From: Nocardioides marmorisolisilvae
GTDB taxonomy: Bacteria; Actinomycetota; Actinomycetes; Propionibacteriales; Nocardioidaceae
Length of the DNA: 64,000 bases
Reading direction: 5' to 3'
Assembly (NCBI RefSeq): GCF_031656915.1
Contig: NZ_CP134227.1
Coordinates: 992,001-1,056,000, forward strand
Under the pieces are notes generated by a model that saw only the letters and a list, made by a program, of their open reading frames with translations, had not been told where the DNA came from and ran no database searches. Positions within the stretch are counted from its first letter, which is position 1; the number at the start of each line of letters is the position of its first letter. Positions 1-64,000 of the stretch are shown piece by piece. Both the position numbers and the translations under genes were made by a program.

Positions 1-1
1 G

Positions 2-1192
2 GCGGCCTATCGCGGAAGATCCCGCGGATTGGCCTTCGGTGCCTTCGGTGCGACCACCGGGATCGCAGTCGCGGTCGGGCCGGTCTTCGGTGGTCTCATC
101 ACGACCTGGCTGTCGTGGCGGTGGATCTTCTGGGTCAACGTCCCCGTGGGCGCCCTCGCCATCGCCATCACCCTACGTCATGTGGCGGAGTCTCGTGACC
201 CCAGTCCGAGACGGCCCGACTGGATCGGTTTCATCACCTTCGGCCCAGGACTCGCCCTGTTGATCTATGGTCTGATCCGATCCGGCCAGGTGGGGTGGAC
301 CGCGCCGTCGGTATGGCTCCTCCTGGGCGCGGCTGCCCTTGCTCTCGCGGGATTCGCGGTGTCGCAGGCCATCGGTAGCAATGCGATGGTCGCCCTGGGC
401 CTCTTGAAGAACCCGACCTTCGCCGGCGCGATGCTGGCGGCTGCAGCGATATCTGCTTCCATCTTCTCCTTCCTTGCCTACCTGGTTCTCTACCTACAAG
501 ACGTCCTCGGCTATTCCCCGGCCGAGGCAGGTGTCCGGGTCGTCTTCGAATCGGCGGGCTCCTTCGTCTCCGCGACGATCGCCGGCAGGCTCAGCCAGCG
601 CATTCCGCCGCGAATCCTCATCGGTTCTGGATTCGTCTTGATATCCATCGGGATGTTCCTGATCGCCCAATGCCGTCCCGGCGATGACTGGACCCAGCTG
701 ATCCCGGGGATGTCGATATGCGGTCTGGGCATCGGCTTCGTGACCGTGCCGTTGGCCGCGACCGCCGTGTCCGTCGTCGAGCCGGCCCGTGCCGCGATGG
801 CGTCGGGAGCGAACTCGACGTTCCGGCAGGTCGGATTGGCCGTGGGCATGGCGCTTCTGGGCGCGCTGTTCAGTCAGCGGGTGCTCGCCGAGGCACAACA
901 CTCGGCGAGCAGGATCCCGGTCGTTTCTGCGGACTCATTGGCAGACGCGGTGACGGGCGGCCGGGTCGACGCCTACCTGTCGGCCCTGGACCCCACCACG
1001 CGTCGAGCCGCGCACACAGTGGCGGTCGATAGCTTCGTGGCGGCGTTCGACCACATCGGGTACATCTCCGTCGCGGTCGCACTCGTCGCCGCACTGGGGA
1101 CCTTCGCCCTCATTCGCAGCAAGGACCTCATCCCCGGCACCTCGGAGGATGCCGTCACGGAACTGGCCGCCCGGGCGGTGATCGCCGAATGA
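2..1192 (+). CDS. MFS drug/metabolite exporter, DHA2 type (5' truncated by window edge)
   Basis: C-terminal part of a major facilitator superfamily proton antiporter of the EmrB/QacA (DHA2, 14-helix) type, an inner-membrane exporter. The reading frame is open to the window edge; the first visible codons encode a loop with RGRSRG just before a Gly-rich helix, which resembles the conserved loop ahead of motif C in this family, so the true start lies outside. Several hydrophobic helices are visible, including the VGPVFGGLI stretch with the WRWIFWVNVPVG motif that is diagnostic of DHA2 members. It overlaps the next gene by 4 nt (ATGA), so the two are co-translated. Its position facing the catabolic operon suggests export or uptake of a related compound, but that is inference. 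Confidence 0.9.
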   Translation, partial: AAYRGRSRGLAFGAFGATTGIAVAVGPVFGGLITTWLSWRWIFWVNVPVGALAIAITLRHVAESRDPSPRRPDWIGFITFGPGLALLIYGLIRSGQVGWTAPSVWLLLGAAALALAGFAVSQAIGSNAMVALGLLKNPTFAGAMLAAAAISASIFSFLAYLVLYLQDVLGYSPAEAGVRVVFESAGSFVSATIAGRLSQRIPPRILIGSGFVLISIGMFLIAQCRPGDDWTQLIPGMSICGLGIGFVTVPLAATAVSVVEPARAAMASGANSTFRQVGLAVGMALLGALFSQRVLAEAQHSASRIPVVSADSLADAVTGGRVDAYLSALDPTTRRAAHTVAVDSFVAAFDHIGYISVAVALVAALGTFALIRSKDLIPGTSEDAVTELAARAVIAE

Positions 1193-1944
1193 GCGCAGAA
1201 GTGAGTGTCGACAGCCAGCGACGCCTGGGCATCATCCTGCTCGACAGCAGTCACTACACGACGAGCTTCCTGCACTGCGAGCCGGGCGATCCGGGTCCCG
1301 GTCTGCTGCCGCTCGGTTATTGGGAGTGCCCGGCAACCTGGCCGGTACCCAGCACCTACACAGTCGCCCGCGGTGCCACCCCGAGCGCTGTCATCGGTGG
1401 TGATCCGGGCGCGCTGGCCGGGGTGCAGCGTGCCTCGGGGCTGCTCGAGCCTCGTTGCTCGATGGTCATTGCAGACTGCGGCTTCTTCTTCAGTTTCGCA
1501 ACGAGCCTGACCCAACCCTCCCGCCTGGTGACCACCCTCCACCTGCTCGACCTGGCCACGACAGCTGCAGGGAGACGCCCGGTCGTCGTCTTGACCTATG
1601 ACGCCAGGGCAGCCGCCACCCTGCTGCGTGATCACCCCACGCGGCGTCGGCTTCACTTCCTCGGCCTCGACTCGCTCAGCACCTGGCAAGAGCTCGGCAG
1701 CGAGGACTGGGCGTTGCGCGTACGCGACGGGGCCGCGTTGCTGCGCTTCGAGCTCGTCCAGCGACTGGAGCAGTCCGACGTACGGGAACTGGCCGATCAG
1801 GCTGGCGCGGTTCTCGTCGAGTGCACGCTGTTGTCACCGCTCATCGACGACATCCGAGGCGCTTTCCCGGGACTCCCCTTGTTCGATCTGGCCGCGTTGG
1901 TGCGGATCCTCCTCAGCGGCCGATCGACCGCCCAGCCGTCATAG
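1189..1944 (+). CDS. Asp/Glu racemase superfamily-like protein
   Basis: 251-residue protein of the aspartate/glutamate/hydantoin racemase superfamily, which also includes maleate isomerase and arylmalonate decarboxylase. Both expected cysteines are visible: one in ADCGFFF in the N-terminal half (near residue 97) and one in VECTLL (near residue 211), followed by PGLPLFD as in the family. The start ATG overlaps the stop of the exporter (ATGA). The gene is convergent with the asparaginase-like gene, only 14 nt away. Two-cysteine members act as racemases or cis-trans isomerases on acidic or cyclic amide substrates, which would fit the amidohydrolase and amidase genes opposite. The exact reaction cannot be assigned. 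Confidence 0.65.
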   Translation: MSAEVSVDSQRRLGIILLDSSHYTTSFLHCEPGDPGPGLLPLGYWECPATWPVPSTYTVARGATPSAVIGGDPGALAGVQRASGLLEPRCSMVIADCGFFFSFATSLTQPSRLVTTLHLLDLATTAAGRRPVVVLTYDARAAATLLRDHPTRRRLHFLGLDSLSTWQELGSEDWALRVRDGAALLRFELVQRLEQSDVRELADQAGAVLVECTLLSPLIDDIRGAFPGLPLFDLAALVRILLSGRSTAQPS

Positions 1945-1958
1945 ACCCCGCGCGTCGA

Positions 1959-2948
1959 TCAGACACCTGCAAAGACTGCCTTCGGATCCAGGCCCAGCTC
2001 GAGAGCCACCATCAGGCGCAGACGTGCCTTTAACGGGCCGAGATCTCCGGCACTTATGAGTCCGCTCGCAAGCAACTGCTGCTCGGAGCCCGGGCCTGTG
2101 TAGGTCCCCTCGAGTACCCGCCCGGCGGCACATCGCGTGGAGAGCACGACCGGCATTCGAGCTGCCGCCTCCAACACCGCTGGAGAGACCGAAGCAGGGA
2201 CGTGGCCACCGCCGGTGCCGGCGAGCACCAGCCCGTCGGCATACTGGGCGGTGGCTCGGACGAGCTCCCCGCGGGCTCCGGCCACGATCCAGAGTGCCTC
2301 CACGGTCTGCTGGATGCCCTCAGGTCTGCCCAGGCGGTGGCACGACGGCGCCCGGTCCAGCCAGAGTCGGTCCTCGACGATCTGCCCGATGGGCCCGTGC
2401 CCCGGGGATGCGAACGCATCGACGCTGCTGGTGTGCGCCTTCGTCACGTGAGCGGGATCGTGTACCGAATCGGCCAGTACGACCACGGGTCCGCAACCAC
2501 GGAGCCCGCCCGCCGAGGCGGCCACGACCGCTGCGCATATGTTTCCCGGACCATCTGCACCCGGCGCATCCGCAGCTCGCATCGCACCCGTGACGACGAC
2601 CGGGATCGCGACCTCGAGCACCAGCCCCAGGAAGTACGCAGTCTCCTCGAGGGTGTCGGTGCCATGGAGCACCACCACTCCGTCGGCGCCTGCTGCAGCC
2701 TCCGCCTCGATCGATGACGCGAGCGCGAGCATGTCGCGCGGTGTCATGTTCCGACTGGAGACCTGCATCACGTCGCGCCCGGTCAGCGCCACGTTCTCCA
2801 GACGCTGTGTCATCCCAGCCACCAGGTCGGTGGCTGCGAATCGATGGCTCAGGCCGGTCCCCGAGAATCCCGTAGAGATCGTCCCGCCACAGCCCAGGAT
2901 CGATATCCGGACCTTGTGCGAGGGATCGGCGGGCACCGTGGAGCTCAT
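1959..2948 (-). CDS. L-asparaginase-family amidohydrolase
   Basis: 329-residue member of the AnsA/AnsB asparaginase family, which hydrolyses amide side chains with release of ammonia. Both threonine motifs of the family are present: GCGGTIST near the N-terminus (first catalytic Thr) and HGTDTLEET around residue 95 (second Thr plus Asp), followed by TGAMR. There is no signal peptide, so it should be cytoplasmic. It is the last gene of the oxidase operon and its start overlaps the stop of the amidohydrolase by 4 nt. In this context it may act on an amide formed after ring opening rather than on asparagine itself; that is inference. Confidence 0.85.
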   Translation of the reverse strand: MSSTVPADPSHKVRISILGCGGTISTGFSGTGLSHRFAATDLVAGMTQRLENVALTGRDVMQVSSRNMTPRDMLALASSIEAEAAAGADGVVVLHGTDTLEETAYFLGLVLEVAIPVVVTGAMRAADAPGADGPGNICAAVVAASAGGLRGCGPVVVLADSVHDPAHVTKAHTSSVDAFASPGHGPIGQIVEDRLWLDRAPSCHRLGRPEGIQQTVEALWIVAGARGELVRATAQYADGLVLAGTGGGHVPASVSPAVLEAAARMPVVLSTRCAAGRVLEGTYTGPGSEQQLLASGLISAGDLGPLKARLRLMVALELGLDPKAVFAGV

Positions 2949-4375
2949 TCCTCACGCACCGGCCGAACGTGCTCGGCTCGGACGTGTTTCCCGGCAGGGG
3001 TCTGGTCACGTACCTGCCCTGCCTCAGCGGCGACGCGGCCACCCAGGACCGTCGCGACAGGGGCACCCTTCAGGGTCCGGCCACGCCACGGCGATAGCGC
3101 GTTCAGTGAATGCAGGTGCTCGTCCGAGATCTTGACCGAACCTTCCGGATCCACGATCGTGATGTCGGCGTCGGCTCCGGGCCGCAACATACCCTTGCGC
3201 GGATACAGGCCATACAGACGCGCAGTGTTCGCGCTCAAGACGTCCGCAAGTCGCTGGGGGCTGAGGCGCCCACGCGCCATCGCGTCCAGCATGACCGGCA
3301 CGATCGTCTCGACGCCGACGATGCCTGCCGGCTGGGTGTCGAGTGGCTCGGCCTTCTCTGCGAGCGTATGCGGAGCATGATCCGAGCCGATCGAGGCGAT
3401 CGTCTTGTCCTCGATGCCGCGCCACAGAGCAGCTTGATCGGCAGCCGTACGGATCGGCGGGTAAACCTTCATGGTCGGGCCGATCTGGTCGTAATCCGCA
3501 TCGGTGAGGGTGAGGTATTGGGGGCAGGTCTCGGCACTCACCAGCGCGCCGGCACGTTGCGCCCGACGGACGACGTCGGTTGCCTCGGCCGAAGCCATAT
3601 GGACGACATGGAACCGGCACCCCGTCAAAGATGCGAAGTGCGCCGCGATCGTAACCGCAGTGGATTCTGCCGATGCCGGTCGTGCCCGGAGGAGATCGTC
3701 ATAGGTGGACAACGAATGTCCGAGCTCCTCCTCCGCAGCCTCGAGCAGGTGCCGGTCCTCGCAATGCGCAGCGAGCAGGCCGCCTCGTGCCGCGACGGCC
3801 CGGAAGATCGAGAGGACGTCGCCGTTCTCGGGTGGCGCGATCACCTGCTCGGGTGGTAAATCGCCGATGTTGTAGACCAGGGACCTGGTGTCTCGTCGTA
3901 GCGCATATCCCCAGAACAGCTTCACGGCGACAGCGCCTAGGTCGAACATCTCGTCGATGGCGTCGACGTTCTCGTGACCCAGCGTCATACCCCACAAGCC
4001 GAAATCGACCCACGCCTGGGGCTCCAGACAGGCGACTCTGCTCGAGTAGGACGCTCCGTCGACCACGGGAGGCACCGAGTTCGGCATCTCGAGGACGGTC
4101 GTGACGCCTCCGTGCAGGGCCGAGAGCGTGCTGTGCCAGAACGTCTCCTTGTGGGTCAGGCCGGGGTCGCGGGAGTGGACGTGCGGATCGATGAAGCCCG
4201 GGAATAGCAGCTTCCCCGACGCGTCATAGGCCTCATCGGAGGGGACCGCCTCGCCGCGCGCCAGCCACGCTGCGACCTTGCCATCAGCACAGAGCAGGTC
4301 GACCTCGACCAGCCCGTCCGGGACGACCAGGCTGCCACCGCGAACCACCAACCGCGGAGCCGTATTCGTTTCCAT
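2945..4375 (-). CDS. cyclic amidohydrolase (dihydroorotase/allantoinase/hydantoinase type)
   Basis: 476-residue metal-dependent amidohydrolase. Binuclear-metal ligands can be followed in order: HVH in DPHVHSRDPG (residues 65 and 67), a lysine in AVKLFWGY that would be carboxylated, histidines in AAHCED and HVVHMAS, and the aspartate in GSDHAPH. The DPHVHSRDPG and HAPHTLAEK motifs are those of dihydroorotases and allantoinases, and the length fits that group better than the shorter PyrC class I. A stand-alone pyrimidine biosynthetic role is unlikely because the gene sits in a catabolic operon with an amine oxidase and an amidase. It probably opens a cyclic amide or imide. The start follows an AGGGGG box. 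Confidence 0.85.
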   Translation of the reverse strand: METNTAPRLVVRGGSLVVPDGLVEVDLLCADGKVAAWLARGEAVPSDEAYDASGKLLFPGFIDPHVHSRDPGLTHKETFWHSTLSALHGGVTTVLEMPNSVPPVVDGASYSSRVACLEPQAWVDFGLWGMTLGHENVDAIDEMFDLGAVAVKLFWGYALRRDTRSLVYNIGDLPPEQVIAPPENGDVLSIFRAVAARGGLLAAHCEDRHLLEAAEEELGHSLSTYDDLLRARPASAESTAVTIAAHFASLTGCRFHVVHMASAEATDVVRRAQRAGALVSAETCPQYLTLTDADYDQIGPTMKVYPPIRTAADQAALWRGIEDKTIASIGSDHAPHTLAEKAEPLDTQPAGIVGVETIVPVMLDAMARGRLSPQRLADVLSANTARLYGLYPRKGMLRPGADADITIVDPEGSVKISDEHLHSLNALSPWRGRTLKGAPVATVLGGRVAAEAGQVRDQTPAGKHVRAEHVRPVREE

Positions 4376-4384
4376 GCGATCCCC

Positions 4385-5929
4385 CTAGATCTCGTCGACG
4401 TCGAGCTGGATGAGGTGCGGGCCGGCCTCGGACAGTGAGCCTGCGAACTGGGTCCGAAGGCCCTCGAGGTCGCGGGCCCGAGTCGCCGGTACGCCGAAAC
4501 CTGCCGCCAAGCGCAACCAATCGATCGTCGGTAGCGACAGGTCCATGAGCGCGTCGACCCGGCCTGTGTTCTCCTCGATACCGGCACGGGCCTGCTCGAC
4601 GCCGAGGATGCGATACCGATTGTTCGCACAGACCACGGTGGTGACGTTCAATCCTTCCCGGGCCTGGGTCCACAGCGCCTGCAGCGTGTAGAGCGCGCTG
4701 CCGTCGCCGACGACCGCGACCACCGGGCGGTCCGGTTCGGCAACGGCCGCACCGACAGCCAGCGGCCCGGCGATTCCGATGCTGCCTCCGGTCAGACCCA
4801 GATAGGTGAATCGAGTACGACCCATGGCATGCTCGAAGACGTCCGGCGCGGAGGTGATCGCTTCGTCCACGAAGATCGCACGGTCCGGCATGATCGCCGC
4901 CAGACGTTCGCTCAAGCGCTGCTCTCGCGTGCCCACAGGCGGTCGCACCGGTTGGTGGACATCGGCTGCCGAGTCGGGCCCACCGAGGCAGTCGGCCAAA
5001 CCCTCCAAGGCACCGACGACGTCGTCGCCGACCCGAGCCACCGGATGCACCCGACTCTCGTGCGGCAAGACGTGCGTACGCCCGTCTCGGTAGGCGAAGA
5101 TCGAGACCGGCTCCTCGGTCCCGACAAGGACGATGTCGGTGATCGAGGCCAGTTGGGCGGCGGACTCGTCCGGGAAGTATCCCAAGCGCTCGATGACAGG
5201 AATCTCGGGCCCGGATTCGATCCGAGTGGGCTGACGCTTGCAGAAGAGCCGGCACCCGGTCGCCGCCTGCACCCGGCCGGCCGCCCTGAGGCCGGCCTCG
5301 TGCAGCCCGGCTCCACCGATCATCAGCGCACCTCGGGCCGCCGCGGCCTTCAAGCGAGTGGCGGCCTCCTCGATCCGCTCCGCATCGAAGGTCGGCTTCC
5401 AGAGCTGGGCGGACCGCCGGGGGTGCTCGGGGACCTCGGACCACTGGACGTCGGTCGGAAGGATGAGGGTTGCTACCCCGCGCTGCTCGATCGCGGCGTT
5501 ACGCGCGTCGACGAGATCTGCCGCAGCGTCCTCGGGAACGCGGGTCTCGCGTACGAAGATCGAGACCGCCTGCGCGAGCGCGGGGACGTTGGAGGAGAGC
5601 ATGGACTCGTGATTCATATGTCGGGTCGCGTGCGTCCCGATCACGTTGACGACCGGCACCTCGGCCTTGCGCGCATTGTGGAGGTTGGCGATCCCGTTGG
5701 CCAGCCCCGGGCCGAGGTGCAACAGAGTCATGGCGGGCCGCTCGGCCATCCGGGCGAAGCCGTCGGCCGCGCCGGTGCAGACCCCTTCGAACAGACCGAG
5801 TACGGGTCTGATACGCGGCTCGGCGTTCATGCCACCGAGGATGTGCACCTCGGTGGTTCCTGGATTCGCGAAGCAGATGTCGAGGCCGACCGAAGCGGCG
5901 GCGTGGACGACGGACTCGGCGCCGTTCAT
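4385..5929 (-). CDS. ThDP-dependent enzyme, acetolactate synthase/benzoylformate decarboxylase-like
   Basis: 514-residue thiamine-diphosphate enzyme with the three-domain layout of acetolactate synthase large subunits and 2-oxoacid decarboxylases. The glutamate that activates ThDP is in GLFEGVC (residue 48); the Mg-ThDP binding motif runs from GDGSALYT to ANNRYRIL in the last third. The ORF is open further upstream, but the start at 5929 is preferred: it has a GGAGAA box, begins MNGAES at the usual family N-terminus, and overlaps the upstream oxidase stop by 4 nt (ATGA). Many such stand-alone proteins are annotated as acetolactate synthase but act as decarboxylases or carboligases in catabolism. 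No small regulatory subunit is nearby, which supports a catabolic role. Confidence 0.85.
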   Translation of the reverse strand: MNGAESVVHAAASVGLDICFANPGTTEVHILGGMNAEPRIRPVLGLFEGVCTGAADGFARMAERPAMTLLHLGPGLANGIANLHNARKAEVPVVNVIGTHATRHMNHESMLSSNVPALAQAVSIFVRETRVPEDAAADLVDARNAAIEQRGVATLILPTDVQWSEVPEHPRRSAQLWKPTFDAERIEEAATRLKAAAARGALMIGGAGLHEAGLRAAGRVQAATGCRLFCKRQPTRIESGPEIPVIERLGYFPDESAAQLASITDIVLVGTEEPVSIFAYRDGRTHVLPHESRVHPVARVGDDVVGALEGLADCLGGPDSAADVHQPVRPPVGTREQRLSERLAAIMPDRAIFVDEAITSAPDVFEHAMGRTRFTYLGLTGGSIGIAGPLAVGAAVAEPDRPVVAVVGDGSALYTLQALWTQAREGLNVTTVVCANNRYRILGVEQARAGIEENTGRVDALMDLSLPTIDWLRLAAGFGVPATRARDLEGLRTQFAGSLSEAGPHLIQLDVDEI

Positions 5930-7122
5930 GTGTTCTCCAATTCTGAGATGTCGAGCAAGAGTGGGTCGTGCGCCGCGGACCAGTCGCTGAAGCGGTCCGG
6001 ACAGATGAAGGGGATGCGTGCCGCCGAGGACCCGTCGATGTGGTCGCAGACCATCTCCGCGAAGGCCGGCGCGAACTTGAAGCCGTGACCGGACAACGCA
6101 CCGATCAAGCTGAGGTTGGAACGTCGCGGATGAGGCCCGACGACGGGGTCGCCATCGGGGGCGTCGAGAGTCACGCACACCTGACCGCCCGTCGAGTGCG
6201 GGTTCAGATAAACGTGATGCGTCCGGACGTACTCCTCGACCGCCGCATACTGCTGCCGCGATACTGCGCGCTCGACCGCAGCAATGCTCGGCGCCTCCGT
6301 GGCGACCAGCGCCATTATCTTGAACTGCGGGTCGCCCGGAAGTCCGGGCATCCCGCCCATCGGCGTCGCGCCCTCTCCCCGCTCATGGATGAACGCCGGC
6401 AGGCTGGGGCCGCTCGCTATCCACTCGAGACGGTCGAACCACGGCACGACCATGCGCTGAACCTGCAGCGACCGGCTGGACACCTCGATGTCGCCCAGCC
6501 AAGCCCCGACGGCCAGGACCACATGCCGTACTCGCAGCTCCTCGCCGTCGGCGAATCGGACGAGAGCCGGATTGCACTGGGTGTCGATCGAGCTCACCGC
6601 CCGTGGCGTCTGGATCGTTGCGCCTAGGTGCGCCGCACGGTCGACCATCAGTCGCACGGCCAGCTCGGGGCTCACCAGACCCGCGTGCTGCTCCTCGACG
6701 GCGACCGTTCCCGTCGCGGTCCGCAGCTGCGGATATGTCCGGCACAGCTGATCGTGATCGAGGGAGGCGATGGCAAGCGCGAAGCGGTCCGCCTGGTCGA
6801 CCGCCGTGCGGACCATCCGTGAGTCCGGCGCTCCGAGGAGGAGCAGGCCGGTCGGATGCAGGACCCGACGAGCCGAAACGGTCTCCAGCTCATGCCAGAG
6901 GTCCAGCGCCCGGATACCCAGTGGCACGTAGTCGTCGGACTCGAAGGATGTGGTCCGCACGATCCGCGTGCGCCCATGGGTGGCGCCCTGGTCGTGCGGA
7001 GTGTCGAACCTGTCGACGCCGACGACATCATGGCCACGCTCGGCCAGACGCCACGCGGTCGCCGCCCCCGCCGCGCCAAGACCAACGACAAGGACGTCGG
7101 CTACGCGTGCCAGACCGGCCAC
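5926..7122 (-). CDS. FAD-dependent amine oxidase, monomeric sarcosine oxidase/N-methyltryptophan oxidase family
   Basis: 398-residue flavoprotein that should oxidise a secondary or N-methyl amine, giving hydrogen peroxide. The N-terminal dinucleotide-binding motif VVGLGAAGAATA (residues 12-23) is followed by the GATHGRTRIVR stretch typical of this family. A cysteine in GGQVCVTLDAPDGDP lies where the covalent-FAD cysteine of monomeric sarcosine oxidase occurs. Translation starts at a GTG placed 5 nt after a GGAGGT box. It is the first gene of a four-gene operon (oxidase, ThDP enzyme, amidohydrolase, asparaginase-like), and two overlapping GntR-type palindromes lie 29-60 nt upstream of its start. 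Confidence 0.88.
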   Translation of the reverse strand: MAGLARVADVLVVGLGAAGAATAWRLAERGHDVVGVDRFDTPHDQGATHGRTRIVRTTSFESDDYVPLGIRALDLWHELETVSARRVLHPTGLLLLGAPDSRMVRTAVDQADRFALAIASLDHDQLCRTYPQLRTATGTVAVEEQHAGLVSPELAVRLMVDRAAHLGATIQTPRAVSSIDTQCNPALVRFADGEELRVRHVVLAVGAWLGDIEVSSRSLQVQRMVVPWFDRLEWIASGPSLPAFIHERGEGATPMGGMPGLPGDPQFKIMALVATEAPSIAAVERAVSRQQYAAVEEYVRTHHVYLNPHSTGGQVCVTLDAPDGDPVVGPHPRRSNLSLIGALSGHGFKFAPAFAEMVCDHIDGSSAARIPFICPDRFSDWSAAHDPLLLDISELENT

Positions 7123-7150
7123 TTGTCACCTCCGATACCTGCAGCATGCG

Positions 7151-7180
7151 CTGTAGTTGCCACTATAGTGTTAGCTACAC
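7151..7180. promoter_or_regulatory. double GntR-type operator before the oxidase operon
   Basis: Two overlapping copies of the island palindrome: CTGTAGTTGCCACTATAG (7151-7168) and CTATAGTGTTAGCTACAC (7163-7180). Both fit CYRTAGY-N4-RCTRYRG apart from the outermost bases of the second copy. They sit just upstream of the GTG start at 7122 and are the best candidate binding sites for the GntR regulator encoded at 7261-7986. Confidence 0.7.
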
Positions 7181-7214
7181 GGGACCGCAAACGACGTGCC
7201 TCCTGGGTAGCAGA

Positions 7215-7244
7215 ACGCCCCGAACAACCAGTCGTTCGGGGCGT
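7215..7244 (-). terminator. hairpin terminator after the GntR gene
   Basis: Perfect 11-bp stem, ACGCCCCGAAC pairing with GTTCGGGGCGT, with an 8-nt loop, placed 17 nt after the stop codon of the regulator gene and before the oxidase operon promoter. It separates the two transcription units. Confidence 0.75.
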
Positions 7245-7260
7245 CGCGCTACCGGGTCTC

Positions 7261-7986
7261 TCAGTTGGTGTCGTTGGACTGCATCATCATTCCGCTGAAG
7301 ACGCTGTCCAGAGCCCCCTCGGGGCTGACCGCACGCTCGACCAGGGCCCGTACGATCCGCTCAGCGTTGTCGAACGCCTCGCGTTCACACAGGAGCTTCG
7401 CGCGGTCCAGGTCGCGGCCTTTGATCGCATCGAGGATCTGGAGGTGGGTGTCCTCCATCGCATCGGGCTCCAAGCCGTCGATCCCGAGATGGAAGAAGCG
7501 CTCGGAGGCGTCGAGGACCTGCGAGAGCGCGTGCACGAGGCGCGGATTCCCCGTCAGCCCGGCGATCGCCAGATGGAACTCGCGATTGAGAGCCACCCGT
7601 TCGGCGCCGGCCATCGGCTCGTGGCTAGCTATCGCGAGTGGGCGAAGGCCCTCGATGTCGGCCTCCTTCGCGCGATCGATTGCGATCTTGACGATGCCGG
7701 TCTCGATCGACCAACGAAGCTCCGCCAATTGCCGGATATCCGAAAAAGCCATCGGTGCGACTTCGACTCCGCGGTCCGGACGTTGCGTGACCAAACCCTC
7801 GTGGCGCAGCCGCTGAATCGCATCACGAACCGGCGTCGGACTCATCTGGTATTCCTTGGCCAGACTTTGTTCGGAAATAGCTGTCCCAGGCGCGATGTCA
7901 CACGTCAGAATTCGACGACGCAAATCGGTGTATGCACGTGACCACGCCGGTGGCTTGGAGACCTTGCGCGGTGTTTGCTTGACCAT
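7261..7986 (-). CDS. GntR-family transcriptional regulator, FCD (FadR) subfamily
   Basis: 241-residue regulator with an N-terminal winged helix-turn-helix (about residues 15-75, including TPVRDAIQRLRHEGLV and QRPDRGVEVAPM) and an all-helical C-terminal ligand domain of FCD type, in which the histidines and acidic residues of NREFHLAIAGLTGNPRL are typical metal or carboxylate ligands. A longer ORF exists, but the ATG at 7986 places the HTH correctly and has an AAGAGAGA box; the extra upstream codons would read through the operator at 8024. The gene sits in the middle of the island, has an operator in its own promoter, and probably represses all four units until a pathway intermediate binds. 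Confidence 0.88.
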   Translation of the reverse strand: MVKQTPRKVSKPPAWSRAYTDLRRRILTCDIAPGTAISEQSLAKEYQMSPTPVRDAIQRLRHEGLVTQRPDRGVEVAPMAFSDIRQLAELRWSIETGIVKIAIDRAKEADIEGLRPLAIASHEPMAGAERVALNREFHLAIAGLTGNPRLVHALSQVLDASERFFHLGIDGLEPDAMEDTHLQILDAIKGRDLDRAKLLCEREAFDNAERIVRALVERAVSPEGALDSVFSGMMMQSNDTN

Positions 7987-8023
7987 CGTCTCTCTTGCCG
8001 GCCGCAGGGATGGAACAGTGAAA

Positions 8024-8041
8024 CTATAGCAGACACTACGG
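8024..8041. promoter_or_regulatory. GntR-type operator before the regulator gene
   Basis: CTATAGCAGACACTACGG, an 18-bp copy of the island palindrome located 38 nt upstream of the regulator start at 7986. Its position suggests autoregulation. Confidence 0.65.
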
Positions 8042-8047
8042 CGCCGA

Positions 8048-8070
8048 ATAACCGGGGCAGCGCCGGTTAT
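8048..8070 (-). terminator. hairpin at the end of the molybdenum hydroxylase operon
   Basis: Stem of 8 bp, ATAACCGG pairing with CCGGTTAT, with a 7-nt loop. It overlaps the stop codon of the flavin enzyme gene at 8067 and precedes the regulator promoter. There is no clear U-tract, so it may be a weak terminator. Confidence 0.45.
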
Positions 8071-9263
8071 CGTCTGGCCGGACGACCGGTCAGGTCCCAC
8101 ACCGCGCTGTCCACCCATCGGCGGCGCTGGTTCTGGATGTGGACCAGGTTGGCGTGCATGTCCCGGACGACCCTTTCGAGCGGGTTGTCGACGTAGATCG
8201 CCGCCGATCCGATCAGCTCGACGGCGATCTCCACGACGCGACGGGCAAGTTCGCCCGTGACCGGGCCCATGGCGATCATGCGGCTGAAGAGCTCGGGTTC
8301 GAGGAGGCGGCCAGGGGTGAATGCCACCTCGTCGAGCTGATCAGCCACGGCGTAGGCGTGGGAACGCGCGACGTCGAGATAGCTCGCCGCCTCACCCCAG
8401 AGGCGTTGCACTCCGTCGCGGTCGCTCATCGGAGCCGGCCCGCCGGTGATACGGGCGCGGGTGATATCGAGCGCGTGCCGTGCCAGTCCGAGTGTGATTC
8501 CCACCGCGTTGTAAAAAGGGAATTCGACGTGCTTATCCAGCGGGTCACCCTCCGGCTTGGGATCAGCCGATCGGACGAAGCAGTGCTCCTCCGGGACGAA
8601 GACCTCCGGAACCGAATAGCTGTTGCTCCCGCTCCCCCGCATTCCGGTCACGTGCCAATTGTCCTCAATGGCCACTTGGTCATGAGGAAGGAACGCGCCG
8701 AGTACGAGCGGTCCGTTCGGTCCGATCACCTTCTCGTCGTGGTCGAAGACATGGACTCCTCCGATAATCTGGTCCGCCGACCGTATCCCGCTCCCGAAGT
8801 TCCATCGACCGCTGACCAGGTAGCCACCGTCGACGTTTCTCGCTCTTCCCGGCGGATTGAACGAGCCCGCCGTTGCGTAGTCCAGGGACGGATACACCTG
8901 CGCGGCCGCCCGCTCCGACAACCGACTCGCATAGAAGCCCGAGTCCGACAAGATCTTGACATTCCAACCGACGGATCCGTCGACGCTGCACAACAGCTCG
9001 ATCACTCGCGTCTGCTCGTGGAAGGTCAGCTCGGGTCCGCCGAGGCGTCGGGAAAACCCGATCCGGAAGCAACCGGCCCGTACCAAGGCTTCCTTCATCC
9101 TCGGCGTCAGGCACCCGTGCGCCTCGACCTGGCCTGCTTCGGTTTCGATGACCGGCCGCAGCCGTTCGGTGTTGGCGATGATCGAGGCGCCGTCGACCGG
9201 GTCGAGCAGTTCGACGCCGGCGACCTCGCGGTTGGTACCGGTGGTGCTGGTAGTGGTAGCCAT
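8067..9263 (-). CDS. acyl-CoA dehydrogenase-fold flavin monooxygenase-like protein
   Basis: 398-residue protein with the acyl-CoA dehydrogenase fold, closest in layout to flavin-dependent hydroxylases of the HsaA/DszC type, which use reduced flavin to oxygenate aromatic or heteroaromatic rings. Supporting stretches are SVGWNVKI in the N-terminal helical domain, GGYLVSGRWNFGSGIRSADQI in the middle beta domain (ADCQ-type flavin-contact region), and a C-terminal helical domain ending with HIQNQRRRWVDSA. It would need a flavin reductase partner, and none lies next to it. It starts after an AGGAGGG box 5 nt downstream of the DapA-like gene and is the last gene of the molybdenum hydroxylase operon. 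A true acyl-CoA dehydrogenase activity is less likely but not excluded. Confidence 0.75.
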   Translation of the reverse strand: MATTTSTTGTNREVAGVELLDPVDGASIIANTERLRPVIETEAGQVEAHGCLTPRMKEALVRAGCFRIGFSRRLGGPELTFHEQTRVIELLCSVDGSVGWNVKILSDSGFYASRLSERAAAQVYPSLDYATAGSFNPPGRARNVDGGYLVSGRWNFGSGIRSADQIIGGVHVFDHDEKVIGPNGPLVLGAFLPHDQVAIEDNWHVTGMRGSGSNSYSVPEVFVPEEHCFVRSADPKPEGDPLDKHVEFPFYNAVGITLGLARHALDITRARITGGPAPMSDRDGVQRLWGEAASYLDVARSHAYAVADQLDEVAFTPGRLLEPELFSRMIAMGPVTGELARRVVEIAVELIGSAAIYVDNPLERVVRDMHANLVHIQNQRRRWVDSAVWDLTGRPARR

Positions 9264-9268
9264 CGGGG

Positions 9269-10222
9269 TCAGCCCTCCTGTGCACTGCGATCGTCGTATG
9301 AATCACTGGCCGCCGGACCGCTGCCCGGTTGTAGTCCCGCACCCACGAGCGCGTCAGCGACCAGATCGAGCTCGCCGTCGTCCAACGGCAGCAGCGGCGG
9401 CCGGAGGTGGTGCCCGGTCCTCCCCAGGAGCTGCATCGCGCCCTTCACGCCTCGGGTCGCGCTGCCGAGCTCCAGGATCGGCGACAGCGCACACAATCGA
9501 CGGTAGGCCGTGAACGCCTCACCGACCTCGCCACGTGCCCAGGCGGCGACGATGCCGGCGGCATACTCTGGGGCGATATTGGCCTCGGCCGAGAGGAAGC
9601 CATCAGCTCCGAAGGCAACTGCGGACATGCCGTACCCGGCGAACCCGTTGTGGACGCTCACCCGTTGCCTAGCAGCACCGGCGATCTCGACCGCCTTCGC
9701 CACATAGGTCATGTTCCCGCTGTTGACATGGAGACCGGTCACGTTGTCGTAGTCCTCGATCAGGTGGGTCAGCAGCTCCGGGGCGAGCAGATATCCCATG
9801 TTCTGATGGGTGGAGATGACGACCGGTATCCGGATCTCTTCGAGGATGTCGCGGAAGTATCGTTCGAGCTCACGATCGCTGGGGCGCCCTCCGTGCCCGA
9901 TGTCTAGGGAGTAGATCTGCATCCCCGCGAGCCCTTGACCTTCGACGAGATGGCTCAGCTCGACGAGCTCGGCGCTGGTCCGCGGCTCGAAGCCGCTGGC
10001 GTAGACCCTCGAGCGGCCGGCTGCTGCCGCAACCGACCACGCGTACAGATCGCTAGTCTCCTCGACCGACAAGGTGTAGCCCTGGCCCGGCGACGAGCCG
10101 CCGACGAACATGTCGATGCCCGCCTCGGCGATGCGCCCCACGTGCTGCTCGACGCCGCTGCGGTCGACGCTGCCGTCCGCAGCGAACGGCGTCACCATCA
10201 TGGCTCTGATCGAGATCTTCAA
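9269..10222 (-). CDS. DapA/NAL superfamily lyase-like protein lacking the usual Schiff-base lysine
   Basis: 317-residue TIM-barrel protein related to dihydrodipicolinate synthase and N-acetylneuraminate lyase, whose catabolic members cleave or form 2-oxo acids. Family landmarks are VTPFAADGSVD, then GGSSPGQGYTLS where GTTGE is usual, and GLHVNSGN where the Schiff-base lysine motif G-(I/L)-K is expected. So the lysine appears to be histidine, and the usual YN pair after the sixth strand reads STHQN. The start is a TTG after GGAGGAG; it overlaps the stop of the large hydroxylase subunit (TTGA), indicating coupled translation. The missing lysine suggests a different chemistry, for example a hydrolase or a hydratase. 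Confidence 0.75.
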   Translation of the reverse strand: MKISIRAMMVTPFAADGSVDRSGVEQHVGRIAEAGIDMFVGGSSPGQGYTLSVEETSDLYAWSVAAAAGRSRVYASGFEPRTSAELVELSHLVEGQGLAGMQIYSLDIGHGGRPSDRELERYFRDILEEIRIPVVISTHQNMGYLLAPELLTHLIEDYDNVTGLHVNSGNMTYVAKAVEIAGAARQRVSVHNGFAGYGMSAVAFGADGFLSAEANIAPEYAAGIVAAWARGEVGEAFTAYRRLCALSPILELGSATRGVKGAMQLLGRTGHHLRPPLLPLDDGELDLVADALVGAGLQPGSGPAASDSYDDRSAQEG

Positions 10223-12366
10223 CGTTGCTCTCCTCCACCGACTGGGGCCGCACCGGACACGTCGACCACACCCGCCGCTGCCGCGTAGATGTCTGTCGGC
10301 GTATAGGGCAGCCGGGTCAGATGCACGCCCAGCGGTTCGACCGCGTCCATGACCGCATTGGCGACCGCACCGTGCGGCGCGATGGTGCCTACCTCGCCAC
10401 AGCCCTTGCTGCCCAAGCTGTTGAGCGGACTCGGCGACTCGAAGTGGACGATCTTGAGCGCGGGAATGTCCGAGGCGAGGGGCATCAAGTAGTCGACCAG
10501 GCTCGCGGTCAGGATCTGGTCCCCCTCGCCGTACGCATGAGCCTCCATGAGCACACAACCGATCCCGTTGGCCGCGCCGCCTTGAACCTGACCGTTCACG
10601 AGGTCCTCCATGAGGACGGTGCCGCAGTCGTGGACCACCGTCATCGCCTCGACCCGAGGGATGAAGCTCACCGGATCGACCTCGACGACGGCCAATGCTG
10701 CGCACTGGGCGATCACGTGCTGTTGGTCCACCGTCCGCGTCTCATCCGCCCCCGGCTCCAGCTCCAACTTCTTGACCCCGCGCAGGGCCTGCACGAGGCT
10801 CTCGAAGATGCCGACCGCTCCTCGGCTGGCGAAGCTCCCAGTCCCCGGCGGGCACAGATCGGTATCGCCCTCGACCACGTCGATCAGCTCGGGATCGATG
10901 CCGAGCTCGGTGGCTGCGATGTGCCGATAGGTCGCGGCGTGCCCTTGACCCGACTCGGAGGCACTCGTTCGGATCTCAACCCTTCCGTCCTCGCCAACGA
11001 TCACCCGGGCCGCGTCGTAGCCGGGGATCGAAACCATCCCTCGACGTTCGTAGTCGGATGCGCAGACGCCGCTTCCCTCGTTGAACAGGCCGATACCGAT
11101 CCCGACCAGTCGCCCTTCGGCACGGGCCTGATCGCGCATCTCGAGCAGCCGGTCGTACTCGCTGTTCTCGCGAAGCAGGCGCAGGAGCGAGTCGTAGTCG
11201 CCGGAGTCGATCAGACCGCCCGCGGGCGTCGGCGCTGGGAGCGAGGGGATGCGGTTGCGCTTGCGCATCTCGAACGGATCGATCCCGAGTCGACGGCCGA
11301 TGACATCCATCATCCGCTCCGTCGCGTGCGTCGCGGCCAGTGCTCCGACTCCCCGGTGCACTCCGGCCGGGCAGCGATTGCTGGCCACGCCTCGTGCGGT
11401 GAATCGGAATGCGTCGAGGTCATAGGGCGCGAAGACCCCTACCGCACAGGTGATCGTCTCCGAGATCGGCGAATGCGGATAGATGCTGTATGCACCGGCG
11501 TCGTGGACGGTCTCGTGGTCGACCACGAGCACCTTCCCGTCATTGGCGACACCTACCTTGAGCCGGATCGCGGTGTCGTGCGCATGCGCGCTGGCGGTGA
11601 GGTTCTCCCGCCGGTCCTCGACCCACCGGAACGTACGGCCCAACCGGCGCGCGGCGGCCGCAAGGGCCACCTCCTCGGGAAAGACGTGCGCCTTGAGACC
11701 GAACCCGCCACCGACCTCCGGGACGACGACACGCACCGACCGCTCGTCCATCCCGAGCGAACTGGACACGGCCGACCGCACGATGTCGGGGATCTGTGTC
11801 GAGGTCCATACCGTGAGCCGCTTAGTGGCCGCATCCCACGAAGCGATCACCCCGCGGCACTCGATGGGCATCGCCGAGGTACGCGAGGTCGAAAACGTCT
11901 CTTCGAAGATGTGGTCTGCGCGGGCAAAGGCCGCCTCAACGTCTCCGCGCTCCTGGGAGACCCGGAAGAACGAGTTCTCGGGAAGGCCGTCGTGAATCTG
12001 CGTGCCCTCCTCGAGGAGGGTGTAGTTCACTGCAGCCAAGTCGGCGAGGTCCTCCGCGGCATACCTGTCGGATGCCCAGACCATCGCGACCGGCTCTCCG
12101 ACGTAGCGGACCTTGTCCACCGGCAGTGGGTGCCACGCGGAATCGTTCAGGCCGTGCCCGGTGATGACGAGCGGGCGGATGTCATCGAGAAGGTCGTTGC
12201 CCGTCAGACCCTGGTCGGTATCAAGGTCGATCGGACCCAACGTGGCATGGGGGAAGGGCGAGCGGACGAACGCCACCTCGAGTGCATCCTCCAAAGGCAC
12301 GTCGGCGAGGTAGGTGCCACGCCCCTGAACGAGGTTCGCCTGTTGGTCGTGGGTCATCCTTGGCAT
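10219..12366 (-). CDS. molybdenum hydroxylase large subunit (xanthine dehydrogenase/CoxL family)
   Basis: 715-residue molybdopterin-binding subunit of a xanthine dehydrogenase-type hydroxylase, which adds water-derived oxygen to a carbon next to a ring nitrogen or to an aldehyde. Molybdenum cofactor contacts are seen in VVPEVGGGFGLKAHVFPEE, in ESGQGHAATYRHIAATELG, and in the C-terminal KGCGEVGT that carries the catalytic glutamate. The small 2Fe-2S and FAD subunits precede it. Start ATG at 12366 overlaps the small subunit gene; an alternative ATG at 12357 would give an exact ATGA overlap. Without the usual AYRG-type selectivity loop clearly in view (here CPAGVHRGVGAL), the substrate cannot be set. 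Confidence 0.88.
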   Translation of the reverse strand: MPRMTHDQQANLVQGRGTYLADVPLEDALEVAFVRSPFPHATLGPIDLDTDQGLTGNDLLDDIRPLVITGHGLNDSAWHPLPVDKVRYVGEPVAMVWASDRYAAEDLADLAAVNYTLLEEGTQIHDGLPENSFFRVSQERGDVEAAFARADHIFEETFSTSRTSAMPIECRGVIASWDAATKRLTVWTSTQIPDIVRSAVSSSLGMDERSVRVVVPEVGGGFGLKAHVFPEEVALAAAARRLGRTFRWVEDRRENLTASAHAHDTAIRLKVGVANDGKVLVVDHETVHDAGAYSIYPHSPISETITCAVGVFAPYDLDAFRFTARGVASNRCPAGVHRGVGALAATHATERMMDVIGRRLGIDPFEMRKRNRIPSLPAPTPAGGLIDSGDYDSLLRLLRENSEYDRLLEMRDQARAEGRLVGIGIGLFNEGSGVCASDYERRGMVSIPGYDAARVIVGEDGRVEIRTSASESGQGHAATYRHIAATELGIDPELIDVVEGDTDLCPPGTGSFASRGAVGIFESLVQALRGVKKLELEPGADETRTVDQQHVIAQCAALAVVEVDPVSFIPRVEAMTVVHDCGTVLMEDLVNGQVQGGAANGIGCVLMEAHAYGEGDQILTASLVDYLMPLASDIPALKIVHFESPSPLNSLGSKGCGEVGTIAPHGAVANAVMDAVEPLGVHLTRLPYTPTDIYAAAAGVVDVSGAAPVGGGEQR

Positions 12367-12818
12367 TGGAACACCGCCTCTACGATCCCTGCATAGCCGG
12401 TGCAGCGGCATACGTTGCCTGAGAGCTCCCGGCGGATCTCCTCTCGCGTATAGCGCTTGTCAAGCCTGGCGCCCTCGGCAAGGAGGACCGTCGCACTCAT
12501 CAAGAAGCCCGGCGTGCAGAAGCCGCACTGGAGCGCGGCGTGCTCGAGGAACGCATTCTGCAGCCGGTTGAGCTCACCGTCGGCCGCCAGGCCCTCGACC
12601 GTAGCCACCTCCGTGCCTTCTGCTTGCGGCGCCAGGATCAGACAGGACCGGACCGCACAGCCATCCATAACCACCGTGCACGCGCCGCACGCGCCCTGCT
12701 CGCAGCCGAGATGGGTACCGGTCAGCCCGAGGTTGTCTCGGAGATGGTCGGCGAGGGTGAGTCGCGGCTCCACCTCGCCGACGGCCTGTTCGCCATTGAC
12801 GTTCATGCTCACGCGCAT
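12354..12818 (-). CDS. molybdenum hydroxylase small subunit, two [2Fe-2S] clusters
   Basis: 154-residue electron-transfer subunit. The plant-ferredoxin-type N-terminal cluster motif is GCEQGACGACTV followed by a further cysteine in RSCLIL; the C-terminal helical domain carries CGFCTPG and NVCRCTGY. This four-plus-four cysteine pattern is complete and is the standard pattern of CoxS/XdhC-type subunits. It passes electrons from the molybdenum site to the FAD subunit. The start overlaps the stop of the FAD subunit gene by 10 nt, and its end overlaps the large subunit start, so all three are translated in series. Confidence 0.93.
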   Translation of the reverse strand: MRVSMNVNGEQAVGEVEPRLTLADHLRDNLGLTGTHLGCEQGACGACTVVMDGCAVRSCLILAPQAEGTEVATVEGLAADGELNRLQNAFLEHAALQCGFCTPGFLMSATVLLAEGARLDKRYTREEIRRELSGNVCRCTGYAGIVEAVFQCQG

Positions 12819-13630
12819 GCTTGGTCGATCACCTTCCTGGTCAGCTTCGCGCCCACCGCACGTCGGTAGTCGGCCGACGCATGGATGTCGCTCGCGACCT
12901 CCAACTCCTCGCGAGCCACGTCCTCTGCCCGAGAGGGGTCCATCCCCGAGGCGAGGGCCGCCTCGGTGGCGGTCAATCGCTGGGGCATCCCGCCGGTCGC
13001 GAAGGCGACCACGGTCCAGGACCCGCCGACCCGGTTCGCCATCGCACCGACAAGGGCGAAGTCGCCGTCACGGCGCTCGACCTCGGCGAACCCCCAGCCG
13101 CTGGAGGCGCGCGGCAACCGGATCTCCAGCAGGACCTCGTCGAGCTCGAGCGCGGACCACAGCGGCCCAACGATGAACTCCGCTGCAGGAATGAGCCGCT
13201 CTCCTCGCGGCCCGAAGGCCACCATCGTCGCGTCGAGGGTGAGCACGAGAGCGGGCCATTCGGCCGAAGGATCGAGATGGCACAGCGAGCCACCCGCGGT
13301 GCCGCGGCTGCGGATCTGGAAGTGGCCGATGCGGCTCACGGCCGCCGGGATGAGGCCGGGCAGCGCCGGATCCTTCGCGGCGAAGGCGAGGATCGCCTGC
13401 TCCGTCGTCCCGGCGCCGATGCGGACCTCGTCGGGGCGGGCCTCGATCTGCTTCATCCCCGGAATGCTCCCGATATCGACTAGCACGCTCGGCCGAGCGA
13501 GCCGGAGATTGAGGAGCGGAACCAGGCTCTGCCCCCCTGCGATGACCTTTGCGTCCTCGTTGTCCGCGAGAAGCTCCACGACGTCAGCCACCTGGCTCGG
13601 CCGCTCGTAGCGAAACCGCACCGGCTTCAT
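12809..13630 (-). CDS. molybdenum hydroxylase medium subunit, FAD-binding (CoxM family)
   Basis: 273-residue FAD subunit of the molybdenum hydroxylase. The AGGQSLVPLLNLRLARP segment (residues 31-47) and the RIGAGTT strand bind the flavin pyrophosphate; SRGTAGGSLCHLDPSAEWPA is the second conserved loop. It is the first gene of the operon FAD subunit, FeS subunit, Mo subunit, DapA-like protein and flavin enzyme. The ATG lies after a GGAGG-like box, and the GntR-type palindrome at 13662-13679 is 32 nt upstream. Confidence 0.92.
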   Translation of the reverse strand: MKPVRFRYERPSQVADVVELLADNEDAKVIAGGQSLVPLLNLRLARPSVLVDIGSIPGMKQIEARPDEVRIGAGTTEQAILAFAAKDPALPGLIPAAVSRIGHFQIRSRGTAGGSLCHLDPSAEWPALVLTLDATMVAFGPRGERLIPAAEFIVGPLWSALELDEVLLEIRLPRASSGWGFAEVERRDGDFALVGAMANRVGGSWTVVAFATGGMPQRLTATEAALASGMDPSRAEDVAREELEVASDIHASADYRRAVGAKLTRKVIDQACA

Positions 13631-13661
13631 GACCGTCCTCCGATCTCTCTCTTGGACGCTA

Positions 13662-13679
13662 CCATAGCACTCACTACAG
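13662..13679. promoter_or_regulatory. GntR-type operator before the molybdenum hydroxylase operon
   Basis: CCATAGCACTCACTACAG, an 18-bp match to the island palindrome in the 64-nt gap between the M20 hydrolase stop (13695) and the FAD subunit start (13630). It shows that the hydroxylase operon has its own promoter. Confidence 0.65.
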
Positions 13680-13694
13680 TGGCCCCTGTTGGGT

Positions 13695-15026
13695 TTACGA
13701 TAGCAATTCTCTCGCGACGAACTTCCATACCGCGACGGACATCTCTAGCGACTCGAGGTCGACGCGCTCGTCCGAGGCATGGAACATCGCCTGCCACTCC
13801 GACAGCGAGATGCGGTTGCTGAACATGCCGAAGCCATAGGCCTGAGCACCCCGAGCACGGAAGAACCGCGCATCGGTTCCCCCGGTCATCAGTGCCGGGA
13901 GGGGGACGGAGTCTGCCCGCACCTTCATGCTTGCCGTTGTCAGTGCGTCCCACAGCGGCCCCGAGGCCGGTGTTTGCGTGGGGGCGGTCTCGTTGAAGAA
14001 CTCCCACTCGACATCGCCTCGCAGATCTCCGATAGCCGCAGTAAGGAGCTCTTCGAGATCATCGCGCGTCTGGCCCGGGAGGAGCCTGACGTCAACGTCC
14101 AGCGCCGCCTGGGCCGCTATCGTGTTCGTCTTCTCTCCGCCATGGACGACGTTCGGGCTCACCGTGGCGTGCGTGCATGCATGGGCGATGCGCGCATGAT
14201 CTTGGGGCAGACGCTCGAGCCCGGCCCAGATCTCGCGAGGATCGGTCAACTGTGCGGCGAGCGATTCCTCATAACCCATGCTCGCGACGTACTCGCGCCA
14301 CGAGTCGCTAATATGGGTGGTCGGACGATAGGCCACCAGCCTGCGTACGACCTCAGCAGCCTTGACTACGGCGTTGTCGCTGTCGTACGGGCGCGAGCCG
14401 TGTGAGGGCGTACCGCGAATCGTGATCCGGGTCGCATACATGCCCTTCTCGGCAACGGTGACCAGCGTGCGCCGACCGTTCGGGGTCGCTACCGACATAC
14501 CCCCGCCCTCGGTGAGCACGTAGTCCGCGGTTACCGCATCCCATGCGTTCTCGGTCAGCCACCGTGCGCCCTGGACTCCCCCGGCCTCCTCGTCGGCAAC
14601 GCCCAGATAGATCAGGGTGCCCCGCGGCCGCCAACCCTCCTGGACCAGCTCCTTGACCGCGATCGCCATCGAGGCGGTCGAGTTGTACATGTCGATCGCA
14701 CCCCGGCCCCACACCATGCCGTCATGGATCTCACCACCGAACGGGTCGTGACGCCAGCTGCTGGGATCGGCAGGGACGACGTCGGTATGCCCCATCAACA
14801 TGAGCGTCGGCGCGTCGGGATCCGAGCCCTCGATCCGGGCGATCAACGAGTCCCGGCCGCTCACCGCCCGCATACGTTCGATATCGAGGCCACCGGTCAC
14901 CAACACGGATTCGAGGAGGTCGGCGTTGCGACTTTCCTGCCCCGACTGCTCACTTCCGTCGTTGACGCAACGGTTCCTGATCATCTGCTGCAATAGATCG
15001 ACGACGGGGGTCACGTGCTCGGCCAC
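13695..15026 (-). CDS. M20 family metallohydrolase (amidohydrolase/deacylase/carboxypeptidase type)
   Basis: 443-residue zinc hydrolase of the M20/ArgE/DapE/CPG2 group. Metal ligands and the catalytic acid can be followed: MGHTDVVP (His, Asp), GRGAIDMYN (bridging Asp), ADEEAGG (general-base Glu-Glu), and the C-terminal FHASDERV histidine. The dimerisation domain lies around THISDSW to LLPGQTRDD. The ORF is open further upstream over livF, but a GTG at 15026 behind AGGAGGAG is the likely start, 37 nt after the livF stop. In an importer operon it may hydrolyse the incoming N-acyl, N-carbamoyl or peptide-like compound; the substrate is unknown. Confidence 0.82.
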   Translation of the reverse strand: MAEHVTPVVDLLQQMIRNRCVNDGSEQSGQESRNADLLESVLVTGGLDIERMRAVSGRDSLIARIEGSDPDAPTLMLMGHTDVVPADPSSWRHDPFGGEIHDGMVWGRGAIDMYNSTASMAIAVKELVQEGWRPRGTLIYLGVADEEAGGVQGARWLTENAWDAVTADYVLTEGGGMSVATPNGRRTLVTVAEKGMYATRITIRGTPSHGSRPYDSDNAVVKAAEVVRRLVAYRPTTHISDSWREYVASMGYEESLAAQLTDPREIWAGLERLPQDHARIAHACTHATVSPNVVHGGEKTNTIAAQAALDVDVRLLPGQTRDDLEELLTAAIGDLRGDVEWEFFNETAPTQTPASGPLWDALTTASMKVRADSVPLPALMTGGTDARFFRARGAQAYGFGMFSNRISLSEWQAMFHASDERVDLESLEMSVAVWKFVARELLS

Positions 15027-15063
15027 TCGTCTCAACTCCTCCTGTCGACTGCACGACCGCTGC

Positions 15064-15792
15064 TCACTCCATCGCGGCGAATCCGCCGAGATAGGCGTGT
15101 CTGACGCGCTCGTCCGCGGCAAGTGCCGAACCCGAACCGTCGAGCACGATCCGACCGCGCTCCAACACACAGGCGCGGTCTGCGATGCGCAGCGCCTGGC
15201 GCGCGTTCTGCTCGACCAGGAGAACCGCGACACCCGTATCGGCGATGTCCCTGACGACTTGCAGGACCTGCTTGGTAACGATCGGCGCGAGGCCGAGTGA
15301 CGGCTCGTCCAGCGCGAGCAGCTCGGGACCCGCCATCAACGCCCGTCCGATGGCAAGCATCTGTTGTTCGCCTCCGGACATCGTGCCCGCGAGTTGCTTG
15401 CGTCGGTCGAGGAGTCGTGGAAACACGTCATAGACGTGTCGCCGCCGCTCTGCGAGCAGCTGCTTGTCGCGACGATGCAGGAACCCGCCGAGGGTGAGGT
15501 TCTCGTCGATCGTCAGCGCGGGGAAGATCCTGCGTCCTTCCGGAACGTGGCTGATGCCCAAGGACACGATGCGGTGCGCCTTGGCGTTGGTGATCTGCTC
15601 GCCGGCGAACCTCACCGAGCCCGAACGAGCTGTCTCGAGCCCTGTGATGGCCTTCAGGAGCGAGGACTTCCCGGCGCCGTTGCTACCGAGGATGCTGAGC
15701 ACCTCGCCCCGTTCGAGTGCGAACGAGACCTCGTCGACAGCGCGTACGGCACCGTAGTTGACCGACAGGCCCTCAACCGTGAGCAGCGTCAT
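15064..15792 (-). CDS. livF: ABC transporter ATPase, LivF type
   Basis: 242-residue ATP-binding subunit of a branched-chain-amino-acid-type (HAAT) importer. Walker A is GSNGAGKSSLL, the signature is MSGGEQQML and Walker B is LLALDEPSLGL; the C-terminal EQNARQAL contains the switch region typical of LivF. It overlaps the end of the upstream LivM-LivG fusion gene by 20 nt. HAAT importers carry amino acids, amides, urea or aromatic acids, so the ligand is likely the substrate of the catabolic island rather than leucine. Confidence 0.92.
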   Translation of the reverse strand: MTLLTVEGLSVNYGAVRAVDEVSFALERGEVLSILGSNGAGKSSLLKAITGLETARSGSVRFAGEQITNAKAHRIVSLGISHVPEGRRIFPALTIDENLTLGGFLHRRDKQLLAERRRHVYDVFPRLLDRRKQLAGTMSGGEQQMLAIGRALMAGPELLALDEPSLGLAPIVTKQVLQVVRDIADTGVAVLLVEQNARQALRIADRACVLERGRIVLDGSGSALAADERVRHAYLGGFAAME

Positions 15793-17701
15793 CTGCCAGC
15801 CCCTCCCCGACGAGCTCCATGGCCCCCAGATCCAGGTCGGCGTCCTGAGGGAGCTCGTCCTCGTCCTCGCCGAGATACGCCCCGAGGACCCGCGGATCGG
15901 CAGCGACGTCCTTCGGTGCGCCGAGCGCGATCAGTCGCCCCTGGTCCAAGACGGCGACGCGATCCGAGACCGACATGACCAGCGGCATGTCGTGATCGAT
16001 GATCACGACCGTGATACCCAGATCGCGGATCGCCCGGATCACCTTGCTGAACTCGAGCTTCTCCGAGCTGTTCATGCCGGCGGCCGGTTCGTCGAGGAGG
16101 ATCATCTGCGGGTGCGACGCCAACGCTCGGGCCACTTCGAGCCGGCGCTGGTCACCGTACGGAAGCTCGTAGGGCAGCGCCGTCGTCACGTCGCCGAGCC
16201 CCACGAAGGTCATCCAGCCGCGCGCCTCGCGCGACTTGACCACCTCGACCTTGCGAACACGACCCGGGAAGAGCATCACCTTGGCAATCGAGGTTCGCAC
16301 GCTCGCATACATCCCGGCCATGACGTTCTCGTGGGCGCCCATGTCCCTGAAGAGGCGTACGTGTTGGAACGTCCGCGCAAGGCCGAGGTGAGAGATCCGG
16401 TGCGGTGACAGACCCTGGATCGATCGGCCGTTGAACCTGATCGAACCCCTGGTGGGCCTGATCACGCCGGTCACGCAATTGAAGAGTGTCGTCTTGCCGG
16501 CACCATTGGGTCCGATGATGCTGAAGATCTCGCCACGATGGATGTCCAGCGACACCTTGTCGACGCAGACCAAGCCACCGAAGCGCTTCTCGACACCCTC
16601 CAGGGCAAGCAGCGTCTGGTCGCCGTGGGATCGCTCGCCGATCAAAGACATCGCCGGCGAGCCCGGCCTGACGTCTGCGTACTGCCAATCGCGATCAGGC
16701 GGGAGTGCCTTGACCCGTTGGTCGCGACCGCGCGGCCAGAGCCCCTGTGGGCGCAGCAGCATCACGATGATCAGCGCGACCGCGAAGATCAGCAGTCGGT
16801 ACTCGGAGAACTGCCGGAAATACTCCGGGAGGGCGACGATGAGAACGGCCCCGAGGATCACGCCCGGCGTACTCCCGAGCCCGCCGAGGACCACCATAAT
16901 GACCAACAGTCCGGATAGTGTGAACGTGAAGCTGGTCGGCCCGACGATGCCGATCCGGGCGGCGAAGAAGGCACCAGCGAGGCCGGCCCACGCCCCGCCG
17001 AAGACATACGCAACGAGCTTGAGCCGAAGGGTCGGCGTTCCCGTTGCTTCGGCTGCGACCTCATCTTCTCGAATGGCGATCCAGCCGCGTCCCAGCCAAC
17101 TGTTTCCCAGATTGTAGTTGAAGAAGATCGCGACGCCGAGCAGGATGACGCCGAAGACGTAGAACCCGGTATCGGTGTCGATCTTCCACCCGAACGCCGA
17201 CGGCGGCGGGATCGGGAAGATCCCTTCCGGCCCACCGGAGAACGACCAGTTGTTGAAGGCTACGTAGGTCATCTCGCCGAAGCCCAACGTGACGATGGCC
17301 AAGTAGTCGCTGCGAAGCCGCAGGGTCGGATAACCGAGGACGGCCCCGGCGATCCCGGCAGCGACGACAGCCGCCGGCAGGGTCGCGAAGAAGTTCCATT
17401 CGAGCTTGGTCATCAGCAACGCGGCGGTGTAGGACCCGATCGCGAAGAACGCTGCGTATCCGAGGTCGAGGAGACCGGCGTACCCCACCACGACGTTGAG
17501 ACCGAGCCCGAGGATCGCATACGTGACGATGGAGGTGGCGACTGCGAGCGTGTATGCATTGGTCGTCGGCACCACGAGCATGGCCAGCGCAACGACGATC
17601 AGGACCCTGAGCGACACCGGCATGTTGTGTAGCCGATCGCCGACGCCCTGGAGCCGATCCTTGATTCCCGGCCTGATGCTCACGGCGCCAAGACCCTTCA
17701 T
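15773..17701 (-). CDS. fused ABC permease and ATPase (LivM-LivG)
   Basis: 642-residue fusion. The N-terminal half (about residues 20-340) is a LivM permease with many membrane helices and the conserved EDEVAAEATG cytoplasmic loop, a variant of the usual E-(D/N)-x-x-A-A motif. The C-terminal half (about 370-620) is a LivG ATPase with Walker A GPNGAGKTTLFN, the signature region YGDQRRLEVARAL and Walker B MILLDEPAAGMN. The ATG at 17701 shares one base with the stop of livH (TGATG); the longer ORF into livH is rejected. Such LivMG fusions occur in actinobacteria and proteobacteria and keep permease and ATPase in a fixed ratio. Confidence 0.92.
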   Translation of the reverse strand: MKGLGAVSIRPGIKDRLQGVGDRLHNMPVSLRVLIVVALAMLVVPTTNAYTLAVATSIVTYAILGLGLNVVVGYAGLLDLGYAAFFAIGSYTAALLMTKLEWNFFATLPAAVVAAGIAGAVLGYPTLRLRSDYLAIVTLGFGEMTYVAFNNWSFSGGPEGIFPIPPPSAFGWKIDTDTGFYVFGVILLGVAIFFNYNLGNSWLGRGWIAIREDEVAAEATGTPTLRLKLVAYVFGGAWAGLAGAFFAARIGIVGPTSFTFTLSGLLVIMVVLGGLGSTPGVILGAVLIVALPEYFRQFSEYRLLIFAVALIIVMLLRPQGLWPRGRDQRVKALPPDRDWQYADVRPGSPAMSLIGERSHGDQTLLALEGVEKRFGGLVCVDKVSLDIHRGEIFSIIGPNGAGKTTLFNCVTGVIRPTRGSIRFNGRSIQGLSPHRISHLGLARTFQHVRLFRDMGAHENVMAGMYASVRTSIAKVMLFPGRVRKVEVVKSREARGWMTFVGLGDVTTALPYELPYGDQRRLEVARALASHPQMILLDEPAAGMNSSEKLEFSKVIRAIRDLGITVVIIDHDMPLVMSVSDRVAVLDQGRLIALGAPKDVAADPRVLGAYLGEDEDELPQDADLDLGAMELVGEGLADDAAHG

Positions 17702-18603
17702 CACACCCGCTCCACAACGCGCTCGCCGAGAAGCCCAGTCGGCCGGATCACCAGCGTCAGCACGAGAGCTCCGAACACCAGCGCATCGGTCCATCGCCCC
17801 GACACGTAGGCGGAGAAGTACGACGAGAGGAGGCCGATCAACAGACCACCGAGAACGGCTCCGGGAATGTTCCCGATGCCACCGATCACCGCCGCCGTGA
17901 ACGCCTTCAGCCCCAGAAGGAAGCCCATCATGAAGTCGATCTGCGCATAGTAGAGCGCCAACATGATCCCCGAGGCGGACGCGAGCACCGCGCTGAAGAC
18001 GAACGCCAGACGGATCATCCAGTCGACGTTGACACCCATCAACCGCGCAGCGTCATGATCGGACGATAGGGCACGCATCGCCGTACCTGTTGTGGTCTTG
18101 TTCGCAAACCACAGGAGGCCCACCATCAAGATGGCCGAGACGAGCACCAGGACGATCTGCTGGTAGCTCAGCACGACCCCACCGAGGTGGAAGGTCTTGT
18201 CGGGCAGCACAGGCGGATAGGCCTTGGGGATCGGCCCGTACAAGAGGCGTACCCCGTTCTCCAGGAGGAGCGCCATGCCCAGGGCCGTGATGACGATGCC
18301 CAAAGCGGACTTACGGCGGAGCATGGGCCGATACGCGGCCTCGAGAATCACAAGGTTGACGGCCACCGTGCCGACCATCGAGACCGCCAGGGTGACGACC
18401 AAGGCAAGGACCACGGGCATCCCGGCGGCTCCGAGCGTGACCAGGGCCGTATAGCCGAGGAAGGCACCGACCATCGAGAGGTCACCTTGCGCGAAGTTGA
18501 TCATCCGCAAGATGCCGAACACGATCGTGTAGCCGAGCGCAACCAAGGCGAAGAACGAGCCGACCGTCAGGCCGTTGACCGTGTACTGAAGAAACGTCGC
18601 CAT
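17701..18603 (-). CDS. livH: ABC transporter permease, LivH type
   Basis: 300-residue inner-membrane permease of the HAAT importer family. It shows about eight hydrophobic helices, the N-terminal NGLTVGSFFALVALGYTIVFGILRMINFAQGD signature region and the cytoplasmic MRALSSDHDAARLMGV loop that contacts the ATPases. It lies 41 nt after the binding-protein gene and overlaps the next permease gene by one base. Together with LivK, LivMG and LivF the importer is complete. Confidence 0.92.
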   Translation of the reverse strand: MATFLQYTVNGLTVGSFFALVALGYTIVFGILRMINFAQGDLSMVGAFLGYTALVTLGAAGMPVVLALVVTLAVSMVGTVAVNLVILEAAYRPMLRRKSALGIVITALGMALLLENGVRLLYGPIPKAYPPVLPDKTFHLGGVVLSYQQIVLVLVSAILMVGLLWFANKTTTGTAMRALSSDHDAARLMGVNVDWMIRLAFVFSAVLASASGIMLALYYAQIDFMMGFLLGLKAFTAAVIGGIGNIPGAVLGGLLIGLLSSYFSAYVSGRWTDALVFGALVLTLVIRPTGLLGERVVERV

Positions 18604-18644
18604 AAGGCTTCTACCCTGCTTCCAGGTCTCCGTGGGAGTACGAG

Positions 18645-19850
18645 TCAGCCCTCTGCCGTGAGCGGCTTCCAGCCATCGGTGCCGTAGACGTACTTGCCGA
18701 CGAAGGTCTCGGGGTTGCCTTCGACGTGCAGTGCATAGAAGGACGTTGCAGGTCGATCGCCCTTCGCGTCAAACGAGATCGGACCCGTGATGCCGTTGTA
18801 GTGGACTGCATGCAGAGCGGTGTCGAGGTCGGAGGCTCCTGTCTTCCCACCATTGTCCTTGAGCGCTTGGACAAGCGTCATCATGCTGTCGTAGGCCGCC
18901 ACCGCGAAGGCATCGGGCGCGCGCCCGAACTCCTTCTTGAACGCGTTATCGAAAGCGGTCGCCTGGGCGGACTTGATGACGTTCCCGTTGGGGATGCAGA
19001 CGAAGCTCACGCGACTGTCGGTCACCGCAGGCCCTGCCGTCGGGAACAACGCCTCGTTGGTGTCGGAGTCGTTGCCGACGAGCTTGTACTTCTGCCCCAG
19101 GGAGGCCCATTCCTTGATGAGCAAACCGAACTCGGGATACTGACCGGTGAAAACCAGCGCCTCGGCAGGCGTCGTGCCCACCTTCGTCAACGTGGTGGTG
19201 TAGTCCTTCTGCCCCGGCGTGATGGCATCGTCGAAGACGATGTCGAGGCCCAATTGACCTGCCATCTTCTTGATTTGGTTCGCAATGGAGACGCCATAGG
19301 TCGTGCCGTCGCTGACGACTGCAAGCTTGGTGACGCCGAGGACCTTGCGCACGTACTCAGCGATCGCAGGCCCCTGACGGTCATCGCGAGAAGCAACGCG
19401 GAAGATGTTCTTGTATCCCTTCTCCGTGAGCTCGGGCGCACTAGATAAACCCGCCACGAAAGGGACGTTGCCCGCCTGCTCGAGCACTCCGACCTCAGGG
19501 ATCGTTGCGGCAGAGCAATAGCCGCCGACAATGGCGACGACCTTCTGCTGCAGCAGCTTCTGTGCCGCTTGGACCCCAGCCTGAGCGTCGCACTGGTCGT
19601 CTTGCGGAATCACCTTCAGGTCACGGCCCGAGATGCCTCCGGCGTCATTGACCTCCTTCGCGGCCAACTCCGCGGCGTCGGCGGTATCCGTCCCCGACGC
19701 GGCAAGCGACCCACTGAGGGGCGCAGTCACACCGACCAGGATGTCGCCGCTACTCCCGACACTGCCTCCGTCGCCTCCGTTGGAACACCCGAGACACCCA
19801 AGGGCAATCGCGACGAGGACCACTAGACCTTTCGCGTTCCTGCTGTTCAT
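18645..19850 (-). CDS. ABC transporter substrate-binding lipoprotein, LivK type
   Basis: 401-residue periplasmic-binding-fold protein anchored as a lipoprotein. A hydrophobic signal segment ends in CLGCSNGG, where the cysteine is the likely lipid-modified residue, followed by a Gly/Ser linker. DILVGVTAPLSGSLAASGTDTADAAELAAKEVN is the standard opening of type I binding proteins for amino acids and amides. The ATG at 19850 with a GAAAGG box is preferred over the upstream start at 19892, since it places the signal peptide at the N-terminus. First gene of the importer operon; a GntR-type operator is 82 nt upstream. Confidence 0.92.
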   Translation of the reverse strand: MNSRNAKGLVVLVAIALGCLGCSNGGDGGSVGSSGDILVGVTAPLSGSLAASGTDTADAAELAAKEVNDAGGISGRDLKVIPQDDQCDAQAGVQAAQKLLQQKVVAIVGGYCSAATIPEVGVLEQAGNVPFVAGLSSAPELTEKGYKNIFRVASRDDRQGPAIAEYVRKVLGVTKLAVVSDGTTYGVSIANQIKKMAGQLGLDIVFDDAITPGQKDYTTTLTKVGTTPAEALVFTGQYPEFGLLIKEWASLGQKYKLVGNDSDTNEALFPTAGPAVTDSRVSFVCIPNGNVIKSAQATAFDNAFKKEFGRAPDAFAVAAYDSMMTLVQALKDNGGKTGASDLDTALHAVHYNGITGPISFDAKGDRPATSFYALHVEGNPETFVGKYVYGTDGWKPLTAEG

Positions 19851-20235
19851 TGCCGAACCTTTCTCGACGTGCCGGGAGCGTTGCGTCCGCACGAACTATG
19901 CGCGACCGAGTAACTCACACCATATGAGCCGCTGTAGTGAATACTGTAGCCGACTCGCACGACTCGGGCAATCGTCTCGTGCAACTGGCCTCGACTTTGT
20001 CGAGATCGCCTCCCACCGCACACTCCGGCGACCCGTTCTGAGCGGCAAATCGCGTCCCAATCCTGCGCGGCACTACTGCAGCACCCGCTGTAGTACACGC
20101 AGAGCCATGTCGGTGGTCGAGCTGCCGACGACCGTCCGGTCGTGATCTCGGTGGTGCGCCACGGATGTGCACCGCAACCGCTCACCGCCAGCGTGGGGCG
20201 ACGGCCCTGATGGGCACCTGGGTGTGAAGGGGTGC
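19851..20235. other. promoter region between the aldolase gene and the importer operon
   Basis: Intergenic stretch of 385 nt without a supported gene. It holds the importer promoter with its operator at 19932-19949 and, at 20072-20094, an outward-facing pair ACTAC and GTAGT (one side reading CTGTAGT) that may be a decayed or half operator. Short ORFs across it show no recognisable protein. Confidence 0.5.
19932..19949. promoter_or_regulatory. GntR-type operator before the importer operon
   Basis: CTGTAGTGAATACTGTAG, with the same 7-4-7 layout as the site at 7151. It links the importer to the three other units of the island. Confidence 0.65.
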
Positions 20236-21242
20236 TCAGGACGCGGACATCGTCAGTGCGATGTCGACGATCATGTCCTCCTGGCCGCCGACAAGACTGC
20301 GGCGACCGCATTCCATGAGGATCTCGCGGACGTCGACGCCATACCGCTCCGAGGCGACCTCAGCGTGCCGGAGGAACGAGCTGTACACGCCGGCATACCC
20401 AAGGGTGAGGGTCTCCCGGTCGACGCGCACCGGACGGTCCTGAAGAGGTCGGACGACGTCGTCGGCGGCATCCTGCAGCTTGAAGAGGTCACAACGGTGC
20501 TCGAAGCCGGCGAGATTGGCCACCGCGACGAAGGCCTCGATCGGACAGTTGCCGGCACCGGCACCCTGACCGGCCAGCGAGGCGTCGACGCGGAAGACAC
20601 CGTTCTCCACGGCCACCACGGAATTGGCCACCGACATCGAGAGATTCTCGTGGGCGTGGATGCCGATTTCGGTCCCCGGGTCGAGGACATCGCGGTAGGC
20701 ACGGACCCGGGCGGCGACGTCGTTCATTGTCAGCCGACCGCCGGAGTCGGTGACGTAGACGCATTGCGCGCCGTACGACTCCATCAGCTTGGCCTGCTTC
20801 GCCAACTCCCCGGCAGGTGCCATGTGGGAGAGCATAAGGAAGCCCGAGACGTCCATGCCGATATCCCGTGCTGCGGCGATGTGCTGAGCCGAGATGTCCG
20901 CCTCCGTGCAGTGGGTGGCGATCCGGACCGAACGCACGCCGAGCTCGTAGGCCTTCTTCAGCTCGTGGATCGTGCCGACGCCGGGAAGCACAGTGTCGTC
21001 AGCCGCGCCTTCTTCAGCACCGACGCAGCGGCCTCGATCCACACCCAGGCGGTGTGCGATCCCGGGCCGTAGTTGACCGACGACCCAGCCAGACCGTCGC
21101 CGTGGGCGACCTCGATCGCATCCACGCCCGCGTCGTCGAGTGCCATGACGATGCGTTGCACGTCTTCCGGGGTGATCCGGTGGCGTACGGCGTGCACGCC
21201 ATCGCGCAAAGTGACGTCCTGGACGAAGATCGGAGTGCTCAT
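20236..21242 (-). pseudogene. 4-hydroxy-2-oxovalerate aldolase (DmpG family), frameshifted
   Basis: Aldolase of meta-cleavage pathways, which splits 4-hydroxy-2-oxovalerate into pyruvate and acetaldehyde. The N-terminal part (21242 to about 20990) begins [15 protein letters not shown] with the metal-binding Asp; the rest, in another frame, begins [11 protein letters not shown] and includes [19 protein letters not shown] and the C-terminal DmpF-docking domain. The frame breaks at about 20990, where ACTGTGCTT occurs in place of an expected ACTGCTGCTT-like sequence, consistent with one lost base. All other conserved regions are intact, so this is either a recent mutation or a sequencing error. 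It follows the acetaldehyde dehydrogenase remnant with a one-base overlap. Confidence 0.85.
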
Positions 21243-21684
21243 CAGACGGCCTTTCCGGCTGCGATACGTTCCGCGACCTGGATGCCGGCGGAGGTCATGA
21301 TGTCGAGGTTCCCGGCATAAGCCGGCAGGTAGTGGGCGGCTCCCTCGACCTCGAGGAAGACCGACACCTGGTGGGTCGGTCGGCTGCTGCCGTCGACGAG
21401 CAAGGTCTCTACTGGCTGGTCCGCGGCGATCTCGGTGATCTGCACCTTCTGCTTGAGCCGGTAGCCGGGCACGTACGCCGCCACGTCGGCCACCATTTTC
21501 TCTACGGAGGACACGATCTGCTCGTGCAATGCGGGATCGGCCGCATTGACCAGGCAGAACACCGTGTCGCGCATGATCAACGGCGGCTCGGCCGGGTTGA
21601 GAATGATGATCGCCTTGCCCCGCTTGGCTCCGCCGACCTCCACGATCGCCGCCGACGTGGTCTCGGTGAACTCGTCGATATTGG
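21242..21684 (-). pseudogene. acylating acetaldehyde dehydrogenase (DmpF/MhpF), C-terminal fragment
   Basis: C-terminal 147 or so codons of the NAD-dependent acetaldehyde dehydrogenase that channels acetaldehyde from the aldolase to acetyl-CoA. Visible parts are [19 protein letters not shown], then [21 protein letters not shown] and the C-terminal [26 protein letters not shown]. The N-terminal NAD-binding domain and catalytic cysteine are missing, because the frame runs straight into the end of an ISL3 element at 21685. It is therefore an inactivated gene left by IS insertion or by a deletion next to the IS. Confidence 0.88.
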
Positions 21685-22697
21685 GGCTCTCCTGACTGAT
21701 CTGTGGGTCAGTGCCGGCCCGGGAGGGCGGGTCGGTGCCCGCCGAGGGTGAGCATCGCCAGCGCGATCAACGCCTCGGCGGAGTGGAACCCGAACGCCAT
21801 CCTGGTCAGCAGCCGGATCTTGGTGTTGGTCGACTCGATCAGCCCGTTGGACAGGTTGTGCTCGATCGCGGCGAGGATCCGGGAGCGGTGTTTGACGATG
21901 CTCTTCTGCAGCTTCACGAACGCCGAGATCCGGCAGCGTCGCGCCCAGGCGATCCACCGGTCCAGGGCCTCGGCGGCCGCGACGTGGGGTAGCTGGAAGA
22001 CCACCCGCAGGCCTTCCTTGAGCAGGTAGGCGCGATACAGCCGTGGGTCGGTCGCCGCGATCCAGGCCAGTTTGGTCTGCTGGTTCTCGGTGAGGTCCTC
22101 GGGGTTCTTCCACAACGAGTAGCGGGCGCCCTTCAGGGACCTGGCCCGTTCGCTGGCCGGGCGCGGGGGTGCGTCGGCACGAGGACGTCCACGCGGTCGT
22201 TTGGGTTCGGTTCTGGCCTGCTTGCGGGCCTCGTTCCATGCCTCGCGGCGGACCTCATCGAGCGCCTCGGTGGCCCACTTCACCACGTGGAACGGATCGG
22301 CCACCCGGACCGCGTTCGGGCACCGTTCGGCGACGATGGTGTCGATGAAGTCGGCCCCGTCGGCGCTCACGTGGGTGATCTGCTGGCAGCGTTCTTCGCC
22401 GAGGAGATCGAAGAACTGCCCCACGGCAGCGCTGTTGCGTCCCGGCGCCGCCCACACCAGTCGCCGCTGGTCGTGATCAACCACGACCATCAAATACTTG
22501 TGCCCGCGCTTGTAGCTGATCTCGTCGATCCCGATCCGCCGCAGCGATCGTGCTGGATCTCGATGTCGGCCCAGACCCGGGAGATGATCGAGCCCACGGT
22601 GCGCCAGGCGATCCGCATCAGCTCGACCACGCATGACTTCGAGGCCTGGGTCGCCAGCCAGGCCACCTGGTCGCCGCGGGTGGCCTGCCGGGCCCAT
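21685..22697 (-). mobile_element. ISL3-family element, rearranged partial copy
   Basis: Nearly identical to the intact copy at 29400-30835 but damaged. The left terminal repeat GGCTCTCCTGACTGATC starts at 21685. The transposase frame (21708 onward) has lost 10 nt near 22545, which shifts the frame, and the match ends at about 22670. There, 26 nt at 22672-22697 match the intact copy at 30461-30486 in the opposite orientation, so the promoter-proximal third has been deleted with a small inversion. The right terminal repeat is missing, and no target duplication can be read. Confidence 0.85.
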
Positions 22698-22740
22698 GCG
22701 CCTTTTCGCGGAGAGACGCGCTCGGAGCCATGATGACCTC

Positions 22741-22911
22741 ATGAAGGACACATGGACGCTTGAGGAGCTCTTCGACCAGCTCGACGGGTTCGAAGAGGCT
22801 GCCCGTGCAGCCGGACTTGCCGAGAACTCAGTTCGCACCTACGTGGACAGATCGCGATTCTTTGTCCGATGGCTGGCCGGCGACTTCGCCTTCCGAGGAC
22901 CAAACCGCTAA
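22741..22911 (+). CDS. small protein resembling the N-terminal SAM-like domain of tyrosine integrases
   Basis: 56-residue ORF starting MKDTWTLEELF and containing GLAENSVRTYVDRSRFFVRWL, a helical stretch like the core-binding domain of tyrosine recombinases. It stops after the RGPN-type end, where similar small actinobacterial proteins also end, so it may be complete and not a fragment. A short upstream frame extension exists, but ATG at 22741 is the natural start. It has no catalytic domain. Role unknown; it lies in a decayed region. Confidence 0.4.
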   Translation: MKDTWTLEELFDQLDGFEEAARAAGLAENSVRTYVDRSRFFVRWLAGDFAFRGPNR

Positions 22912-23078
22912 CCCTTGCGTCGACGCCAACCGAGGCCCATGAAGGGCAGGCGCGGCGCCACGTGTCCCTTCGCGGCGGAAAACGCACCCGGCGTTTCCGG
23001 TATGGAGAGGGCTCGGACGTCGGGGAGCGGCCGGATCCGCACGACACGACGCCGCCTTTCGATGGCAAGGTGGTGGGC

Positions 23079-23575
23079 ATGCCGACCAAGGTTTCCCAGT
23101 TACAGATGAGCATTGTGGACGAGTACGCCGCTGATCTTGGCCTCGAAGCCAAGCCGGCATATATCTCAGGCGCTCCCATAAGACCTCTCCCGCCTTTGGA
23201 CGTCGGCACCGACTCGGTAATGATCGTGGGGGCCTATCCGTCAGTACGTTTTGGGGTCATCTCAGGCATCCGCGACGTTCCCATCGGCGATAACACGGGC
23301 CCGTTCGAGCCCCGAGCGCTACTTCGATGGCAGCGCGTTCGAAGCCAGGCTTCTGCAGACGAGCTGCGGGACTTGTCCTTCGATCCCCCTGGTCTGGACC
23401 GAGCTAAACCTCGATCCCCCGACGGGTTATCGGGGTGAGCGCGTCGTGAAGTGCGAATGCCCTTACGTGCTGGGCAATCTGTCTTCTCTAGGGACCGATT
23501 TCCACCATCACGAAGGGCATCTCGTAGGTGCAACTTCGCCACACGTCTCGGGCGACCCCAGCGGTCTTCGGTGAT
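23079..23575 (+). pseudogene. uracil-DNA-glycosylase-like protein, decayed
   Basis: The frame from ATG at 23079 carries DSVMIVGAYPSVRFG and IRDVPIGDNTGPFEP, after which the similarity jumps to a second frame (ERYFDGSAFE), returns to the first (ASADELRDLSFDPPGLDRAK) and jumps again (KCECPYVLGN). This order resembles bacterial uracil-DNA-glycosylase-superfamily proteins with a GAYPS active-site strand and an ERYFDGSRVR loop. At least two indels, one of them an extra C near 23312, break it, and the end merges with a transposase remnant. Identity is from motif memory only and moderately uncertain. Confidence 0.4.
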
Positions 23576-23965
23576 CCGAATCTCGTGTCTTCGGCCGGGC
23601 TGGTCCCGGTGATCGCGTTGTCCCGGTCAGCGGGACTTGCCGAGCTGGCTGCCACGCGTCTGACCGTGCCGACCGACAAAGGCTCGAACGCCGGGCTGAA
23701 GGTGACATCGCCGGCCGCTGGGATGGTCGCCGGCGCGGACTCCATCGATGACATGGGCCTGCTTTGTCACGGCGGGATGGCCGCGTTCGCGAACGCCTAC
23801 TTGCCCTCGACGCTGTGCTCATTCCTCCGGACGTTCACCTTCGGCCACGTACGTCACCTCGACGCGGTCTCTTCCAGGTTCCTGACCCGCCTGGCCGCCC
23901 AGGCGCTGATCGCTGCATCCTTCGGCGAGCGGGTGATGGTCGACATCGAACGACACCATCACAAC
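23528..23965 (+). pseudogene. IS1380-type transposase, N-terminal remnant
   Basis: The frame aligns by eye with the first third of the intact IS1380 transposase at 35931-37259: NLVSSAGLVPVIAL against NLVPNAGLLPAAVL, AGADSIDDMGLL against AGGDSIDDTALL, and RHLDAVSSRFLTRL against RQLDAVSRELLARL. The catalytic aspartates and the rest of the protein are absent. It comes from a different, more diverged member than the intact copy. Confidence 0.7.
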
Positions 23966-24080
23966 GATCAACCCGGAACGACCTGGCAGCAAGGCCAGCC
24001 GGACAGCCACGCCCACTCCAGCCGCAATCCGCCATCAGCGAAGCCGCCGACTCAGGCCCGGCTCATCGGTGGATCGAGGC

Positions 24081-24503
24081 TTAGCGGTGGCCCTCGCCCA
24101 ACGTGTAGCCGTTGCCGCTGGATGAGGCAACGGACTGATACTCAAATTCGTATGCCTGTCCGTGCGGATCGACGAACCGGAAGCGGTACGGCTCGTCCAC
24201 CAGGTAGATCCAATGCGAGACGTCCCACGCGACCATGAACGGAGGGTGAGCCGGAGCGCCAGGGCTGGCGTTGGGGAATACTCGAGCGGCGACGCTTGGA
24301 TCCCCGCTTCGAAGGTCGTGCCAGATGGAAAGGTCGGGCGTGCTCCAGTTGAGGTAGCTATCACCGATCATGGCATCGAGCCGGAGCCATCTGCCGGCTC
24401 GGTCGTCGTCGACTTCGAGGAACCATCCAGGCGCCTCCTGATCGGTCGATGCGAGCATGAACACGTCGGAGTACGCAGTGCGCACAAAGACGGTGAAGCT
24501 CAT
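24081..24503 (-). CDS. hypothetical protein
   Basis: 140-residue acidic, aromatic-rich protein without signal peptide or membrane segment. It contains several Trp and Tyr positions (PGWFLEVDDD, HWIYLVDEPYRFRFVDPHG) and no family I recognise. The start ATG lacks a strong ribosome site. It stands alone among decayed genes, convergent with the transposase remnant, and codon use looks normal for the window. It may be an intact cargo gene or the survivor of a lost operon. Confidence 0.5.
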   Translation of the reverse strand: MSFTVFVRTAYSDVFMLASTDQEAPGWFLEVDDDRAGRWLRLDAMIGDSYLNWSTPDLSIWHDLRSGDPSVAARVFPNASPGAPAHPPFMVAWDVSHWIYLVDEPYRFRFVDPHGQAYEFEYQSVASSSGNGYTLGEGHR

Positions 24504-24588
24504 GCGCGATGTCTATCGGTTTCTACCGACATGTCAAACTGCCAGGGTTCGGGCTTCTGGGCCGACACGTCGGGCGCACCTCCTGGGC

Positions 24589-24880
24589 ATGAGACTCGCA
24601 CCCGGCCTCTTGTCCACCGTCGGCCCCGACTTCGGCACGGTCGGCGGATCGGGTGCCCTGCGTCCGATCGTCGGCGCACTCCTGACCTACGGACTGCCCA
24701 TCGCCGTACTGATTTGATCGTCTGCTCCGCGACATGGGCACTCGCATCCCATTCCGGCAGTTGGCACGGGGCAGAAGGCCAAGACCGGGCTCTTCGTCGC
24801 TCTCAGCGGCGCCGAGCTCACCGGCGTCGCGCTGACGTGAGCGAACTGGATACTGGGCAATCACGGCGGCACCCGAATTT
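24589..24880 (+). pseudogene. small conjugation-type membrane protein (DUF6112-like), decayed
   Basis: ATG at 24589 begins a frame with PDFGTVGGSGALRPIVGALLTYGLPIAVLI, then stops at 24717. The next segment, LIVCSATWALASHSGSWH, is in another frame and the next, QKAKTGLFVALSGAELTGVALT, in a third, where a TGA stands in place of an expected Trp codon before ANWILGNHGGT. Put together this gives a two-helix protein like the small membrane protein found in actinobacterial conjugative elements. At least two indels and one nonsense change are present. Confidence 0.5.
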
Positions 24881-24997
24881 GCGCTTGGGAGGTCGAAGGG
24901 CCGTGTTCTAGATATGGTCAGAGGTGGTCGGCTCAGCTCAGTACGTCTGGGTGACCCCCTGTACATGCGGCGGTACCGATAGGCGACGGAGGTGCTC

Positions 24998-25978
24998 GTG
25001 GGATTCCGCGATTGGGCCTGGCGCTACGGCCAGCAGGGCCGCGCTTGGCAGGCTTACGAGCTCGGGGGCACTAGGTACAAGACTGCATTGGACGTGACCA
25101 CGGCGGATTATCGGCAGACCATCGCGGCGATTGAGGATGCTGGTTGGTGTTTTGAAGAGAGAGTCGACCACTCGCCGATCAGGACGACAACGGTCAATCC
25201 CAAGCCTGACGGTGGGCATGAGGTCATCAAGGCGACCAAGCAGCAGGCAACCTTCTACTTCACGCGGGCCGAATCTGCTCGGATTGCGCCAGAAGTCGAA
25301 GCGGCGAGGCGTCAGCGACGGGAGAGGCCTCAGCGAGACGGCGAGACCCCCGAAGAGTCAGCCATGGCTCCCCGGAAGATCCGAAAATATCTGGGCGCGC
25401 GGTCACATCGATATCGTGTGCTTGCTGCCAGCGTACTTTTAGTTCCTGGTCTGATTCTGATGACTCTCTTCTTCACATATACGAAGAAGACCACCGAGTC
25501 AGGCCACCTGTGGTGGAAGAAGACGACCACCGCTAACGTCACGGTTGGCGAGAAGCTGCCGCTATTGATCATCGGCCTGCTTCTGCTCGGTGCCGCGACG
25601 CTCTTCGCTGCATCGGCTCTCCGGCGAGTCAGACTGCAGAACGCAAATGTGGCAGCCGTTGCCAATGCAAGGTCCCTTCGCCACAGGCGAGCGGCCGCGC
25701 GCGAGTTTGCCAAGCGCGACCCCCAGATGGCTCGCGATCTCCGGATCGGGCGCCCTGACCTCCCTGGTGAATACGACGACGGCGGCCTCATCGACGTCAA
25801 TATCGCGCCTGCTGAGGTCCTCGTTGTGTACCTGGGGCTGGACCGCACAGACGCCGCACAAATCGCGAACGCGCGAAAAGACGTAGGCAGATTCGAGAGC
25901 GACGCCGAGCTGGTGACTCTCGCGGGACTAGACCCAACCGCCCTCGACCAAATTCGCGGCCGAATCATCCTGCTATGA
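24998..25978 (+). CDS. membrane protein with C-terminal helix-hairpin-helix-like domain
   Basis: About 326 residues. The N-terminal 125 are soluble and charged (WAWRYGQQGRAWQAYELGG; ATFYFTRAESARIAPEVEAARR). Two membrane helices follow (about residues 142-162 and 185-207), joined by a Lys/Thr-rich loop. The C-terminal 65 residues, starting GLIDVNIAPAEVL and ending GLDPTALDQIRGRIILL, resemble a ComEA-type helix-hairpin-helix repeat. GTG at 24998, 5 nt after GGAGG, is preferred to the GTG at 24992, which lies on that box. The DNA-binding-like tail on a membrane protein is unusual. Function unknown. Confidence 0.65.
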   Translation: MGFRDWAWRYGQQGRAWQAYELGGTRYKTALDVTTADYRQTIAAIEDAGWCFEERVDHSPIRTTTVNPKPDGGHEVIKATKQQATFYFTRAESARIAPEVEAARRQRRERPQRDGETPEESAMAPRKIRKYLGARSHRYRVLAASVLLVPGLILMTLFFTYTKKTTESGHLWWKKTTTANVTVGEKLPLLIIGLLLLGAATLFAASALRRVRLQNANVAAVANARSLRHRRAAAREFAKRDPQMARDLRIGRPDLPGEYDDGGLIDVNIAPAEVLVVYLGLDRTDAAQIANARKDVGRFESDAELVTLAGLDPTALDQIRGRIILL

Positions 25979-26147
25979 CATCGCACCTCTAGGTCTGCGC
26001 TGGGCCCTCCTACTGCCTGCCCAGAACTGGGAGTGCCGCGGCGCACTGATCGGCGCAGTCGGGCTCGGTCCTTCCCGCGCTCGTCGGTATCGCTTACCGA
26101 CTCGAGCCCATGGCGCCAAACGGCCGCGCCGGCAGCTTAGGGGGCGT

Positions 26148-26849
26148 TTGAGTACCGACGGGTCAAGAACGATCTCCGAGACGCCGAGGACCTCGCGGAT
26201 CTGCTGCGGATGGGCCGGCTGCCCGAGACTGGATCGCGCCGCCGACCACACGGGAGCTGCGGGGCTGGTCCGGCACCGGGCGAAGCTAGTGGGGTTGCGT
26301 TCCCACTGCAAGGCCGAGGTGCACGCGGTGGTGGCCAAGCGCGGGATCCAGGTCGTGGTCTCGGACCTGCTCGGTATCGAGGGCAACGCCCTTCTGGACC
26401 GGCCGCGGGTGCCCGCTCCGTATGCGGCGCGGATCGCGTCACTGCGGCGGCTGATCGAGGACCTGGAGTTCGAGATCGAGGTGTTCACCAACTTGGTCCA
26501 AGGGCGCCTGCGCGCCGATCCGGGGTATGTCGCGGTGCGGCAGATCCCTGGCATCGGGCGGGTCCTGGCGGCGGTCTTCGTCGCCGAGGTCGGTGAGGTC
26601 TCGCGGTTCACCACAGCCCCGCAGTCGGCCTGCTGGGCGGGGCTGACTCCCAAACACCACGAGTCCGACACCCACGTCCACCGGGGCCGGATCACCAAAC
26701 AAGGCTCTCGACTGGTCCGCTGGGCTGCGGTGGAGTCGGTCAAACGCATCGGCCCACACTGCAAGGTCGCGCAGCTGCGCGACCGGGTCGCTGAGCGTCG
26801 AGGCGCGAACATCGGCGCGGTCGCCGCGGCGCGGTTCAGATCAAACTAG
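26148..26849 (+). pseudogene. IS110-family transposase remnant
   Basis: The C-terminal two thirds are in one frame: LVRHRAKLVGLRSHCKAEVHAVVAKRG, then QIPGIGRVLAAVFVAEVGEVSRF (the transposase_20 helix-hairpin-helix) and AGLTPKHHESDTHVHRGRITKQGS. The preceding DEDD-type part survives only in other frames (VKNDLRDAEDLADLLRMGRLPE, then IAPPTTRELR), so at least two frameshifts are present around 26225-26270. The N-terminus with the first catalytic aspartate is missing upstream of about 26143. Inactive. Confidence 0.8.
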
Positions 26850-27064
26850 CCGCTGACGCGAAGATTCATCGCCAGCGGCACTCGTCGTGTCGGTATCTCT
26901 CTGCGGGCGCCACCGATTCAAAGCGCACCCAAAGTGCGCCGTCGAAGAAGGCGGCTCGGAGGTTGTCAACGGACAGCGGGACTTCCCTGTGGGCGGTCAG
27001 GTGATCTCCTTGCTGGCGGACAGTTGATATCCCTGTCCACGGACAACTGATCTCCCTGCGTTGG

Positions 27065-27883
27065 TTAGGTCAGAGGCACCACTCCTCGTCCGGCGGTGGC
27101 TTCGGAGAGGCGCAGTGAGGTGCCCTCGGTGAGCACGACGTGTGCGTGGTGGAGCAGCCTGTCGACGGTGGCTGTGGCCAGAGTCTTGGGCATGATCGTG
27201 TCGAACCCGGAGGGGTGCAGGTTGCTGGTGACGGCGATGGAGCGGCGTTCGTAGGCAGCGTCGACGACGCGGTAGAACGCCTCGCCGGCTGCTTGGCCAG
27301 CGGGGAGCATGCCGATGTCATCAATCACGATGAGCTCGGCCCTGGTGATCCGGGCGATGGTCTTGGCGACGGATCCATCGACGCTCGCGCGACCGATCGC
27401 TGTGGTCAGCGATTCGAGGCTGAACCAGGAGACGCGCATGCCCTCGTCGATGACCTTGTGGGCCAGGGCTTCAACGAAGTGCGTCTTCCCGGTGCCGCTG
27501 GGGCCAGCGACGGCGAGGTTCTCGGCCCGGCCGACCCATTCCAGGGTGGCGAGGCCGGTCTGGGTGCCGGGTGGGATGGAGGAGTCGGTCTCGCGCCAGG
27601 ACTCGAACGTCTTCCCGGCGGGCAGGCCGGCGGCTTTGCGTCGCATCCTCCTGGTGGCGTCATCACGGCCGCGGATCTCCTCGGTGATCAGGACCCGCAG
27701 GACCTCGGCGGGGTCCCAGCGTTGCGCCCGTGCGGTGGCCAACACTTCGGGTGCGACGTTGCGAAGGTAGGGCAACCGCATCCGTTTCAAGACCGCGAGG
27801 AGTTCCTCGGGCAGCTCCGGCGCCGAGGCCGACTGGGTGCTGAGGGCGGTCGACCGGGGACCTCGCGTGGTCGGCGTGGTCAT
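27065..27883 (-). CDS. istB: IS21 ATP-binding helper protein IstB
   Basis: 272-residue AAA+ ATPase that assists the IstA transposase. Walker A is GPSGTGKTH, Walker B is LIVIDDIGML, and the sensor region SIAVTSNLHPSGFDTIM is clear. The N-terminal LPYLRNVAPEVLATARAQRWDP segment is typical of IstB. ATG at 27883 shares a base with the istA stop (TGATG); the longer ORF overlapping istA is rejected. The gene is intact but probably silent, since istA upstream is interrupted. Confidence 0.93.
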   Translation of the reverse strand: MTTPTTRGPRSTALSTQSASAPELPEELLAVLKRMRLPYLRNVAPEVLATARAQRWDPAEVLRVLITEEIRGRDDATRRMRRKAAGLPAGKTFESWRETDSSIPPGTQTGLATLEWVGRAENLAVAGPSGTGKTHFVEALAHKVIDEGMRVSWFSLESLTTAIGRASVDGSVAKTIARITRAELIVIDDIGMLPAGQAAGEAFYRVVDAAYERRSIAVTSNLHPSGFDTIMPKTLATATVDRLLHHAHVVLTEGTSLRLSEATAGRGVVPLT

Positions 27884-29399
27884 CACTGTTCCTCTTCTAG
27901 ACCCTCTGGGCGGGCACCGAAGGTTGCCCAGCCGCTGGTGCCGGGTTGGACCGAGTGAGCGTCGTCGGCGACGACCATGCTGGCGATCGAGGCACCGTTC
28001 GCGCGGTGGGTCACGATCGCGAGGAGGTCGCCCTCGGCGAACCGGCCGGCTGCGGCAGCAACACCCAACGCAGCGTCGACCGGTCCGGTCCCGACCAGGG
28101 CGGCGAGCTCGAGCGCGGCGGTCATCTTCGACCGAACGCGTTGCGCACCCACGGCTGCAGCTTCGATCAGCCACGAGTGCGCGCCCGGTCCCAACCCGAG
28201 GAACGCTTTCTCCTGGTCACTGCGGCCCTTCGGCTGCGGTGGCTTCGGGGACCCGTCGGGCTGTTGGGGATGGTCGGGATAGTGGGACAGGTCGATCCGC
28301 GGGTTCCCCGGCGTCGAGAGCCGGTGCCGGGCGACTTCGGTGAGCCCTGCCTGGAGGTTGGCAGTGATGACGAGCTCGTCGCCGTCGGCACGGACCCAGA
28401 CCTCACGACCCACCAGGCCCGACGGGGTGGAGTAGCGCACCGACCCGAACCGAATTGTCTGGTCGGTGTTGACCATGCGGGTCTCACCGAGCGCTGCGGT
28501 GAATGGTGCCACCGGTATCGGATGCAACCGTGCCTGCTCGATGACCAGCGCCTCGGCCGGGATGCGTGCGGTCTCACGGTGGATCCGGTTGTTGACCTTG
28601 ACGCAGAACGCCTCACACGCCTCGTCCAGTTCGGCGAACGAGTTGTAGCCGGTCAGCAGGTTCGCCTTGGTCGGGACCAGGTCTGCCTTCGCGATCCGCA
28701 CGGTGGCTTCGGACCCACCCTTGGACTCAGGGTCGAACGGGACACAGGTATGGATCGTCAGCCCGTAGTGGCGGCCCGCGGCCACGGTCATCGGATGCCG
28801 GACCGGAACCCGGGCGATGTGCTCGACCGTCACGGTCTTCTCGTTGTCGGTCAACGCATACGTCGGCGCCCCACCCACCCTGCGCAAGGTGGTGTCCAGA
28901 CACGTCAGCAGGGTCTCGAGTTTGCGGTCCCAGGTCGGCAGGACGACCCGGAATCGCGACCAGGCCAACCACGCGCAGAACAGCAGCGTCTGCCGTGGTC
29001 GACCATCAGGACCGAAGACGACCGGCCCGTGGCCCCAGTCGAACTGCAACCACAAACCAGGCTCGGTGATCCAGGGCCGGTACTGACGGCGGTGCCCGTT
29101 GCGCCAGGCCTGCTTGGCGTTCGCGACCGCGCGCCGGGTGGTCCGCTCGTCGCCGGTGAATCCCATCGCGGCCAGCCGCTCGTGCAGCACATCGGCACGG
29201 ACCGTGCCCTCGGACTGCTCGACCAGTTCCTCGATCTTCGGCAGGAACGGGTCGATCAACTTCGGACGCTGCACCGGCGCATCGACCGGCTCACCAGCAT
29301 CACGCTTGGCGACATACCGGCGCACGGTCTTGGGGTCTACCCCCGCCAACAGCGCCGCCGAGTGCGCACACCCGGTGGCATCAAACGCTTCCAGAATCT

Positions 29400-30835
29400 G
29401 GCTCTCCTGACTGATCTGTGGGTCAGTGCCGGCCCGGGAGGGCGGGTCGGTGCCCGCCGAGGGTGAGCATCGCCAGCGCGATCAACGCCTCGGCGGAGTG
29501 GAACCCGAACGCCATCCTGGTCAGCAGCCGGATCTTGGTGTTGGTCGACTCGATCAGCCCGTTGGACAGGTTGTGCTCGATCGCGGCGAGGATCCGGGAG
29601 CGGTGTTTGACGATGCTCTTCTGCAGCTTCACGAACGCCAAGATCCGGCAGCGTCGCGCCCAGGCGATCCACCGGTCCAGGGCCTCGGCGGCCGCGACGT
29701 GGGGTAGCTGGAAGACCACCCGCAGGCCTTCCTTGAGCAGGTAGGCGCGATACAGCCGTGGGTCGGTCGCCGCGATCCAGGCCAGTTTGGTCTGCTGGTC
29801 CTCGGTGAGGTCCTCGGGGTTCTTCCACAACGAGTAGCGGGCGCCCTTCAGGGACCTGGCCCGTTCGCTGGCCGGGCGCGGGGGTGCGTCGGCACGAGGA
29901 CGTCCACGCGGTCGTTTGGGTTCGGTTCTGGCCTGCTTGCGGGCCTCGTTCCATGCCTCGCGGCGGACCTCATCGAGCGCCTCGGTGGCCCACTTCACCA
30001 CGTGGAACGGATCGGCCACCCGGACCGCGTTCGGGCACCGTTCGGCGACGATGGTGTCGATGAAGTCGGCCCCGTCGGCGCTCACGTGGGTGATCTGCTG
30101 GCAGCGTTCTTCGCCGAGGAGATCGAAGAACTGCCCCACGGCAGCGCTGTTGCGTCCCGGCGCCGCCCACACCAGTCGCCGCTGGTCGTGATCAACCACG
30201 ACCATCAAATACTTGTGCCCGCGCTTGTAGCTGATCTCGTCGATCCCGATCCGCCGCAGCCCGGCGAAGCGATCGTGCTGGATCTCGATGTCGGCCCAGA
30301 CCCGGGAGATGATCGAGCCCACGGTGCGCCAGGCGATCCGCATCAGCTCGACCACGCATGACTTCGAGGCCTGGGTCGCCAGCCAGGCCACCTGGTCATC
30401 GAAGCTCAGCGTGTGGCCGGCGTCATGGCGAGCCCAGGGCACGTAGGCCACCACCACCCCATGGGCCCGGCAGGCCACCCGCGGCGCGTCGGCCTCCAAC
30501 ACCGCGACCATCGTTCCCAGATCCAGCGCCCGCCAACGCCTCCTGCCCGCCCCGGAGTCATAACCAGGGCTGCGTCGCCGACAACGCCCGCAGCGGCTCC
30601 GCTGCCGCTTGGTGGGCCGCACGTGGGCGACCAGCACCTGGTCGTCCTCGTCGAACTCGACCCGCTCGATCACCGTCTTCTCGACCCCAAACACAGCCCG
30701 CCATAGGCTGACATCACGCACGCCGTTCTCCTCGACATCGGTTCCTGTGCCTTCGACAGCTCAGAAACCTATGCAGGGAACGGCGTGCGCCACCCTCCGG
30801 CCCGCTCAACCACCCACGGATGCGTCAGAAGAGCC
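29400..30835 (-). mobile_element. ISL3-family insertion sequence, intact, 8-bp target duplication
   Basis: 1436-bp element. The left end begins GGCTCTCCTGACTGATC and the right end, read inward from 30835, begins GGCTCTTCTGACGCATC, imperfect inverted repeats of ISL3 type. The 8-bp target duplication CAGAATCT is present at 29392-29399 and 30836-30843. It contains one transposase gene reading leftward. The target is codon 4-5 of istA. Confidence 0.95.
29423..30721 (-). CDS. ISL3-family transposase
   Basis: 432-residue transposase. The N-terminal zinc-finger-like segment contains the cysteines of SRCGRCRRRSPGYD (about residues 42-55), followed by a helix-turn-helix and the DDE domain with IGIDEISYKRGHKYLMVV, VSADGADFIDTIVAE and the late NGLIESTNTKIRLL (catalytic Glu region). 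Full length for the family. A second, damaged copy of the gene is at 21708-22690; the two differ by only a few substitutions where both exist, which points to recent duplication in this genome. Confidence 0.95.
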   Translation of the reverse strand: MRDVSLWRAVFGVEKTVIERVEFDEDDQVLVAHVRPTKRQRSRCGRCRRRSPGYDSGAGRRRWRALDLGTMVAVLEADAPRVACRAHGVVVAYVPWARHDAGHTLSFDDQVAWLATQASKSCVVELMRIAWRTVGSIISRVWADIEIQHDRFAGLRRIGIDEISYKRGHKYLMVVVDHDQRRLVWAAPGRNSAAVGQFFDLLGEERCQQITHVSADGADFIDTIVAERCPNAVRVADPFHVVKWATEALDEVRREAWNEARKQARTEPKRPRGRPRADAPPRPASERARSLKGARYSLWKNPEDLTEDQQTKLAWIAATDPRLYRAYLLKEGLRVVFQLPHVAAAEALDRWIAWARRCRILAFVKLQKSIVKHRSRILAAIEHNLSNGLIESTNTKIRLLTRMAFGFHSAEALIALAMLTLGGHRPALPGRH

Positions 30836-31045
30836 CAGAATCTCCATGATTTCCCTGTCAGACTTCTTCACAGTCCCTCCGGTGAGGCAGCTCGAGCGTG
30901 GTTAGAGACCTCGAGCGTTGCCCCGGAGGGACCTTCAATTTCGGACCGACACGACCGGCCCCGTAGTCCGTGGAAGGGAGATCAGCTGTCCGCGGAGAGG
31001 GAGATGAAGTGTCCGCCTACAGGGATCTTGGACTGTCCGCTGTCA

Positions 31046-31517
31046 GAGGTTCACAAGCGACAGCAAAGTGCGCACCTGGCTACCAGCCTGCGGAAAGCCA
31101 GTTCGAGCTGATCTACGACATCTAACCGGGCCGCCGGCTGCGGTCGTTCAGTAACGCTGAACAACCGCAACAAACAGCCGCTGACCTGCAGAAACGCCGC
31201 TGAGCGACCCTTTGGTCGCTCGGCGGCGTTTGCTGTTGCTAGCCGCTCGCCTGTTACAAATCCAGTACAAATCTCGGGAGCGCCACCTTCCGCCAGGCTC
31301 GTCTCTTGGCGCTCCCCGGGCGGTCCACCCTGGGGGTCTCGGCGTAACTCGGTCGCCCGAATCGTCGCCGTCGCATCGCATGAGCTGACAACCGTCGTAG
31401 CGGATGCTCGGCGAGCGCGTTGCCAGATCATTTCCACCTGCGTGATCGCTCCCGCGCGGTTGTCGGACATAGGTGCCCGTAGACCAAACGTCCGTCAACG
31501 CCGCGAGGAGGGGCTTG
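31046..31517. other. intergenic stretch before the excisionase-like gene
   Basis: 472 nt without a supported gene. It begins with the IS21 target duplication, contains a strong hairpin at 31192-31231, and ends with the promoter region of the excisionase-like gene. I looked for a tRNA or a core repeat that could serve as the integrase attachment site and found none. Confidence 0.5.
31192..31231. terminator. strong hairpin, likely bidirectional terminator
   Basis: AAACGCCGCTGAGCGACC and GGTCGCTCGGCGGCGTTT form a stem of about 17 bp with one G-T mismatch and a CTTT loop; A-rich and T-rich edges allow termination in both directions. Confidence 0.75.
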
Positions 31518-31793
31518 ATGATGGCAACAAACTCGAACGTGCCGACTGCGGAACCGGGAGTCTTCGGTCCGCGGCGTCGCGGAAACGCCAGCAGCCGGTC
31601 ACCCAGGCTGGTCGATGCGCAGGAACTGTGGGACATCGACGATGTCGCGTCTTACCTCGGCGTCACCAAGCAGACCATCTACTCGTGGCGGACGACAGGC
31701 TACGGTCCCGCCGGCTTCCGTGTCGGCAAGCACCTGCGCTGGCGAGCAGCAACCGTCATCAATTGGACGGTTCGACTCGAGGAGAATCAGTGA
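31518..31793 (+). CDS. excisionase-like helix-turn-helix protein
   Basis: 91-residue protein with a MerR/AlpA-type winged HTH: LWDIDDVASYLGVTKQTIYSWRTTG followed by the wing GFRVGKHLRWRAATVINW. Such proteins, next to integrases, act as excisionases or as regulators of excision. The ATG at 31518 is 6 nt after GGAGG (31507-31511); a second ATG follows at once. It lies just upstream of the integrase, in the same direction. Confidence 0.8.
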   Translation: MMATNSNVPTAEPGVFGPRRRGNASSRSPRLVDAQELWDIDDVASYLGVTKQTIYSWRTTGYGPAGFRVGKHLRWRAATVINWTVRLEENQ

Positions 31794-31889
31794 TCCCGAC
31801 GGGTCCTCGGCCAGACCCGGGACCGGCGATAGCGACGGGACATCCGGCAGCACGACTTGTCCCTCGATCGGATTGTGCCGAGGACAGCC

Positions 31890-33083
31890 ATGGCCAGCGT
31901 TAGCTCTGGCAGGCCAGCCGACGACGGCAGCCCTCGTTACGTCGTCAACTACCGAGATCCCGAGGGGCGGCAACGCCGCAAGACCTTCCGACGCAAAGCC
32001 GAGGCGGTCGCGTTCCGCAACACAGTCGAGGCGGACAAACTCCGTGGAACCTATCTTGATGTCGACGCGGGCAGGATCTCGTTTCGGACGTATGCCGAGG
32101 AGTGGCTGGCAAGCCGGACGTTCAGTCCGCTGACCTACGAGGCGACCGAGCTGCGACTCAGGCTCCACGTGTTCCCGACCCTCGGACACCTCGAACTTCG
32201 CCAGATCAAGCCGTCGACGATCCAGAAACTTCTCCGGTCGATGGAGATGGCCGAAACCTATCGACGCGTCATTTTCTCAAACGTGTCCGCCATCTTCTCT
32301 GCTGCAGTCGATGACGACATGATCGCCAAGAATCCCTGCAAGGCGAGTTCAGTGACACGGCCCGCCACGTCGCGACGAAAGGTTGTGCCGTGGCCGTCAG
32401 AGTGGGTTTCCTCCATGCACGACGCGCTGCCACCGCAGTACAGGATCGCGGTGACGTTGGGTTCGGGACTTGGACTGCGTCAAGGCGAGGTTTTCGGCCT
32501 GGCAGTCGAGGATGTCGATTTCCTTCGTGGAGTTGTCGAGGTGAGGCGTCAGGTCAAGGTCTTCGGTGGCAACCGCCTGGTCTTCGGTCTGCCGAAGGGC
32601 GACAAGACCCGGACCGTCCCACTGCCCGAAAGTGTCGGGACGGAACTCAGCAGCCACCTCGCCGCCTACCCGCGGCGCAGTGTCACGCTGCCGTGGGGCG
32701 CGCCCGAGGTTGAGAGGAAGTCGAGCGCGGGGCTCATACTGACGACACGCGAACGCTCGGCCCTCAACCGCAACTACTTCAACACGCGCCTCTGGAAGCC
32801 CGCGCAGGCGCGCGTGGGCATCGAGCAGGTGCGGGATAACGGCATGCACGCCCTCCGCCATTGGTACGCATCCGTCTTGCTGGACGCCGGCGAGTCGATC
32901 CGCGCGGTTTCTGAATACCTAGGACACAGCGATCCAGGCTTCACCTTGCGGACGTACACGCACCTCATGCCCAGCAGCTCCGAGCGTACGAGGGCCGCCA
33001 TCGATCAGGCATTCGCGGAAGTGCAGGATGAGAAGCCCACGGCAGTGAATGGCGATGGCATCACCGAACTCGGCGCACCCTGA
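31890..33083 (+). CDS. tyrosine recombinase (phage/ICE integrase)
   Basis: 397-residue integrase. The N-terminal arm-binding part (PRYVVNYRDPEGRQRRKTFRRKAEA) is followed by a SAM-like core-binding domain and the catalytic domain with Arg in GLRQGE, Lys in KGDKTRTV, His-x-x-Arg in HALRHWYAS, His in LGHSDP and the nucleophile Tyr in RTYTHLM. The start at 31890 is behind GAGGACAGCC; an upstream TTG at 31857 is possible. Together with the excisionase-like gene it marks the edge of an integrated element, probably the DNA to its right. No attachment repeat was recognised. Confidence 0.9.
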   Translation: MASVSSGRPADDGSPRYVVNYRDPEGRQRRKTFRRKAEAVAFRNTVEADKLRGTYLDVDAGRISFRTYAEEWLASRTFSPLTYEATELRLRLHVFPTLGHLELRQIKPSTIQKLLRSMEMAETYRRVIFSNVSAIFSAAVDDDMIAKNPCKASSVTRPATSRRKVVPWPSEWVSSMHDALPPQYRIAVTLGSGLGLRQGEVFGLAVEDVDFLRGVVEVRRQVKVFGGNRLVFGLPKGDKTRTVPLPESVGTELSSHLAAYPRRSVTLPWGAPEVERKSSAGLILTTRERSALNRNYFNTRLWKPAQARVGIEQVRDNGMHALRHWYASVLLDAGESIRAVSEYLGHSDPGFTLRTYTHLMPSSSERTRAAIDQAFAEVQDEKPTAVNGDGITELGAP

Positions 33084-33202
33084 GAAGATCGACACCCGCA
33101 AGCAGCGAGTAACCCTGCACAAGGTTGGTCTTCTACAGAGAAGGTCGATGACCCAACAGGTAAGACGACAATGGGACCCAGGGCCAAGAAGTTCAGCGCC
33201 AG

Positions 33203-34426
33203 CTAGGTCGCATCCGATCCATCGGCTGTGTCAGCCTCAGCAGCATTCGTCGCCTGACTCGCCGTCGACCTCTTGGCCGGGGTCTTCTTCGCGGCCATCG
33301 CGCCCGCGGAGGCCTTCGCTGCGCCAGCTACGGAGACCTCCGCAACCGACTCCCCCAGCAGGTAGGCGCGAGCTTGTACCCGAAACTCCGGGTCGATGCC
33401 GGTCGCGGTCACCAGGAACCCGCAGACGTCCGCGACCAACTTGGCGGCGATCTCATCGAACTCGTCACCGAACGCGTTCGAGAGCGTCATCCGCTGCCGC
33501 GCCGCGGCGAACGCGGACGCAGCCTCGGCCTGCCGGAGCGCGTTCTGCATGTGGTCAGGGCGCCGCATCAGCCGGGTGACGAGCTCCCGGAGCGTCGGGT
33601 AGTACTCAGGCAGGTGGTCGCGCTCCTTCGCGCCGTCAGGGCGTAGTGACTGCAGGAGCTGAGCGACCTGCTTCTTCTCCTTCAGCCCGGTCGCGCCGCC
33701 GTACAGATACTCCTGGAGCCCGCGGTCAGGGTCAGAAAGGAAAGCACCTCGCACGTGCTCGGTGACCTTGATGAGGGTCACCAGGTACAGCCACGCCAGG
33801 TCGAAGAACAGCGACAGGTGGTCGGGGTCCTTCGGCTTGAGGAACTTCACCGCGTCAGAGAGGTGCGCGACGAGCTGGAATGGGTTGCGGTGGTCGTCGT
33901 AAATCCAGTAGTCGAAGTCGCGGTAATCGATGAGCGGCTTCAACCGCTTGTCCAGGTTCGTGTACGCCTTCAGGTGCGCTTCTGCTGCGGCCTTGTCGAA
34001 CAAGATGGCCAGCGGGCTGCCTTCGGGCACCGGCGGACCGTGCAGGGTCTGCATGTGGGCCAGGTCCGCTGAGGGGAGCACCGTGATGCGGAGCTTGTCC
34101 GACAGCTGCCTGGTCGAGTCGAGGACCTCGTGCTCGCGCACCAGCATGGCGTCGTCGGCGCCGAACAGGTCAGCGACACCGCGGACCCAGAACATCCGGG
34201 CGGTCGGCTTGTCCGACTTGCCAGACTTGCAATCAGCGATGGTCGTCGACAGCCGGTACCCCGGCGTGACGGAGACCCCGAGAACGTCTAGGTCGGTGAA
34301 CGTCTCTGCCGGCCCTCCGTCAGCACGCTCGTGACCACGCAGCACCACGTCGAGTCGGGTCGAGAAACCCATCGACCACAGGAGCGACCGGACGCCTACC
34401 TTCAGGCCCAGATCGAGCTCGCTCAC
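33203..34426 (-). CDS. unknown protein with PD-(D/E)XK-like nuclease motif
   Basis: 407 residues. Near the N-terminus FTDLDVLGVSV is followed about 14 residues later by TIADCKSGKS, the spacing and residues (Asp, then Asp-x-Lys) of a PD-(D/E)XK nuclease core as in restriction-like enzymes and Holliday resolvases. The middle part is helical with many aromatic residues (DLAWLYLVTLIKVTEHV), and the last 50 residues are Ala/Lys/Thr-rich and low in complexity. It overlaps the upstream gene by 4 nt, so the two are one unit. Nuclease activity is inferred from the motif only. Family not recognised. Confidence 0.6.
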   Translation of the reverse strand: MSELDLGLKVGVRSLLWSMGFSTRLDVVLRGHERADGGPAETFTDLDVLGVSVTPGYRLSTTIADCKSGKSDKPTARMFWVRGVADLFGADDAMLVREHEVLDSTRQLSDKLRITVLPSADLAHMQTLHGPPVPEGSPLAILFDKAAAEAHLKAYTNLDKRLKPLIDYRDFDYWIYDDHRNPFQLVAHLSDAVKFLKPKDPDHLSLFFDLAWLYLVTLIKVTEHVRGAFLSDPDRGLQEYLYGGATGLKEKKQVAQLLQSLRPDGAKERDHLPEYYPTLRELVTRLMRRPDHMQNALRQAEAASAFAAARQRMTLSNAFGDEFDEIAAKLVADVCGFLVTATGIDPEFRVQARAYLLGESVAEVSVAGAAKASAGAMAAKKTPAKRSTASQATNAAEADTADGSDAT

Positions 34427-35706
34427 AGAGACCTCGTTCCCATCGCCGCCTCGAAGATCTTGTCGAACTGCTTCGCCGAAGGCTGCACACTCTTCCGGAG
34501 CCGATGCACGGTCTGCATCGGCGCCACGTACGACCGGTCCGACGCCAGCGTTTCCCGCGCCAGCGCGTCATCGACCCGGTGCTCGACCAGCTCACCGTGC
34601 GTCAGCAGCTCCCGCGCAAGCTTCAGCACCTCCCGGTTGTCGGCGGTGTCGATGAACCGAGGAGTCACCCACCGACCGCCAGGCAATGTGTCCGGAGCGA
34701 ACTCGATGAGGCGGGCGTTCCGCATCAATTCATACTGCCGCTTGTGACCGCTGTGCGGCGCCAAGAACCCCCGGTTCGGGTCCAGCAACTTGTCGATGAC
34801 GTTGATGAGCCCGGCTGCATCCAGACTCGAATACCCACCGAACGACTCCGCGCACCGCAGACACGCGATGACCGCGAGCGCCTTGTCCAGAACGGGCTTG
34901 CGGGCGGTCAGGAGCTTCCTATCCGCGATGTATGGCAGCGCAGCGAACGGCTGCGCACCCCCACCAGGAACGGTCACGGCCGGCGCCATGATGAGGCCCT
35001 TCGCAACCGCGTCGGTCAGCAGCGGGTGCGTGGTCGGAGAGATGGCCAGCCCCTGCTTCGCCCGGACCGCGGCGAACTCCTCCGCGAGCTGATCACCACC
35101 GTGACTGTTCACGAGCTCTCCGAGCAGGGCCGGGTTCTCGAACCCGAAGAATGGCGAGTACACGATGTCGCCGTCGATGGCCTGCACTTTTTGCATCAGC
35201 CCGGAGTCCATGGCCAACTGCACGATCAGCGGGACATCGGCGTGGTCCAGCGCGAAGGTCGACTCGAGCTCCTCCAGCGGCACCGGGGCCTCGGACAGCC
35301 CGTCGACAACCACCAGGAGCTGCTTCTCTAGTTCGGTCGGGTTGCGGTCCTGCCACACCTCCCCGAGCCGCGTGTACAGATCGTCGTAGTAGGGGACGTT
35401 CTCGGTGAAGGTCTGGATCTTGCCGCCCGAGCGCTGGATACCGCTTACGAACCCGGCGTCGCCCAGGAGCGTGACCACTTCGTTGAACGCCAGCATGTCA
35501 ACATCAAGCTGGCTGGCCGCGATCGACATCAGCGCCTGCGCGTCCTTGATGACGTCGTTGCCGCGGATGAGGCCCGCGACGGTCGCCGCCATCCCGACGA
35601 TCCGGGTGTCAACCAGCGGCTGCAGCACCGGCGAGTTCGGGTCGACGTTCCGCACGCCGGAGTGCACGTCCTGGCAACGCAAACCCTCGTCGAAGTTGTC
35701 CATCGC
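34423..35706 (-). CDS. unknown helical protein, partner of the nuclease-like gene
   Basis: About 427 residues, cytoplasmic, mostly helical with a likely winged-helix region in the middle (EEAFAAVRAKQGLAIS-type helices; GFVSGIQRSGGKIQTF resembles a wing). No catalytic motif is evident. The ATG at 35706 follows a GGGGACAGGG stretch; ATG at 35730 is an alternative. Its stop overlaps the start of the nuclease-like gene (ATGA). An IS1380 element lies about 100 nt upstream and may have replaced or altered its promoter. Function unknown. Pairing with a nuclease-like protein next to an integrase suggests a defence or restriction role. Confidence 0.6.
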   Translation of the reverse strand, partial: AMDNFDEGLRCQDVHSGVRNVDPNSPVLQPLVDTRIVGMAATVAGLIRGNDVIKDAQALMSIAASQLDVDMLAFNEVVTLLGDAGFVSGIQRSGGKIQTFTENVPYYDDLYTRLGEVWQDRNPTELEKQLLVVVDGLSEAPVPLEELESTFALDHADVPLIVQLAMDSGLMQKVQAIDGDIVYSPFFGFENPALLGELVNSHGGDQLAEEFAAVRAKQGLAISPTTHPLLTDAVAKGLIMAPAVTVPGGGAQPFAALPYIADRKLLTARKPVLDKALAVIACLRCAESFGGYSSLDAAGLINVIDKLLDPNRGFLAPHSGHKRQYELMRNARLIEFAPDTLPGGRWVTPRFIDTADNREVLKLARELLTHGELVEHRVDDALARETLASDRSYVAPMQTVHRLRKSVQPSAKQFDKIFEAAMGTRSL

Positions 35707-35810
35707 CCTGTCCCCGTAGTTCTTCATGTTCGCGCGCGGCAACGGCAACCACACGGACCACACGCGCTTCCTTCGGCGATTCTTCCAGCGCCCACGTTCG
35801 ATCGCCTAAG

Positions 35811-37403
35811 CCCGGATCCACCGCTCGATGAGGGGTTCCCGCGTGCCGTGAACGTGCAGATGCCCTTTGTGCGTTGAGGATTGGTCTTGCGACAGAACGA
35901 TCCTTGACCGCACGAAAGGGCATCTGACAGGTGCGAGCATCTCATGACTTGAGTCGGGTCTCGGTGAGCTTCACCGAGAAGAATCTGGTCCCGAATGCCG
36001 GGTTGCTGCCGGCCGCGGTGCTGGCGCAGCGGATCGGGCTGGGTGAGCTGATCGACCAGCGGCTCGGGCTGGCACAGCATGGCGCGAACAGCGGCGCGAA
36101 GGCGTTGACGGTGATCGGGTCGGTGCTCGCCGGCGGCGACAGCATCGACGACACCGCCCTGCTGCGGGCGAGCGCGGCCGGAGAGTTGTTCGACGCGACC
36201 CGGGCGCCGTCGACGGTCGGGTCGTGGCTGCGCGCACACAAGTGGTCCAACGTGCGCCAGCTCGACGCGGTCAGCCGGGAGCTGCTGGCCCGTCTCTGGG
36301 CAGCTGGTGCGGGTCCTGCCGACCTGGCAGGACCGTTGACGATCGACCTGGACTCCTCGATCGTGCCGGTGTTCGGGCGGTCCAAGCAGGGTGCTGGGTT
36401 CGGGTACACCAAGGTCCGTGGCTACCACCCCCAGTTCGCCACCTGCGCGAGCACCGGGATGGTGCTGTTCAGCCGCTTGCGGGGCGGCTCGGCGGGCGCG
36501 GCCCGAGGCGCGAAGAGCTTCCTGACCGAGACCGTCAGCCGGACCCGTGACGCCGGCGCGACCGGGCAGCTGACTGTCCGCGCCGACAGTGCTTTCTACA
36601 GCCGGGCAGTGCTCGGCACCGCGGTCAAGCTCGGTGTCGAGTTCTCGGTGACCGCACGGCAGGACAAGAAGATCCGGGCTGCGATCGAGGCCATCGACGA
36701 GGACGCCTGGGCGCCGATCCCGTACTGGCTCTCATCCCCGGAGGTCTCCGGTGCCGACGTCGCCGAGACCGCCTACACGGCGTTCTCCGGCAAGGACGCC
36801 ACCACCGTCCGGTTGGTGGTGCGCCGGGTCCGTCCCACCCCCGGCAGCCAGCTCGCGCTGTTCACCACCTGGGACTACCACGCCTTCGTCACCAACCGCC
36901 CCGGAGACGTCCTTGAGATCGAGGCCGACCACCGCCGACACGCGGTCGTCGAGCAGCGGATCGCCGAGCTCAAGAGCGCCGGCCTGGCGCACCTGCCTTC
37001 GGGGAAGTTCATGGCCAACGCCGCCTGGCTCGCACTGAGCGTGATGGCTCACAACCTCGCACGCGCCATCGGTCGCCTGGCCGGCCCGGATCTGGAGAGG
37101 GCCACCGCGAGCACCCTGCAACGACGAATCTTCACCGTCCCAGGACGCCTGGTCCACAGCGGGCGACGACGACATCTACGACTACCCGCCTCCTGGCCAT
37201 GGGCATCAGCGATCGCTCAAGCGCTGACCACGATCCAGGCGATCCCGCTGCGCTGCTGACCACCAACCCCTACCTCGACGACCAGGACCTCGGAGAGGCC
37301 GGCCAGACCGGCGGCTTCCGCACGCCCAGGACCGCCCGAACCGATGCTCACTCACCATCCGAGCTCCGCAATGGCCCACACCAGGGCGGGCGGTGGATCC
37401 GGG
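35811..37403 (+). mobile_element. IS1380-family insertion sequence with CTAAG target duplication
   Basis: 1593-bp element with terminal inverted repeats CCCGGATCCACCGC at both ends (35811 rightward; 37403 leftward). CTAAG flanks it on both sides (35806-35810 and 37404-37408). It holds one intact transposase gene. Confidence 0.9.
35931..37259 (+). CDS. IS1380-family transposase
   Basis: 442-residue DDE transposase. The first catalytic Asp is in GPLTIDLDSSIVPVFG, the second in LTVRADSAFYSRAVL and the Glu in VEQRIAELKSAGL. The N-terminal AGGDSIDDTALLRASAAGELF stretch is shared with the remnant at 23528. It starts with GTG and no strong ribosome site is visible. Full length, no frameshift. Confidence 0.95.
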   Translation: MRASHDLSRVSVSFTEKNLVPNAGLLPAAVLAQRIGLGELIDQRLGLAQHGANSGAKALTVIGSVLAGGDSIDDTALLRASAAGELFDATRAPSTVGSWLRAHKWSNVRQLDAVSRELLARLWAAGAGPADLAGPLTIDLDSSIVPVFGRSKQGAGFGYTKVRGYHPQFATCASTGMVLFSRLRGGSAGAARGAKSFLTETVSRTRDAGATGQLTVRADSAFYSRAVLGTAVKLGVEFSVTARQDKKIRAAIEAIDEDAWAPIPYWLSSPEVSGADVAETAYTAFSGKDATTVRLVVRRVRPTPGSQLALFTTWDYHAFVTNRPGDVLEIEADHRRHAVVEQRIAELKSAGLAHLPSGKFMANAAWLALSVMAHNLARAIGRLAGPDLERATASTLQRRIFTVPGRLVHSGRRRHLRLPASWPWASAIAQALTTIQAIPLRC

Positions 37404-37744
37404 CTAAGAGATTCGGAGTGCCATTCGACCTTTCTGGCGGCGAAACGCCTGGCGAATGCCGCTGCTCGAGTGGCTGATGTCGAGCCTCGCCGATATGCAG
37501 ACCGACCGTGGCTGGGGAGCATGGCGCGACGCGTACGACGATCTACCTCAGCTGGCGACTATCCCGCCCGAGGTCGCGAACACCCGGACGTCACCGCGAC
37601 CGAAGTGGAGGAGATGGCTTCTGGCCGGCGACCCGCAGGGTCAGACACAGACGACTCGGCAACACTTACGAGCAGTCCGGAGCCGATCTGCCCGGCACAA
37701 ATGCTACGCTTTCATTCCCAGAGCATTCCGAGCAGAGGATCGAG

Positions 37745-38443
37745 ATGACTGCATCGAGCGAGGCGAACGAGTTCCCGGTCACCGCGCCGGCGAGCCACGA
37801 GGCGGTCGCGCAGGCAGTGGGGAGGCACCTTCCACTCTTCGGTCAGGTCCTCATCGAAGCGTGGGGCGGGTTCGCGACCACCCGCCGCTTGGCGGCGCCG
37901 CAGATGGCCTTTGCCGGCGCCTCCTCGCGCGGGATGCTGGTCTCGGACTTCACTCGTGAGCCGGCCCACCGCATCTTCAACCGGGTGCCTGAGGCCACCG
38001 TGGAGGACGACCAGTTCGGCCGGCCTTGGGTGAGCCTGGCCGGCGGCAGTCTCAGGGTCCGGTTCCGCAAGCTCACCTCCGAGCTCGGCCTGTGCCGCAG
38101 CGACTCCGACCGGGCGCTCAGCCTGGCCTACCACCTCGGCGACCCGTGCCTGCCGGGCATGGAGACGTTCACCGTCCTGACCGCTGGCTACGTCCTGGAC
38201 ACCGCCGAGGAGAACATCTCGCGCCTCGAGTTGGTCTGCCATCTCGGCTTCACCGACGTCTTCTACTCTCTTCCGATCCCACTCACCAGCATGACCAGCA
38301 CGACCCCTGTTGTTGGCTCGGTCGCCGGCCCGGTGCAGATGCCGCTCGCGCCGCTGTCGCCACCGATCATCCGCTCGGCGCAGACGGCCGCTGCCAAGCG
38401 CCTCGCAGCCGGCTCTCGCCCCGGAGGAGGTCGTGGTGTCTGA
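37745..38443 (+). CDS. unknown protein, first gene of the XRE-ImmA operon
   Basis: 232 residues with no signal peptide. A compact domain covers about residues 20-180 (HLPLFGQVLIEAWGGFATTRRL; GGSLRVRFRKLTSEL; NISRLELVCHLGFTDVFYSLPIP), followed by a Pro/Ala-rich tail. ATG at 37745 follows AGAGGATCGAG; an extended -10-like TGCTACGCT lies 37 nt upstream. The end overlaps the start of the XRE-ImmA gene by 8 nt, so they are co-translated. Upstream of XRE-ImmA proteins such a gene could be the regulated target or substrate of the peptidase. I do not recognise the family. Confidence 0.65.
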   Translation: MTASSEANEFPVTAPASHEAVAQAVGRHLPLFGQVLIEAWGGFATTRRLAAPQMAFAGASSRGMLVSDFTREPAHRIFNRVPEATVEDDQFGRPWVSLAGGSLRVRFRKLTSELGLCRSDSDRALSLAYHLGDPCLPGMETFTVLTAGYVLDTAEENISRLELVCHLGFTDVFYSLPIPLTSMTSTTPVVGSVAGPVQMPLAPLSPPIIRSAQTAAAKRLAAGSRPGGGRGV

Positions 38444-39527
38444 CCACGCACGGCCGCGGATGGTGACCCTCGTGCGGGAGTCGCTCGGCCTGACTCAGCT
38501 CGACCTGGGCGAGGCCGCCGGTCTGAGCCAGGGCTACATCTCCAAGGTCGAGTCGAGCCTGCTGCCCCTGACCGGTGAGAACCTCCTCAAGGTGGCGGAC
38601 GCGTTGAAGTGCCCGGTCGAGCTGCTGGTCGACGACACCCCCGTGCAGGGGCTGGAGGTCACCTGCATGCACCACCGGCGCCGGCACTCCAAGATCAACG
38701 CCTCCACCAAGCGGCGCATCGAGGCCCTCACTCACCTGACCCGGGTCTCTGTCGAGGGCCTGCTGCGCGGCATCGAGCTCGTACCCGACACCGAGCTGCA
38801 CCGTCTCGACCTCGACCTGTTCGACGGCGACCCCGCGGCCGCGGCACGCGCCGTACGCGCCTCCTGGCGAGTCCCGACCGGCCCGATCCACAACGTCGTC
38901 GAGGTGCTCGAGGCCGTTGGCATCATCGTGGTGGCACGGTCGCTGGTCACCAACGCCCAAGACGCGGTGTCCACCTGGCCACGTGACGGTGGGCGCCCGC
39001 CGATCATGGTCGTCAACCTCGGTCTGCCGGCCGACCGGCAGAGGTTCACCACCTGCCACGAGCTCGCTCACCTGCTCCTCCACACCATCCCCGAGGACGA
39101 CCAGGAGAAGCAGGCCGACATCTTCGCTGCGGAGTTCCTCGCCCCGGCCGAGGAGATCGCACCGCAGCTGGCCGGCCTGACCACCCGCGACTTCCCACGG
39201 CTCATCCAGCTCAAGGCCCAGTGGGGCATGTCGATCGCGGCACTGATCCGGCGCGCCTACGACCTCGACGAGATCTCCGATCGGCAGTATCGCCAGTTCC
39301 AGATCCGGCTCAACCAGCTGGGCTGGAAGCAGCTCGAGCCCGGTGCCCCGCCGGCCGAAACTCCCAGCACCCTGACCAGGGTGATGGAGGTGCACCTGAG
39401 CCAGCACGGCTACACCATCGACGAGCTCGCCAAGACCGCCGGGATGCTCCCAGCCCCGTTCAAGGCCCACTACCGACCGCCCGGCGAGACACCTCCCGCG
39501 ACCCCGCTACGGCTGGTGCAGCCATGA
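38436..39527 (+). CDS. XRE-family regulator fused to ImmA/IrrE metallopeptidase
   Basis: 363 residues. The N-terminal HTH_3 domain (about residues 8-62, SLGLTQLDLGEAAGLSQGYISKVE) binds DNA; after a linker with THLTRVSVEGL the C-terminal domain carries the zinc motif HELAH in TCHELAHLLLH (about residues 207-215) with the third ligand in QADIFAAEFLAP. Such fusions cleave a repressor or antitoxin upon stress, or act as one protein of a toxin-antitoxin pair (compare the RosmerTA defence pair). The GTG at 38436, 5 nt after GGAGGAGG, is preferred to the longer ORF. It is flanked by coupled genes on both sides. Confidence 0.88.
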   Translation: MSDHARPRMVTLVRESLGLTQLDLGEAAGLSQGYISKVESSLLPLTGENLLKVADALKCPVELLVDDTPVQGLEVTCMHHRRRHSKINASTKRRIEALTHLTRVSVEGLLRGIELVPDTELHRLDLDLFDGDPAAAARAVRASWRVPTGPIHNVVEVLEAVGIIVVARSLVTNAQDAVSTWPRDGGRPPIMVVNLGLPADRQRFTTCHELAHLLLHTIPEDDQEKQADIFAAEFLAPAEEIAPQLAGLTTRDFPRLIQLKAQWGMSIAALIRRAYDLDEISDRQYRQFQIRLNQLGWKQLEPGAPPAETPSTLTRVMEVHLSQHGYTIDELAKTAGMLPAPFKAHYRPPGETPPATPLRLVQP

Positions 39528-40975
39528 ACGGCCAGGCACACAACCCGGCCGCTGACGCCGACGGCGCAGTCGTCCACAGGAACGATCAGACAGCGACTCA
39601 TGCACAACCGCCGCTGAACACCGTCGAGCCGTCGGCCTCGCGGCCTAGGCTGTCCACACCCAGCCAGGTGGAAGGAGCAAGACCCCGGATGCAGATCCGC
39701 AGCAGCATCCACCGCGGAGCCCGCGACGACAGCCACGCCCACCCGGCCGCAGGGCGCGGTGTAGTGATCGGCCGCGAGGTCGACGTCCTGTCCGGGCAGA
39801 TCGGAGAGGTCGGGGCCAGGTCCGCCGCAGGCCGCTTTCCGAGCCCGAACCCGCTGTTCGCAGGCTGCCCGTCCCTTTTCTTGCAGACCGCGTGCGCGAC
39901 ACGTCACCTCAGCGCCGCGGCTGCCCTGGTCGCGGTTGAGGAGACCGGCCTCCTGCTCACCTTGAACCCGCGGATGAAGGACCGCATCAAGGAACTGCAG
40001 CGCGTGGTCAGTGAGTGCCGAGTCACGATCGCCGCAGCCGTTCCTGCCGATGCATCCGCCCAACCGGTGCGCGCGGAGATTGTCGTGCTAGCCGACGCAA
40101 ACAGGTATGCCGGGAAGAACCGAGCTGTCGCCACGGCTACGGGCTCAAACCTCGACCCGGCATGGGTCGCCGTGCAGCGCGAGCTCGGCCTTTCCGCGGC
40201 CCTCACTGATTCCCCCTACGTGCCGGCGAAGAAGCAGACGGCTCTTGCCGCGGTTCTCGACGAGGCACGCGCTCTCGGGCCTGACGTGGTCGCCGTGCTC
40301 CCACTCCATCTCGACTGGCTCAAGAAGGACGTCGCCAGCCTGATCGCCGAGATCAACAAAGCCGCAGTCCCGGTCGCGCTGGTGCTCGAGCACGACAACG
40401 ACCCACTCGGCGTCCAGGACGCCGTCGCCGGACTGGTCCGACTGCTCGCCGAGGCCGAGGTCAAGATCGCGTTGCTGCGCTGCGACATCTCCGTGATCGG
40501 CGCAGTCGCCTTCGGTGCGAGCCTCGGCGCCGTCGGGACGACCACGGCGCTGCGACACCTCTACCCGACCAAGGAGAAGGGCGGCGGGTTCAACGGCGGT
40601 GCGCGGATCGGGATCTACGTGCCCCGTTCGATGGCCTACCGGGCCCTGGACACTCTCAACACCGCGATCGCGCTCGACCAGGAGCACCAGGAACGATGGA
40701 TCTGCGGGTGCCATCGTTGTTTCAACCGGCCCCTGAGCCACATCCACGACGAGGTCGCGGCATACCAGCACTCACTGACAGCCATCGCAGAGCTCGGCCA
40801 GAACATCCTCGACGCCTCGAGCCCGTTGCACCGTCAGCACGCCTGGGTCGGCCAGTGCAACCACGCGCAGGTCACCAACATGGAGATCGCCGCAGAGACC
40901 GGCCTTAACTGGGATCCGCCCAAGTTCCAGGGCGCGTGGCACAAGCTCGCGCCGAGTCTGCCGCCACTGTCCTAG
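39524..40975 (+). CDS. protein with tRNA-guanine-transglycosylase-like zinc site
   Basis: 483 residues. The C-terminal half has a TIM-barrel-like strand order (DVVAVLPLHLDWL; KIALLRCDISVIGAVAFGASLGAVGTTTALRH) ending in WICGCHRC (C-x-C-x2-C near residues 393-398) and a following YQHSL, which resembles the three-cysteine-one-histidine zinc site of tRNA-guanine transglycosylases and of DpdA-type DNA-modifying relatives. The start overlaps the previous stop (ATGA). However, the first 55 residues look low in complexity, and an ATG at 39689 behind AAGGAG, with a TAGGCT -10-like box upstream, is an equally good start. Activity is unproven; it may exchange a base in tRNA or DNA, or be a dead relative. 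Confidence 0.55.
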   Translation: MNGQAHNPAADADGAVVHRNDQTATHAQPPLNTVEPSASRPRLSTPSQVEGARPRMQIRSSIHRGARDDSHAHPAAGRGVVIGREVDVLSGQIGEVGARSAAGRFPSPNPLFAGCPSLFLQTACATRHLSAAAALVAVEETGLLLTLNPRMKDRIKELQRVVSECRVTIAAAVPADASAQPVRAEIVVLADANRYAGKNRAVATATGSNLDPAWVAVQRELGLSAALTDSPYVPAKKQTALAAVLDEARALGPDVVAVLPLHLDWLKKDVASLIAEINKAAVPVALVLEHDNDPLGVQDAVAGLVRLLAEAEVKIALLRCDISVIGAVAFGASLGAVGTTTALRHLYPTKEKGGGFNGGARIGIYVPRSMAYRALDTLNTAIALDQEHQERWICGCHRCFNRPLSHIHDEVAAYQHSLTAIAELGQNILDASSPLHRQHAWVGQCNHAQVTNMEIAAETGLNWDPPKFQGAWHKLAPSLPPLS

Positions 40976-41000
40976 CCTCCGGCTCAGCCGCAGCGCTCGT

Positions 41001-41597
41001 TCAGCAGGCTGGCGTGACGCCCGTTCGGAGAGCCACGTCGAACAGTTGCTCCTCCATCAGGCGACGTTGGTGCGCAACCCCGCCCTCGGAGTGCTTGGCG
41101 CGTCCGAGGCCCTCGACGACCACTCGAGCGCCGACCGGGTTGACCTCGGCCACGGTGAACCCGTAGTAGTCGCACTCGAAGACATCCCAGCCATCTGCCC
41201 CTGGGGGCGAGGGGACGGCCGCGACCGCCGATGCGTAGGCCGAGGCAGCAGCTAGTGCACCCCGCGCCGCCGACAGCGGCCACAGGGTTATGAAGGCCTC
41301 CATGCGCAGGACGGCAGGCTCGATGTGGTCGCGCCCGTGCTCGAGCCGGTCGGCCAGGATGGAGCGGTACAGCACCGGACCCCGCCCAGTCGCGACCCGC
41401 CCCTCAAGAGCCTCGACGTCCCACGACACCACCGGCACCAGCAGGCCGTCGCAGAACCACACCGCCGGCAGGCACACCCCCGCACCGACCACGTCACGGC
41501 GTACGAACTCGGCGGCCTCGGCCGGCTGCAGATCGTGCCAATGCGCCAAACCGCGTGGCGTGGGCTTGGCGATGCCGAGCCGCTCCCGGGTCAGCAT
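41001..41597 (-). CDS. hypothetical protein
   Basis: 198 residues, alanine- and valine-rich, cytoplasmic. Segments such as LAHWHDLQPAEAAEFVRRDVVG and GWDVFECDYYGFTVAEVNPVGARVVVEGLGRAKH suggest an alpha/beta fold, but I recognise no family. The ATG at 41597 has a GGGGGTGG box; the frame extends to a TTG at 41612. It is convergent with the TGT-like gene, 25 nt apart. Confidence 0.5.
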   Translation of the reverse strand: MLTRERLGIAKPTPRGLAHWHDLQPAEAAEFVRRDVVGAGVCLPAVWFCDGLLVPVVSWDVEALEGRVATGRGPVLYRSILADRLEHGRDHIEPAVLRMEAFITLWPLSAARGALAAASAYASAVAAVPSPPGADGWDVFECDYYGFTVAEVNPVGARVVVEGLGRAKHSEGGVAHQRRLMEEQLFDVALRTGVTPAC

Positions 41598-41684
41598 CTG
41601 CACCACCCCCAACGATCCTCTCCACCCACGTCACTGCGGTGCGCCTGAGCCGCGCCCCGGGCGACATCATCCGTCAGCGCGACC

Positions 41685-41708
41685 GCGGGGGTAACCCCCC
41701 ACCCCCGC
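41685..41708 (-). terminator. hairpin terminator after the AbrB-like gene
   Basis: 8-bp GC-rich stem GCGGGGGT pairing with ACCCCCGC, 59 nt downstream of the AbrB-like stop at 41767. It would end the ssb-DUF4192-AbrB operon. Confidence 0.55.
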
Positions 41709-41766
41709 AACGAGACGCCGCCGCCAGCTGCTAGTCGGCGGGCCGAATGGCCCAACGCCCGGAGTA

Positions 41767-42186
41767 TCACGACACACCTGCTGGAGTGACTACGCCGCGG
41801 CCCGCGAACCTACCCGCCCGCGCAGTGGGCAGCTCACGCAACATGACCTTCGCTTGAGGGACCACTCGCATCCCTCGGTCCTGGCCGAGCGAGCTGACGA
41901 ACACCCAGTCATCAGGCTTCATCCCAACCCGCTCCATCAACAGCTTCGGCAACGTCACCTGCATCACCTCCGTCACCATCCGCGGTCGAACAGGGTCACG
42001 CCGCGCCGCGGCGCCGGGATCGTCCGGAGCCGGCACCGGCGTGAGCACAAGAGCCCACCGCCGGTCATCAGCAAGGCCCACCGTGACCCACACCCTCGGC
42101 CTGATCCCCGACAGCACCGCCAGCTCCATCGGAAGTCCAACACGACGTTTCTCGTTGACGCGCCGGGACACCTCCATAGTGTTCAT
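41767..42186 (-). CDS. AbrB-like double swapped-hairpin DNA-binding protein
   Basis: 139 residues with two AbrB/SpoVT-like halves: MEVSRRVNEKRRVGLPMELAVLSGIRPRVWVTVGL at the N-terminus and EVMQVTLPKLLMERVGMKPDDWVFVSSL in the second half. AbrB domains usually dimerise; a tandem arrangement gives one pseudo-dimer. The ATG at 42186 is chosen; an in-frame GTG at 42246 would add 20 residues of unlikely composition. The start codon lies within a near-perfect palindrome (42177-42196), which suggests autorepression. Last gene of the ssb operon. Confidence 0.6.
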   Translation of the reverse strand: MNTMEVSRRVNEKRRVGLPMELAVLSGIRPRVWVTVGLADDRRWALVLTPVPAPDDPGAAARRDPVRPRMVTEVMQVTLPKLLMERVGMKPDDWVFVSSLGQDRGMRVVPQAKVMLRELPTARAGRFAGRGVVTPAGVS

Positions 42187-42196
42187 ACTAACACTA
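42177..42196. promoter_or_regulatory. palindrome over the start of the AbrB-like gene
   Basis: TAGTGTTCATACTAACACTA has perfect 7-bp arms TAGTGTT and AACACTA around a 6-nt centre, and covers the ATG at 42186. It is a likely operator or translational control site for the AbrB-like protein. Confidence 0.5.
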
Positions 42197-42279
42197 CGCG
42201 AAGCCTGATGCTGAGGAGACACACTTCGGACAGGGATGGCTTTCACCTCTCACGATTCACCTCCGGTCGGCGCAGCTGC

Positions 42280-42453
42280 TCACGCCTCGCCTCCCCACAG
42301 CAGGTCGAGGTCCGGATCGTGGATGACGTCGAGGCGCTTGTCGGGGGCGTAGGCCGTGGGCTCAGGCACCACCAGGCGGCGCAGCTGGCGCTCTGTCGCG
42401 CTTAGCTGGGTGGCGTCTATCTGGTCGATCGGGTCTGTGTCGTCGTAGTTCAT
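42280..42453 (-). CDS. small hypothetical protein in the ssb operon
   Basis: 57-residue ORF, too short for most gene finders: begins MNYDDTDPIDQID, ends DPDLDLLWGGEA, acidic. It has a GAGGAG box 6 nt before the ATG, lies 10 nt after the DUF4192 stop, and is followed by the AbrB-like gene. Codon use is normal. Function unknown. Confidence 0.5.
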   Translation of the reverse strand: MNYDDTDPIDQIDATQLSATERQLRRLVVPEPTAYAPDKRLDVIHDPDLDLLWGGEA

Positions 42454-42463
42454 CGCGGTCTCC

Positions 42464-43492
42464 TCAGCGGCCCGGGGCCCGGCGGTCGGCGGTGGGCTGG
42501 GTGCGCGGCAGATCCCGCTGCTTCTCGGGAGGCTTGGGCACGAAGGACTCGTCGAGCTCGCCGGCGAGGTCCCGCATCTGGGTCTGATACCGCTCCCACT
42601 CGCGAGGGTGGATCCCGTTCTGCAGGGCGGAGGCGACGACGGCGGCCATGGAGTAGGGCCGGTCGGCGGGCACCTGGTCGAGTGCGCACCAGGCCTTGGC
42701 GCCGTCGCCGTGCAGCCAGCTGGCGAAGCCGAGCATGGAGGCCGGCGCCGCGCGGACCTCGTCAGGGGCGCGGCGGGTGAGGTCGTTCCAGATCGCCATG
42801 TGGGAGGTGTGGTTCTCCTTGGTCATGCCCTCCCACAGCGCGTCGCGGGTGCCGATCTTCTCCAGCGCGAGGAGCATCCGTGCGCCGTCGACGTCGGAGA
42901 GCCGGTTGCCGTCGGTGTGGAACTGCTCGAGACGGTCCAGGGCCCAGTCCCGCTCCGCGGCCGGCGAGCTGGCCGCGGCTTCTGCTCGAGCTGCGGGGAT
43001 CAGCTGGGCGATCGGCTCGCGGTCGCCGACCATGGAGGCGGCCAGCGAGGACCGGCTGGAGGCCGGTTGGGCGGCGCCGGACAGCACGGTCGTGGCCGCG
43101 ATCCGCTCGGCGGTCGCCTGGGTCTGCAGCCCGGTGGAGCCGGTGTTGAACTCCCGCCACCGCTCCCCGTCGGAACACAGCCGGATCTGGGTGGTGATGC
43201 CAACGGTCTCGAGTCGGTTGGACAGGTGCTGGCTGGCCAGCTCGGCGCTGCGGCGGTCCCCGGTGAAGCAGAGGATGCCCAGCCGAGCTCCGGGGCGGGC
43301 GTGGCGGCCGTAGGGGCCGCTGATGGCGTCCCAGACCTCCTCGCGGGCGGTCGCGCTGGTCGGGAGGTCGACGCGGGTGATCGGGAGCCCGGGCCCGAAC
43401 GGGACCAGGACGATCGACTCCTCGGGCTTGAAGCCGAGGACATGCGGGACGGCGGCGAGCAGCTCGTCCGGGGACTGAACGACGAGATCCAT
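42464..43492 (-). CDS. DUF4192 family protein
   Basis: 342 residues. The opening QSPDELLAAVPHVLGFKPEESIVLVPFGPGLPITRVDLP is the hallmark of DUF4192, common in actinobacterial chromosomes and mobile elements; later HGDGAKAWCALDQVPADRPYSMAAVVASALQNGIHP is the second conserved block. No enzymatic role is known. The start at 43492 has a GGGAGGG box and lies 17 nt after the ssb stop, so it is in the ssb operon. The longer ORF running through ssb is rejected. Confidence 0.88.
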   Translation of the reverse strand: MDLVVQSPDELLAAVPHVLGFKPEESIVLVPFGPGLPITRVDLPTSATAREEVWDAISGPYGRHARPGARLGILCFTGDRRSAELASQHLSNRLETVGITTQIRLCSDGERWREFNTGSTGLQTQATAERIAATTVLSGAAQPASSRSSLAASMVGDREPIAQLIPAARAEAAASSPAAERDWALDRLEQFHTDGNRLSDVDGARMLLALEKIGTRDALWEGMTKENHTSHMAIWNDLTRRAPDEVRAAPASMLGFASWLHGDGAKAWCALDQVPADRPYSMAAVVASALQNGIHPREWERYQTQMRDLAGELDESFVPKPPEKQRDLPRTQPTADRRAPGR

Positions 43493-43509
43493 CGGAACCC
43501 TCCCCGCGG

Positions 43510-43899
43510 TCAGCTGGCCTGGGCCGGGCGGGCGGCGCGATCGATGCGCGCGGAGACGTACTTGAGCGAGACGCCGACCTCGCCGAAGCGGCTGTCGACG
43601 ACCACGACGTCCTTGGTGCGCTTCTCGCCGGTCTCCTTGTCCGGCCAGCTCTCGGTGCGCTCGAGGCCGTGGACGAAGATCGGGTCGCCGGATCCGCAGC
43701 TGTCGTGCACGTGGGTGGCGGCCGAGCCGAAGATATTGAAGTTGTGGGCAGTGGGCCCGTCGTTGACCCACTCCCCCTCGTCGTTCTGCACGCGCCGGTT
43801 GACCAGGACCCGGCAGCTGACGAACGGCTTGTTCTCGCGGGTGTAGAGCAGCTCGGGAGCCTCGGCCAGGTTGCCGGCGAAGGTGACGGTGGTGGACAT
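43510..43899 (-). CDS. ssb: single-stranded DNA-binding protein
   Basis: 129-residue OB-fold protein: VTFAGNLAEAPELLYTRENKPFVSCRVLVNRR matches the SSB N-terminus, and the FNIFGSAATHVHDSCGSGDPIFVHGLERTESW block matches the central strands. It lacks the long acidic C-terminal tail of chromosomal SSB and ends soon after the OB fold (ARPAQAS), as plasmid-borne SSBs often do. It is probably used in conjugative DNA transfer. The leader contains a 14-bp stem reaching into the ribosome site and a copy of the GTGATCGC-N20-TAGGTGAC element. Confidence 0.92.
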   Translation of the reverse strand: MSTTVTFAGNLAEAPELLYTRENKPFVSCRVLVNRRVQNDEGEWVNDGPTAHNFNIFGSAATHVHDSCGSGDPIFVHGLERTESWPDKETGEKRTKDVVVVDSRFGEVGVSLKYVSARIDRAARPAQAS

Positions 43900-43907
43900 G
43901 AGTTCCT

Positions 43908-43953
43908 CCTAGGTGACTGCGAGACGTCGGAATCGGTCCCGCAGTCACCTAGG
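43908..43953 (-). promoter_or_regulatory. 14-bp inverted repeat in the ssb leader, overlapping the ribosome site
   Basis: CCTAGGTGACTGCG (43908-43921) and CGCAGTCACCTAGG (43940-43953) are perfect inverted repeats separated by 18 nt. In the mRNA the 3' arm ends in CCTAGG, which is directly followed by AGGAACTC and the ATG, so half of the AGGAGG ribosome site is in the stem. It may control translation or serve as a protein-binding site. Confidence 0.6.
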
Positions 43954-43979
43954 TCCCGTCGGGCTCCCGCAGCGATCAC
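43944..43979 (-). repeat. bipartite 36-nt element, copy 1 (ssb)
   Basis: On the minus strand it reads GTGATCGC, 20 nt, TAGGTGAC, pointing toward ssb. The two boxes extend to direct repeats AGGTGATCGC and AGGTGACTGC whose starts are 31 nt apart. 29 of 36 positions equal copy 3 at 55991. Confidence 0.7.
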
Positions 43980-44053
43980 CTGGGCCGAACTTGTTCGTTT
44001 CCGCTCGTGCTCGCGAAGGAGCTGCTCCTCAGGGCGCAGTGAGGGCGCAAAGA

Positions 44054-44092
44054 AGCGCCCCGACCGGCTCTCGGGTACCGGATCGGGGCGCT
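44054..44092 (-). terminator. hairpin terminator after the partition-like gene
   Basis: AGCGCCCCGACCGG pairs with CCGGATCGGGGCGCT (one bulged base) across a 10-nt loop. It is located 55 nt after the stop of the gene at 44147-44602 and before the ssb promoter. Confidence 0.7.
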
Positions 44093-44146
44093 GAGAAGGA
44101 CGCGAGAGGCAGGGATCGACACAACTGTGCCGGCCACCAGCTGGGC

Positions 44147-44602
44147 CTACCGTGCCGGCCGCCGCCGCGGCGGTCGGTTGCTGAGCTTCTGCGGTGGCGG
44201 AGGCAGGTCGTGGCCGAGCCGCCGGCGGGATTCCTCGCCCGCGGCGATCACCGCTTCCTGGGCGAACGCGGAGCGGGCGAGCATCCGGCCGAGCTCCTGG
44301 CGGTCGGCCACGAGCGCGTCGTCGACGGCCTCGATGGTGGAGGCCGGCAGGTCGTGCTTCTTGTTGAAGCTCTTGCGGGTCACGCTGACCAGGGCGGGAT
44401 GCTTCTCGCTGGCGGCCGCGAGCTCGGCGCGCTGCTGGGGCGAGCGCCGGGCGTGCAGCTCGAGCGCCTGCGCGAGCCAGCCGACGAACGATCCGGGCGA
44501 GTCGGGGTCGGTGTCCAGGTCGGCGACGTAGGCCGATCGGGCGAGGTCCCACACGCCGGGCTTCCAGTAGATGCCGACCGGGGTCGTGGTCTGGCTCGTC
44601 AT
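44147..44602 (-). CDS. small plasmid-type protein, possible centromere-binding/partition protein
   Basis: 151 residues. The N-terminal GIYWKPGVWDLARSAYVADLDTDPDSPGSFVGWLAQALELHA could form a ribbon-helix-helix-like unit; the C-terminus LGHDLPPPPQKLSNRPPRRRPAR is basic and Pro-rich. From memory, proteins with this layout accompany partition or replication genes of actinobacterial plasmids. It is transcribed divergently from the ParB-like gene, as partition genes can be. The ATG at 44602 is chosen since MTSQTTTPVG is a normal start; the upstream extension has no support. Assignment tentative. Confidence 0.5.
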   Translation of the reverse strand: MTSQTTTPVGIYWKPGVWDLARSAYVADLDTDPDSPGSFVGWLAQALELHARRSPQQRAELAAASEKHPALVSVTRKSFNKKHDLPASTIEAVDDALVADRQELGRMLARSAFAQEAVIAAGEESRRRLGHDLPPPPQKLSNRPPRRRPAR

Positions 44603-44908
44603 GCCGCCACTCCCCTGGCCCAGCGCCAGCTGCAGCACCTGGCGCTAACACCAACGCCGCTGCATTCCCGGGCGGGGCCGTGCGCAGCCGTTCCCACTCT
44701 CGCTCGATTCCTTCCGTCCAGACAGCTACGAGGGTGCAGCTGCGCCGCGTCGCCGCAGCGGAGTCCGCCTCCGTAGGAGCGGGGTTTTCCCCACCCTCCG
44801 GACGTGCCCACCTTTCCACAGGTTCGCGCTGTGAGCCGGTAGGCGTCGGCCCCGTTGGGAGACTTGGTCCTGTCAGTTCTTTCTATTCTACTCACGGAGG
44901 ACAGCCGC
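44603..44908. other. divergent promoter region between the partition-like gene and parB
   Basis: 306 nt with no gene. It contains GGGTTTTCCCCACC and TTTCCACAGG stretches (44782-44823) and, just before the parB ribosome site, GTTCTTTCTATTC (44876-44888), which is repeated exactly, in opposite orientation, before the relaxase gene. Confidence 0.5.
44876..44888. promoter_or_regulatory. GTTCTTTCTATTC box before parB
   Basis: The 13-nt sequence GTTCTTTCTATTC is the exact reverse complement of 55957-55969 upstream of the relaxase. Related sequences (GTTCGTTT) occur near 43993 upstream of ssb and at 52299 before the DUF932 gene. It is a likely promoter element or operator of the mobile element. Confidence 0.5.
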
Positions 44909-45523
44909 ATGACCGACACCATCCAGACCGACGCCGTCACCACCACCGAGGGCACCGACGCCGCCCCGGCTGAGGAGTTCCTGCACCTGGACCCCGCCGA
45001 CATCATCATCGGCACCAACGTCCGCACCGACCTGCGACCCGACCACAAGGAGTTCCGCAAGTCGATCAAGGAGCGCGGCGTCATCGAGGCCGTCACGGTC
45101 TACCGCAACGAGGACGGCCAGTACGTCCTGCTGCGCGGCCAGCGCCGCACCGTGACCGCCGCCGACGTCGGCACCCCGACCGGCCTCATCCCGGCGCGGG
45201 TCGTCCCCCAGCCCGCCGAGACCGACCGGATCGGTGACCAGATGGTCGAGAACATCCACCGAGCCGGGATGCGCGAGACCGAGATCGTCGCGGGCGTGGA
45301 GCAGCTGGCCCTGCTCGGCGTGAGCGCAGCGCAGATCGCCAAGCGCACCAGCATCGACCGCCCGACCGTGAACGCCGCCCTGGCGGTCACCAAGGCCGAC
45401 CAGACCCGCAACCGGCTCGACTCCGGCGATCTGACCTTGGAGGAGGCCGCGATCTTCGCCGAGTTCTCTGTTATCTCGACACGCCGGAGTGGCTATGTTC
45501 CCAGCATGGGGACTGCGGCCTGA
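44909..45523 (+). pseudogene. ParB-like protein, N-terminal part (gene split by transposon)
   Basis: ParB/Spo0J-type N-terminus: LDPADIIIGTNVRTDLRPDHKEFRKSIKERGVIEAVTVYRNEDGQYVLLRGQRR is the ParBc fold with its nucleotide-binding RGQRR motif, followed by a HTH (VSAAQIAKRTSIDRPTVNAAL). The frame leaves parB at AEF (45464) and runs 19 codons into the transposon before stopping. The C-terminal part is at 51189-52216; joining 44909-45464 to 51189-52216 gives 1584 nt, exactly 528 codons. A truncated 204-residue protein with both DNA-binding parts may still be made. ACGGAGG precedes the ATG by 8 nt. Confidence 0.9.
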
Positions 45524-45552
45524 TGGGCTGAGTACCGGCGAGGGAGGCCGGT

Positions 45553-46680
45553 GTGCGGGTGGTCAAGGAGCGAGAGGACGGGATCGTCCGTCGCGTGATG
45601 CTGGTCGACGAGTCCGGTGACGAGGTGGTGCCGGTCAATCGGTTCCTGTCCCATCTGGTCGATTCGGGGTACAGCCCGAACACGGTGTGCGCCTACGGCT
45701 ACGACCTGCGGCACCTGGCCCAGTTCCTGGCCGATCGATCGCTGGGCTGGAACGACTTCCGGCCGGCGATGGCGCTGGAGTTCCTCGGCTATCTGCGGCG
45801 GGTGCCGTCGCGACGGCCGGCGCAGCGACTTGGCCTGACGGTCGCGACCGGACAGGGGCGGCTGCTGTCGCCGGCGACGGTGCAACGTGTACTGGCCGCG
45901 ACGTCGAGCTTCTTCGACTGGGCGATCGCGGCCGAGCAGTACACGACCGGTGAGAACCCGATGCAGCGGCGAGTCGACCTCGCGCTGGGCCGGGTGCATG
46001 AGCGTCATCAGCCGTTCGTGGGCGCGGCGAGCCGTCAGCAGCCGATTCGCCGTACGGTGCGGGTCCGGCTTCCGCTGCGGTTGCCGCGGCCGATGAGCAG
46101 CGGGGACATCGACGCGCTTCTGGCCAGCCTGACGACGATGCGCGACCTGGCGATCAACTTGTTGATGCTCGACGGCGGCCTGCGTCCGGGCGAGGTGCTG
46201 TGCCTGCAGCTGGACGACATCTCCTATGGGCGCCGGCGAGTGACGGTCCGCAAGCGCGATGACCACCCTCGTGGCGCCAGGGCGAAGGCACGTCACGAGC
46301 GGGTGGTGGACCTGCATGAGCCGCGCACGCTGGACGCGGTCAACCGGTACGTGCTGCACGAACGCCCGCTGGATGCGGAGAGCCCGTTCGTGTTCCTGGT
46401 CGGCGGCGCCGGTGCGCGTCGGTGCGAGCCGCTGAGCTACCAGGCCGTGGTGCGCGGGTTCGCCCGCCGGCTGGATCGGCTGGGGATCCGGTCGCCGGAC
46501 AAGACGCCGCACGCGCTGCGCCACACGCACGCGACCGCGATGTGGGAGGGCGGGATGCGGCAGCTGGCCTTGCAGAAGCGGCTCGGGCACGCCTCGCCGG
46601 AGTCGGTTCGCATCTACACCCGAGTCTCGGACGAGCAGGTGCTTGCCGACTACGACCACGCGCTGCGGGACCGGTCGTGA
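45553..46680 (+). CDS. tyrosine recombinase A of the transposon (TnpA-like)
   Basis: 375 residues. The N-terminal SAM-like domain (LVDSGYSPNTVCAYGYDLRHLAQFL) is followed by the catalytic domain with Arg in GGLRPGEVL, a Lys region RRRVTVRKRDDH, His-x-x-Arg in HALRHTHAT, His in KRLGHAS and Tyr in RIYTRVSD. GTG at 45553 follows GGAGG. It overlaps the second recombinase by 4 nt (GTGA), as the tnpA/tnpB pairs of Tn554-like elements do. Confidence 0.9.
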   Translation: MRVVKEREDGIVRRVMLVDESGDEVVPVNRFLSHLVDSGYSPNTVCAYGYDLRHLAQFLADRSLGWNDFRPAMALEFLGYLRRVPSRRPAQRLGLTVATGQGRLLSPATVQRVLAATSSFFDWAIAAEQYTTGENPMQRRVDLALGRVHERHQPFVGAASRQQPIRRTVRVRLPLRLPRPMSSGDIDALLASLTTMRDLAINLLMLDGGLRPGEVLCLQLDDISYGRRRVTVRKRDDHPRGARAKARHERVVDLHEPRTLDAVNRYVLHERPLDAESPFVFLVGGAGARRCEPLSYQAVVRGFARRLDRLGIRSPDKTPHALRHTHATAMWEGGMRQLALQKRLGHASPESVRIYTRVSDEQVLADYDHALRDRS

Positions 46681-48773
46681 CCGCGGCCGGTCCGACGCGG
46701 CATCTCACCGCGGCACCTGACCCCGAGGTGGTGCCGTGGGTGCACGCCGACCGGGCGACCTACCAGGAGTGGGTGGAGCAGCACTGCACCAGCTACGCGT
46801 CGTGCTGGGACCGGATGAAGAACTACGACCGGTTCGTCGAACGGTGGCCGTCGTTGCAGGACTGGTTCGATGCGCCGTTGCGGCAGCGGCTGCTGGACAA
46901 GGAGAACTGCGTGCGTGGGCAGAATCCGCACGGCGGCGCGAGCGTGATCATGCCGTACCTGAGCTACTTGTCGCTGGTGCACGGCGTCGGTCTGGACTAC
47001 CCGGTGCTGCTCGCCCGGACGTTCACTAGCCCGTTCAAGCTCCAGGCCCGTCACGGTGGCCTTGGTGTGGATGCCGGCCTGTTCGACCGGCACGTGGCCA
47101 GGCTCACCGAGCTCGGCTACGCCACGGCGCGCACGCAGTTGGTCTGGCCGCTGGGCCGGATGCTGCTGCACCGCGGCGATCCGGACCTGACCGTGCTGGG
47201 TGTGGACGACCTCGACGAGCTCCGCGACGCGATCGACGCCTTCACCGCTCGGCTGCGGCTGGACCCGGTGCGGGAGTTCTACTCCCGGGCGCCGGACGCC
47301 CGACCGCCGGCAGTGGTAGCCGACGGGTACCTGCGTTCGGCGACCGCTCGCTTGCACGCGGTGCACGTGTTGCTGTTCGACCTCGGTCAGGTCAACCGGC
47401 CGCCGACCGGACGTGTCACCGCGGGCAGCTGGGTGGACCGGCTCGCTCCGCCGGGGGCGCCGCCGAAGGTCCGCGCCGTCATCGAGCGCTACCTGCGCCT
47501 GCACCTGGACGCCAACCTGGACCGGCCACAGACCGTGCGCCACGCTCGGGACGCGCTGCGCCGCCTGGTGACCTGGATGGGCGAGGCGCATCCGGAGATG
47601 GCCAGCCTGGCCGATCTGCACCGCGAGCACGCCGAGCAGTTCTTGCGCTGGCTTGGCACGCAGACCAACCAACAGACCGGCGCTCCGTTGAGCATCAGTT
47701 ACCGGCGAAGCGTGGTCACGCTGATCACCCGGTTCGTGACCGAGACCGCCGCGTGGGGCTGGGACGACGTCCCGGCGCGGGTGCTGTTCACCCGTGGCGA
47801 CATCCCGAAGATCCCCAAGCCGCTGCCGCGGTTCATCCCCGACCACGAGCTCGCCAGGCTGATGACCGCGGTCGAGCAGCTGCCCAACCCCTATCAGCGG
47901 GCGGCGTTGATCGTGGCCCGGTGGAGCGGCGCCCGGCGCGACGAGATCCGCCGCCTCGCCGTCGACTGCCTCGACACCTACCCCGACGGGCACCCGCGGC
48001 TGCGGATTCCCGTCGGCAAGGGATACGCCGAACGCAGCATCCCGCTGCACCCACAAGCCGCCGACGCGCTGCAACCGCTCATCGAGCTGGCCCGCCGCAC
48101 GGGCGGTCGTCGGCGCTACGACCCCAGCGCCGGCAGGGAGGTCCAGCACATCTTCGTAGTGCGCGGCAAACTGCTGTCCAAGTCGCTGCTGTTCGACATG
48201 GCCCTCGCCGAGGCCTGCACCGCGGCGGGCTTGGTCGACCCGGCCGGCAAAGCGACGATCACCGCGCACCGATTCCGGCACACCATCGGCACCCAGCTCG
48301 CCGAAGGCGGAGCCCGGATCCAGACGATCATGGCCGTGCTCGGGCACGCGACGCCCAACATGTCGATCATCTACTCGACCTTGTCCGACCCAACCGTCAA
48401 GCAGCAGTACCAAGACGCCCTCGACCGCCACATCGGAGCCGACGTCACGCTCGCCGGGCCGGCCGCGGACGCCCTTCGTGAGCACCGGCTCGATCCCGAA
48501 GCGGTGTCGTGGTTGCAGACCAACTTTCTCAAGACCGAGCTCGAACTGGGCCACTGCCTGCGCACGCCGGCCGAGGGGCCTTGCGAGTGCGACCTCGTGT
48601 TGACCTGCTCGAAGTTCCTCACCACCAGCGACTACGCACCCCGTCTGCGCGCACGCCTTGAGGTCGAGCAGCAGCTCATCGACGACGCCACCGCGCGAGG
48701 ATGGCCACGCGAGATCGAGCGGCACGAAGCGACCAAGCGACGCCTGGAGCAGCTCCTCCACGACCTGGCCTGA
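46677..48773 (+). CDS. tyrosine recombinase B of the transposon (TnpB-like)
   Basis: 698 residues. Long N-terminal region (about 1-290) without known motif, a SAM-like domain around residues 280-360, and a catalytic domain with Arg in WSGARRDEIR, Lys in GKGYAERSIPL, His-x-x-Arg in TAHRFRHTIG, His in LGHATP and Tyr in IIYSTLSD. The C-terminus has a cysteine cluster (GHCLRTPAEGPCECDLVLTCSKF) and a helical end, as in TnpB proteins of Tn554-type elements. The GTG start overlaps the TnpA-like stop. No third protein (TnpC) was recognised. Confidence 0.9.
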   Translation: MTAAGPTRHLTAAPDPEVVPWVHADRATYQEWVEQHCTSYASCWDRMKNYDRFVERWPSLQDWFDAPLRQRLLDKENCVRGQNPHGGASVIMPYLSYLSLVHGVGLDYPVLLARTFTSPFKLQARHGGLGVDAGLFDRHVARLTELGYATARTQLVWPLGRMLLHRGDPDLTVLGVDDLDELRDAIDAFTARLRLDPVREFYSRAPDARPPAVVADGYLRSATARLHAVHVLLFDLGQVNRPPTGRVTAGSWVDRLAPPGAPPKVRAVIERYLRLHLDANLDRPQTVRHARDALRRLVTWMGEAHPEMASLADLHREHAEQFLRWLGTQTNQQTGAPLSISYRRSVVTLITRFVTETAAWGWDDVPARVLFTRGDIPKIPKPLPRFIPDHELARLMTAVEQLPNPYQRAALIVARWSGARRDEIRRLAVDCLDTYPDGHPRLRIPVGKGYAERSIPLHPQAADALQPLIELARRTGGRRRYDPSAGREVQHIFVVRGKLLSKSLLFDMALAEACTAAGLVDPAGKATITAHRFRHTIGTQLAEGGARIQTIMAVLGHATPNMSIIYSTLSDPTVKQQYQDALDRHIGADVTLAGPAADALREHRLDPEAVSWLQTNFLKTELELGHCLRTPAEGPCECDLVLTCSKFLTTSDYAPRLRARLEVEQQLIDDATARGWPREIERHEATKRRLEQLLHDLA

Positions 48774-48956
48774 CGCTCACCGCCCGTGTTGGTATGCCCG
48801 CGAATGCCGGGAGCCAATCCGGGCACGCCACAGTTACAGTATCAACGCCTTCGCCATCAGGTTCGGTGACCGCTGGCCGGCCGCCGAGACCTACTAACCG
48901 AAGACGCCAGGTAACACCGTCCGTGCGATAGACCCAGACACCTTACGGACCAGCGG

Positions 48957-49610
48957 TCAACGCGTGGTTCGATCCTGACGAGTGTCCGGCGCAGGCCGGC
49001 ATAACGCGTGCTCGGCGGTGTCGGCCAGGGTGGTGGTGACCGTGTGGGTGGACAGTCGTCGGCCGGTGAACAACAGGTCGAAGCTGTCGAAGCCGGTGAG
49101 GAGCCACAGCACGTCGGAGGCCTGGTCAGCGGTGATTCCGTCGCGCAGCGTGTGCTGGTCGTGGAGGCGTCGGGCGAGGCCGTTCATACCCTCGGCGCGG
49201 CCGTGTTCCAGGCGTTGGACTGATCCGCCGACTGCGTCGGCGTCGAGTTGGGCCATGGAGAACAGGGCGCGCAGGACGTCACGGTGAGCCGCGTACATGT
49301 CCACATTTCCGCGGATGCCGTCGCGCAGGGCCTGTCGGGCGTCGGGCTGCAGAACGGCGTGGACCATGCCTGTGAAGCCGCCGCGGTGGAGTAGGTCCAT
49401 GCCGAGCGCGTCGAACAGGCCCGCACGAGACCCGAAGACCGTGTAAATGGTCGACCGGGCCACCTCGGCGAGTTTGGCGACCTTGTCCAGGCTGACCGGT
49501 TCGGACGGCGCGTTGACGAGCTGCTGGTAGACCGCGTCGAGGATGCGGCGCTTGGTGTCCAGGGCGGCCTGGGCACGCAGCCGCTGCTCGTACTTCCGCC
49601 TGGGGGGCAT
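48957..49610 (-). CDS. TetR/AcrR-family regulator
   Basis: 217 residues. HTH at about residues 20-65: TKRRILDAVYQQLVNAPSEPVSLDKVAKLAEVARSTIYTVFGSRAGLFDAL, the TetR signature. The C-terminal ligand domain is helical. It is divergent from the monooxygenase-like and FMN reductase genes, 112 nt away; three 19-nt-spaced repeats in that gap are its likely operator. It should repress the cargo genes and itself until an inducer, probably an electrophile or quinone, binds (inference). Confidence 0.9.
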   Translation of the reverse strand: MPPRRKYEQRLRAQAALDTKRRILDAVYQQLVNAPSEPVSLDKVAKLAEVARSTIYTVFGSRAGLFDALGMDLLHRGGFTGMVHAVLQPDARQALRDGIRGNVDMYAAHRDVLRALFSMAQLDADAVGGSVQRLEHGRAEGMNGLARRLHDQHTLRDGITADQASDVLWLLTGFDSFDLLFTGRRLSTHTVTTTLADTAEHALCRPAPDTRQDRTTR

Positions 49611-49641
49611 GAACCCACCCTAGCATTCACTTGACATAGCG

Positions 49642-49690
49642 TCTCGTGAAAGACACGCTGTCCGATGAAAGCCAGGCCGTCTGATGAAAG
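49642..49690. promoter_or_regulatory. three direct repeats at 19-nt spacing, likely TetR operator
   Basis: TCTCGTGAAAG (49642), TCCGATGAAAG (49661) and TCTGATGAAAG (49680), each exactly 19 nt apart, between the divergent TetR and monooxygenase-like genes. A TTGACA box lies at 49631-49636. Confidence 0.6.
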
Positions 49691-49722
49691 TGGCCTGCCG
49701 AGAACAGTGAAAGGAGCCGGGC

Positions 49723-50037
49723 ATGCGGGTGCTGATCCGCTACACGGTCAAACCTGAACACATCCGCCGCAGCACCGAACTGCTGCGCGCGGTCTACGCG
49801 GACCTGGAACGCACCAGGCCGACGGGGCTGCGCTACGAGACGTTCCAGGTGGAGGGCACCGGCCAGTTCCTGGCCCTCATGGAGTCGGACGGTGGCCCAG
49901 GTGACGCCGCGCACCACCGGCTCGCCTCGTTCCAGCGCTACCGCGCCGAACTCGACGACATCTGCGCCGAACCGCCTACCGTCGCCCACCTGGAGACCGT
50001 CGGCGACTACCGATCCGCTGACCCCACCCCATCATGA
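49723..50037 (+). CDS. antibiotic-biosynthesis-monooxygenase-like (ABM) small protein
   Basis: 104 residues with a dimeric alpha-beta-barrel layout: MRVLIRYTVKPEHIRRSTELLRAVYADLERTRP, then strand YETFQVEGTGQFLALM and HHRLASFQRYRAELDDICAE. Proteins of this fold include quinol monooxygenases such as YgiN. AAAGGAG lies before the ATG. The FMN reductase gene follows after 19 nt; together they may form a quinone or aromatic detoxification pair carried as transposon cargo. Confidence 0.7.
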   Translation: MRVLIRYTVKPEHIRRSTELLRAVYADLERTRPTGLRYETFQVEGTGQFLALMESDGGPGDAAHHRLASFQRYRAELDDICAEPPTVAHLETVGDYRSADPTPS

Positions 50038-50056
50038 CCGCAAGGAGGTACCAATC

Positions 50057-50677
50057 GTGATCCGCATCGCCGTCGTCGTCGGCAGCACCCGTCCCGGCCG
50101 CCGTGGCGAGTCGGTGGCCCACTGGGTCGCCAACACCGTCGCAGCACACCCCGCCGTCACCGACGGCCGAGCCGCAGCCGAGTTCGTCGACCTAGCAGCC
50201 TTCGATCTGCCCCTGCTCGACGAGCCGGTCCCCGCCGCGTTCGCCAGCTACGCCCATGCCCACACCCGCCGCTGGGCGGACACCGTTGCGGGTTTTGATG
50301 GGTTCGTGTTCGTCACCCCGGAGTACAACCATTCCTTCCCCGCAGCGCTGAAGAACGCGATCGACTTCCTCTACGCCGAGTGGCACGACAAGGCCGCCGG
50401 GTTCGTCGGCTACGGCATCCACGGCGGCACCCGCGCCGTGGAACAACTGCGCCAGATCATGGCCGAGGTGAAGATCGCCGACGTGCACACCCAGGTAGCC
50501 CTGTCCATGTTCGCCGACTTCACTTTCACCAACCCGGCCGATCCCACTGACCCGGGAACCTGCACTCCCGGCCCGCACCACGCCGACGCCCTGGCCACCA
50601 TGCTCGACGAGGTTATCGCGTGGTCGGCGGCACTGAAGCCGCTGCGCGCCCCCGCCGCCGAGCCGCAGTCCGTCTGA
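50057..50677 (+). CDS. NADPH-dependent FMN reductase family protein
   Basis: 206-residue flavodoxin-fold reductase: IRIAVVVGSTRPGRRGESVAHWV gives the phosphate-binding loop, LPLLDEPVPA is a conserved turn, and FVFVTPEYNHSFPAALKNAIDFLYAEW is the signature of azoreductase/quinone-reductase-type members. GTG at 50057 is 7 nt after AAGGAGGT. It is the second cargo gene under the TetR regulator and could supply reduced flavin or reduce quinones and nitro or azo compounds. Confidence 0.9.
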   Translation: MIRIAVVVGSTRPGRRGESVAHWVANTVAAHPAVTDGRAAAEFVDLAAFDLPLLDEPVPAAFASYAHAHTRRWADTVAGFDGFVFVTPEYNHSFPAALKNAIDFLYAEWHDKAAGFVGYGIHGGTRAVEQLRQIMAEVKIADVHTQVALSMFADFTFTNPADPTDPGTCTPGPHHADALATMLDEVIAWSAALKPLRAPAAEPQSV

Positions 50678-51177
50678 CACCGACACGCGGTCGGGTGCCG
50701 TGGGCAGACAACGCGCCCACCGCCCGGCCGCGCGTCCAGCCCACGGACCGCCGAAGAATCGAGGCAGTGTGCCGGACCCGCAGCTCGACCAGCCCCGGCC
50801 ACCCGGGGCAGAGCGCAACCTGCCGCGATGGTAGGCATGCAGACGCCCTGTCAGCGCGCCGCACAACGGGCACGACACCGGCACGTCTGCAGGCCGCGCC
50901 AGCACCAAACGTCCGCAGCGTCATCCATGAGCAGCGAAGACAGTTCCGGCATCAGAGTCTTGATCAAGTCGTGATCGCACCGCTGTGACCTTAGGTTTTG
51001 GGCGTCGGGTGGCGGCGTGGCGGGTGTGGTCCGTGAGGTTCTTGGTGGTTCCTCAACACGCCGTCAGAACCAGGAACCACACCCGCCGATGCCATCTTCG
51101 CCCACGACCCTCGTCTGTGTGCAACCCGTCGGCGATGGGCGCCGTCCGTCCTGTCATTCGGCTTGACAGACCAGAAT
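50678..51177. other. right arm of the transposon, no gene seen
   Basis: 500 nt between the FMN reductase gene and the right terminal repeat without a credible ORF. An 11-bp inverted repeat GCGGGTGTGGT (51020-51030) and ACCACACCCGC (51076-51086) is present, perhaps a terminator or a scar of an older insertion. Confidence 0.45.
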
Positions 51178-51188
51178 TGTCCACATAA

Positions 51189-52216
51189 TCGAGCACGACC
51201 CCGAGGCCGTGGAGCGCCTGGAGTACGCCAAGCGCTTCCGCCGCTCCCTGACGCACGAGGCACAACAGCTGCGTGACGAGGTCGCCGAGCGCGAGGCCGA
51301 CGCCGCCGAGGTCGAGCGGCTGCGCGGCGAGGGCCTGCCGGTACTGACCGCCGAAGAGGTCGCGGCGGCTGACGAGGTGCTGCGCATCGAGCGTCTGCTC
51401 AACGCCGAGGGCGAGCCGGTGCCGGAGGAGGAGTGGCCCAGCGTCCCGGGCGCTCGCGTCCACGTCGTCAAGGAGTGGGTCTACCCCGAGGACGAGTACG
51501 ACGAGAGCGAGGACGACACCGACTACGAGGCCGACGACTACGAGCCCGCCGAGCCCTACCGGCAGTACGTGCCGGTGTGGGTCGTTACCGACCTCGACGC
51601 CTCCGGCCTGCGGCGTCGTGGCGGCGTCAGTGGCGGCGCGAGCAGCGGCAGCACCGCCGACGAGGACGCGGGCGAGAGCGAGGAGGAGGCCGAGGCCCGC
51701 CGCGAGGAGCGCCGCCGTGTGATCGCCTACAACAAGGCGTGGGCCAGTGCGGAGACGGTGCGCCGCGAGTGGCTGGCCGGGTTCGTCGCTCGCAAGACGG
51801 CCCCGAAAGGAGCCGAAGCCCTGATCTGCGAGGCGGTCGTCACCGGCCACCACTCGCTGAGCAAGGCCATGGACCACCGGCACCCGATGCTCTTCACGCT
51901 GCTCGGCATCCCGGCCCCGACCGGCTACTACGGCGCAGGCCAGGACGAGTGCCGCAAGATCACCACCAAGGCGACCACTCCGAAGGCCGCGACCATGACC
52001 ACGCTCGCCGCCGTCGTCGCCGCATGGGAGGCGACCACCGGCAAGCACTCCTGGCGCAACCCGAGCGCGTGGGACGCCCGCGTGCTCGGCGCGCTCGTGG
52101 AGTGGGGTTACCAGCCCAGCGAGGTCGAGTGCATCCTGCTCGGCGAGGAGCCCGAGCCGGACGCCGACACGGAGGGCGAGGCCAACGCCGACGAGGCCAG
52201 CGACAGCGCCGCCTGA
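51189..52216 (+). pseudogene. ParB-like protein, C-terminal part
   Basis: Continuation of the gene at 44909: EHDPEAVERLEYAKRFRRSLTHEAQQLRDEVAEREADAAEVERL is a coiled-coil region, followed by a very acidic stretch (DEYDESEDDTDYEADDYE) and a C-terminal domain with EWLAGFVARKTAPKGAEALICEAVV. It has no start codon of its own with a ribosome site; a GTG at 51209 is possible. In the restored gene the product is 527 residues, a size seen for ParB-like proteins of actinobacterial conjugative plasmids. Confidence 0.85.
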
Positions 52217-52331
52217 CGCGTCGCCCCTCCCCCACCCGAGGGCGGTTCTCCCTGTGGAGAACCGCCCCTCAGTGGAATAGAAACCATAGAATAACTCAGT
52301 TCGTTTGATCCGCTACCCGGGAGGACCCCGC

Positions 52332-53341
52332 ATGTCACACGAGATCGAGACCCACGGCACGCAGGCTGCCGCCGTCTTCGCCCGCAAGGACGCCTGGCAC
52401 CGGCTGGGCACAACCGTCCGCGACCGCGCATTCTCCGCCGAGGAGGCCATGACGCTCGGCCACCTGGGCGGCTGGGAGGTGCGCAAGTTGCCGCTCACCA
52501 CCGCCGAGGTCAGCGAGGGCGGCGCGGCGTCACGCCGATCGAGATCCCCGGGTTCGCCACGGTGCGCACTACCCCGTTCACCGGCCAGCCCGAGGCGCTC
52601 GGCGTCGTTGGCGGCGGCTACACCCCACTGCAGAACGAGGACCACGCCGAGTTCCTGAACCTGCTGGCCGACGAGTCCGGCGCGATCTTCGACACAGCCG
52701 GGTCGCTACGCGGCGGGCGGCAGGTGTTCATCACGATGCAGCTGCCGAACTCACTCACGGTCGGCGGCACCGACCGCGTCGACCTCAACATCGCCGCGCT
52801 CAACAGCCACGACGGCAGCAGCGCGTTCCTCATCCTCGTCACGCCGGTCCGCGTCGTGTGCGCGAACACCCAGAGCGCGGCCCTGCGCAACCACGAGTCG
52901 TCGTTCTCGATCCGGCACACGCGCAACGCCAAGGCCGCCGTCCAGGCCGCCCGCGACGCGCTCGGGCTGACCTTCACCTACGTCGACGCGTTCCAGGTCG
53001 AGGCCGAGCGGCTGATCCAGCAGACCATGACCGACGCGACGTTCGACGCCCTGATCGACGCCACGTTCGGCAAGGCCGAGGCCAGCGCCACCAAGCGCGT
53101 CCGCGAGACCGAGCGCCGCCGCCGCTCCCGGCTGCACTGGCTGTTCGCCGACGCCGAGACCCAGGCCGGCATCCGCGACACCGCGTGGGCCGGCTATCAG
53201 GCCGTCGCGGAGTACGTCGACCACTACGCCCCGGTCCGCACCAAGGGCGACGAGGCCGCTGCCCGCGCCACTCGCGTGCTCACCAGCGACGACCCCGACC
53301 GGATCAAGCGCCGCGCCTGGACCGCGCTCGCCCCGGCCTGA
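52332..53341 (+). pseudogene. DUF932 phage/plasmid-like protein, one frameshift
   Basis: MSHEIETHGTQAAAVFARKDAWHRLGT is the conserved opening of the DUF932 (phage/plasmid-like TIGR03299) family. The frame breaks at about 52530 in GGCGGCGCGGCGTCACG; the following frame gives TPIEIPGFATVRTTPFTGQPEALGVVGGGYTPLQNEDHAEFLN and continues to the normal end. One missing base explains it (1010 nt, two more than a multiple of three). All else is intact, so a sequencing error is possible. GGGAGG lies before the ATG. Function unknown; common in conjugative elements. Confidence 0.85.
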
Positions 53342-53418
53342 CCATCCGCGCCAGTTCTTCCGGTGGCGGGCTGAGACCCCGAGTCCGGCCCGCCACCGGC
53401 CCAACCGAAGGAGGAGCC

Positions 53419-53874
53419 ATGACCGAAGCCACCGCCCTCGATACCGAGCAAGTCCGCGCATGGGAACTCCGGCCCACCGACACCCTGGTCGACCCCACAA
53501 CCGGCGTCGCGTTCCCCATCACCACCGTCTCCGTGGATGAGCCCGGCCGCGCGGGACGCAGGGTCCACATCACCGCCCTGGTCCTCGGCGCCCGCATCCT
53601 GCCGCTCAACCAGTTCGTCACCATCGCGAAGCGGGACAACACCCCGACTTCCCCTGCCGCCGACGTCGAGGCCAGCGCCGCCAAGGACCGGCACACCCTC
53701 AGCGAGACGGCCTGCGACCTGATCGTCATCGAGCACCGGCTGCGCGACGTGCGCCGCTGGACCCCCGAGACCGCCAGCGCCCACCTGGACGCGGCCCTGT
53801 CCAGCGTCGCCACGGCGCTGGACGCCCTGCACGCCGAGTACGCCCACCGCACCACCACCGAACAGGAGCAGTGA
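53419..53874 (+). CDS. hypothetical plasmid-type protein
   Basis: 151 residues, mixed beta then helical. The first half (LRPTDTLVDPTTGVAFPITTVSVDE; GRRVHITALVLGARILPLNQFVTI) looks like a small beta-barrel, the second half is a helical hairpin. AAGGAGGAG precedes the ATG. The stop shares a base with the next start (TGATG). No family recognised; the neighbours are typical of conjugative plasmids. Confidence 0.6.
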   Translation: MTEATALDTEQVRAWELRPTDTLVDPTTGVAFPITTVSVDEPGRAGRRVHITALVLGARILPLNQFVTIAKRDNTPTSPAADVEASAAKDRHTLSETACDLIVIEHRLRDVRRWTPETASAHLDAALSSVATALDALHAEYAHRTTTEQEQ

Positions 53875-54179
53875 TGTCCAAGCAGACCCAGCCGGAGCCG
53901 ACCGGCACCGTGATCAGCGAGCGCGACCAGCGCCGCATCCTCGCCGCCATGACGCGGATGCCGTACGCGGCCAGCAGCCGCGTCCCGAAGCCGTGGACGG
54001 CGCTGCGCGAGACCGTCACCGCCGATGCCGTCTTGGCGTTCCTCGACGGCCTCGCCGAGGTCCTGACCGAGGTCGCCGCAGAGAGCGACACGCACCGTCG
54101 TCGCCTGTTCTCCCTCGAGGCCGACATCGAGGCGTTCCGCCGCCTCATCGGCACCGCGCCCGCCGAGGTGACCCCGTGA
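53874..54179 (+). CDS. small hypothetical plasmid-type protein
   Basis: 101 residues, helical: SERDQRRILAAMTRMPYAASSRVPKPWTALRE, then VLTEVAAESDTHRRRLFSLEADIEAFRRLIG, which could form a coiled coil. The ATG at 53874 overlaps the preceding stop by one base, and its own stop overlaps the next GTG (54176). Part of a chain of coupled small genes. Function unknown. Confidence 0.55.
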   Translation: MSKQTQPEPTGTVISERDQRRILAAMTRMPYAASSRVPKPWTALRETVTADAVLAFLDGLAEVLTEVAAESDTHRRRLFSLEADIEAFRRLIGTAPAEVTP

Positions 54180-54422
54180 GCGCGCACATCGAGTGGCTGG
54201 CCGCCCGCGAGACCAGCGTCCAGGTGTTCACACCCGGCGACGACTGGATCGGCGCCGGGGAGCACCGCCAGCCCGTCCTGACCCTCGCCGGTGACGAAGT
54301 GGTCGCGATCCAGGGGCACGCCCGCCGAGTTGCGCGCACTGGCCGTCCGGATCACCGCCGTGGCCACCGCCGCGTCCGGTCGGCTCGACCTGGCCGCCGC
54401 ACGAGAGGACCAGCCCGCATGA
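54176..54422 (+). pseudogene. small hypothetical protein, frameshifted
   Basis: GTG at 54176 begins MSAHIEWLAARETSVQVFTPGDDW and continues to GDEVVAIQG; after a run of four G at about 54315 the natural continuation TPAELRALAVRITAVATAASGRLDLAAARE is in another frame and ends with a TGA that overlaps the next ATG at 54419. One extra base explains it. No family known. Confidence 0.55.
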
Positions 54423-54768
54423 GCGACGACGCCAGCCTCCGCGCCCTGGAGGAGCGCGCGACCCCGGCCCCTGGACTCCGGACGGCGACAAGATCCGTGC
54501 CACCGCCGCCGACGCCCTGATCCCGGACAACATCCTCGCGGCCTACTACACCGGCCACCGTCACCGGCTCGGCCTCAAGACCACCGGCCACGCCGCCGAC
54601 GTGGAGTTCATGGCCGCTGCCCGCACCGCGCTGCCTGACCGGCTCGACCGGCTCGACCGCATTCGCGCTCTTCACGCCAAGTGGGGCGAGCAGTCGCCCG
54701 AGGACGCGGACGGCTACCTCGACCTGTGGGAGACGCTCGGTCGGCTCCTAGACGGCGAGCCCGGCTGA
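54419..54768 (+). pseudogene. small hypothetical protein, frameshifted
   Basis: ATG at 54419 begins MSDDASLRALEERATPAP; a base is missing near 54472 (GCCCCTGG), after which the other frame gives DGDKIRATAADALIPDNILAAYY, then VEFMAAARTALPDRLDRLDRIRALHAKW and a proper end EDADGYLDLWETLGRLLDGEPG. It resembles small ead/Ea22-like helical proteins of phages and plasmids only in general layout. It ends just before the hairpin at 54780. Confidence 0.55.
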
Positions 54769-54779
54769 CCAACAACCGC

Positions 54780-54813
54780 AAGGCCGCCCGTGCCATCGGT
54801 GCGGGGCGGCCTT
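54780..54813. terminator. bidirectional hairpin terminator
   Basis: Perfect 10-bp stem AAGGCCGCCC with GGGCGGCCTT and a 14-nt loop, between the convergent genes ending at 54768 and 54828. Confidence 0.8.
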
Positions 54814-54827
54814 CTGCGTCCGGCTGG

Positions 54828-55355
54828 TCACCACAGGGTCAGTTGCTCGCCCAGCAGCTCCTGGAGCCGCGCGAGGTCGTCGGCTACGAGCTGCGGGTCC
54901 TCACGCGCCAGGTCACGCAGTTCCCGAGCCCGCCGACGCGGCCCGCGCGGGTCGGCCAGCGGGCTGTACGGCAGTCGCCGTTGGACGGCCCACTCCTGCC
55001 GGTTCTTGCGCGCCGTCGAGACCACGACGTGTTCCGGCGCGATCCGCTGGCACAGCGGGTTGTGACAGCGGTGCCCGAGCAGCCGCGCCTCCGCGAGCGC
55101 GTCCACACCGTGCATCACCGCGTACGCGAACCGGTGGGCGATGATCACCCGACCCGGCGCGTACCAGAACCGGCCATGGCCACCGCCGTCGGTGCGCTCC
55201 CGCTCGGACCGACCCGAGACCGCCCCGGTCCACCACAGGCACTCACTGCCCGGCACCGTGGCCACCTTCGCCCGGTAGCGCGTGAGCACCGCCGGGTCTG
55301 TGAGCGCCGCCGCGACCGCCGCGAGGCCGGCGTCATCGAGCCGCCGAGCCGGCAC
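54828..55355 (-). CDS. HNH endonuclease-like protein
   Basis: 175 residues. ECLWWTGAVSG, GHGRFWYAPGRVIIAHRFAYAVMHGV and LLGHRCHNPLCQRIAPEHVVVSTARKNRQEW together give the layout of phage-type HNH nucleases (AHR, then C-x4-C with an H-x-V end). The GTG start at 55355 has a GGGAG box and overlaps the previous gene by 23 nt. It may be a plasmid-borne nuclease or a domesticated homing-type enzyme. Confidence 0.7.
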   Translation of the reverse strand: MPARRLDDAGLAAVAAALTDPAVLTRYRAKVATVPGSECLWWTGAVSGRSERERTDGGGHGRFWYAPGRVIIAHRFAYAVMHGVDALAEARLLGHRCHNPLCQRIAPEHVVVSTARKNRQEWAVQRRLPYSPLADPRGPRRRARELRDLAREDPQLVADDLARLQELLGEQLTLW

Positions 55356-55722
55356 CCGCTCCCCCGCTCTCGGCCGCCGCGTCGGGCTCCCGCTCGGCGG
55401 CCGGGCCGCCCTCGGTCTCCGCGCTGCCGGCCGGTGCGGCCAGCCGCCGCAGCCGCGTCGCCTCCCGCACGGTGATCGTCTCGCCGCACCACTCGACCGC
55501 CTCGCCCAGGGACAGCCCCTCGACCTCGGTCAACTCCCGCAGCGCATCCCCAGCGCGCTTCTCGGTCTCGGCCACCGCCGCGTCACGCTGGCCGATCGCC
55601 ACCATGACCTGTTCGGCCAGGCCGACCACCCGGCGCTCGCGCTCCTCACGCTCGCGCCGCCTCTTGTCGGCCATCTCCCGCGCCGTACGCCGCGCCTGCT
55701 GCTTGATCGTCTGCTGACTCAT
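55333..55722 (-). CDS. coiled-coil hypothetical protein divergent from the relaxase
   Basis: 129 residues, strongly charged: KQQARRTAREMADKRRREREERERRVVGLAEQVMVAIGQRDAAVAETEKRAGDALRELTEV is a likely coiled coil, followed by GLSLGEAVEWCGETITVREATRLRRL, perhaps a HTH. Ala/Glu-rich tail. It could be an oriT-accessory or regulatory protein, given its place opposite the relaxase. A copy of the GTGATCGC-N20-TAGGTGAC element is in its upstream region. Family not recognised. Confidence 0.6.
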   Translation of the reverse strand: MSQQTIKQQARRTAREMADKRRREREERERRVVGLAEQVMVAIGQRDAAVAETEKRAGDALRELTEVEGLSLGEAVEWCGETITVREATRLRRLAAPAGSAETEGGPAAEREPDAAAESGGAGAGSAAR

Positions 55723-55756
55723 CGGTCCTCACTCCGTGTCGACATGGACTCTGACA

Positions 55757-55792
55757 GTCACCTACGACAAATCCCGGTCCCCGTGCGATCAC
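55757..55792 (-). repeat. bipartite 36-nt element, copy 2 (coiled-coil gene)
   Basis: On the minus strand GTGATCGC, 20 nt, TAGGTGAC, pointing to the gene starting at 55722. Box spacing equals the other two copies. Confidence 0.7.
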
Positions 55793-55956
55793 CTCCGGCC
55801 AAGAAGCCTTCCGAACCCACCAACCTCGACCCCAGCCAGCCCGTTCAACTCCCGCAGCCCGACCCGACGCCCCAGCCGTCACCGACACCCCTCAGCGTCC
55901 CCCCAGATTTCCGCGACCTTCCAAGTGCCACACACCTCTTGCATTCTCGGTCTGCC

Positions 55957-55969
55957 GAATAGAAAGAAC
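55957..55969. promoter_or_regulatory. GAATAGAAAGAAC box before the relaxase
   Basis: 13-nt exact reverse complement of the box at 44876-44888 before parB; it lies 21 nt upstream of copy 3 of the bipartite element. Confidence 0.5.
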
Positions 55970-55990
55970 ACATCAGCAATCCGACCGGAA

Positions 55991-56026
55991 GTGATCGCAG
56001 CGGGCGCCCGCGCGCACGTAGGTGAC
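55991..56026 (+). repeat. bipartite 36-nt element, copy 3 (relaxase)
   Basis: GTGATCGC, 20 nt, TAGGTGAC, directly upstream of and overlapping the GTG start of the relaxase gene. Together with copy 2 it borders the divergent intergenic region. Confidence 0.7.
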
Positions 56027-59000
56027 CGTGACGATGAGCCTCCACAAGCTGACGGCGGGGTCGGGGTACGACTACCTGACCCGCCAGGTCGCAGCGATGG
56101 ACGCCACGGATAAGGGCCACACCGGCCTCGCGAGCTACTACACCGAGAGGGGCGAGACTCCCGGCGTGTGGGTCGGCTCCGGCATGGAGGGACTCGAAGG
56201 GCTCGACGCCGGCGACGTCGTCACCGCTGACCACATGCAGAGCCTGTTCGGCTCCGGTCACCACCCGCTGGCCACCCAGCGGACCAAGGACCTGGACCTG
56301 CGCATCGGCCGCGACGGCGTCGACCGGCCGACCGACGCGGACTACAAGACGGCCCGCCAGCTCGGCACGCCGTACAAGGTCTACGAAAACGACATCAGCC
56401 CGTTCCGGATCGAGGTCGCCAAGCGCATCGCGGCCCTCAACGAGGCCGCCGGCCTGCCGGGTGACTGGCCGGTCCCCGCGGCCGACCGGGCCAAGGTCCG
56501 AACCGAGGTCGGCACCGAGTTCTTCCGTGCTGAGCACGGCCGCGAACCCGCCGACGCACGCGAGCTGGCCGCCGCGATCGCCAGGCACTCCCGACCGAAG
56601 ACCAACGCGGTGGCCGGCTACGACCTGACCTTCTCCCCGGTCAAGAGCGTCTCGGTGTTGTGGGCGATCTCCGACCCGAAGACCGCCGCGGTGATCGAGC
56701 GGGCCCACCAGGCGGCGATCAAGGACGCGCTGGGCTTCATCGAATCCAAGGCACTGTTCACCCGCCGGGGCACCAACGGCGTCCGCCAGGTCGACGTCCG
56801 CGGCCTGGTCGCCACGGCGTTCACCCACCGCGACTCCCGCGCGGGAGACCCTGACTTGCATACGCACGTCGCCGTTGCGAACAAGGTCCAGACGCTCGAC
56901 GGCAAGTGGCTGGCCATCGATGGCCGGCCGCTGCACAAGGCGGTGGTCTCGGCCTCGGAGACCTACAACACCGCGCTCGAGCGGCACCTGGTCGACGCCC
57001 TCGGCGTGCGGTTTAAGGAGCGGCCGAACGAGGACGCCCGCAAGCGGCCGGTGCGCGAGATCGTCGGCGTCGACCCCGAGCTGAACCGCCGCTTCTCTAA
57101 GCGCCGCGCCAGCGTCGAGGACCGCCGCAAGGTCCTCGCGGCCGCGTTCCATGCCACCCACGGCCGCCCGCCGACGCCGGTGGAGACCATCCAGCTGTCC
57201 CAGCAGGCGACGCTGGAGACCCGCGAGGCCAAGCACGAGCCGCGCTCGCTGGCCGAGCAGCGCGAGACCTGGAGCCGTGAGGCCATCGAGGCGCTGGGCA
57301 CCCCTCAACGGGTCAAGCAGATGGTCCACGGGGCGCTGAACCCGAAGGGCGCAGCGCGGTCGCTGGCCGACTCGGCCTGGTTCGCCAAGACGACCGACCG
57401 GATCGTGGCGACGATGGAGGGAGCTCGGAGCACCTGGCAGTTCTGGCACGTCTACGCCGAGGCCCAGCGGCAGGTCCGGGGCGCCAACGTGCCCACCAAC
57501 CAGGTCTCCCAGGTCGTCGAACTGCTCGTCAGCGAGGTCCTCGACGGCCGCTCGGTGAGCATGGCCCGACCCTGGGACGCCATCAGCGAACTGGTCGAGC
57601 TGCGGCGCGCGGACGGGGCCTCGGTCTACACCCAGAGCGGCGCCGTGCTGTTCACCTCGGGCAAGGTACTCGCCGCCGAGCAGCGTCTGGTCGAGGTCGC
57701 CGGCCGCCACGACGGGTACGCCGTCGAGCCGTCCTCGGTCGACCTGGCGCTGCTCGAGTCGACCGCCAACGGCATCACCCTCAACGCCGGACAGGCCACG
57801 CTGGTCCGCGAGATGGCCACCTCCGGTGCCCGGCTGCAGCTGGCGATCGCGCCCGCCGGATCCGGCAAGACCACCGCGATGCGAGCCCTGGCCAGCGCCT
57901 GGGCTGATGGTGGCGGCACCATCATCGGTCTGGCTCCCTCAGCGGCGGCCGCGGACGCGCTCCGCTCGCAGATCGACACCCAGACCGACACCCTGGCCAA
58001 ACTAACCCACTCGCTCGAGCAGGCCCGCGAGTCCGGCGCCGCGATGCCCGCCTGGGTCGCCGGCATCGACGCCTCCACCCTCGTGGTCATCGACGAGGCC
58101 GGGATGGCAGACACCCTCTCGCTGGACGCGGCGGTGTCCTACATCCTCGAGCGCGGCGGCAGCGTCCGCCTGATCGGCGACGACCAGCAGCTCTCCGCGA
58201 TCGGCGCCGGCGGCGTCCTGCGCGACATCCGCGCCACTCACGGAGCACTGCAGCTGACCGAGCTCGTCCGGTTCAAGGACCCCGCCGAGGGCGCCGCCTC
58301 GCTCGCGCTGCGCGAGGGCAAGCCCGAGTCGCTCGGCTTCTACCTCGACCGCGACCGCGTCCACGTCGGCGACCTGGCCACCATGACCGAGGACGTCTTC
58401 GCCGCCTGGCAGGCCGACCGTGCCGCCGGCCTGGACTCGATCATGCTCGCCCCCACCCGCGACCTGGTCAGCGAGCTGAACCAGCAGGCCCGCGCCCACC
58501 GGCTCGAGGGGATCGACCCGGCCGACCCCGACCATGAGTCCGCCAGCGGCCCGGTCCGCCGGCTCGCCGACGGCAACGAGGCCTCGATCGGCGAACTGAT
58601 CATCACCCGCGAGAACGACCGTCGCCTGCGTACTTCGGCTACCGACTGGGTGAAGAACGGCGACCGCTGGAACGTGCTGGAGATCCACGACGGCGGCGAC
58701 CTGACCGTCCAGCACACCCAGCACGGCCGCACCGTGCGGCTGCCCGCTGACTACGTCGCCCGATCCTCCGAGCTCGGCTACGCGTGCACCGTGCACACCG
58801 CCCAGGGCGTCACCGCCGACACGATGCACGGCCTGGCCACCGGCAGCGAGTCGCGCCAGCAGCTCTACACGATGATGACCCGCGGCGCGCACGCGAACCA
58901 CGTCTACCTCGAGGTCGTCGGCGACGGCGACCCGCACTCGGTGATCCACCCGACGCTGGTCCGGCCGCTCACGCCGACTGACATCCTCGAGTCGGTGCTG

Positions 59001-61925
59001 GCGCGCGACGACACGCAGCGGTCCGCAACCAGCCTGCTGCGCGAGCAGGCCGATCCGGCCACCCGGCTCGGCGAGGCGTCCCAGCGCTACCTCGACAGCC
59101 TCTACGTCGCCGCAGAGGATCTCCTGCGCCATGACCACGTTGGCCAGGACGCCAACGGCGCCCCGATCAACGTGGTCGATGCCCTGGACAACGCGGTCGA
59201 GACGCTCGTCCCTGGGCTCTCGGAGGAGGCCGCCTGGCCGACCTTGCGTGCCCATCTGCTGCTGCTCGGCGCGGCCGGCGAGAACCCTGTCGACGCGCTC
59301 CGGGCGGCCGCCGGCGACCGGGAGCTGGAGACCGCGCACGACCGCGCCGCGGTCCTCGACTGGCGCCTGGACGCCTCCGGCCTGCGCAACGCCGGCGCAG
59401 GGCCGCTGCCGTGGATGCCCGCGGTCCCGGCCCGCCTGGCTGAGGACCCGCACTGGGGCGCCTACCTCTCCCAGCGCGCTCACCTGGTCGAGCAGCTCGC
59501 CGACCAGGTCCGAACGCGGGCGACCGACCAGGCAGCACTGCCGGCGTGGGCACAGAACGGCCTCCGGCCCGAGGCCGCCACGGTCGCCAACGTCGAGGTC
59601 TGGCGGGCCGCCATGCAGGTCCCGGTCGACGACCGGCGACCGACCGGTGCACCGCAGCTGCAGAAGGCCTCCGCGACCTGGCAGCGACGGCTCAACCGCG
59701 CCGTCACCGGCGACCACACGCCGGCGCTCAAGGAATGGCGCCAGCTGCTCTACTCGCTGGCCCCGCAGGTCCGCGACGACGAGTTCACCCCGCTGCTCGC
59801 CGAGCGGCTGGCCGCGATGTCCCGCGCGGGCGTCACCGCCCACGAGCTGCTGCGCACCGCCACTGCGGCCGATCACCCGGCCGGGCCGCTGCCCGATGAG
59901 CACGCCGCGGCGGCCGTGTGGTGGCGCATGGCCCGTCAGCTCACCCCGGCCGTTGCCTCCCAGATCGGCGACGGTTCCCACGGTGAGAGCGTCACCACCG
60001 AGTGGACTCCGCGGCTCGCGGATCTGTTCGGTCCCGAGCGCGCCGCGAGCATCCAGGCCAGCACCTGGTGGCCCGCGCTCGTCGCGAACGTGGACCACGG
60101 CGTGCAGCGCGGCTGGCAGGTCGAGGCTCTGCTGGGTGCCGGGCGGGCGATGCCGAGCGACGGCTGGGAGGGCGTCGACGAGTGCCAGGCGCTGGTCTGG
60201 CGGACCTCGATCGCGCTGGAGACCGCTCCCGACGAGCCACCCGCAGAGCTGTGGGACGGGATCGAGCCGGACCCGGCGACGCTCGTCGACCACGCCGCCG
60301 ACCCCGACTGGGCCGACTGGCCGCTCGCCGAGGACCCCGGCCCGTACGACGAGCACGCGGCCGACGAGCACGTGGTCGACGCCGTCGCTGGCGACCTGGT
60401 CGACGTCGACGAGGACCAGTTCGTCGAGCCCGACCTGACGCTGGCCGCCTACATCCGCGACCTCGGCGGCAGCCGACTGGAGCCCACCGACGCCGACCTC
60501 CGGGTCATGTACCAGCGGGCCGACGAGTGGCACTCCTCCCCCGTCTCGCGTGAGCGCATGCTCGAGATCAACGACATGGCACAGGCCTTCTTCGAGGCCC
60601 GGTTCACCGACTCGTGGGGCCGCGACTACCTCACCGGACGGTTCGGCATCGACCTCGCCGGCGACGAGCGGTTCCGTCCCGGTCAGGCGCCAGCCGGGTG
60701 GACCAACCTGGTCGACCACCTGCGCGGCCGCGGTGTCAGCGACGCCGAGATGGTGGCCACTGGCGTCGCCACCGAGGCCAGCACCGGTCGCCTCATCGAC
60801 CGGTTCCGCGACCGGGTGATGTTCCCGGTGATCCACCAGGGCGAAGTGCTCGGCTTCGTCGGCCGCCGCCGGCCCGACCTCACCGACGCCGACAAGGGCG
60901 GCCCGAAGTACCTCAACACAGCCGCCACCCCGCTGTTCCACAAGGGCGCCCAGCTATTCGGTGTCGTCGACGAACTGCTCGCCGAGGGTGCGGTCCCAGT
61001 GATCGTCGAGGGCCCGATGGACGCCGTGGCGGTCACGCTGGCCAGCGCCGGCCTCTACCTCGGCGTGGCGCCCCTCGGCACGTCGCTGACCGATGAGCAG
61101 GCCGCCCAGCTGGCTGCAGTCGGCCGAGACCCGATCGTGGCCACCGACGCCGACCTCGCTGGCCAGGTCGCGGCCGAGCGCGACTTCTGGATGCTCACCC
61201 CGCACGGCCTCGACCCCGGCTTCGCGCGGTTCCCCGACGGCCTCGACCCCGCCGACCTACTCGCCCAGCGCGGGCCCGCCGCGCTCACTGCCGCGGTGGC
61301 CAGCGGCCAGCCCGCCTTCCGCTCGCTCGGTGACCAATTGCTCACCGAGCGGCTGGACAACCTCGCCCCGGAGCAGGCACATCTGGCCGCCATGCGGGTC
61401 ATCTCGGCACGTCCCAGCCGCGCCTGGGAGCCGGGCGTCAACCAGGTCCGGGCCCGGCTGCAGCTCTCCCAGTTGCAGGCGCGACGCGACCTGCGCGACG
61501 CGATCAAGACCTGGGATGCCGACCCGCGGAAGGCGGCACTGGCCGAGCTCCACAAGAGCAGCGAGGTTCGCACACGGCTCTCGGCCGCGGCCGAGAAGAC
61601 CCCCGCCGAGCGGTGGGCCACCTTGGCTCGCGAGCTCGACCCGCGGCTGCTCGAGCAGGGCGACTGGCCGGCCACCGCCGCGATGCTGCAGCAGGCCCAC
61701 GAGCAGGGTCAAGACGTCGGCGCCGCCACGCGCGGCCTGGTCGCTGAGAAGCCCCTGGGCGACAGCCCTGCGCGTGACCTGCGCTACCGGATCGTGTCCC
61801 GCCTCGAGATCCCGATCGACACCGGCGAAGGCACCCCGGCGCCGACCCAGTCGCCGGGCGTGGCACGAGATCGGCAGGACGTGAACCGTCCGCGGCCGCC
61901 CCGCCGCGGTACCCCTCGCCGGTGA
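56022..61925 (+). CDS. MobF-type relaxase fused to helicase and DnaG-like primase/Toprim domain
   Basis: 1967-residue conjugation protein. The N-terminal TrwC/TraI relaxase domain (about 1-330) has tyrosines in GSGYDYLTRQ and ASYYTERGE and the histidine motif DLHTHVAVANK near residue 280. The helicase part has Walker A APAGSGKTTAM (about 609), Walker B LVVIDEAGM (about 687) and GDDQQLSAIGAGG. The last 450 residues resemble the DnaG core: FGIDLAGDERFRP at about 1540, KYLNTAATPLFHKG, then Toprim motifs IVEGPMDAV (1660) and VATDADLAGQ (1705). It nicks and unwinds transfer DNA and may prime the complementary strand. The start is GTG at 56022; ATG at 56034 is possible. No frameshift. Confidence 0.92.
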   Translation: MTVTMSLHKLTAGSGYDYLTRQVAAMDATDKGHTGLASYYTERGETPGVWVGSGMEGLEGLDAGDVVTADHMQSLFGSGHHPLATQRTKDLDLRIGRDGVDRPTDADYKTARQLGTPYKVYENDISPFRIEVAKRIAALNEAAGLPGDWPVPAADRAKVRTEVGTEFFRAEHGREPADARELAAAIARHSRPKTNAVAGYDLTFSPVKSVSVLWAISDPKTAAVIERAHQAAIKDALGFIESKALFTRRGTNGVRQVDVRGLVATAFTHRDSRAGDPDLHTHVAVANKVQTLDGKWLAIDGRPLHKAVVSASETYNTALERHLVDALGVRFKERPNEDARKRPVREIVGVDPELNRRFSKRRASVEDRRKVLAAAFHATHGRPPTPVETIQLSQQATLETREAKHEPRSLAEQRETWSREAIEALGTPQRVKQMVHGALNPKGAARSLADSAWFAKTTDRIVATMEGARSTWQFWHVYAEAQRQVRGANVPTNQVSQVVELLVSEVLDGRSVSMARPWDAISELVELRRADGASVYTQSGAVLFTSGKVLAAEQRLVEVAGRHDGYAVEPSSVDLALLESTANGITLNAGQATLVREMATSGARLQLAIAPAGSGKTTAMRALASAWADGGGTIIGLAPSAAAADALRSQIDTQTDTLAKLTHSLEQARESGAAMPAWVAGIDASTLVVIDEAGMADTLSLDAAVSYILERGGSVRLIGDDQQLSAIGAGGVLRDIRATHGALQLTELVRFKDPAEGAASLALREGKPESLGFYLDRDRVHVGDLATMTEDVFAAWQADRAAGLDSIMLAPTRDLVSELNQQARAHRLEGIDPADPDHESASGPVRRLADGNEASIGELIITRENDRRLRTSATDWVKNGDRWNVLEIHDGGDLTVQHTQHGRTVRLPADYVARSSELGYACTVHTAQGVTADTMHGLATGSESRQQLYTMMTRGAHANHVYLEVVGDGDPHSVIHPTLVRPLTPTDILESVLARDDTQRSATSLLREQADPATRLGEASQRYLDSLYVAAEDLLRHDHVGQDANGAPINVVDALDNAVETLVPGLSEEAAWPTLRAHLLLLGAAGENPVDALRAAAGDRELETAHDRAAVLDWRLDASGLRNAGAGPLPWMPAVPARLAEDPHWGAYLSQRAHLVEQLADQVRTRATDQAALPAWAQNGLRPEAATVANVEVWRAAMQVPVDDRRPTGAPQLQKASATWQRRLNRAVTGDHTPALKEWRQLLYSLAPQVRDDEFTPLLAERLAAMSRAGVTAHELLRTATAADHPAGPLPDEHAAAAVWWRMARQLTPAVASQIGDGSHGESVTTEWTPRLADLFGPERAASIQASTWWPALVANVDHGVQRGWQVEALLGAGRAMPSDGWEGVDECQALVWRTSIALETAPDEPPAELWDGIEPDPATLVDHAADPDWADWPLAEDPGPYDEHAADEHVVDAVAGDLVDVDEDQFVEPDLTLAAYIRDLGGSRLEPTDADLRVMYQRADEWHSSPVSRERMLEINDMAQAFFEARFTDSWGRDYLTGRFGIDLAGDERFRPGQAPAGWTNLVDHLRGRGVSDAEMVATGVATEASTGRLIDRFRDRVMFPVIHQGEVLGFVGRRRPDLTDADKGGPKYLNTAATPLFHKGAQLFGVVDELLAEGAVPVIVEGPMDAVAVTLASAGLYLGVAPLGTSLTDEQAAQLAAVGRDPIVATDADLAGQVAAERDFWMLTPHGLDPGFARFPDGLDPADLLAQRGPAALTAAVASGQPAFRSLGDQLLTERLDNLAPEQAHLAAMRVISARPSRAWEPGVNQVRARLQLSQLQARRDLRDAIKTWDADPRKAALAELHKSSEVRTRLSAAAEKTPAERWATLARELDPRLLEQGDWPATAAMLQQAHEQGQDVGAATRGLVAEKPLGDSPARDLRYRIVSRLEIPIDTGEGTPAPTQSPGVARDRQDVNRPRPPRRGTPRR

Positions 61926-61952
61926 CCCGCTCCGGAAGCCCGCAGGCTGGCG

Positions 61953-62174
61953 TCACGGTAAGACCAGCTGCACGATCCTGTGGTCGCGGTGACAGCGGCC
62001 TCCGCAGCCGGTCTCGTCGATCAACGTCTTGGCCTCCAACGCACTATCAGCCGTCTGGTGCAGGGACACGGCTCCGTGCCGGTACCTGACAGGCCCAGAA
62101 GGTCTGCACGCCACCAACGCGATAGCTCCTTCGCCGGAGACCCACGGAGCGTCGTTCCAGATGCACTTCGCCAT
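61953..62174 (-). CDS. small cysteine-containing hypothetical protein
   Basis: 73 residues from ATG at 62174 (a longer form from 62261 would have 102). It contains WVSGEGAIALVACR and ends with TLIDETGCGGRCHRDHRIVQL, a CGGxC-x-x-x-H pattern seen, from memory, in many small actinobacterial proteins of unknown role; it could bind a metal. It is convergent with the relaxase gene. There is no clear ribosome site. Confidence 0.5.
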   Translation of the reverse strand: MAKCIWNDAPWVSGEGAIALVACRPSGPVRYRHGAVSLHQTADSALEAKTLIDETGCGGRCHRDHRIVQLVLP

Positions 62175-62391
62175 CGTCAGAAAGGTCCTGTGCTTACGTG
62201 AGCAATTGTGCTGCCGCCAAACTGGTCCCAGATCGGTTGGAGTCACGATCGTCATCCTCACGCAGCGAAGAAGCCAGGGTCTACCCAGGCCGCGGCCGAC
62301 CGGATGGACTACGTCGGCTGCCAGCCGCAGAACGGGCCAACGAGGTCGGCCCGGCTGCTACCAGAGGTGTTTCGCCGCCGCGTTCGAGAAG

Positions 62392-63195
62392 TCACCCAAG
62401 GCGACTGCGCATGGCTGCGAGCCGCGCCTGCGGCTCGGGGTGGGTTGCGAACCACCGCCGCTCCAGCCGCGACCACGCGGGGCCGCCGTCGGGCGTCGGC
62501 CGCGCCAGGCTTTTCTCGTAGAACCGCATCAGCTCGGCGGCCGCGTCCAGGTCGCGAGTCAGGTCGATGGCGAAGAGATCGGCGGTGGCCTCTTCGCGCC
62601 GGTCGAAGGTGAAGCGGAGACCGAGAAACGCCACGGCCGCACTCATCGTGGCCAGCAACGAGGGGCCGGCCAGCTGGGGCGAGGCCGCAAGAGCAGCTGC
62701 AGTGAGACCAGCGCCTGCCAACACGAGGAGTAGGTAACCGACCAGCCACGAGTACCGCGCCGCGGCCGAACTGCGCTCGCGGCGGATGACGTGGCCGAGC
62801 TCGTGGGCGGCCAGGCTCTGCACTGCGCGGGCGCTGAGGCCGGTGAGCGCGGCCCGCGCGAACACCACGGTGGGGGGACGACCAGCCCGGAAGCGGGTCA
62901 CCGCGAGACCACCATCGCCCACGGTCCCATCGGCTTCCCCGGCGACCGGGGCGCCCAGGATCGCAACGACGTCGGTTGCCGGAGGCGGGACGTTCGCGAC
63001 TGCGGCGACGGCGGCCATCGCCGCGGCGGCCCGCTGCTGCAGCAGGACGTCGACCGGGCTTGTTTGCGCGCTGGTGCGCCAGCTGACCGACCAGGCGAGC
63101 AGGACCTTCGCAAGCGCCACGATCAACAGAACGGCTCCGCCGAGGTAGGCGATAGTCACCACGATGAGGAGCGCTGAGGTCAGCTGATCCGGCAT
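62392..63195 (-). CDS. M48-family membrane metalloprotease (HtpX/BlaR-like)
   Basis: 267 residues. N-terminal membrane helix (SALLIVVTIAYLGGAVLLIVALAKVLLAW), then a protease domain with HELGH in SLAAHELGHVIRRER, two further hydrophobic segments (YSWLVGYLLLVLAGAGLTAAALA; LLATMSAAVAFLGLRF) and the third zinc ligand in RREEATADLFAIDL; HPEPQARLAAMRSRLG closes the domain as in M48 proteins. The ATG at 63195 follows AGGA; the longer ORF is rejected. The stand-alone gene may be chromosomal or element-borne; the substrate is unknown. Confidence 0.88.
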   Translation of the reverse strand: MPDQLTSALLIVVTIAYLGGAVLLIVALAKVLLAWSVSWRTSAQTSPVDVLLQQRAAAAMAAVAAVANVPPPATDVVAILGAPVAGEADGTVGDGGLAVTRFRAGRPPTVVFARAALTGLSARAVQSLAAHELGHVIRRERSSAAARYSWLVGYLLLVLAGAGLTAAALAASPQLAGPSLLATMSAAVAFLGLRFTFDRREEATADLFAIDLTRDLDAAAELMRFYEKSLARPTPDGGPAWSRLERRWFATHPEPQARLAAMRSRLG

Positions 63196-63337
63196 CAGTC
63201 CTACGCCTGGGAGGTCGAAGGGGCGAGAACGCTCAGAATGGCTCTCCCACAACGAAGCGGTGTGTGACTACCCGCTGGCAGGGGTTGCCGTTCTCTCAGC
63301 GGCGTTCTAACGCCGTCTTGAGCCCGTCGTGCCCACT

Positions 63338-63694
63338 TCATCGCGATGCAGTGGGCGCGAGCTCCACGTCTGGGGTCGCCGACGTCGATGGGATTGCGCG
63401 GTCCTCGGCCGCTCGGCCGCGGGCGGCTGTCGCAGGCTCCTCGAGGTCCTCGGTCGCCTCGACCATTTGACGCTGCTCCTCTGTGCTCGGTACGCCGTAT
63501 CGGCGATTGGCCATCGCCTCGACCTGTGCAACGGCGTTCCACACGTACTCACCCGAGCCGTGGGAGTAGCAGGCGTTGACGTGTTCGCGCGCGTGGCCGA
63601 GCTCCTTCTTGCTTGAGCGCGGGTGCTCGCCGAGAGCCTTGAGGGCGCGCTGGGCTCGGCGGATGGCCTCGGAGCGTTCGTTCATCTGCATCAT
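63338..63694 (-). CDS. hypothetical protein
   Basis: 118 residues, charged and helical: SEAIRRAQRALKALGEHPRSSKKELGHAREHVNACYSHGSGEYVWNAVAQVEAMANRRYG, then an acidic Ala/Thr tail. The start overlaps the upstream gene stop (ATGA), so it belongs to an operon entering from outside the window. No family recognised. Confidence 0.55.
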   Translation of the reverse strand: MMQMNERSEAIRRAQRALKALGEHPRSSKKELGHAREHVNACYSHGSGEYVWNAVAQVEAMANRRYGVPSTEEQRQMVEATEDLEEPATAARGRAAEDRAIPSTSATPDVELAPTASR

Positions 63695-64000
63695 TCGCGG
63701 GGTCCCTTCTCGGTGCGGGTGCGCGGCAGAGCGCCGCCCAGCTCGTCGTCGTGGATTTCGCCGGTGTCGAGGTCGACGAGGCCGAGCCGCGGTGGACCGG
63801 CCGGCGATTGTTCGTGTGCCCGCCGGTTGACGGGCAGAGCGTCGATGTCGTGGGCGAACGTGTTCTCGCGGCGCTGGCGGCTGGCGTCGGCCAGGTGCTC
63901 GCTGTGGCGCGGCTTGGCCGGCCAGCTCTTGTGCTCGTCGTCGCAGTGGGTGCGCAGCCTGTTGCGCATCCGGTCGGTGAACGCCGGCAGGCAGTAGCGG
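63691..64000 (-). CDS. hypothetical protein, 5' end outside the window
   Basis: The frame is open to the window edge: upstream of the first ATG (63969) it reads RYCLPAFTDRM, so the gene likely starts outside. RYCLPAFTDRMRNRLRTHCDDEHKSW has a Cys and a later His-Cys that suggest a small zinc-binding unit. The end is LVDLDTGEIHDDELGGALPRTRTEKGPRE. Coupled to the next gene by a 4-nt overlap. Function unknown. Confidence 0.55.
   Translation of the reverse strand, partial: RYCLPAFTDRMRNRLRTHCDDEHKSWPAKPRHSEHLADASRQRRENTFAHDIDALPVNRRAHEQSPAGPPRLGLVDLDTGEIHDDELGGALPRTRTEKGPRE

Follow-up and report, generated by a model that had tools for sequence, protein, structure and literature searches.

In a window of 64,000 nucleotides from the genome of Nocardioides marmorisolisilvae (the whole stretch of DNA that was analysed), a bipartite 36-nt element stands before several genes of a conjugative element, which raises the question of what this element does and which protein reads it. 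The gene set of a MobF T4SS-type ICE is present, with an integrase, a MobF relaxase, a coupling protein and T4SS genes, as judged from Pfam matches (integrase, TrwC, TraG-D_C and T4SS-DNA_transf); the VirB4-like gene has no Pfam match, and its apparent counterpart in plasmid pCHL lies two genes after an annotated type IV secretion system protein. Attachment-site repeats of the element were searched for and none was convincing. Within the window, xis (31518..31793, + strand; start from our own gene prediction) codes for a 91-aa excisionase-like HTH protein (HTH_17, E 3.2e-8) and int (31890..33083, + strand) for a tyrosine integrase (Phage_integrase, E 9.4e-17), while ssb (43510..43899, - strand) matches SSB with an E value of 1.3e-14. 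The 129-aa gene at 55333..55722 (- strand), taken for a coiled-coil gene in an earlier sequence-only reading of this DNA, gave no significant Pfam match (best REV, E 0.05). The relaxase gene (56034..61925, + strand) codes for 1963 aa with MobF relaxase, helicase and primase/Toprim domains (TrwC, 3.2e-88; AAA_30, 5.8e-58; DNAG_N, 5e-26; Toprim_2, 1e-10); the ATG at 56034 was our choice, and GTG codons lie just upstream.

The results of our searches showed that GTGATCGC-N20-TAGGTGAC is matched exactly at 43944-43979 (- strand), 44 nt from the start of ssb, at 55757-55792 (- strand), 34 nt from the start of the coiled-coil gene, and at 55991-56026 (+ strand), where box 2 ends 7 nt before the relaxase ATG; the three positions, each directed at its gene, are those given by the sequence-only reading. 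A copy with one mismatch at 31442-31477 (+ strand), absent from that reading, precedes xis-int, with 40 nt between box 2 and the predicted start of xis. When up to three mismatches were allowed, the window held 5 matches against 0.55 expected, a number reached in none of 100 shuffles; the fifth (50971-51006, three mismatches, without TAG) is probably due to chance.

Comparison of spacers of 10 to 33 nt over 144 kb showed that a spacer of 20 yields 11 sites with at most two mismatches, against 0 or 1 for every other length, and 15 sites with at most three mismatches, against 0 to 8. At most two mismatches were found at 16 places in the whole genome and nowhere with the reversed control; 11 of these places lie within 1023442-1109027, and the other five, elsewhere, have two mismatches each. 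All nine copies with no or one mismatch are confined to a single stretch of about 86 kb of conjugation genes, before the xis-int, ssb, relaxase, coupling-protein, T4SS and other operons. The expectation that related elements keep the 20-nt spacing was borne out, but not as an absolutely rigid rule: the orthologous cpaB-like promoter of pCHL and diverged elements have a spacer of 19 nt. The most diverged elements, G161, G247 and G279, showed no clear enrichment of spacer 20.

The exact site was found in 80 of 341 genomes of the family, and the reversed pattern in none of them. A scan of contigs gave at least 120 loci, from which 65 loci, with 84 sites between them, went into the consensus and the downstream-gene counts; 55 were dropped by record title (other phyla, Actinobacteria outside the Propionibacteriales [L044, L057, L095, L109], one unclassified), and five viral-contig loci with the site were left out of the analysis. 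Behind 79 of the 84 kept sites, the genes recognised among the matches listed are of conjugation, ssb, xis-like or other element types, in a comparison in which eight of the queries (seven xis-like and one other) were drawn from the kept loci and hence match themselves. This distribution, together with the related elements and the extended consensus, strongly supports the proposal of a regulatory element shared by promoters of conjugative elements.

The alignment of 29 site classes, which are diverged and yet not fully independent, extended the boxes to gTGATCGCt (box 1) and ACnTAGGTGACyr (box 2). Before TAG, a C is found in 29 of 29 classes and an A in 22; a pyrimidine-purine step follows box 2 in all 29, the expected transcription start is a purine in 26, and positions -18 to -10 are A/T-rich. 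The spacers are variable, often almost all G+C, and have no conserved host -10-like element. These conserved bases outside the query boxes fit a core promoter. Every one of our own 11 sites with at most two mismatches is directed at a gene starting 7-52 nt downstream by our own predictions, and all eight sites of pCHL lie 7-51 nt 5' of a CDS annotated on their own strand. Because box 2 is only 7, 17 and 19 nt from the starts of three of our genes, a separate promoter with an activator site ahead of it would not fit there, and an upstream-activator geometry was rejected for at least three genes. From its sequence context, the 36-nt element looks like a shared promoter of excision and transfer genes in a family of conjugative elements. 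Transcription is predicted to start near 31482 at the xis-int site and near 43939 at the ssb site, and the relaxase mRNA, with box 2 ending so close to the ATG, would be nearly leaderless.

At ssb, the site is overlapped by an inverted repeat of 18 bp (43908..43953, - strand; 94% complementary), whose 5' arm overlaps box 2 and whose 3' arm reaches into the Shine-Dalgarno sequence, with a folding energy of -44.4 kcal/mol (z -4.18) versus -10.6. The hairpin would form in read-through RNA and would be absent from RNA begun at the predicted start. All 19 ssb-type sites have the 3' arm, GTCACCTA, with one mismatch at most, and 17 have it exactly.

The leading candidate for the reader of the site, on the sequence comparisons that follow, is a 317-aa sigma-like protein encoded 14 kb past the window (genome positions 1070194-1071147, - strand); 8 nt separate the end of its gene from the site copy that precedes the T4SS operon. 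Comparison by hhalign of the C-terminal HTH of its family with sigma region 4, a feature of the sigma-70 family, gave a score of 41.1 (P 6e-5, probability 65%), against 12.6 for the reversed control and 6.7-11.7 for 20 shuffles. Pfam Sigma70_r4 was matched by 9 of 26 family members at E values up to 1 (best 0.0011) and weakly by our own protein (E 0.053); its Pfam and NCBIfam matches are weak, and those shown with a curated cut-off fall below it. For region 2, the domain for core and -10 binding that a sigma factor requires, the N-terminal part alone scored 11.6 versus 11.5 reversed and up to 10.0 for shuffles, which is not significant; smaller profile comparisons came out at 18.5% and 28.5% probability. 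A likeness to region 2 can be seen in a VAAN stretch, but by eye alone. Solved structures gave no convincing match, and the viral and phage collections held no relative of the protein. Outside the conjugation stretch, the genome codes for three more distantly related members of the family, and a supposed member at 14 kb of the window proved spurious.

Homologs linked to a T4SS (50-84% identity) have a site-like sequence at the stop codon or within about 25 nt after it in 10 of 10 cases; four of these sequences have at most two mismatches of 15 and six, recognised by eye, have three or four, with a spacer of 20 in nine and 19 in one. Five distant homologs from one genus (82-90 bits) all lie 5-6.5 kb from a VirB4-like gene on the same strand, which belongs to another T4SS family (54-55%). 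A strong ortholog of the 317-aa gene is missing from ten genomes that carry two or more sites: G205 has also lost virB4 and T4SS genes, the contig of G290 appears to end before the expected place of the gene, and the other eight have no evident reason or carry other element types. A deleted copy in G063, outside the genus of the 82-90-bit homologs, is also without the gene, and in G022, which codes for three homologs, no site has one mismatch or fewer. No site was seen upstream of the 317-aa gene itself.

The association of genes with at least two sites across 215 genomes was highest for the coiled-coil gene (phi 0.86), followed by the 317-aa gene (0.83), virB4 (0.81), the tandem XRE gene (0.80) and the tandem DnaA-domain gene (0.70), with cut-offs of about 100, 270, 700, 100 and 150 bits, respectively. 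Co-occurrence does not separate the first four of these genes, which lowers our confidence in the 317-aa protein as reader. In nine diverged regions of 50-120 kb each, chosen for holding the 317-aa gene, so that its presence there is by construction, the coiled-coil gene was found in six, tandem XRE in three, tandem DnaA-domain in two, ParB-like in one, and XRE-ImmA and the 211-aa gene in none; eleven other genes are also present in all nine. The annotated sigma factor of pCHL was rejected as a common factor, having no match in any other locus compared.

We regard the element's own 317-aa protein as the most likely reader of a transfer-regulon core promoter and give this reading an even chance. 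Possible, if doubtful, is that the site is a bipartite operator overlapping a host-sigma promoter and bound by an element-encoded activator or repressor other than a sigma factor, such as the 317-aa protein, using its HTH, or else the tandem XRE protein or some other linked protein. Support for a region-4-like HTH and not for region 2 suits such an operator, as do the two strong HTH stretches of the tandem XRE protein (HTH_3, E 2e-20) and its nearly equal co-occurrence with the sites; however, the variable G+C-rich spacers without a host -10-like element, the extra conserved bases at expected promoter-contact positions and the spacer that differs by 1 nt among orthologs all speak against it, and G225, G239 and G315 have at least three exact sites and the 317-aa gene with no tandem XRE gene at 100 bits. 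Reading by a host chromosomal sigma factor, the element being merely a user, seems improbable: the restriction of the 0-1 mismatch copies to one conjugation stretch, the 261 family genomes without an exact copy and the element-type genes behind nearly all kept sites weigh against it, even though 25 host loci exceed the TIGR02937 sigma cut-off and some genomes and element remnants keep sites in the absence of the 317-aa protein.

The sequence-only reading had favoured cooperative binding to AGGTGA direct repeats on one face of the DNA, with the coiled-coil or AbrB-like protein as candidate regulator. Both boxes do contain GTGA, at a distance of 31 nt, but their extended consensuses are not alike, no conserved AG precedes the first GTGA and 19-nt spacers exist, so that cooperative binding of this kind was not upheld and a dimeric regulator acting in this way is very unlikely. 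The coiled-coil protein had the highest phi of the five genes tested, a value partly built in because its gene carries a counted site; it is itself a target, Pfam finds no DNA-binding domain in it, and G303 (about 50 contigs) has three exact sites and no coiled-coil gene at 100 bits. As a regulator, it is neither supported nor excluded. That the sites are an oriT or iterons of a replication protein is scarcely credible: two copies do sit upstream of the relaxase gene, but about a dozen are dispersed, each facing a gene start, including those of the xis, T4SS and pilus operons.

If the 317-aa protein is the reader, TGATCGC would be a -35 box and ACnTAGGTGAC a -10 box, usually 20 nt apart, and its production would switch on xis-int, the relaxase, ssb, the coupling protein, the T4SS and accessory operons together, thereby coordinating excision with transfer. 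Where this promoter stands before xis in a mobilizable element that has no T4SS, an active helper would then bring about excision. The same site is present on transfer operons of conjugative elements and at the xis of one T4SS-less element: that of G117, bounded by 48-nt repeats of the 3' end of tRNA-Ala, has a relaxase, the site, xis-like genes and an integrase, and nothing in it matched the 317-aa family or the T4SS proteins of our element. The xis-like gene of its relative L061 matched HTH_17 at 23.8 bits, below the cut-off of 27. The placement of the G117 site suggests hijacking like that of SGI1. Attachment repeats of satellites were not found in L133, L115, L114 and G170. We infer promoter activity, recognition by the 317-aa protein, its identity as a true sigma factor and the response of satellites. 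More tentatively, a family of actinobacterial conjugative elements may run excision and transfer as one regulon with its own divergent sigma factor and private promoter, with a guild of satellites, made up of cargo elements at tRNA-Leu and of mobilizable elements whose xis-like genes are of several kinds, wired to that promoter and moving with the helper.

Our literature search found no publication on the motif or its regulator. If true, this reading would provide the control switch of a widespread, little-studied group of conjugative elements and plasmids in Actinobacteria, a simple sequence signature for finding element genes and satellites, and a case of helper-regulator hijacking outside the Gammaproteobacteria, apparently by sharing of a core promoter rather than an activator box. 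Alternative sigma factors of phages and plasmids are mobile-element sigma factors that read a private promoter; the likeness lies in that promoter, and the 317-aa candidate differs in that its region 2 is not established. In the SetCD regulon of SXT/R391 ICEs, a single element-encoded regulator reportedly acts at many ICE operons; by description, this resembles what is proposed here, while the regulator class and the hosts differ. The pSAM2-like AICEs, in the part of the source used here, are under Pra/KorSA control and have an FtsK-like translocator (PMC3218068); they too are actinobacterial integrative elements with regulated xis and int, and are set apart by description from the present element with its MobF relaxase and T4SS genes. 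Another close parallel is AcaCD of IncA/C plasmids and SGI1, where, in the sections of the paper considered, the helper's master regulator controls transfer genes and the xis promoter of the mobilizable island contains a site for this regulator, which times excision; AcaCD, an FlhDC-family activator, binds upstream of the promoter, where it protects roughly 40 bp, lying 31 bp ahead of the xis start (PMC4605294). As far as that account goes, both systems have one type of site on helper transfer operons and on the xis of a mobilizable element, whereas here, in Nocardioidaceae and relatives with a putative satellite response, the site itself has core-promoter geometry and the candidate reader is sigma-like.

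The exact pattern GTGATCGC-N20-TAGGTGAC, which the sequence-only reading had claimed upstream of ssb, a coiled-coil gene and the relaxase, was present at all three places and directed each time at its own gene. One further copy (31442-31477; one mismatch), overlooked by that reading, was located upstream of xis (31518-31793) and int (31890-33083). The window contained five matches with up to three mismatches versus 0.55 expected, and five were reached in 0/100 shuffles. In our scan of the 4.23-Mb genome, in which the window occupies bases 992001-1056000, all nine copies with at most one mismatch were within genome positions 1023442-1109027, as were 11 of the 16 places with up to two mismatches, and the reversed pattern gave no match (up to two mismatches). 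In the region of the conjugative element, only a spacer of 20 was enriched. The 11 sites of this element were all directed at their own gene, with the start codon 7-52 nt past the end of box 2, the second conserved half. The genes behind them were xis-int, ssb, the 129-aa coiled-coil gene, the MobF relaxase, a membrane protein followed by the coupling protein, the T4SS operon, the CpaB/Tad-type operon and four short or unknown genes, some of these names being assigned by eye. The site is real and broader than first described. The ends of the element could not be placed, as a search for attachment repeats gave no convincing ones.

Several other genes of the element were noted. The MobF relaxase (56034-61925) is a relaxase-helicase-primase fusion with helicase, DNA primase (DNAG_N) and Toprim domains. 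The CpaB/Tad-type pilus operon (genome 1077359-1092501), its genes named by eye and from the annotation of the related circular plasmid pCHL, begins behind a site. Also downstream of a site is a gene encoding two DnaA domain-IV-type HTH domains in a single chain (genome 1099156-1100079; L146:3156-4079). A three-gene recombinase unit (recombinase, small HTH protein and third gene; genome 1083439-1086660) has homologs at another place in the decayed element of family genome G205. An XRE-ImmA/IrrE-type protein with a partner gene upstream (37745-39527) was absent from the nine diverged element regions searched, which were fetched for holding the 317-aa gene discussed below.

Exact TGATCGC-N20-TAGGTGAC was found in 80 of the 341 family genomes, with zero reversed matches. 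We kept 65 Propionibacteriales loci with 84 exact sites, leaving out 55 of at least 120 loci; named records were mainly Nocardioides and Pimelobacter. Among the matches listed, a recognised gene was located within 450 nt downstream on the same strand for 79/84 sites (ssb 19, coiled-coil 18, relaxase 13, membrane protein 9, xis-like of several kinds 16, others 4), some query sequences having been taken from the same loci. On pCHL (NZ_CP124682.1; 110 kb; L267, L298, L299), 8/8 sites with up to two mismatches were 7-51 nt upstream of an annotated gene. A ninth, before a cpaB-like gene, has a spacer of 19 where the orthologous site of our element has 20; two further spacer-19 matches look like chance. 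PLSDB types pCHL as non-mobilizable; its annotation nonetheless includes a mobF relaxase, a TraM-recognition-domain protein and a type IV secretion protein.

Comparison of 29 site classes (clusters at 60% identity over 120 nt) showed conservation beyond the boxes: a G before box 1 in 25/29 and a T after it in 18/29, an A (22/29) and a C (29/29) before TAG, pyrimidine-purine directly after box 2 in 29/29, and an A/T-rich tract 10-18 nt upstream. With TAGGTG at -12 to -7, box 1 would be at -39 to -33 in what we take to be the usual promoter geometry, the A/T tract presumably being located where a distal UP element would be, and a purine occupies the predicted transcription start in 26/29 classes. 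The sequence evidence supports a core promoter well; with such a start, the relaxase mRNA would have almost no leader. At the ssb site, a stem has its 5' arm overlapping box 2, and its 3' arm, conserved to at most one mismatch in 19/19 ssb-type sites, extends into the Shine-Dalgarno sequence. Predicted folding was -44.4 kcal/mol (z -4.18) for read-through RNA versus -10.6 for RNA from the predicted start, and the stem may block translation of read-through RNA.

Our literature searches listed no account of the site or its regulator. The leading candidate for the reader of the site, and the best explanation though not singled out, is a 317-aa protein whose gene (genome 1070194-1071147, minus strand) immediately precedes the T4SS site. 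The C-terminal HTH of its family resembles sigma region 4; the similarity of the other half to sigma region 2 was not significant, and for this reason we term it sigma-like only. In T4SS-linked homologs, 10/10 have a site-like sequence after the stop codon; in six of these it has 3-4 mismatches and was recognised by eye. All five distant homologs scoring 82-90 bits have a VirB4-like gene, belonging to another T4SS family, 5-6.5 kb away, so the association with conjugation genes is old. Three more distant family members are outside the element in the same genome (266596, 2422226 and 2869225).

Across 215 genomes of the main genus, co-occurrence of each gene with two or more sites (both/sites only/gene only/neither) was 40/10/3/162 for the 317-aa gene (phi 0.83), 44/6/5/160 for the coiled-coil gene (0.86), 41/9/5/160 for virB4 (0.81), 39/11/4/161 for tandem XRE (0.80) and 29/21/1/164 for the tandem DnaA-domain gene (0.70). 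These counts assign the sites to this element family; they fail to separate the candidate readers and do not tell which one is the reader. Ten genomes have at least two sites and lack a strong 317-aa ortholog: G205 has also lost virB4 and T4SS genes, in G290 a contig appears to end before the expected place of the gene, and the other eight are unexplained or hold other element types. Because co-occurrence does not separate the candidates, we lowered our confidence in the joint claim of a core promoter read by the 317-aa protein, and regard the two together as an even proposition.

Sites were also present in apparent satellites. A 14.6-kb mobilizable element in tRNA-Ala (G117 C1 12422-27043; L402/L403), flanked by 48-nt repeats of the tRNA-Ala 3' end, contains a MobF relaxase, a site followed by two xis-like genes, an integrase, and restriction and abortive-infection-like genes (named by eye). 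Its genes starting from base 14000 on gave no match to the T4SS proteins of our element or to the 317-aa family, two loci of which are present in G117. A similar relaxase-site-xis-like order was seen in the 7-8 kb examined of each of L031, L032, L033, L053, L061, L115, L122 and L133. Two tandem stretches at tRNA-Leu (G007 C43 294577-323308; L323, L324, L325), are delimited by 28-29-nt repeats of the tRNA-Leu 3' end. Both carry a site 140-170 nt inside one end that faces outward over conserved sequence; inspection by eye recognised no integrase in the first. These arrangements parallel SGI1, in which the AcaCD site of the helper sits in the xis promoter (PMC4605294), and such satellites may likewise respond to a helper.
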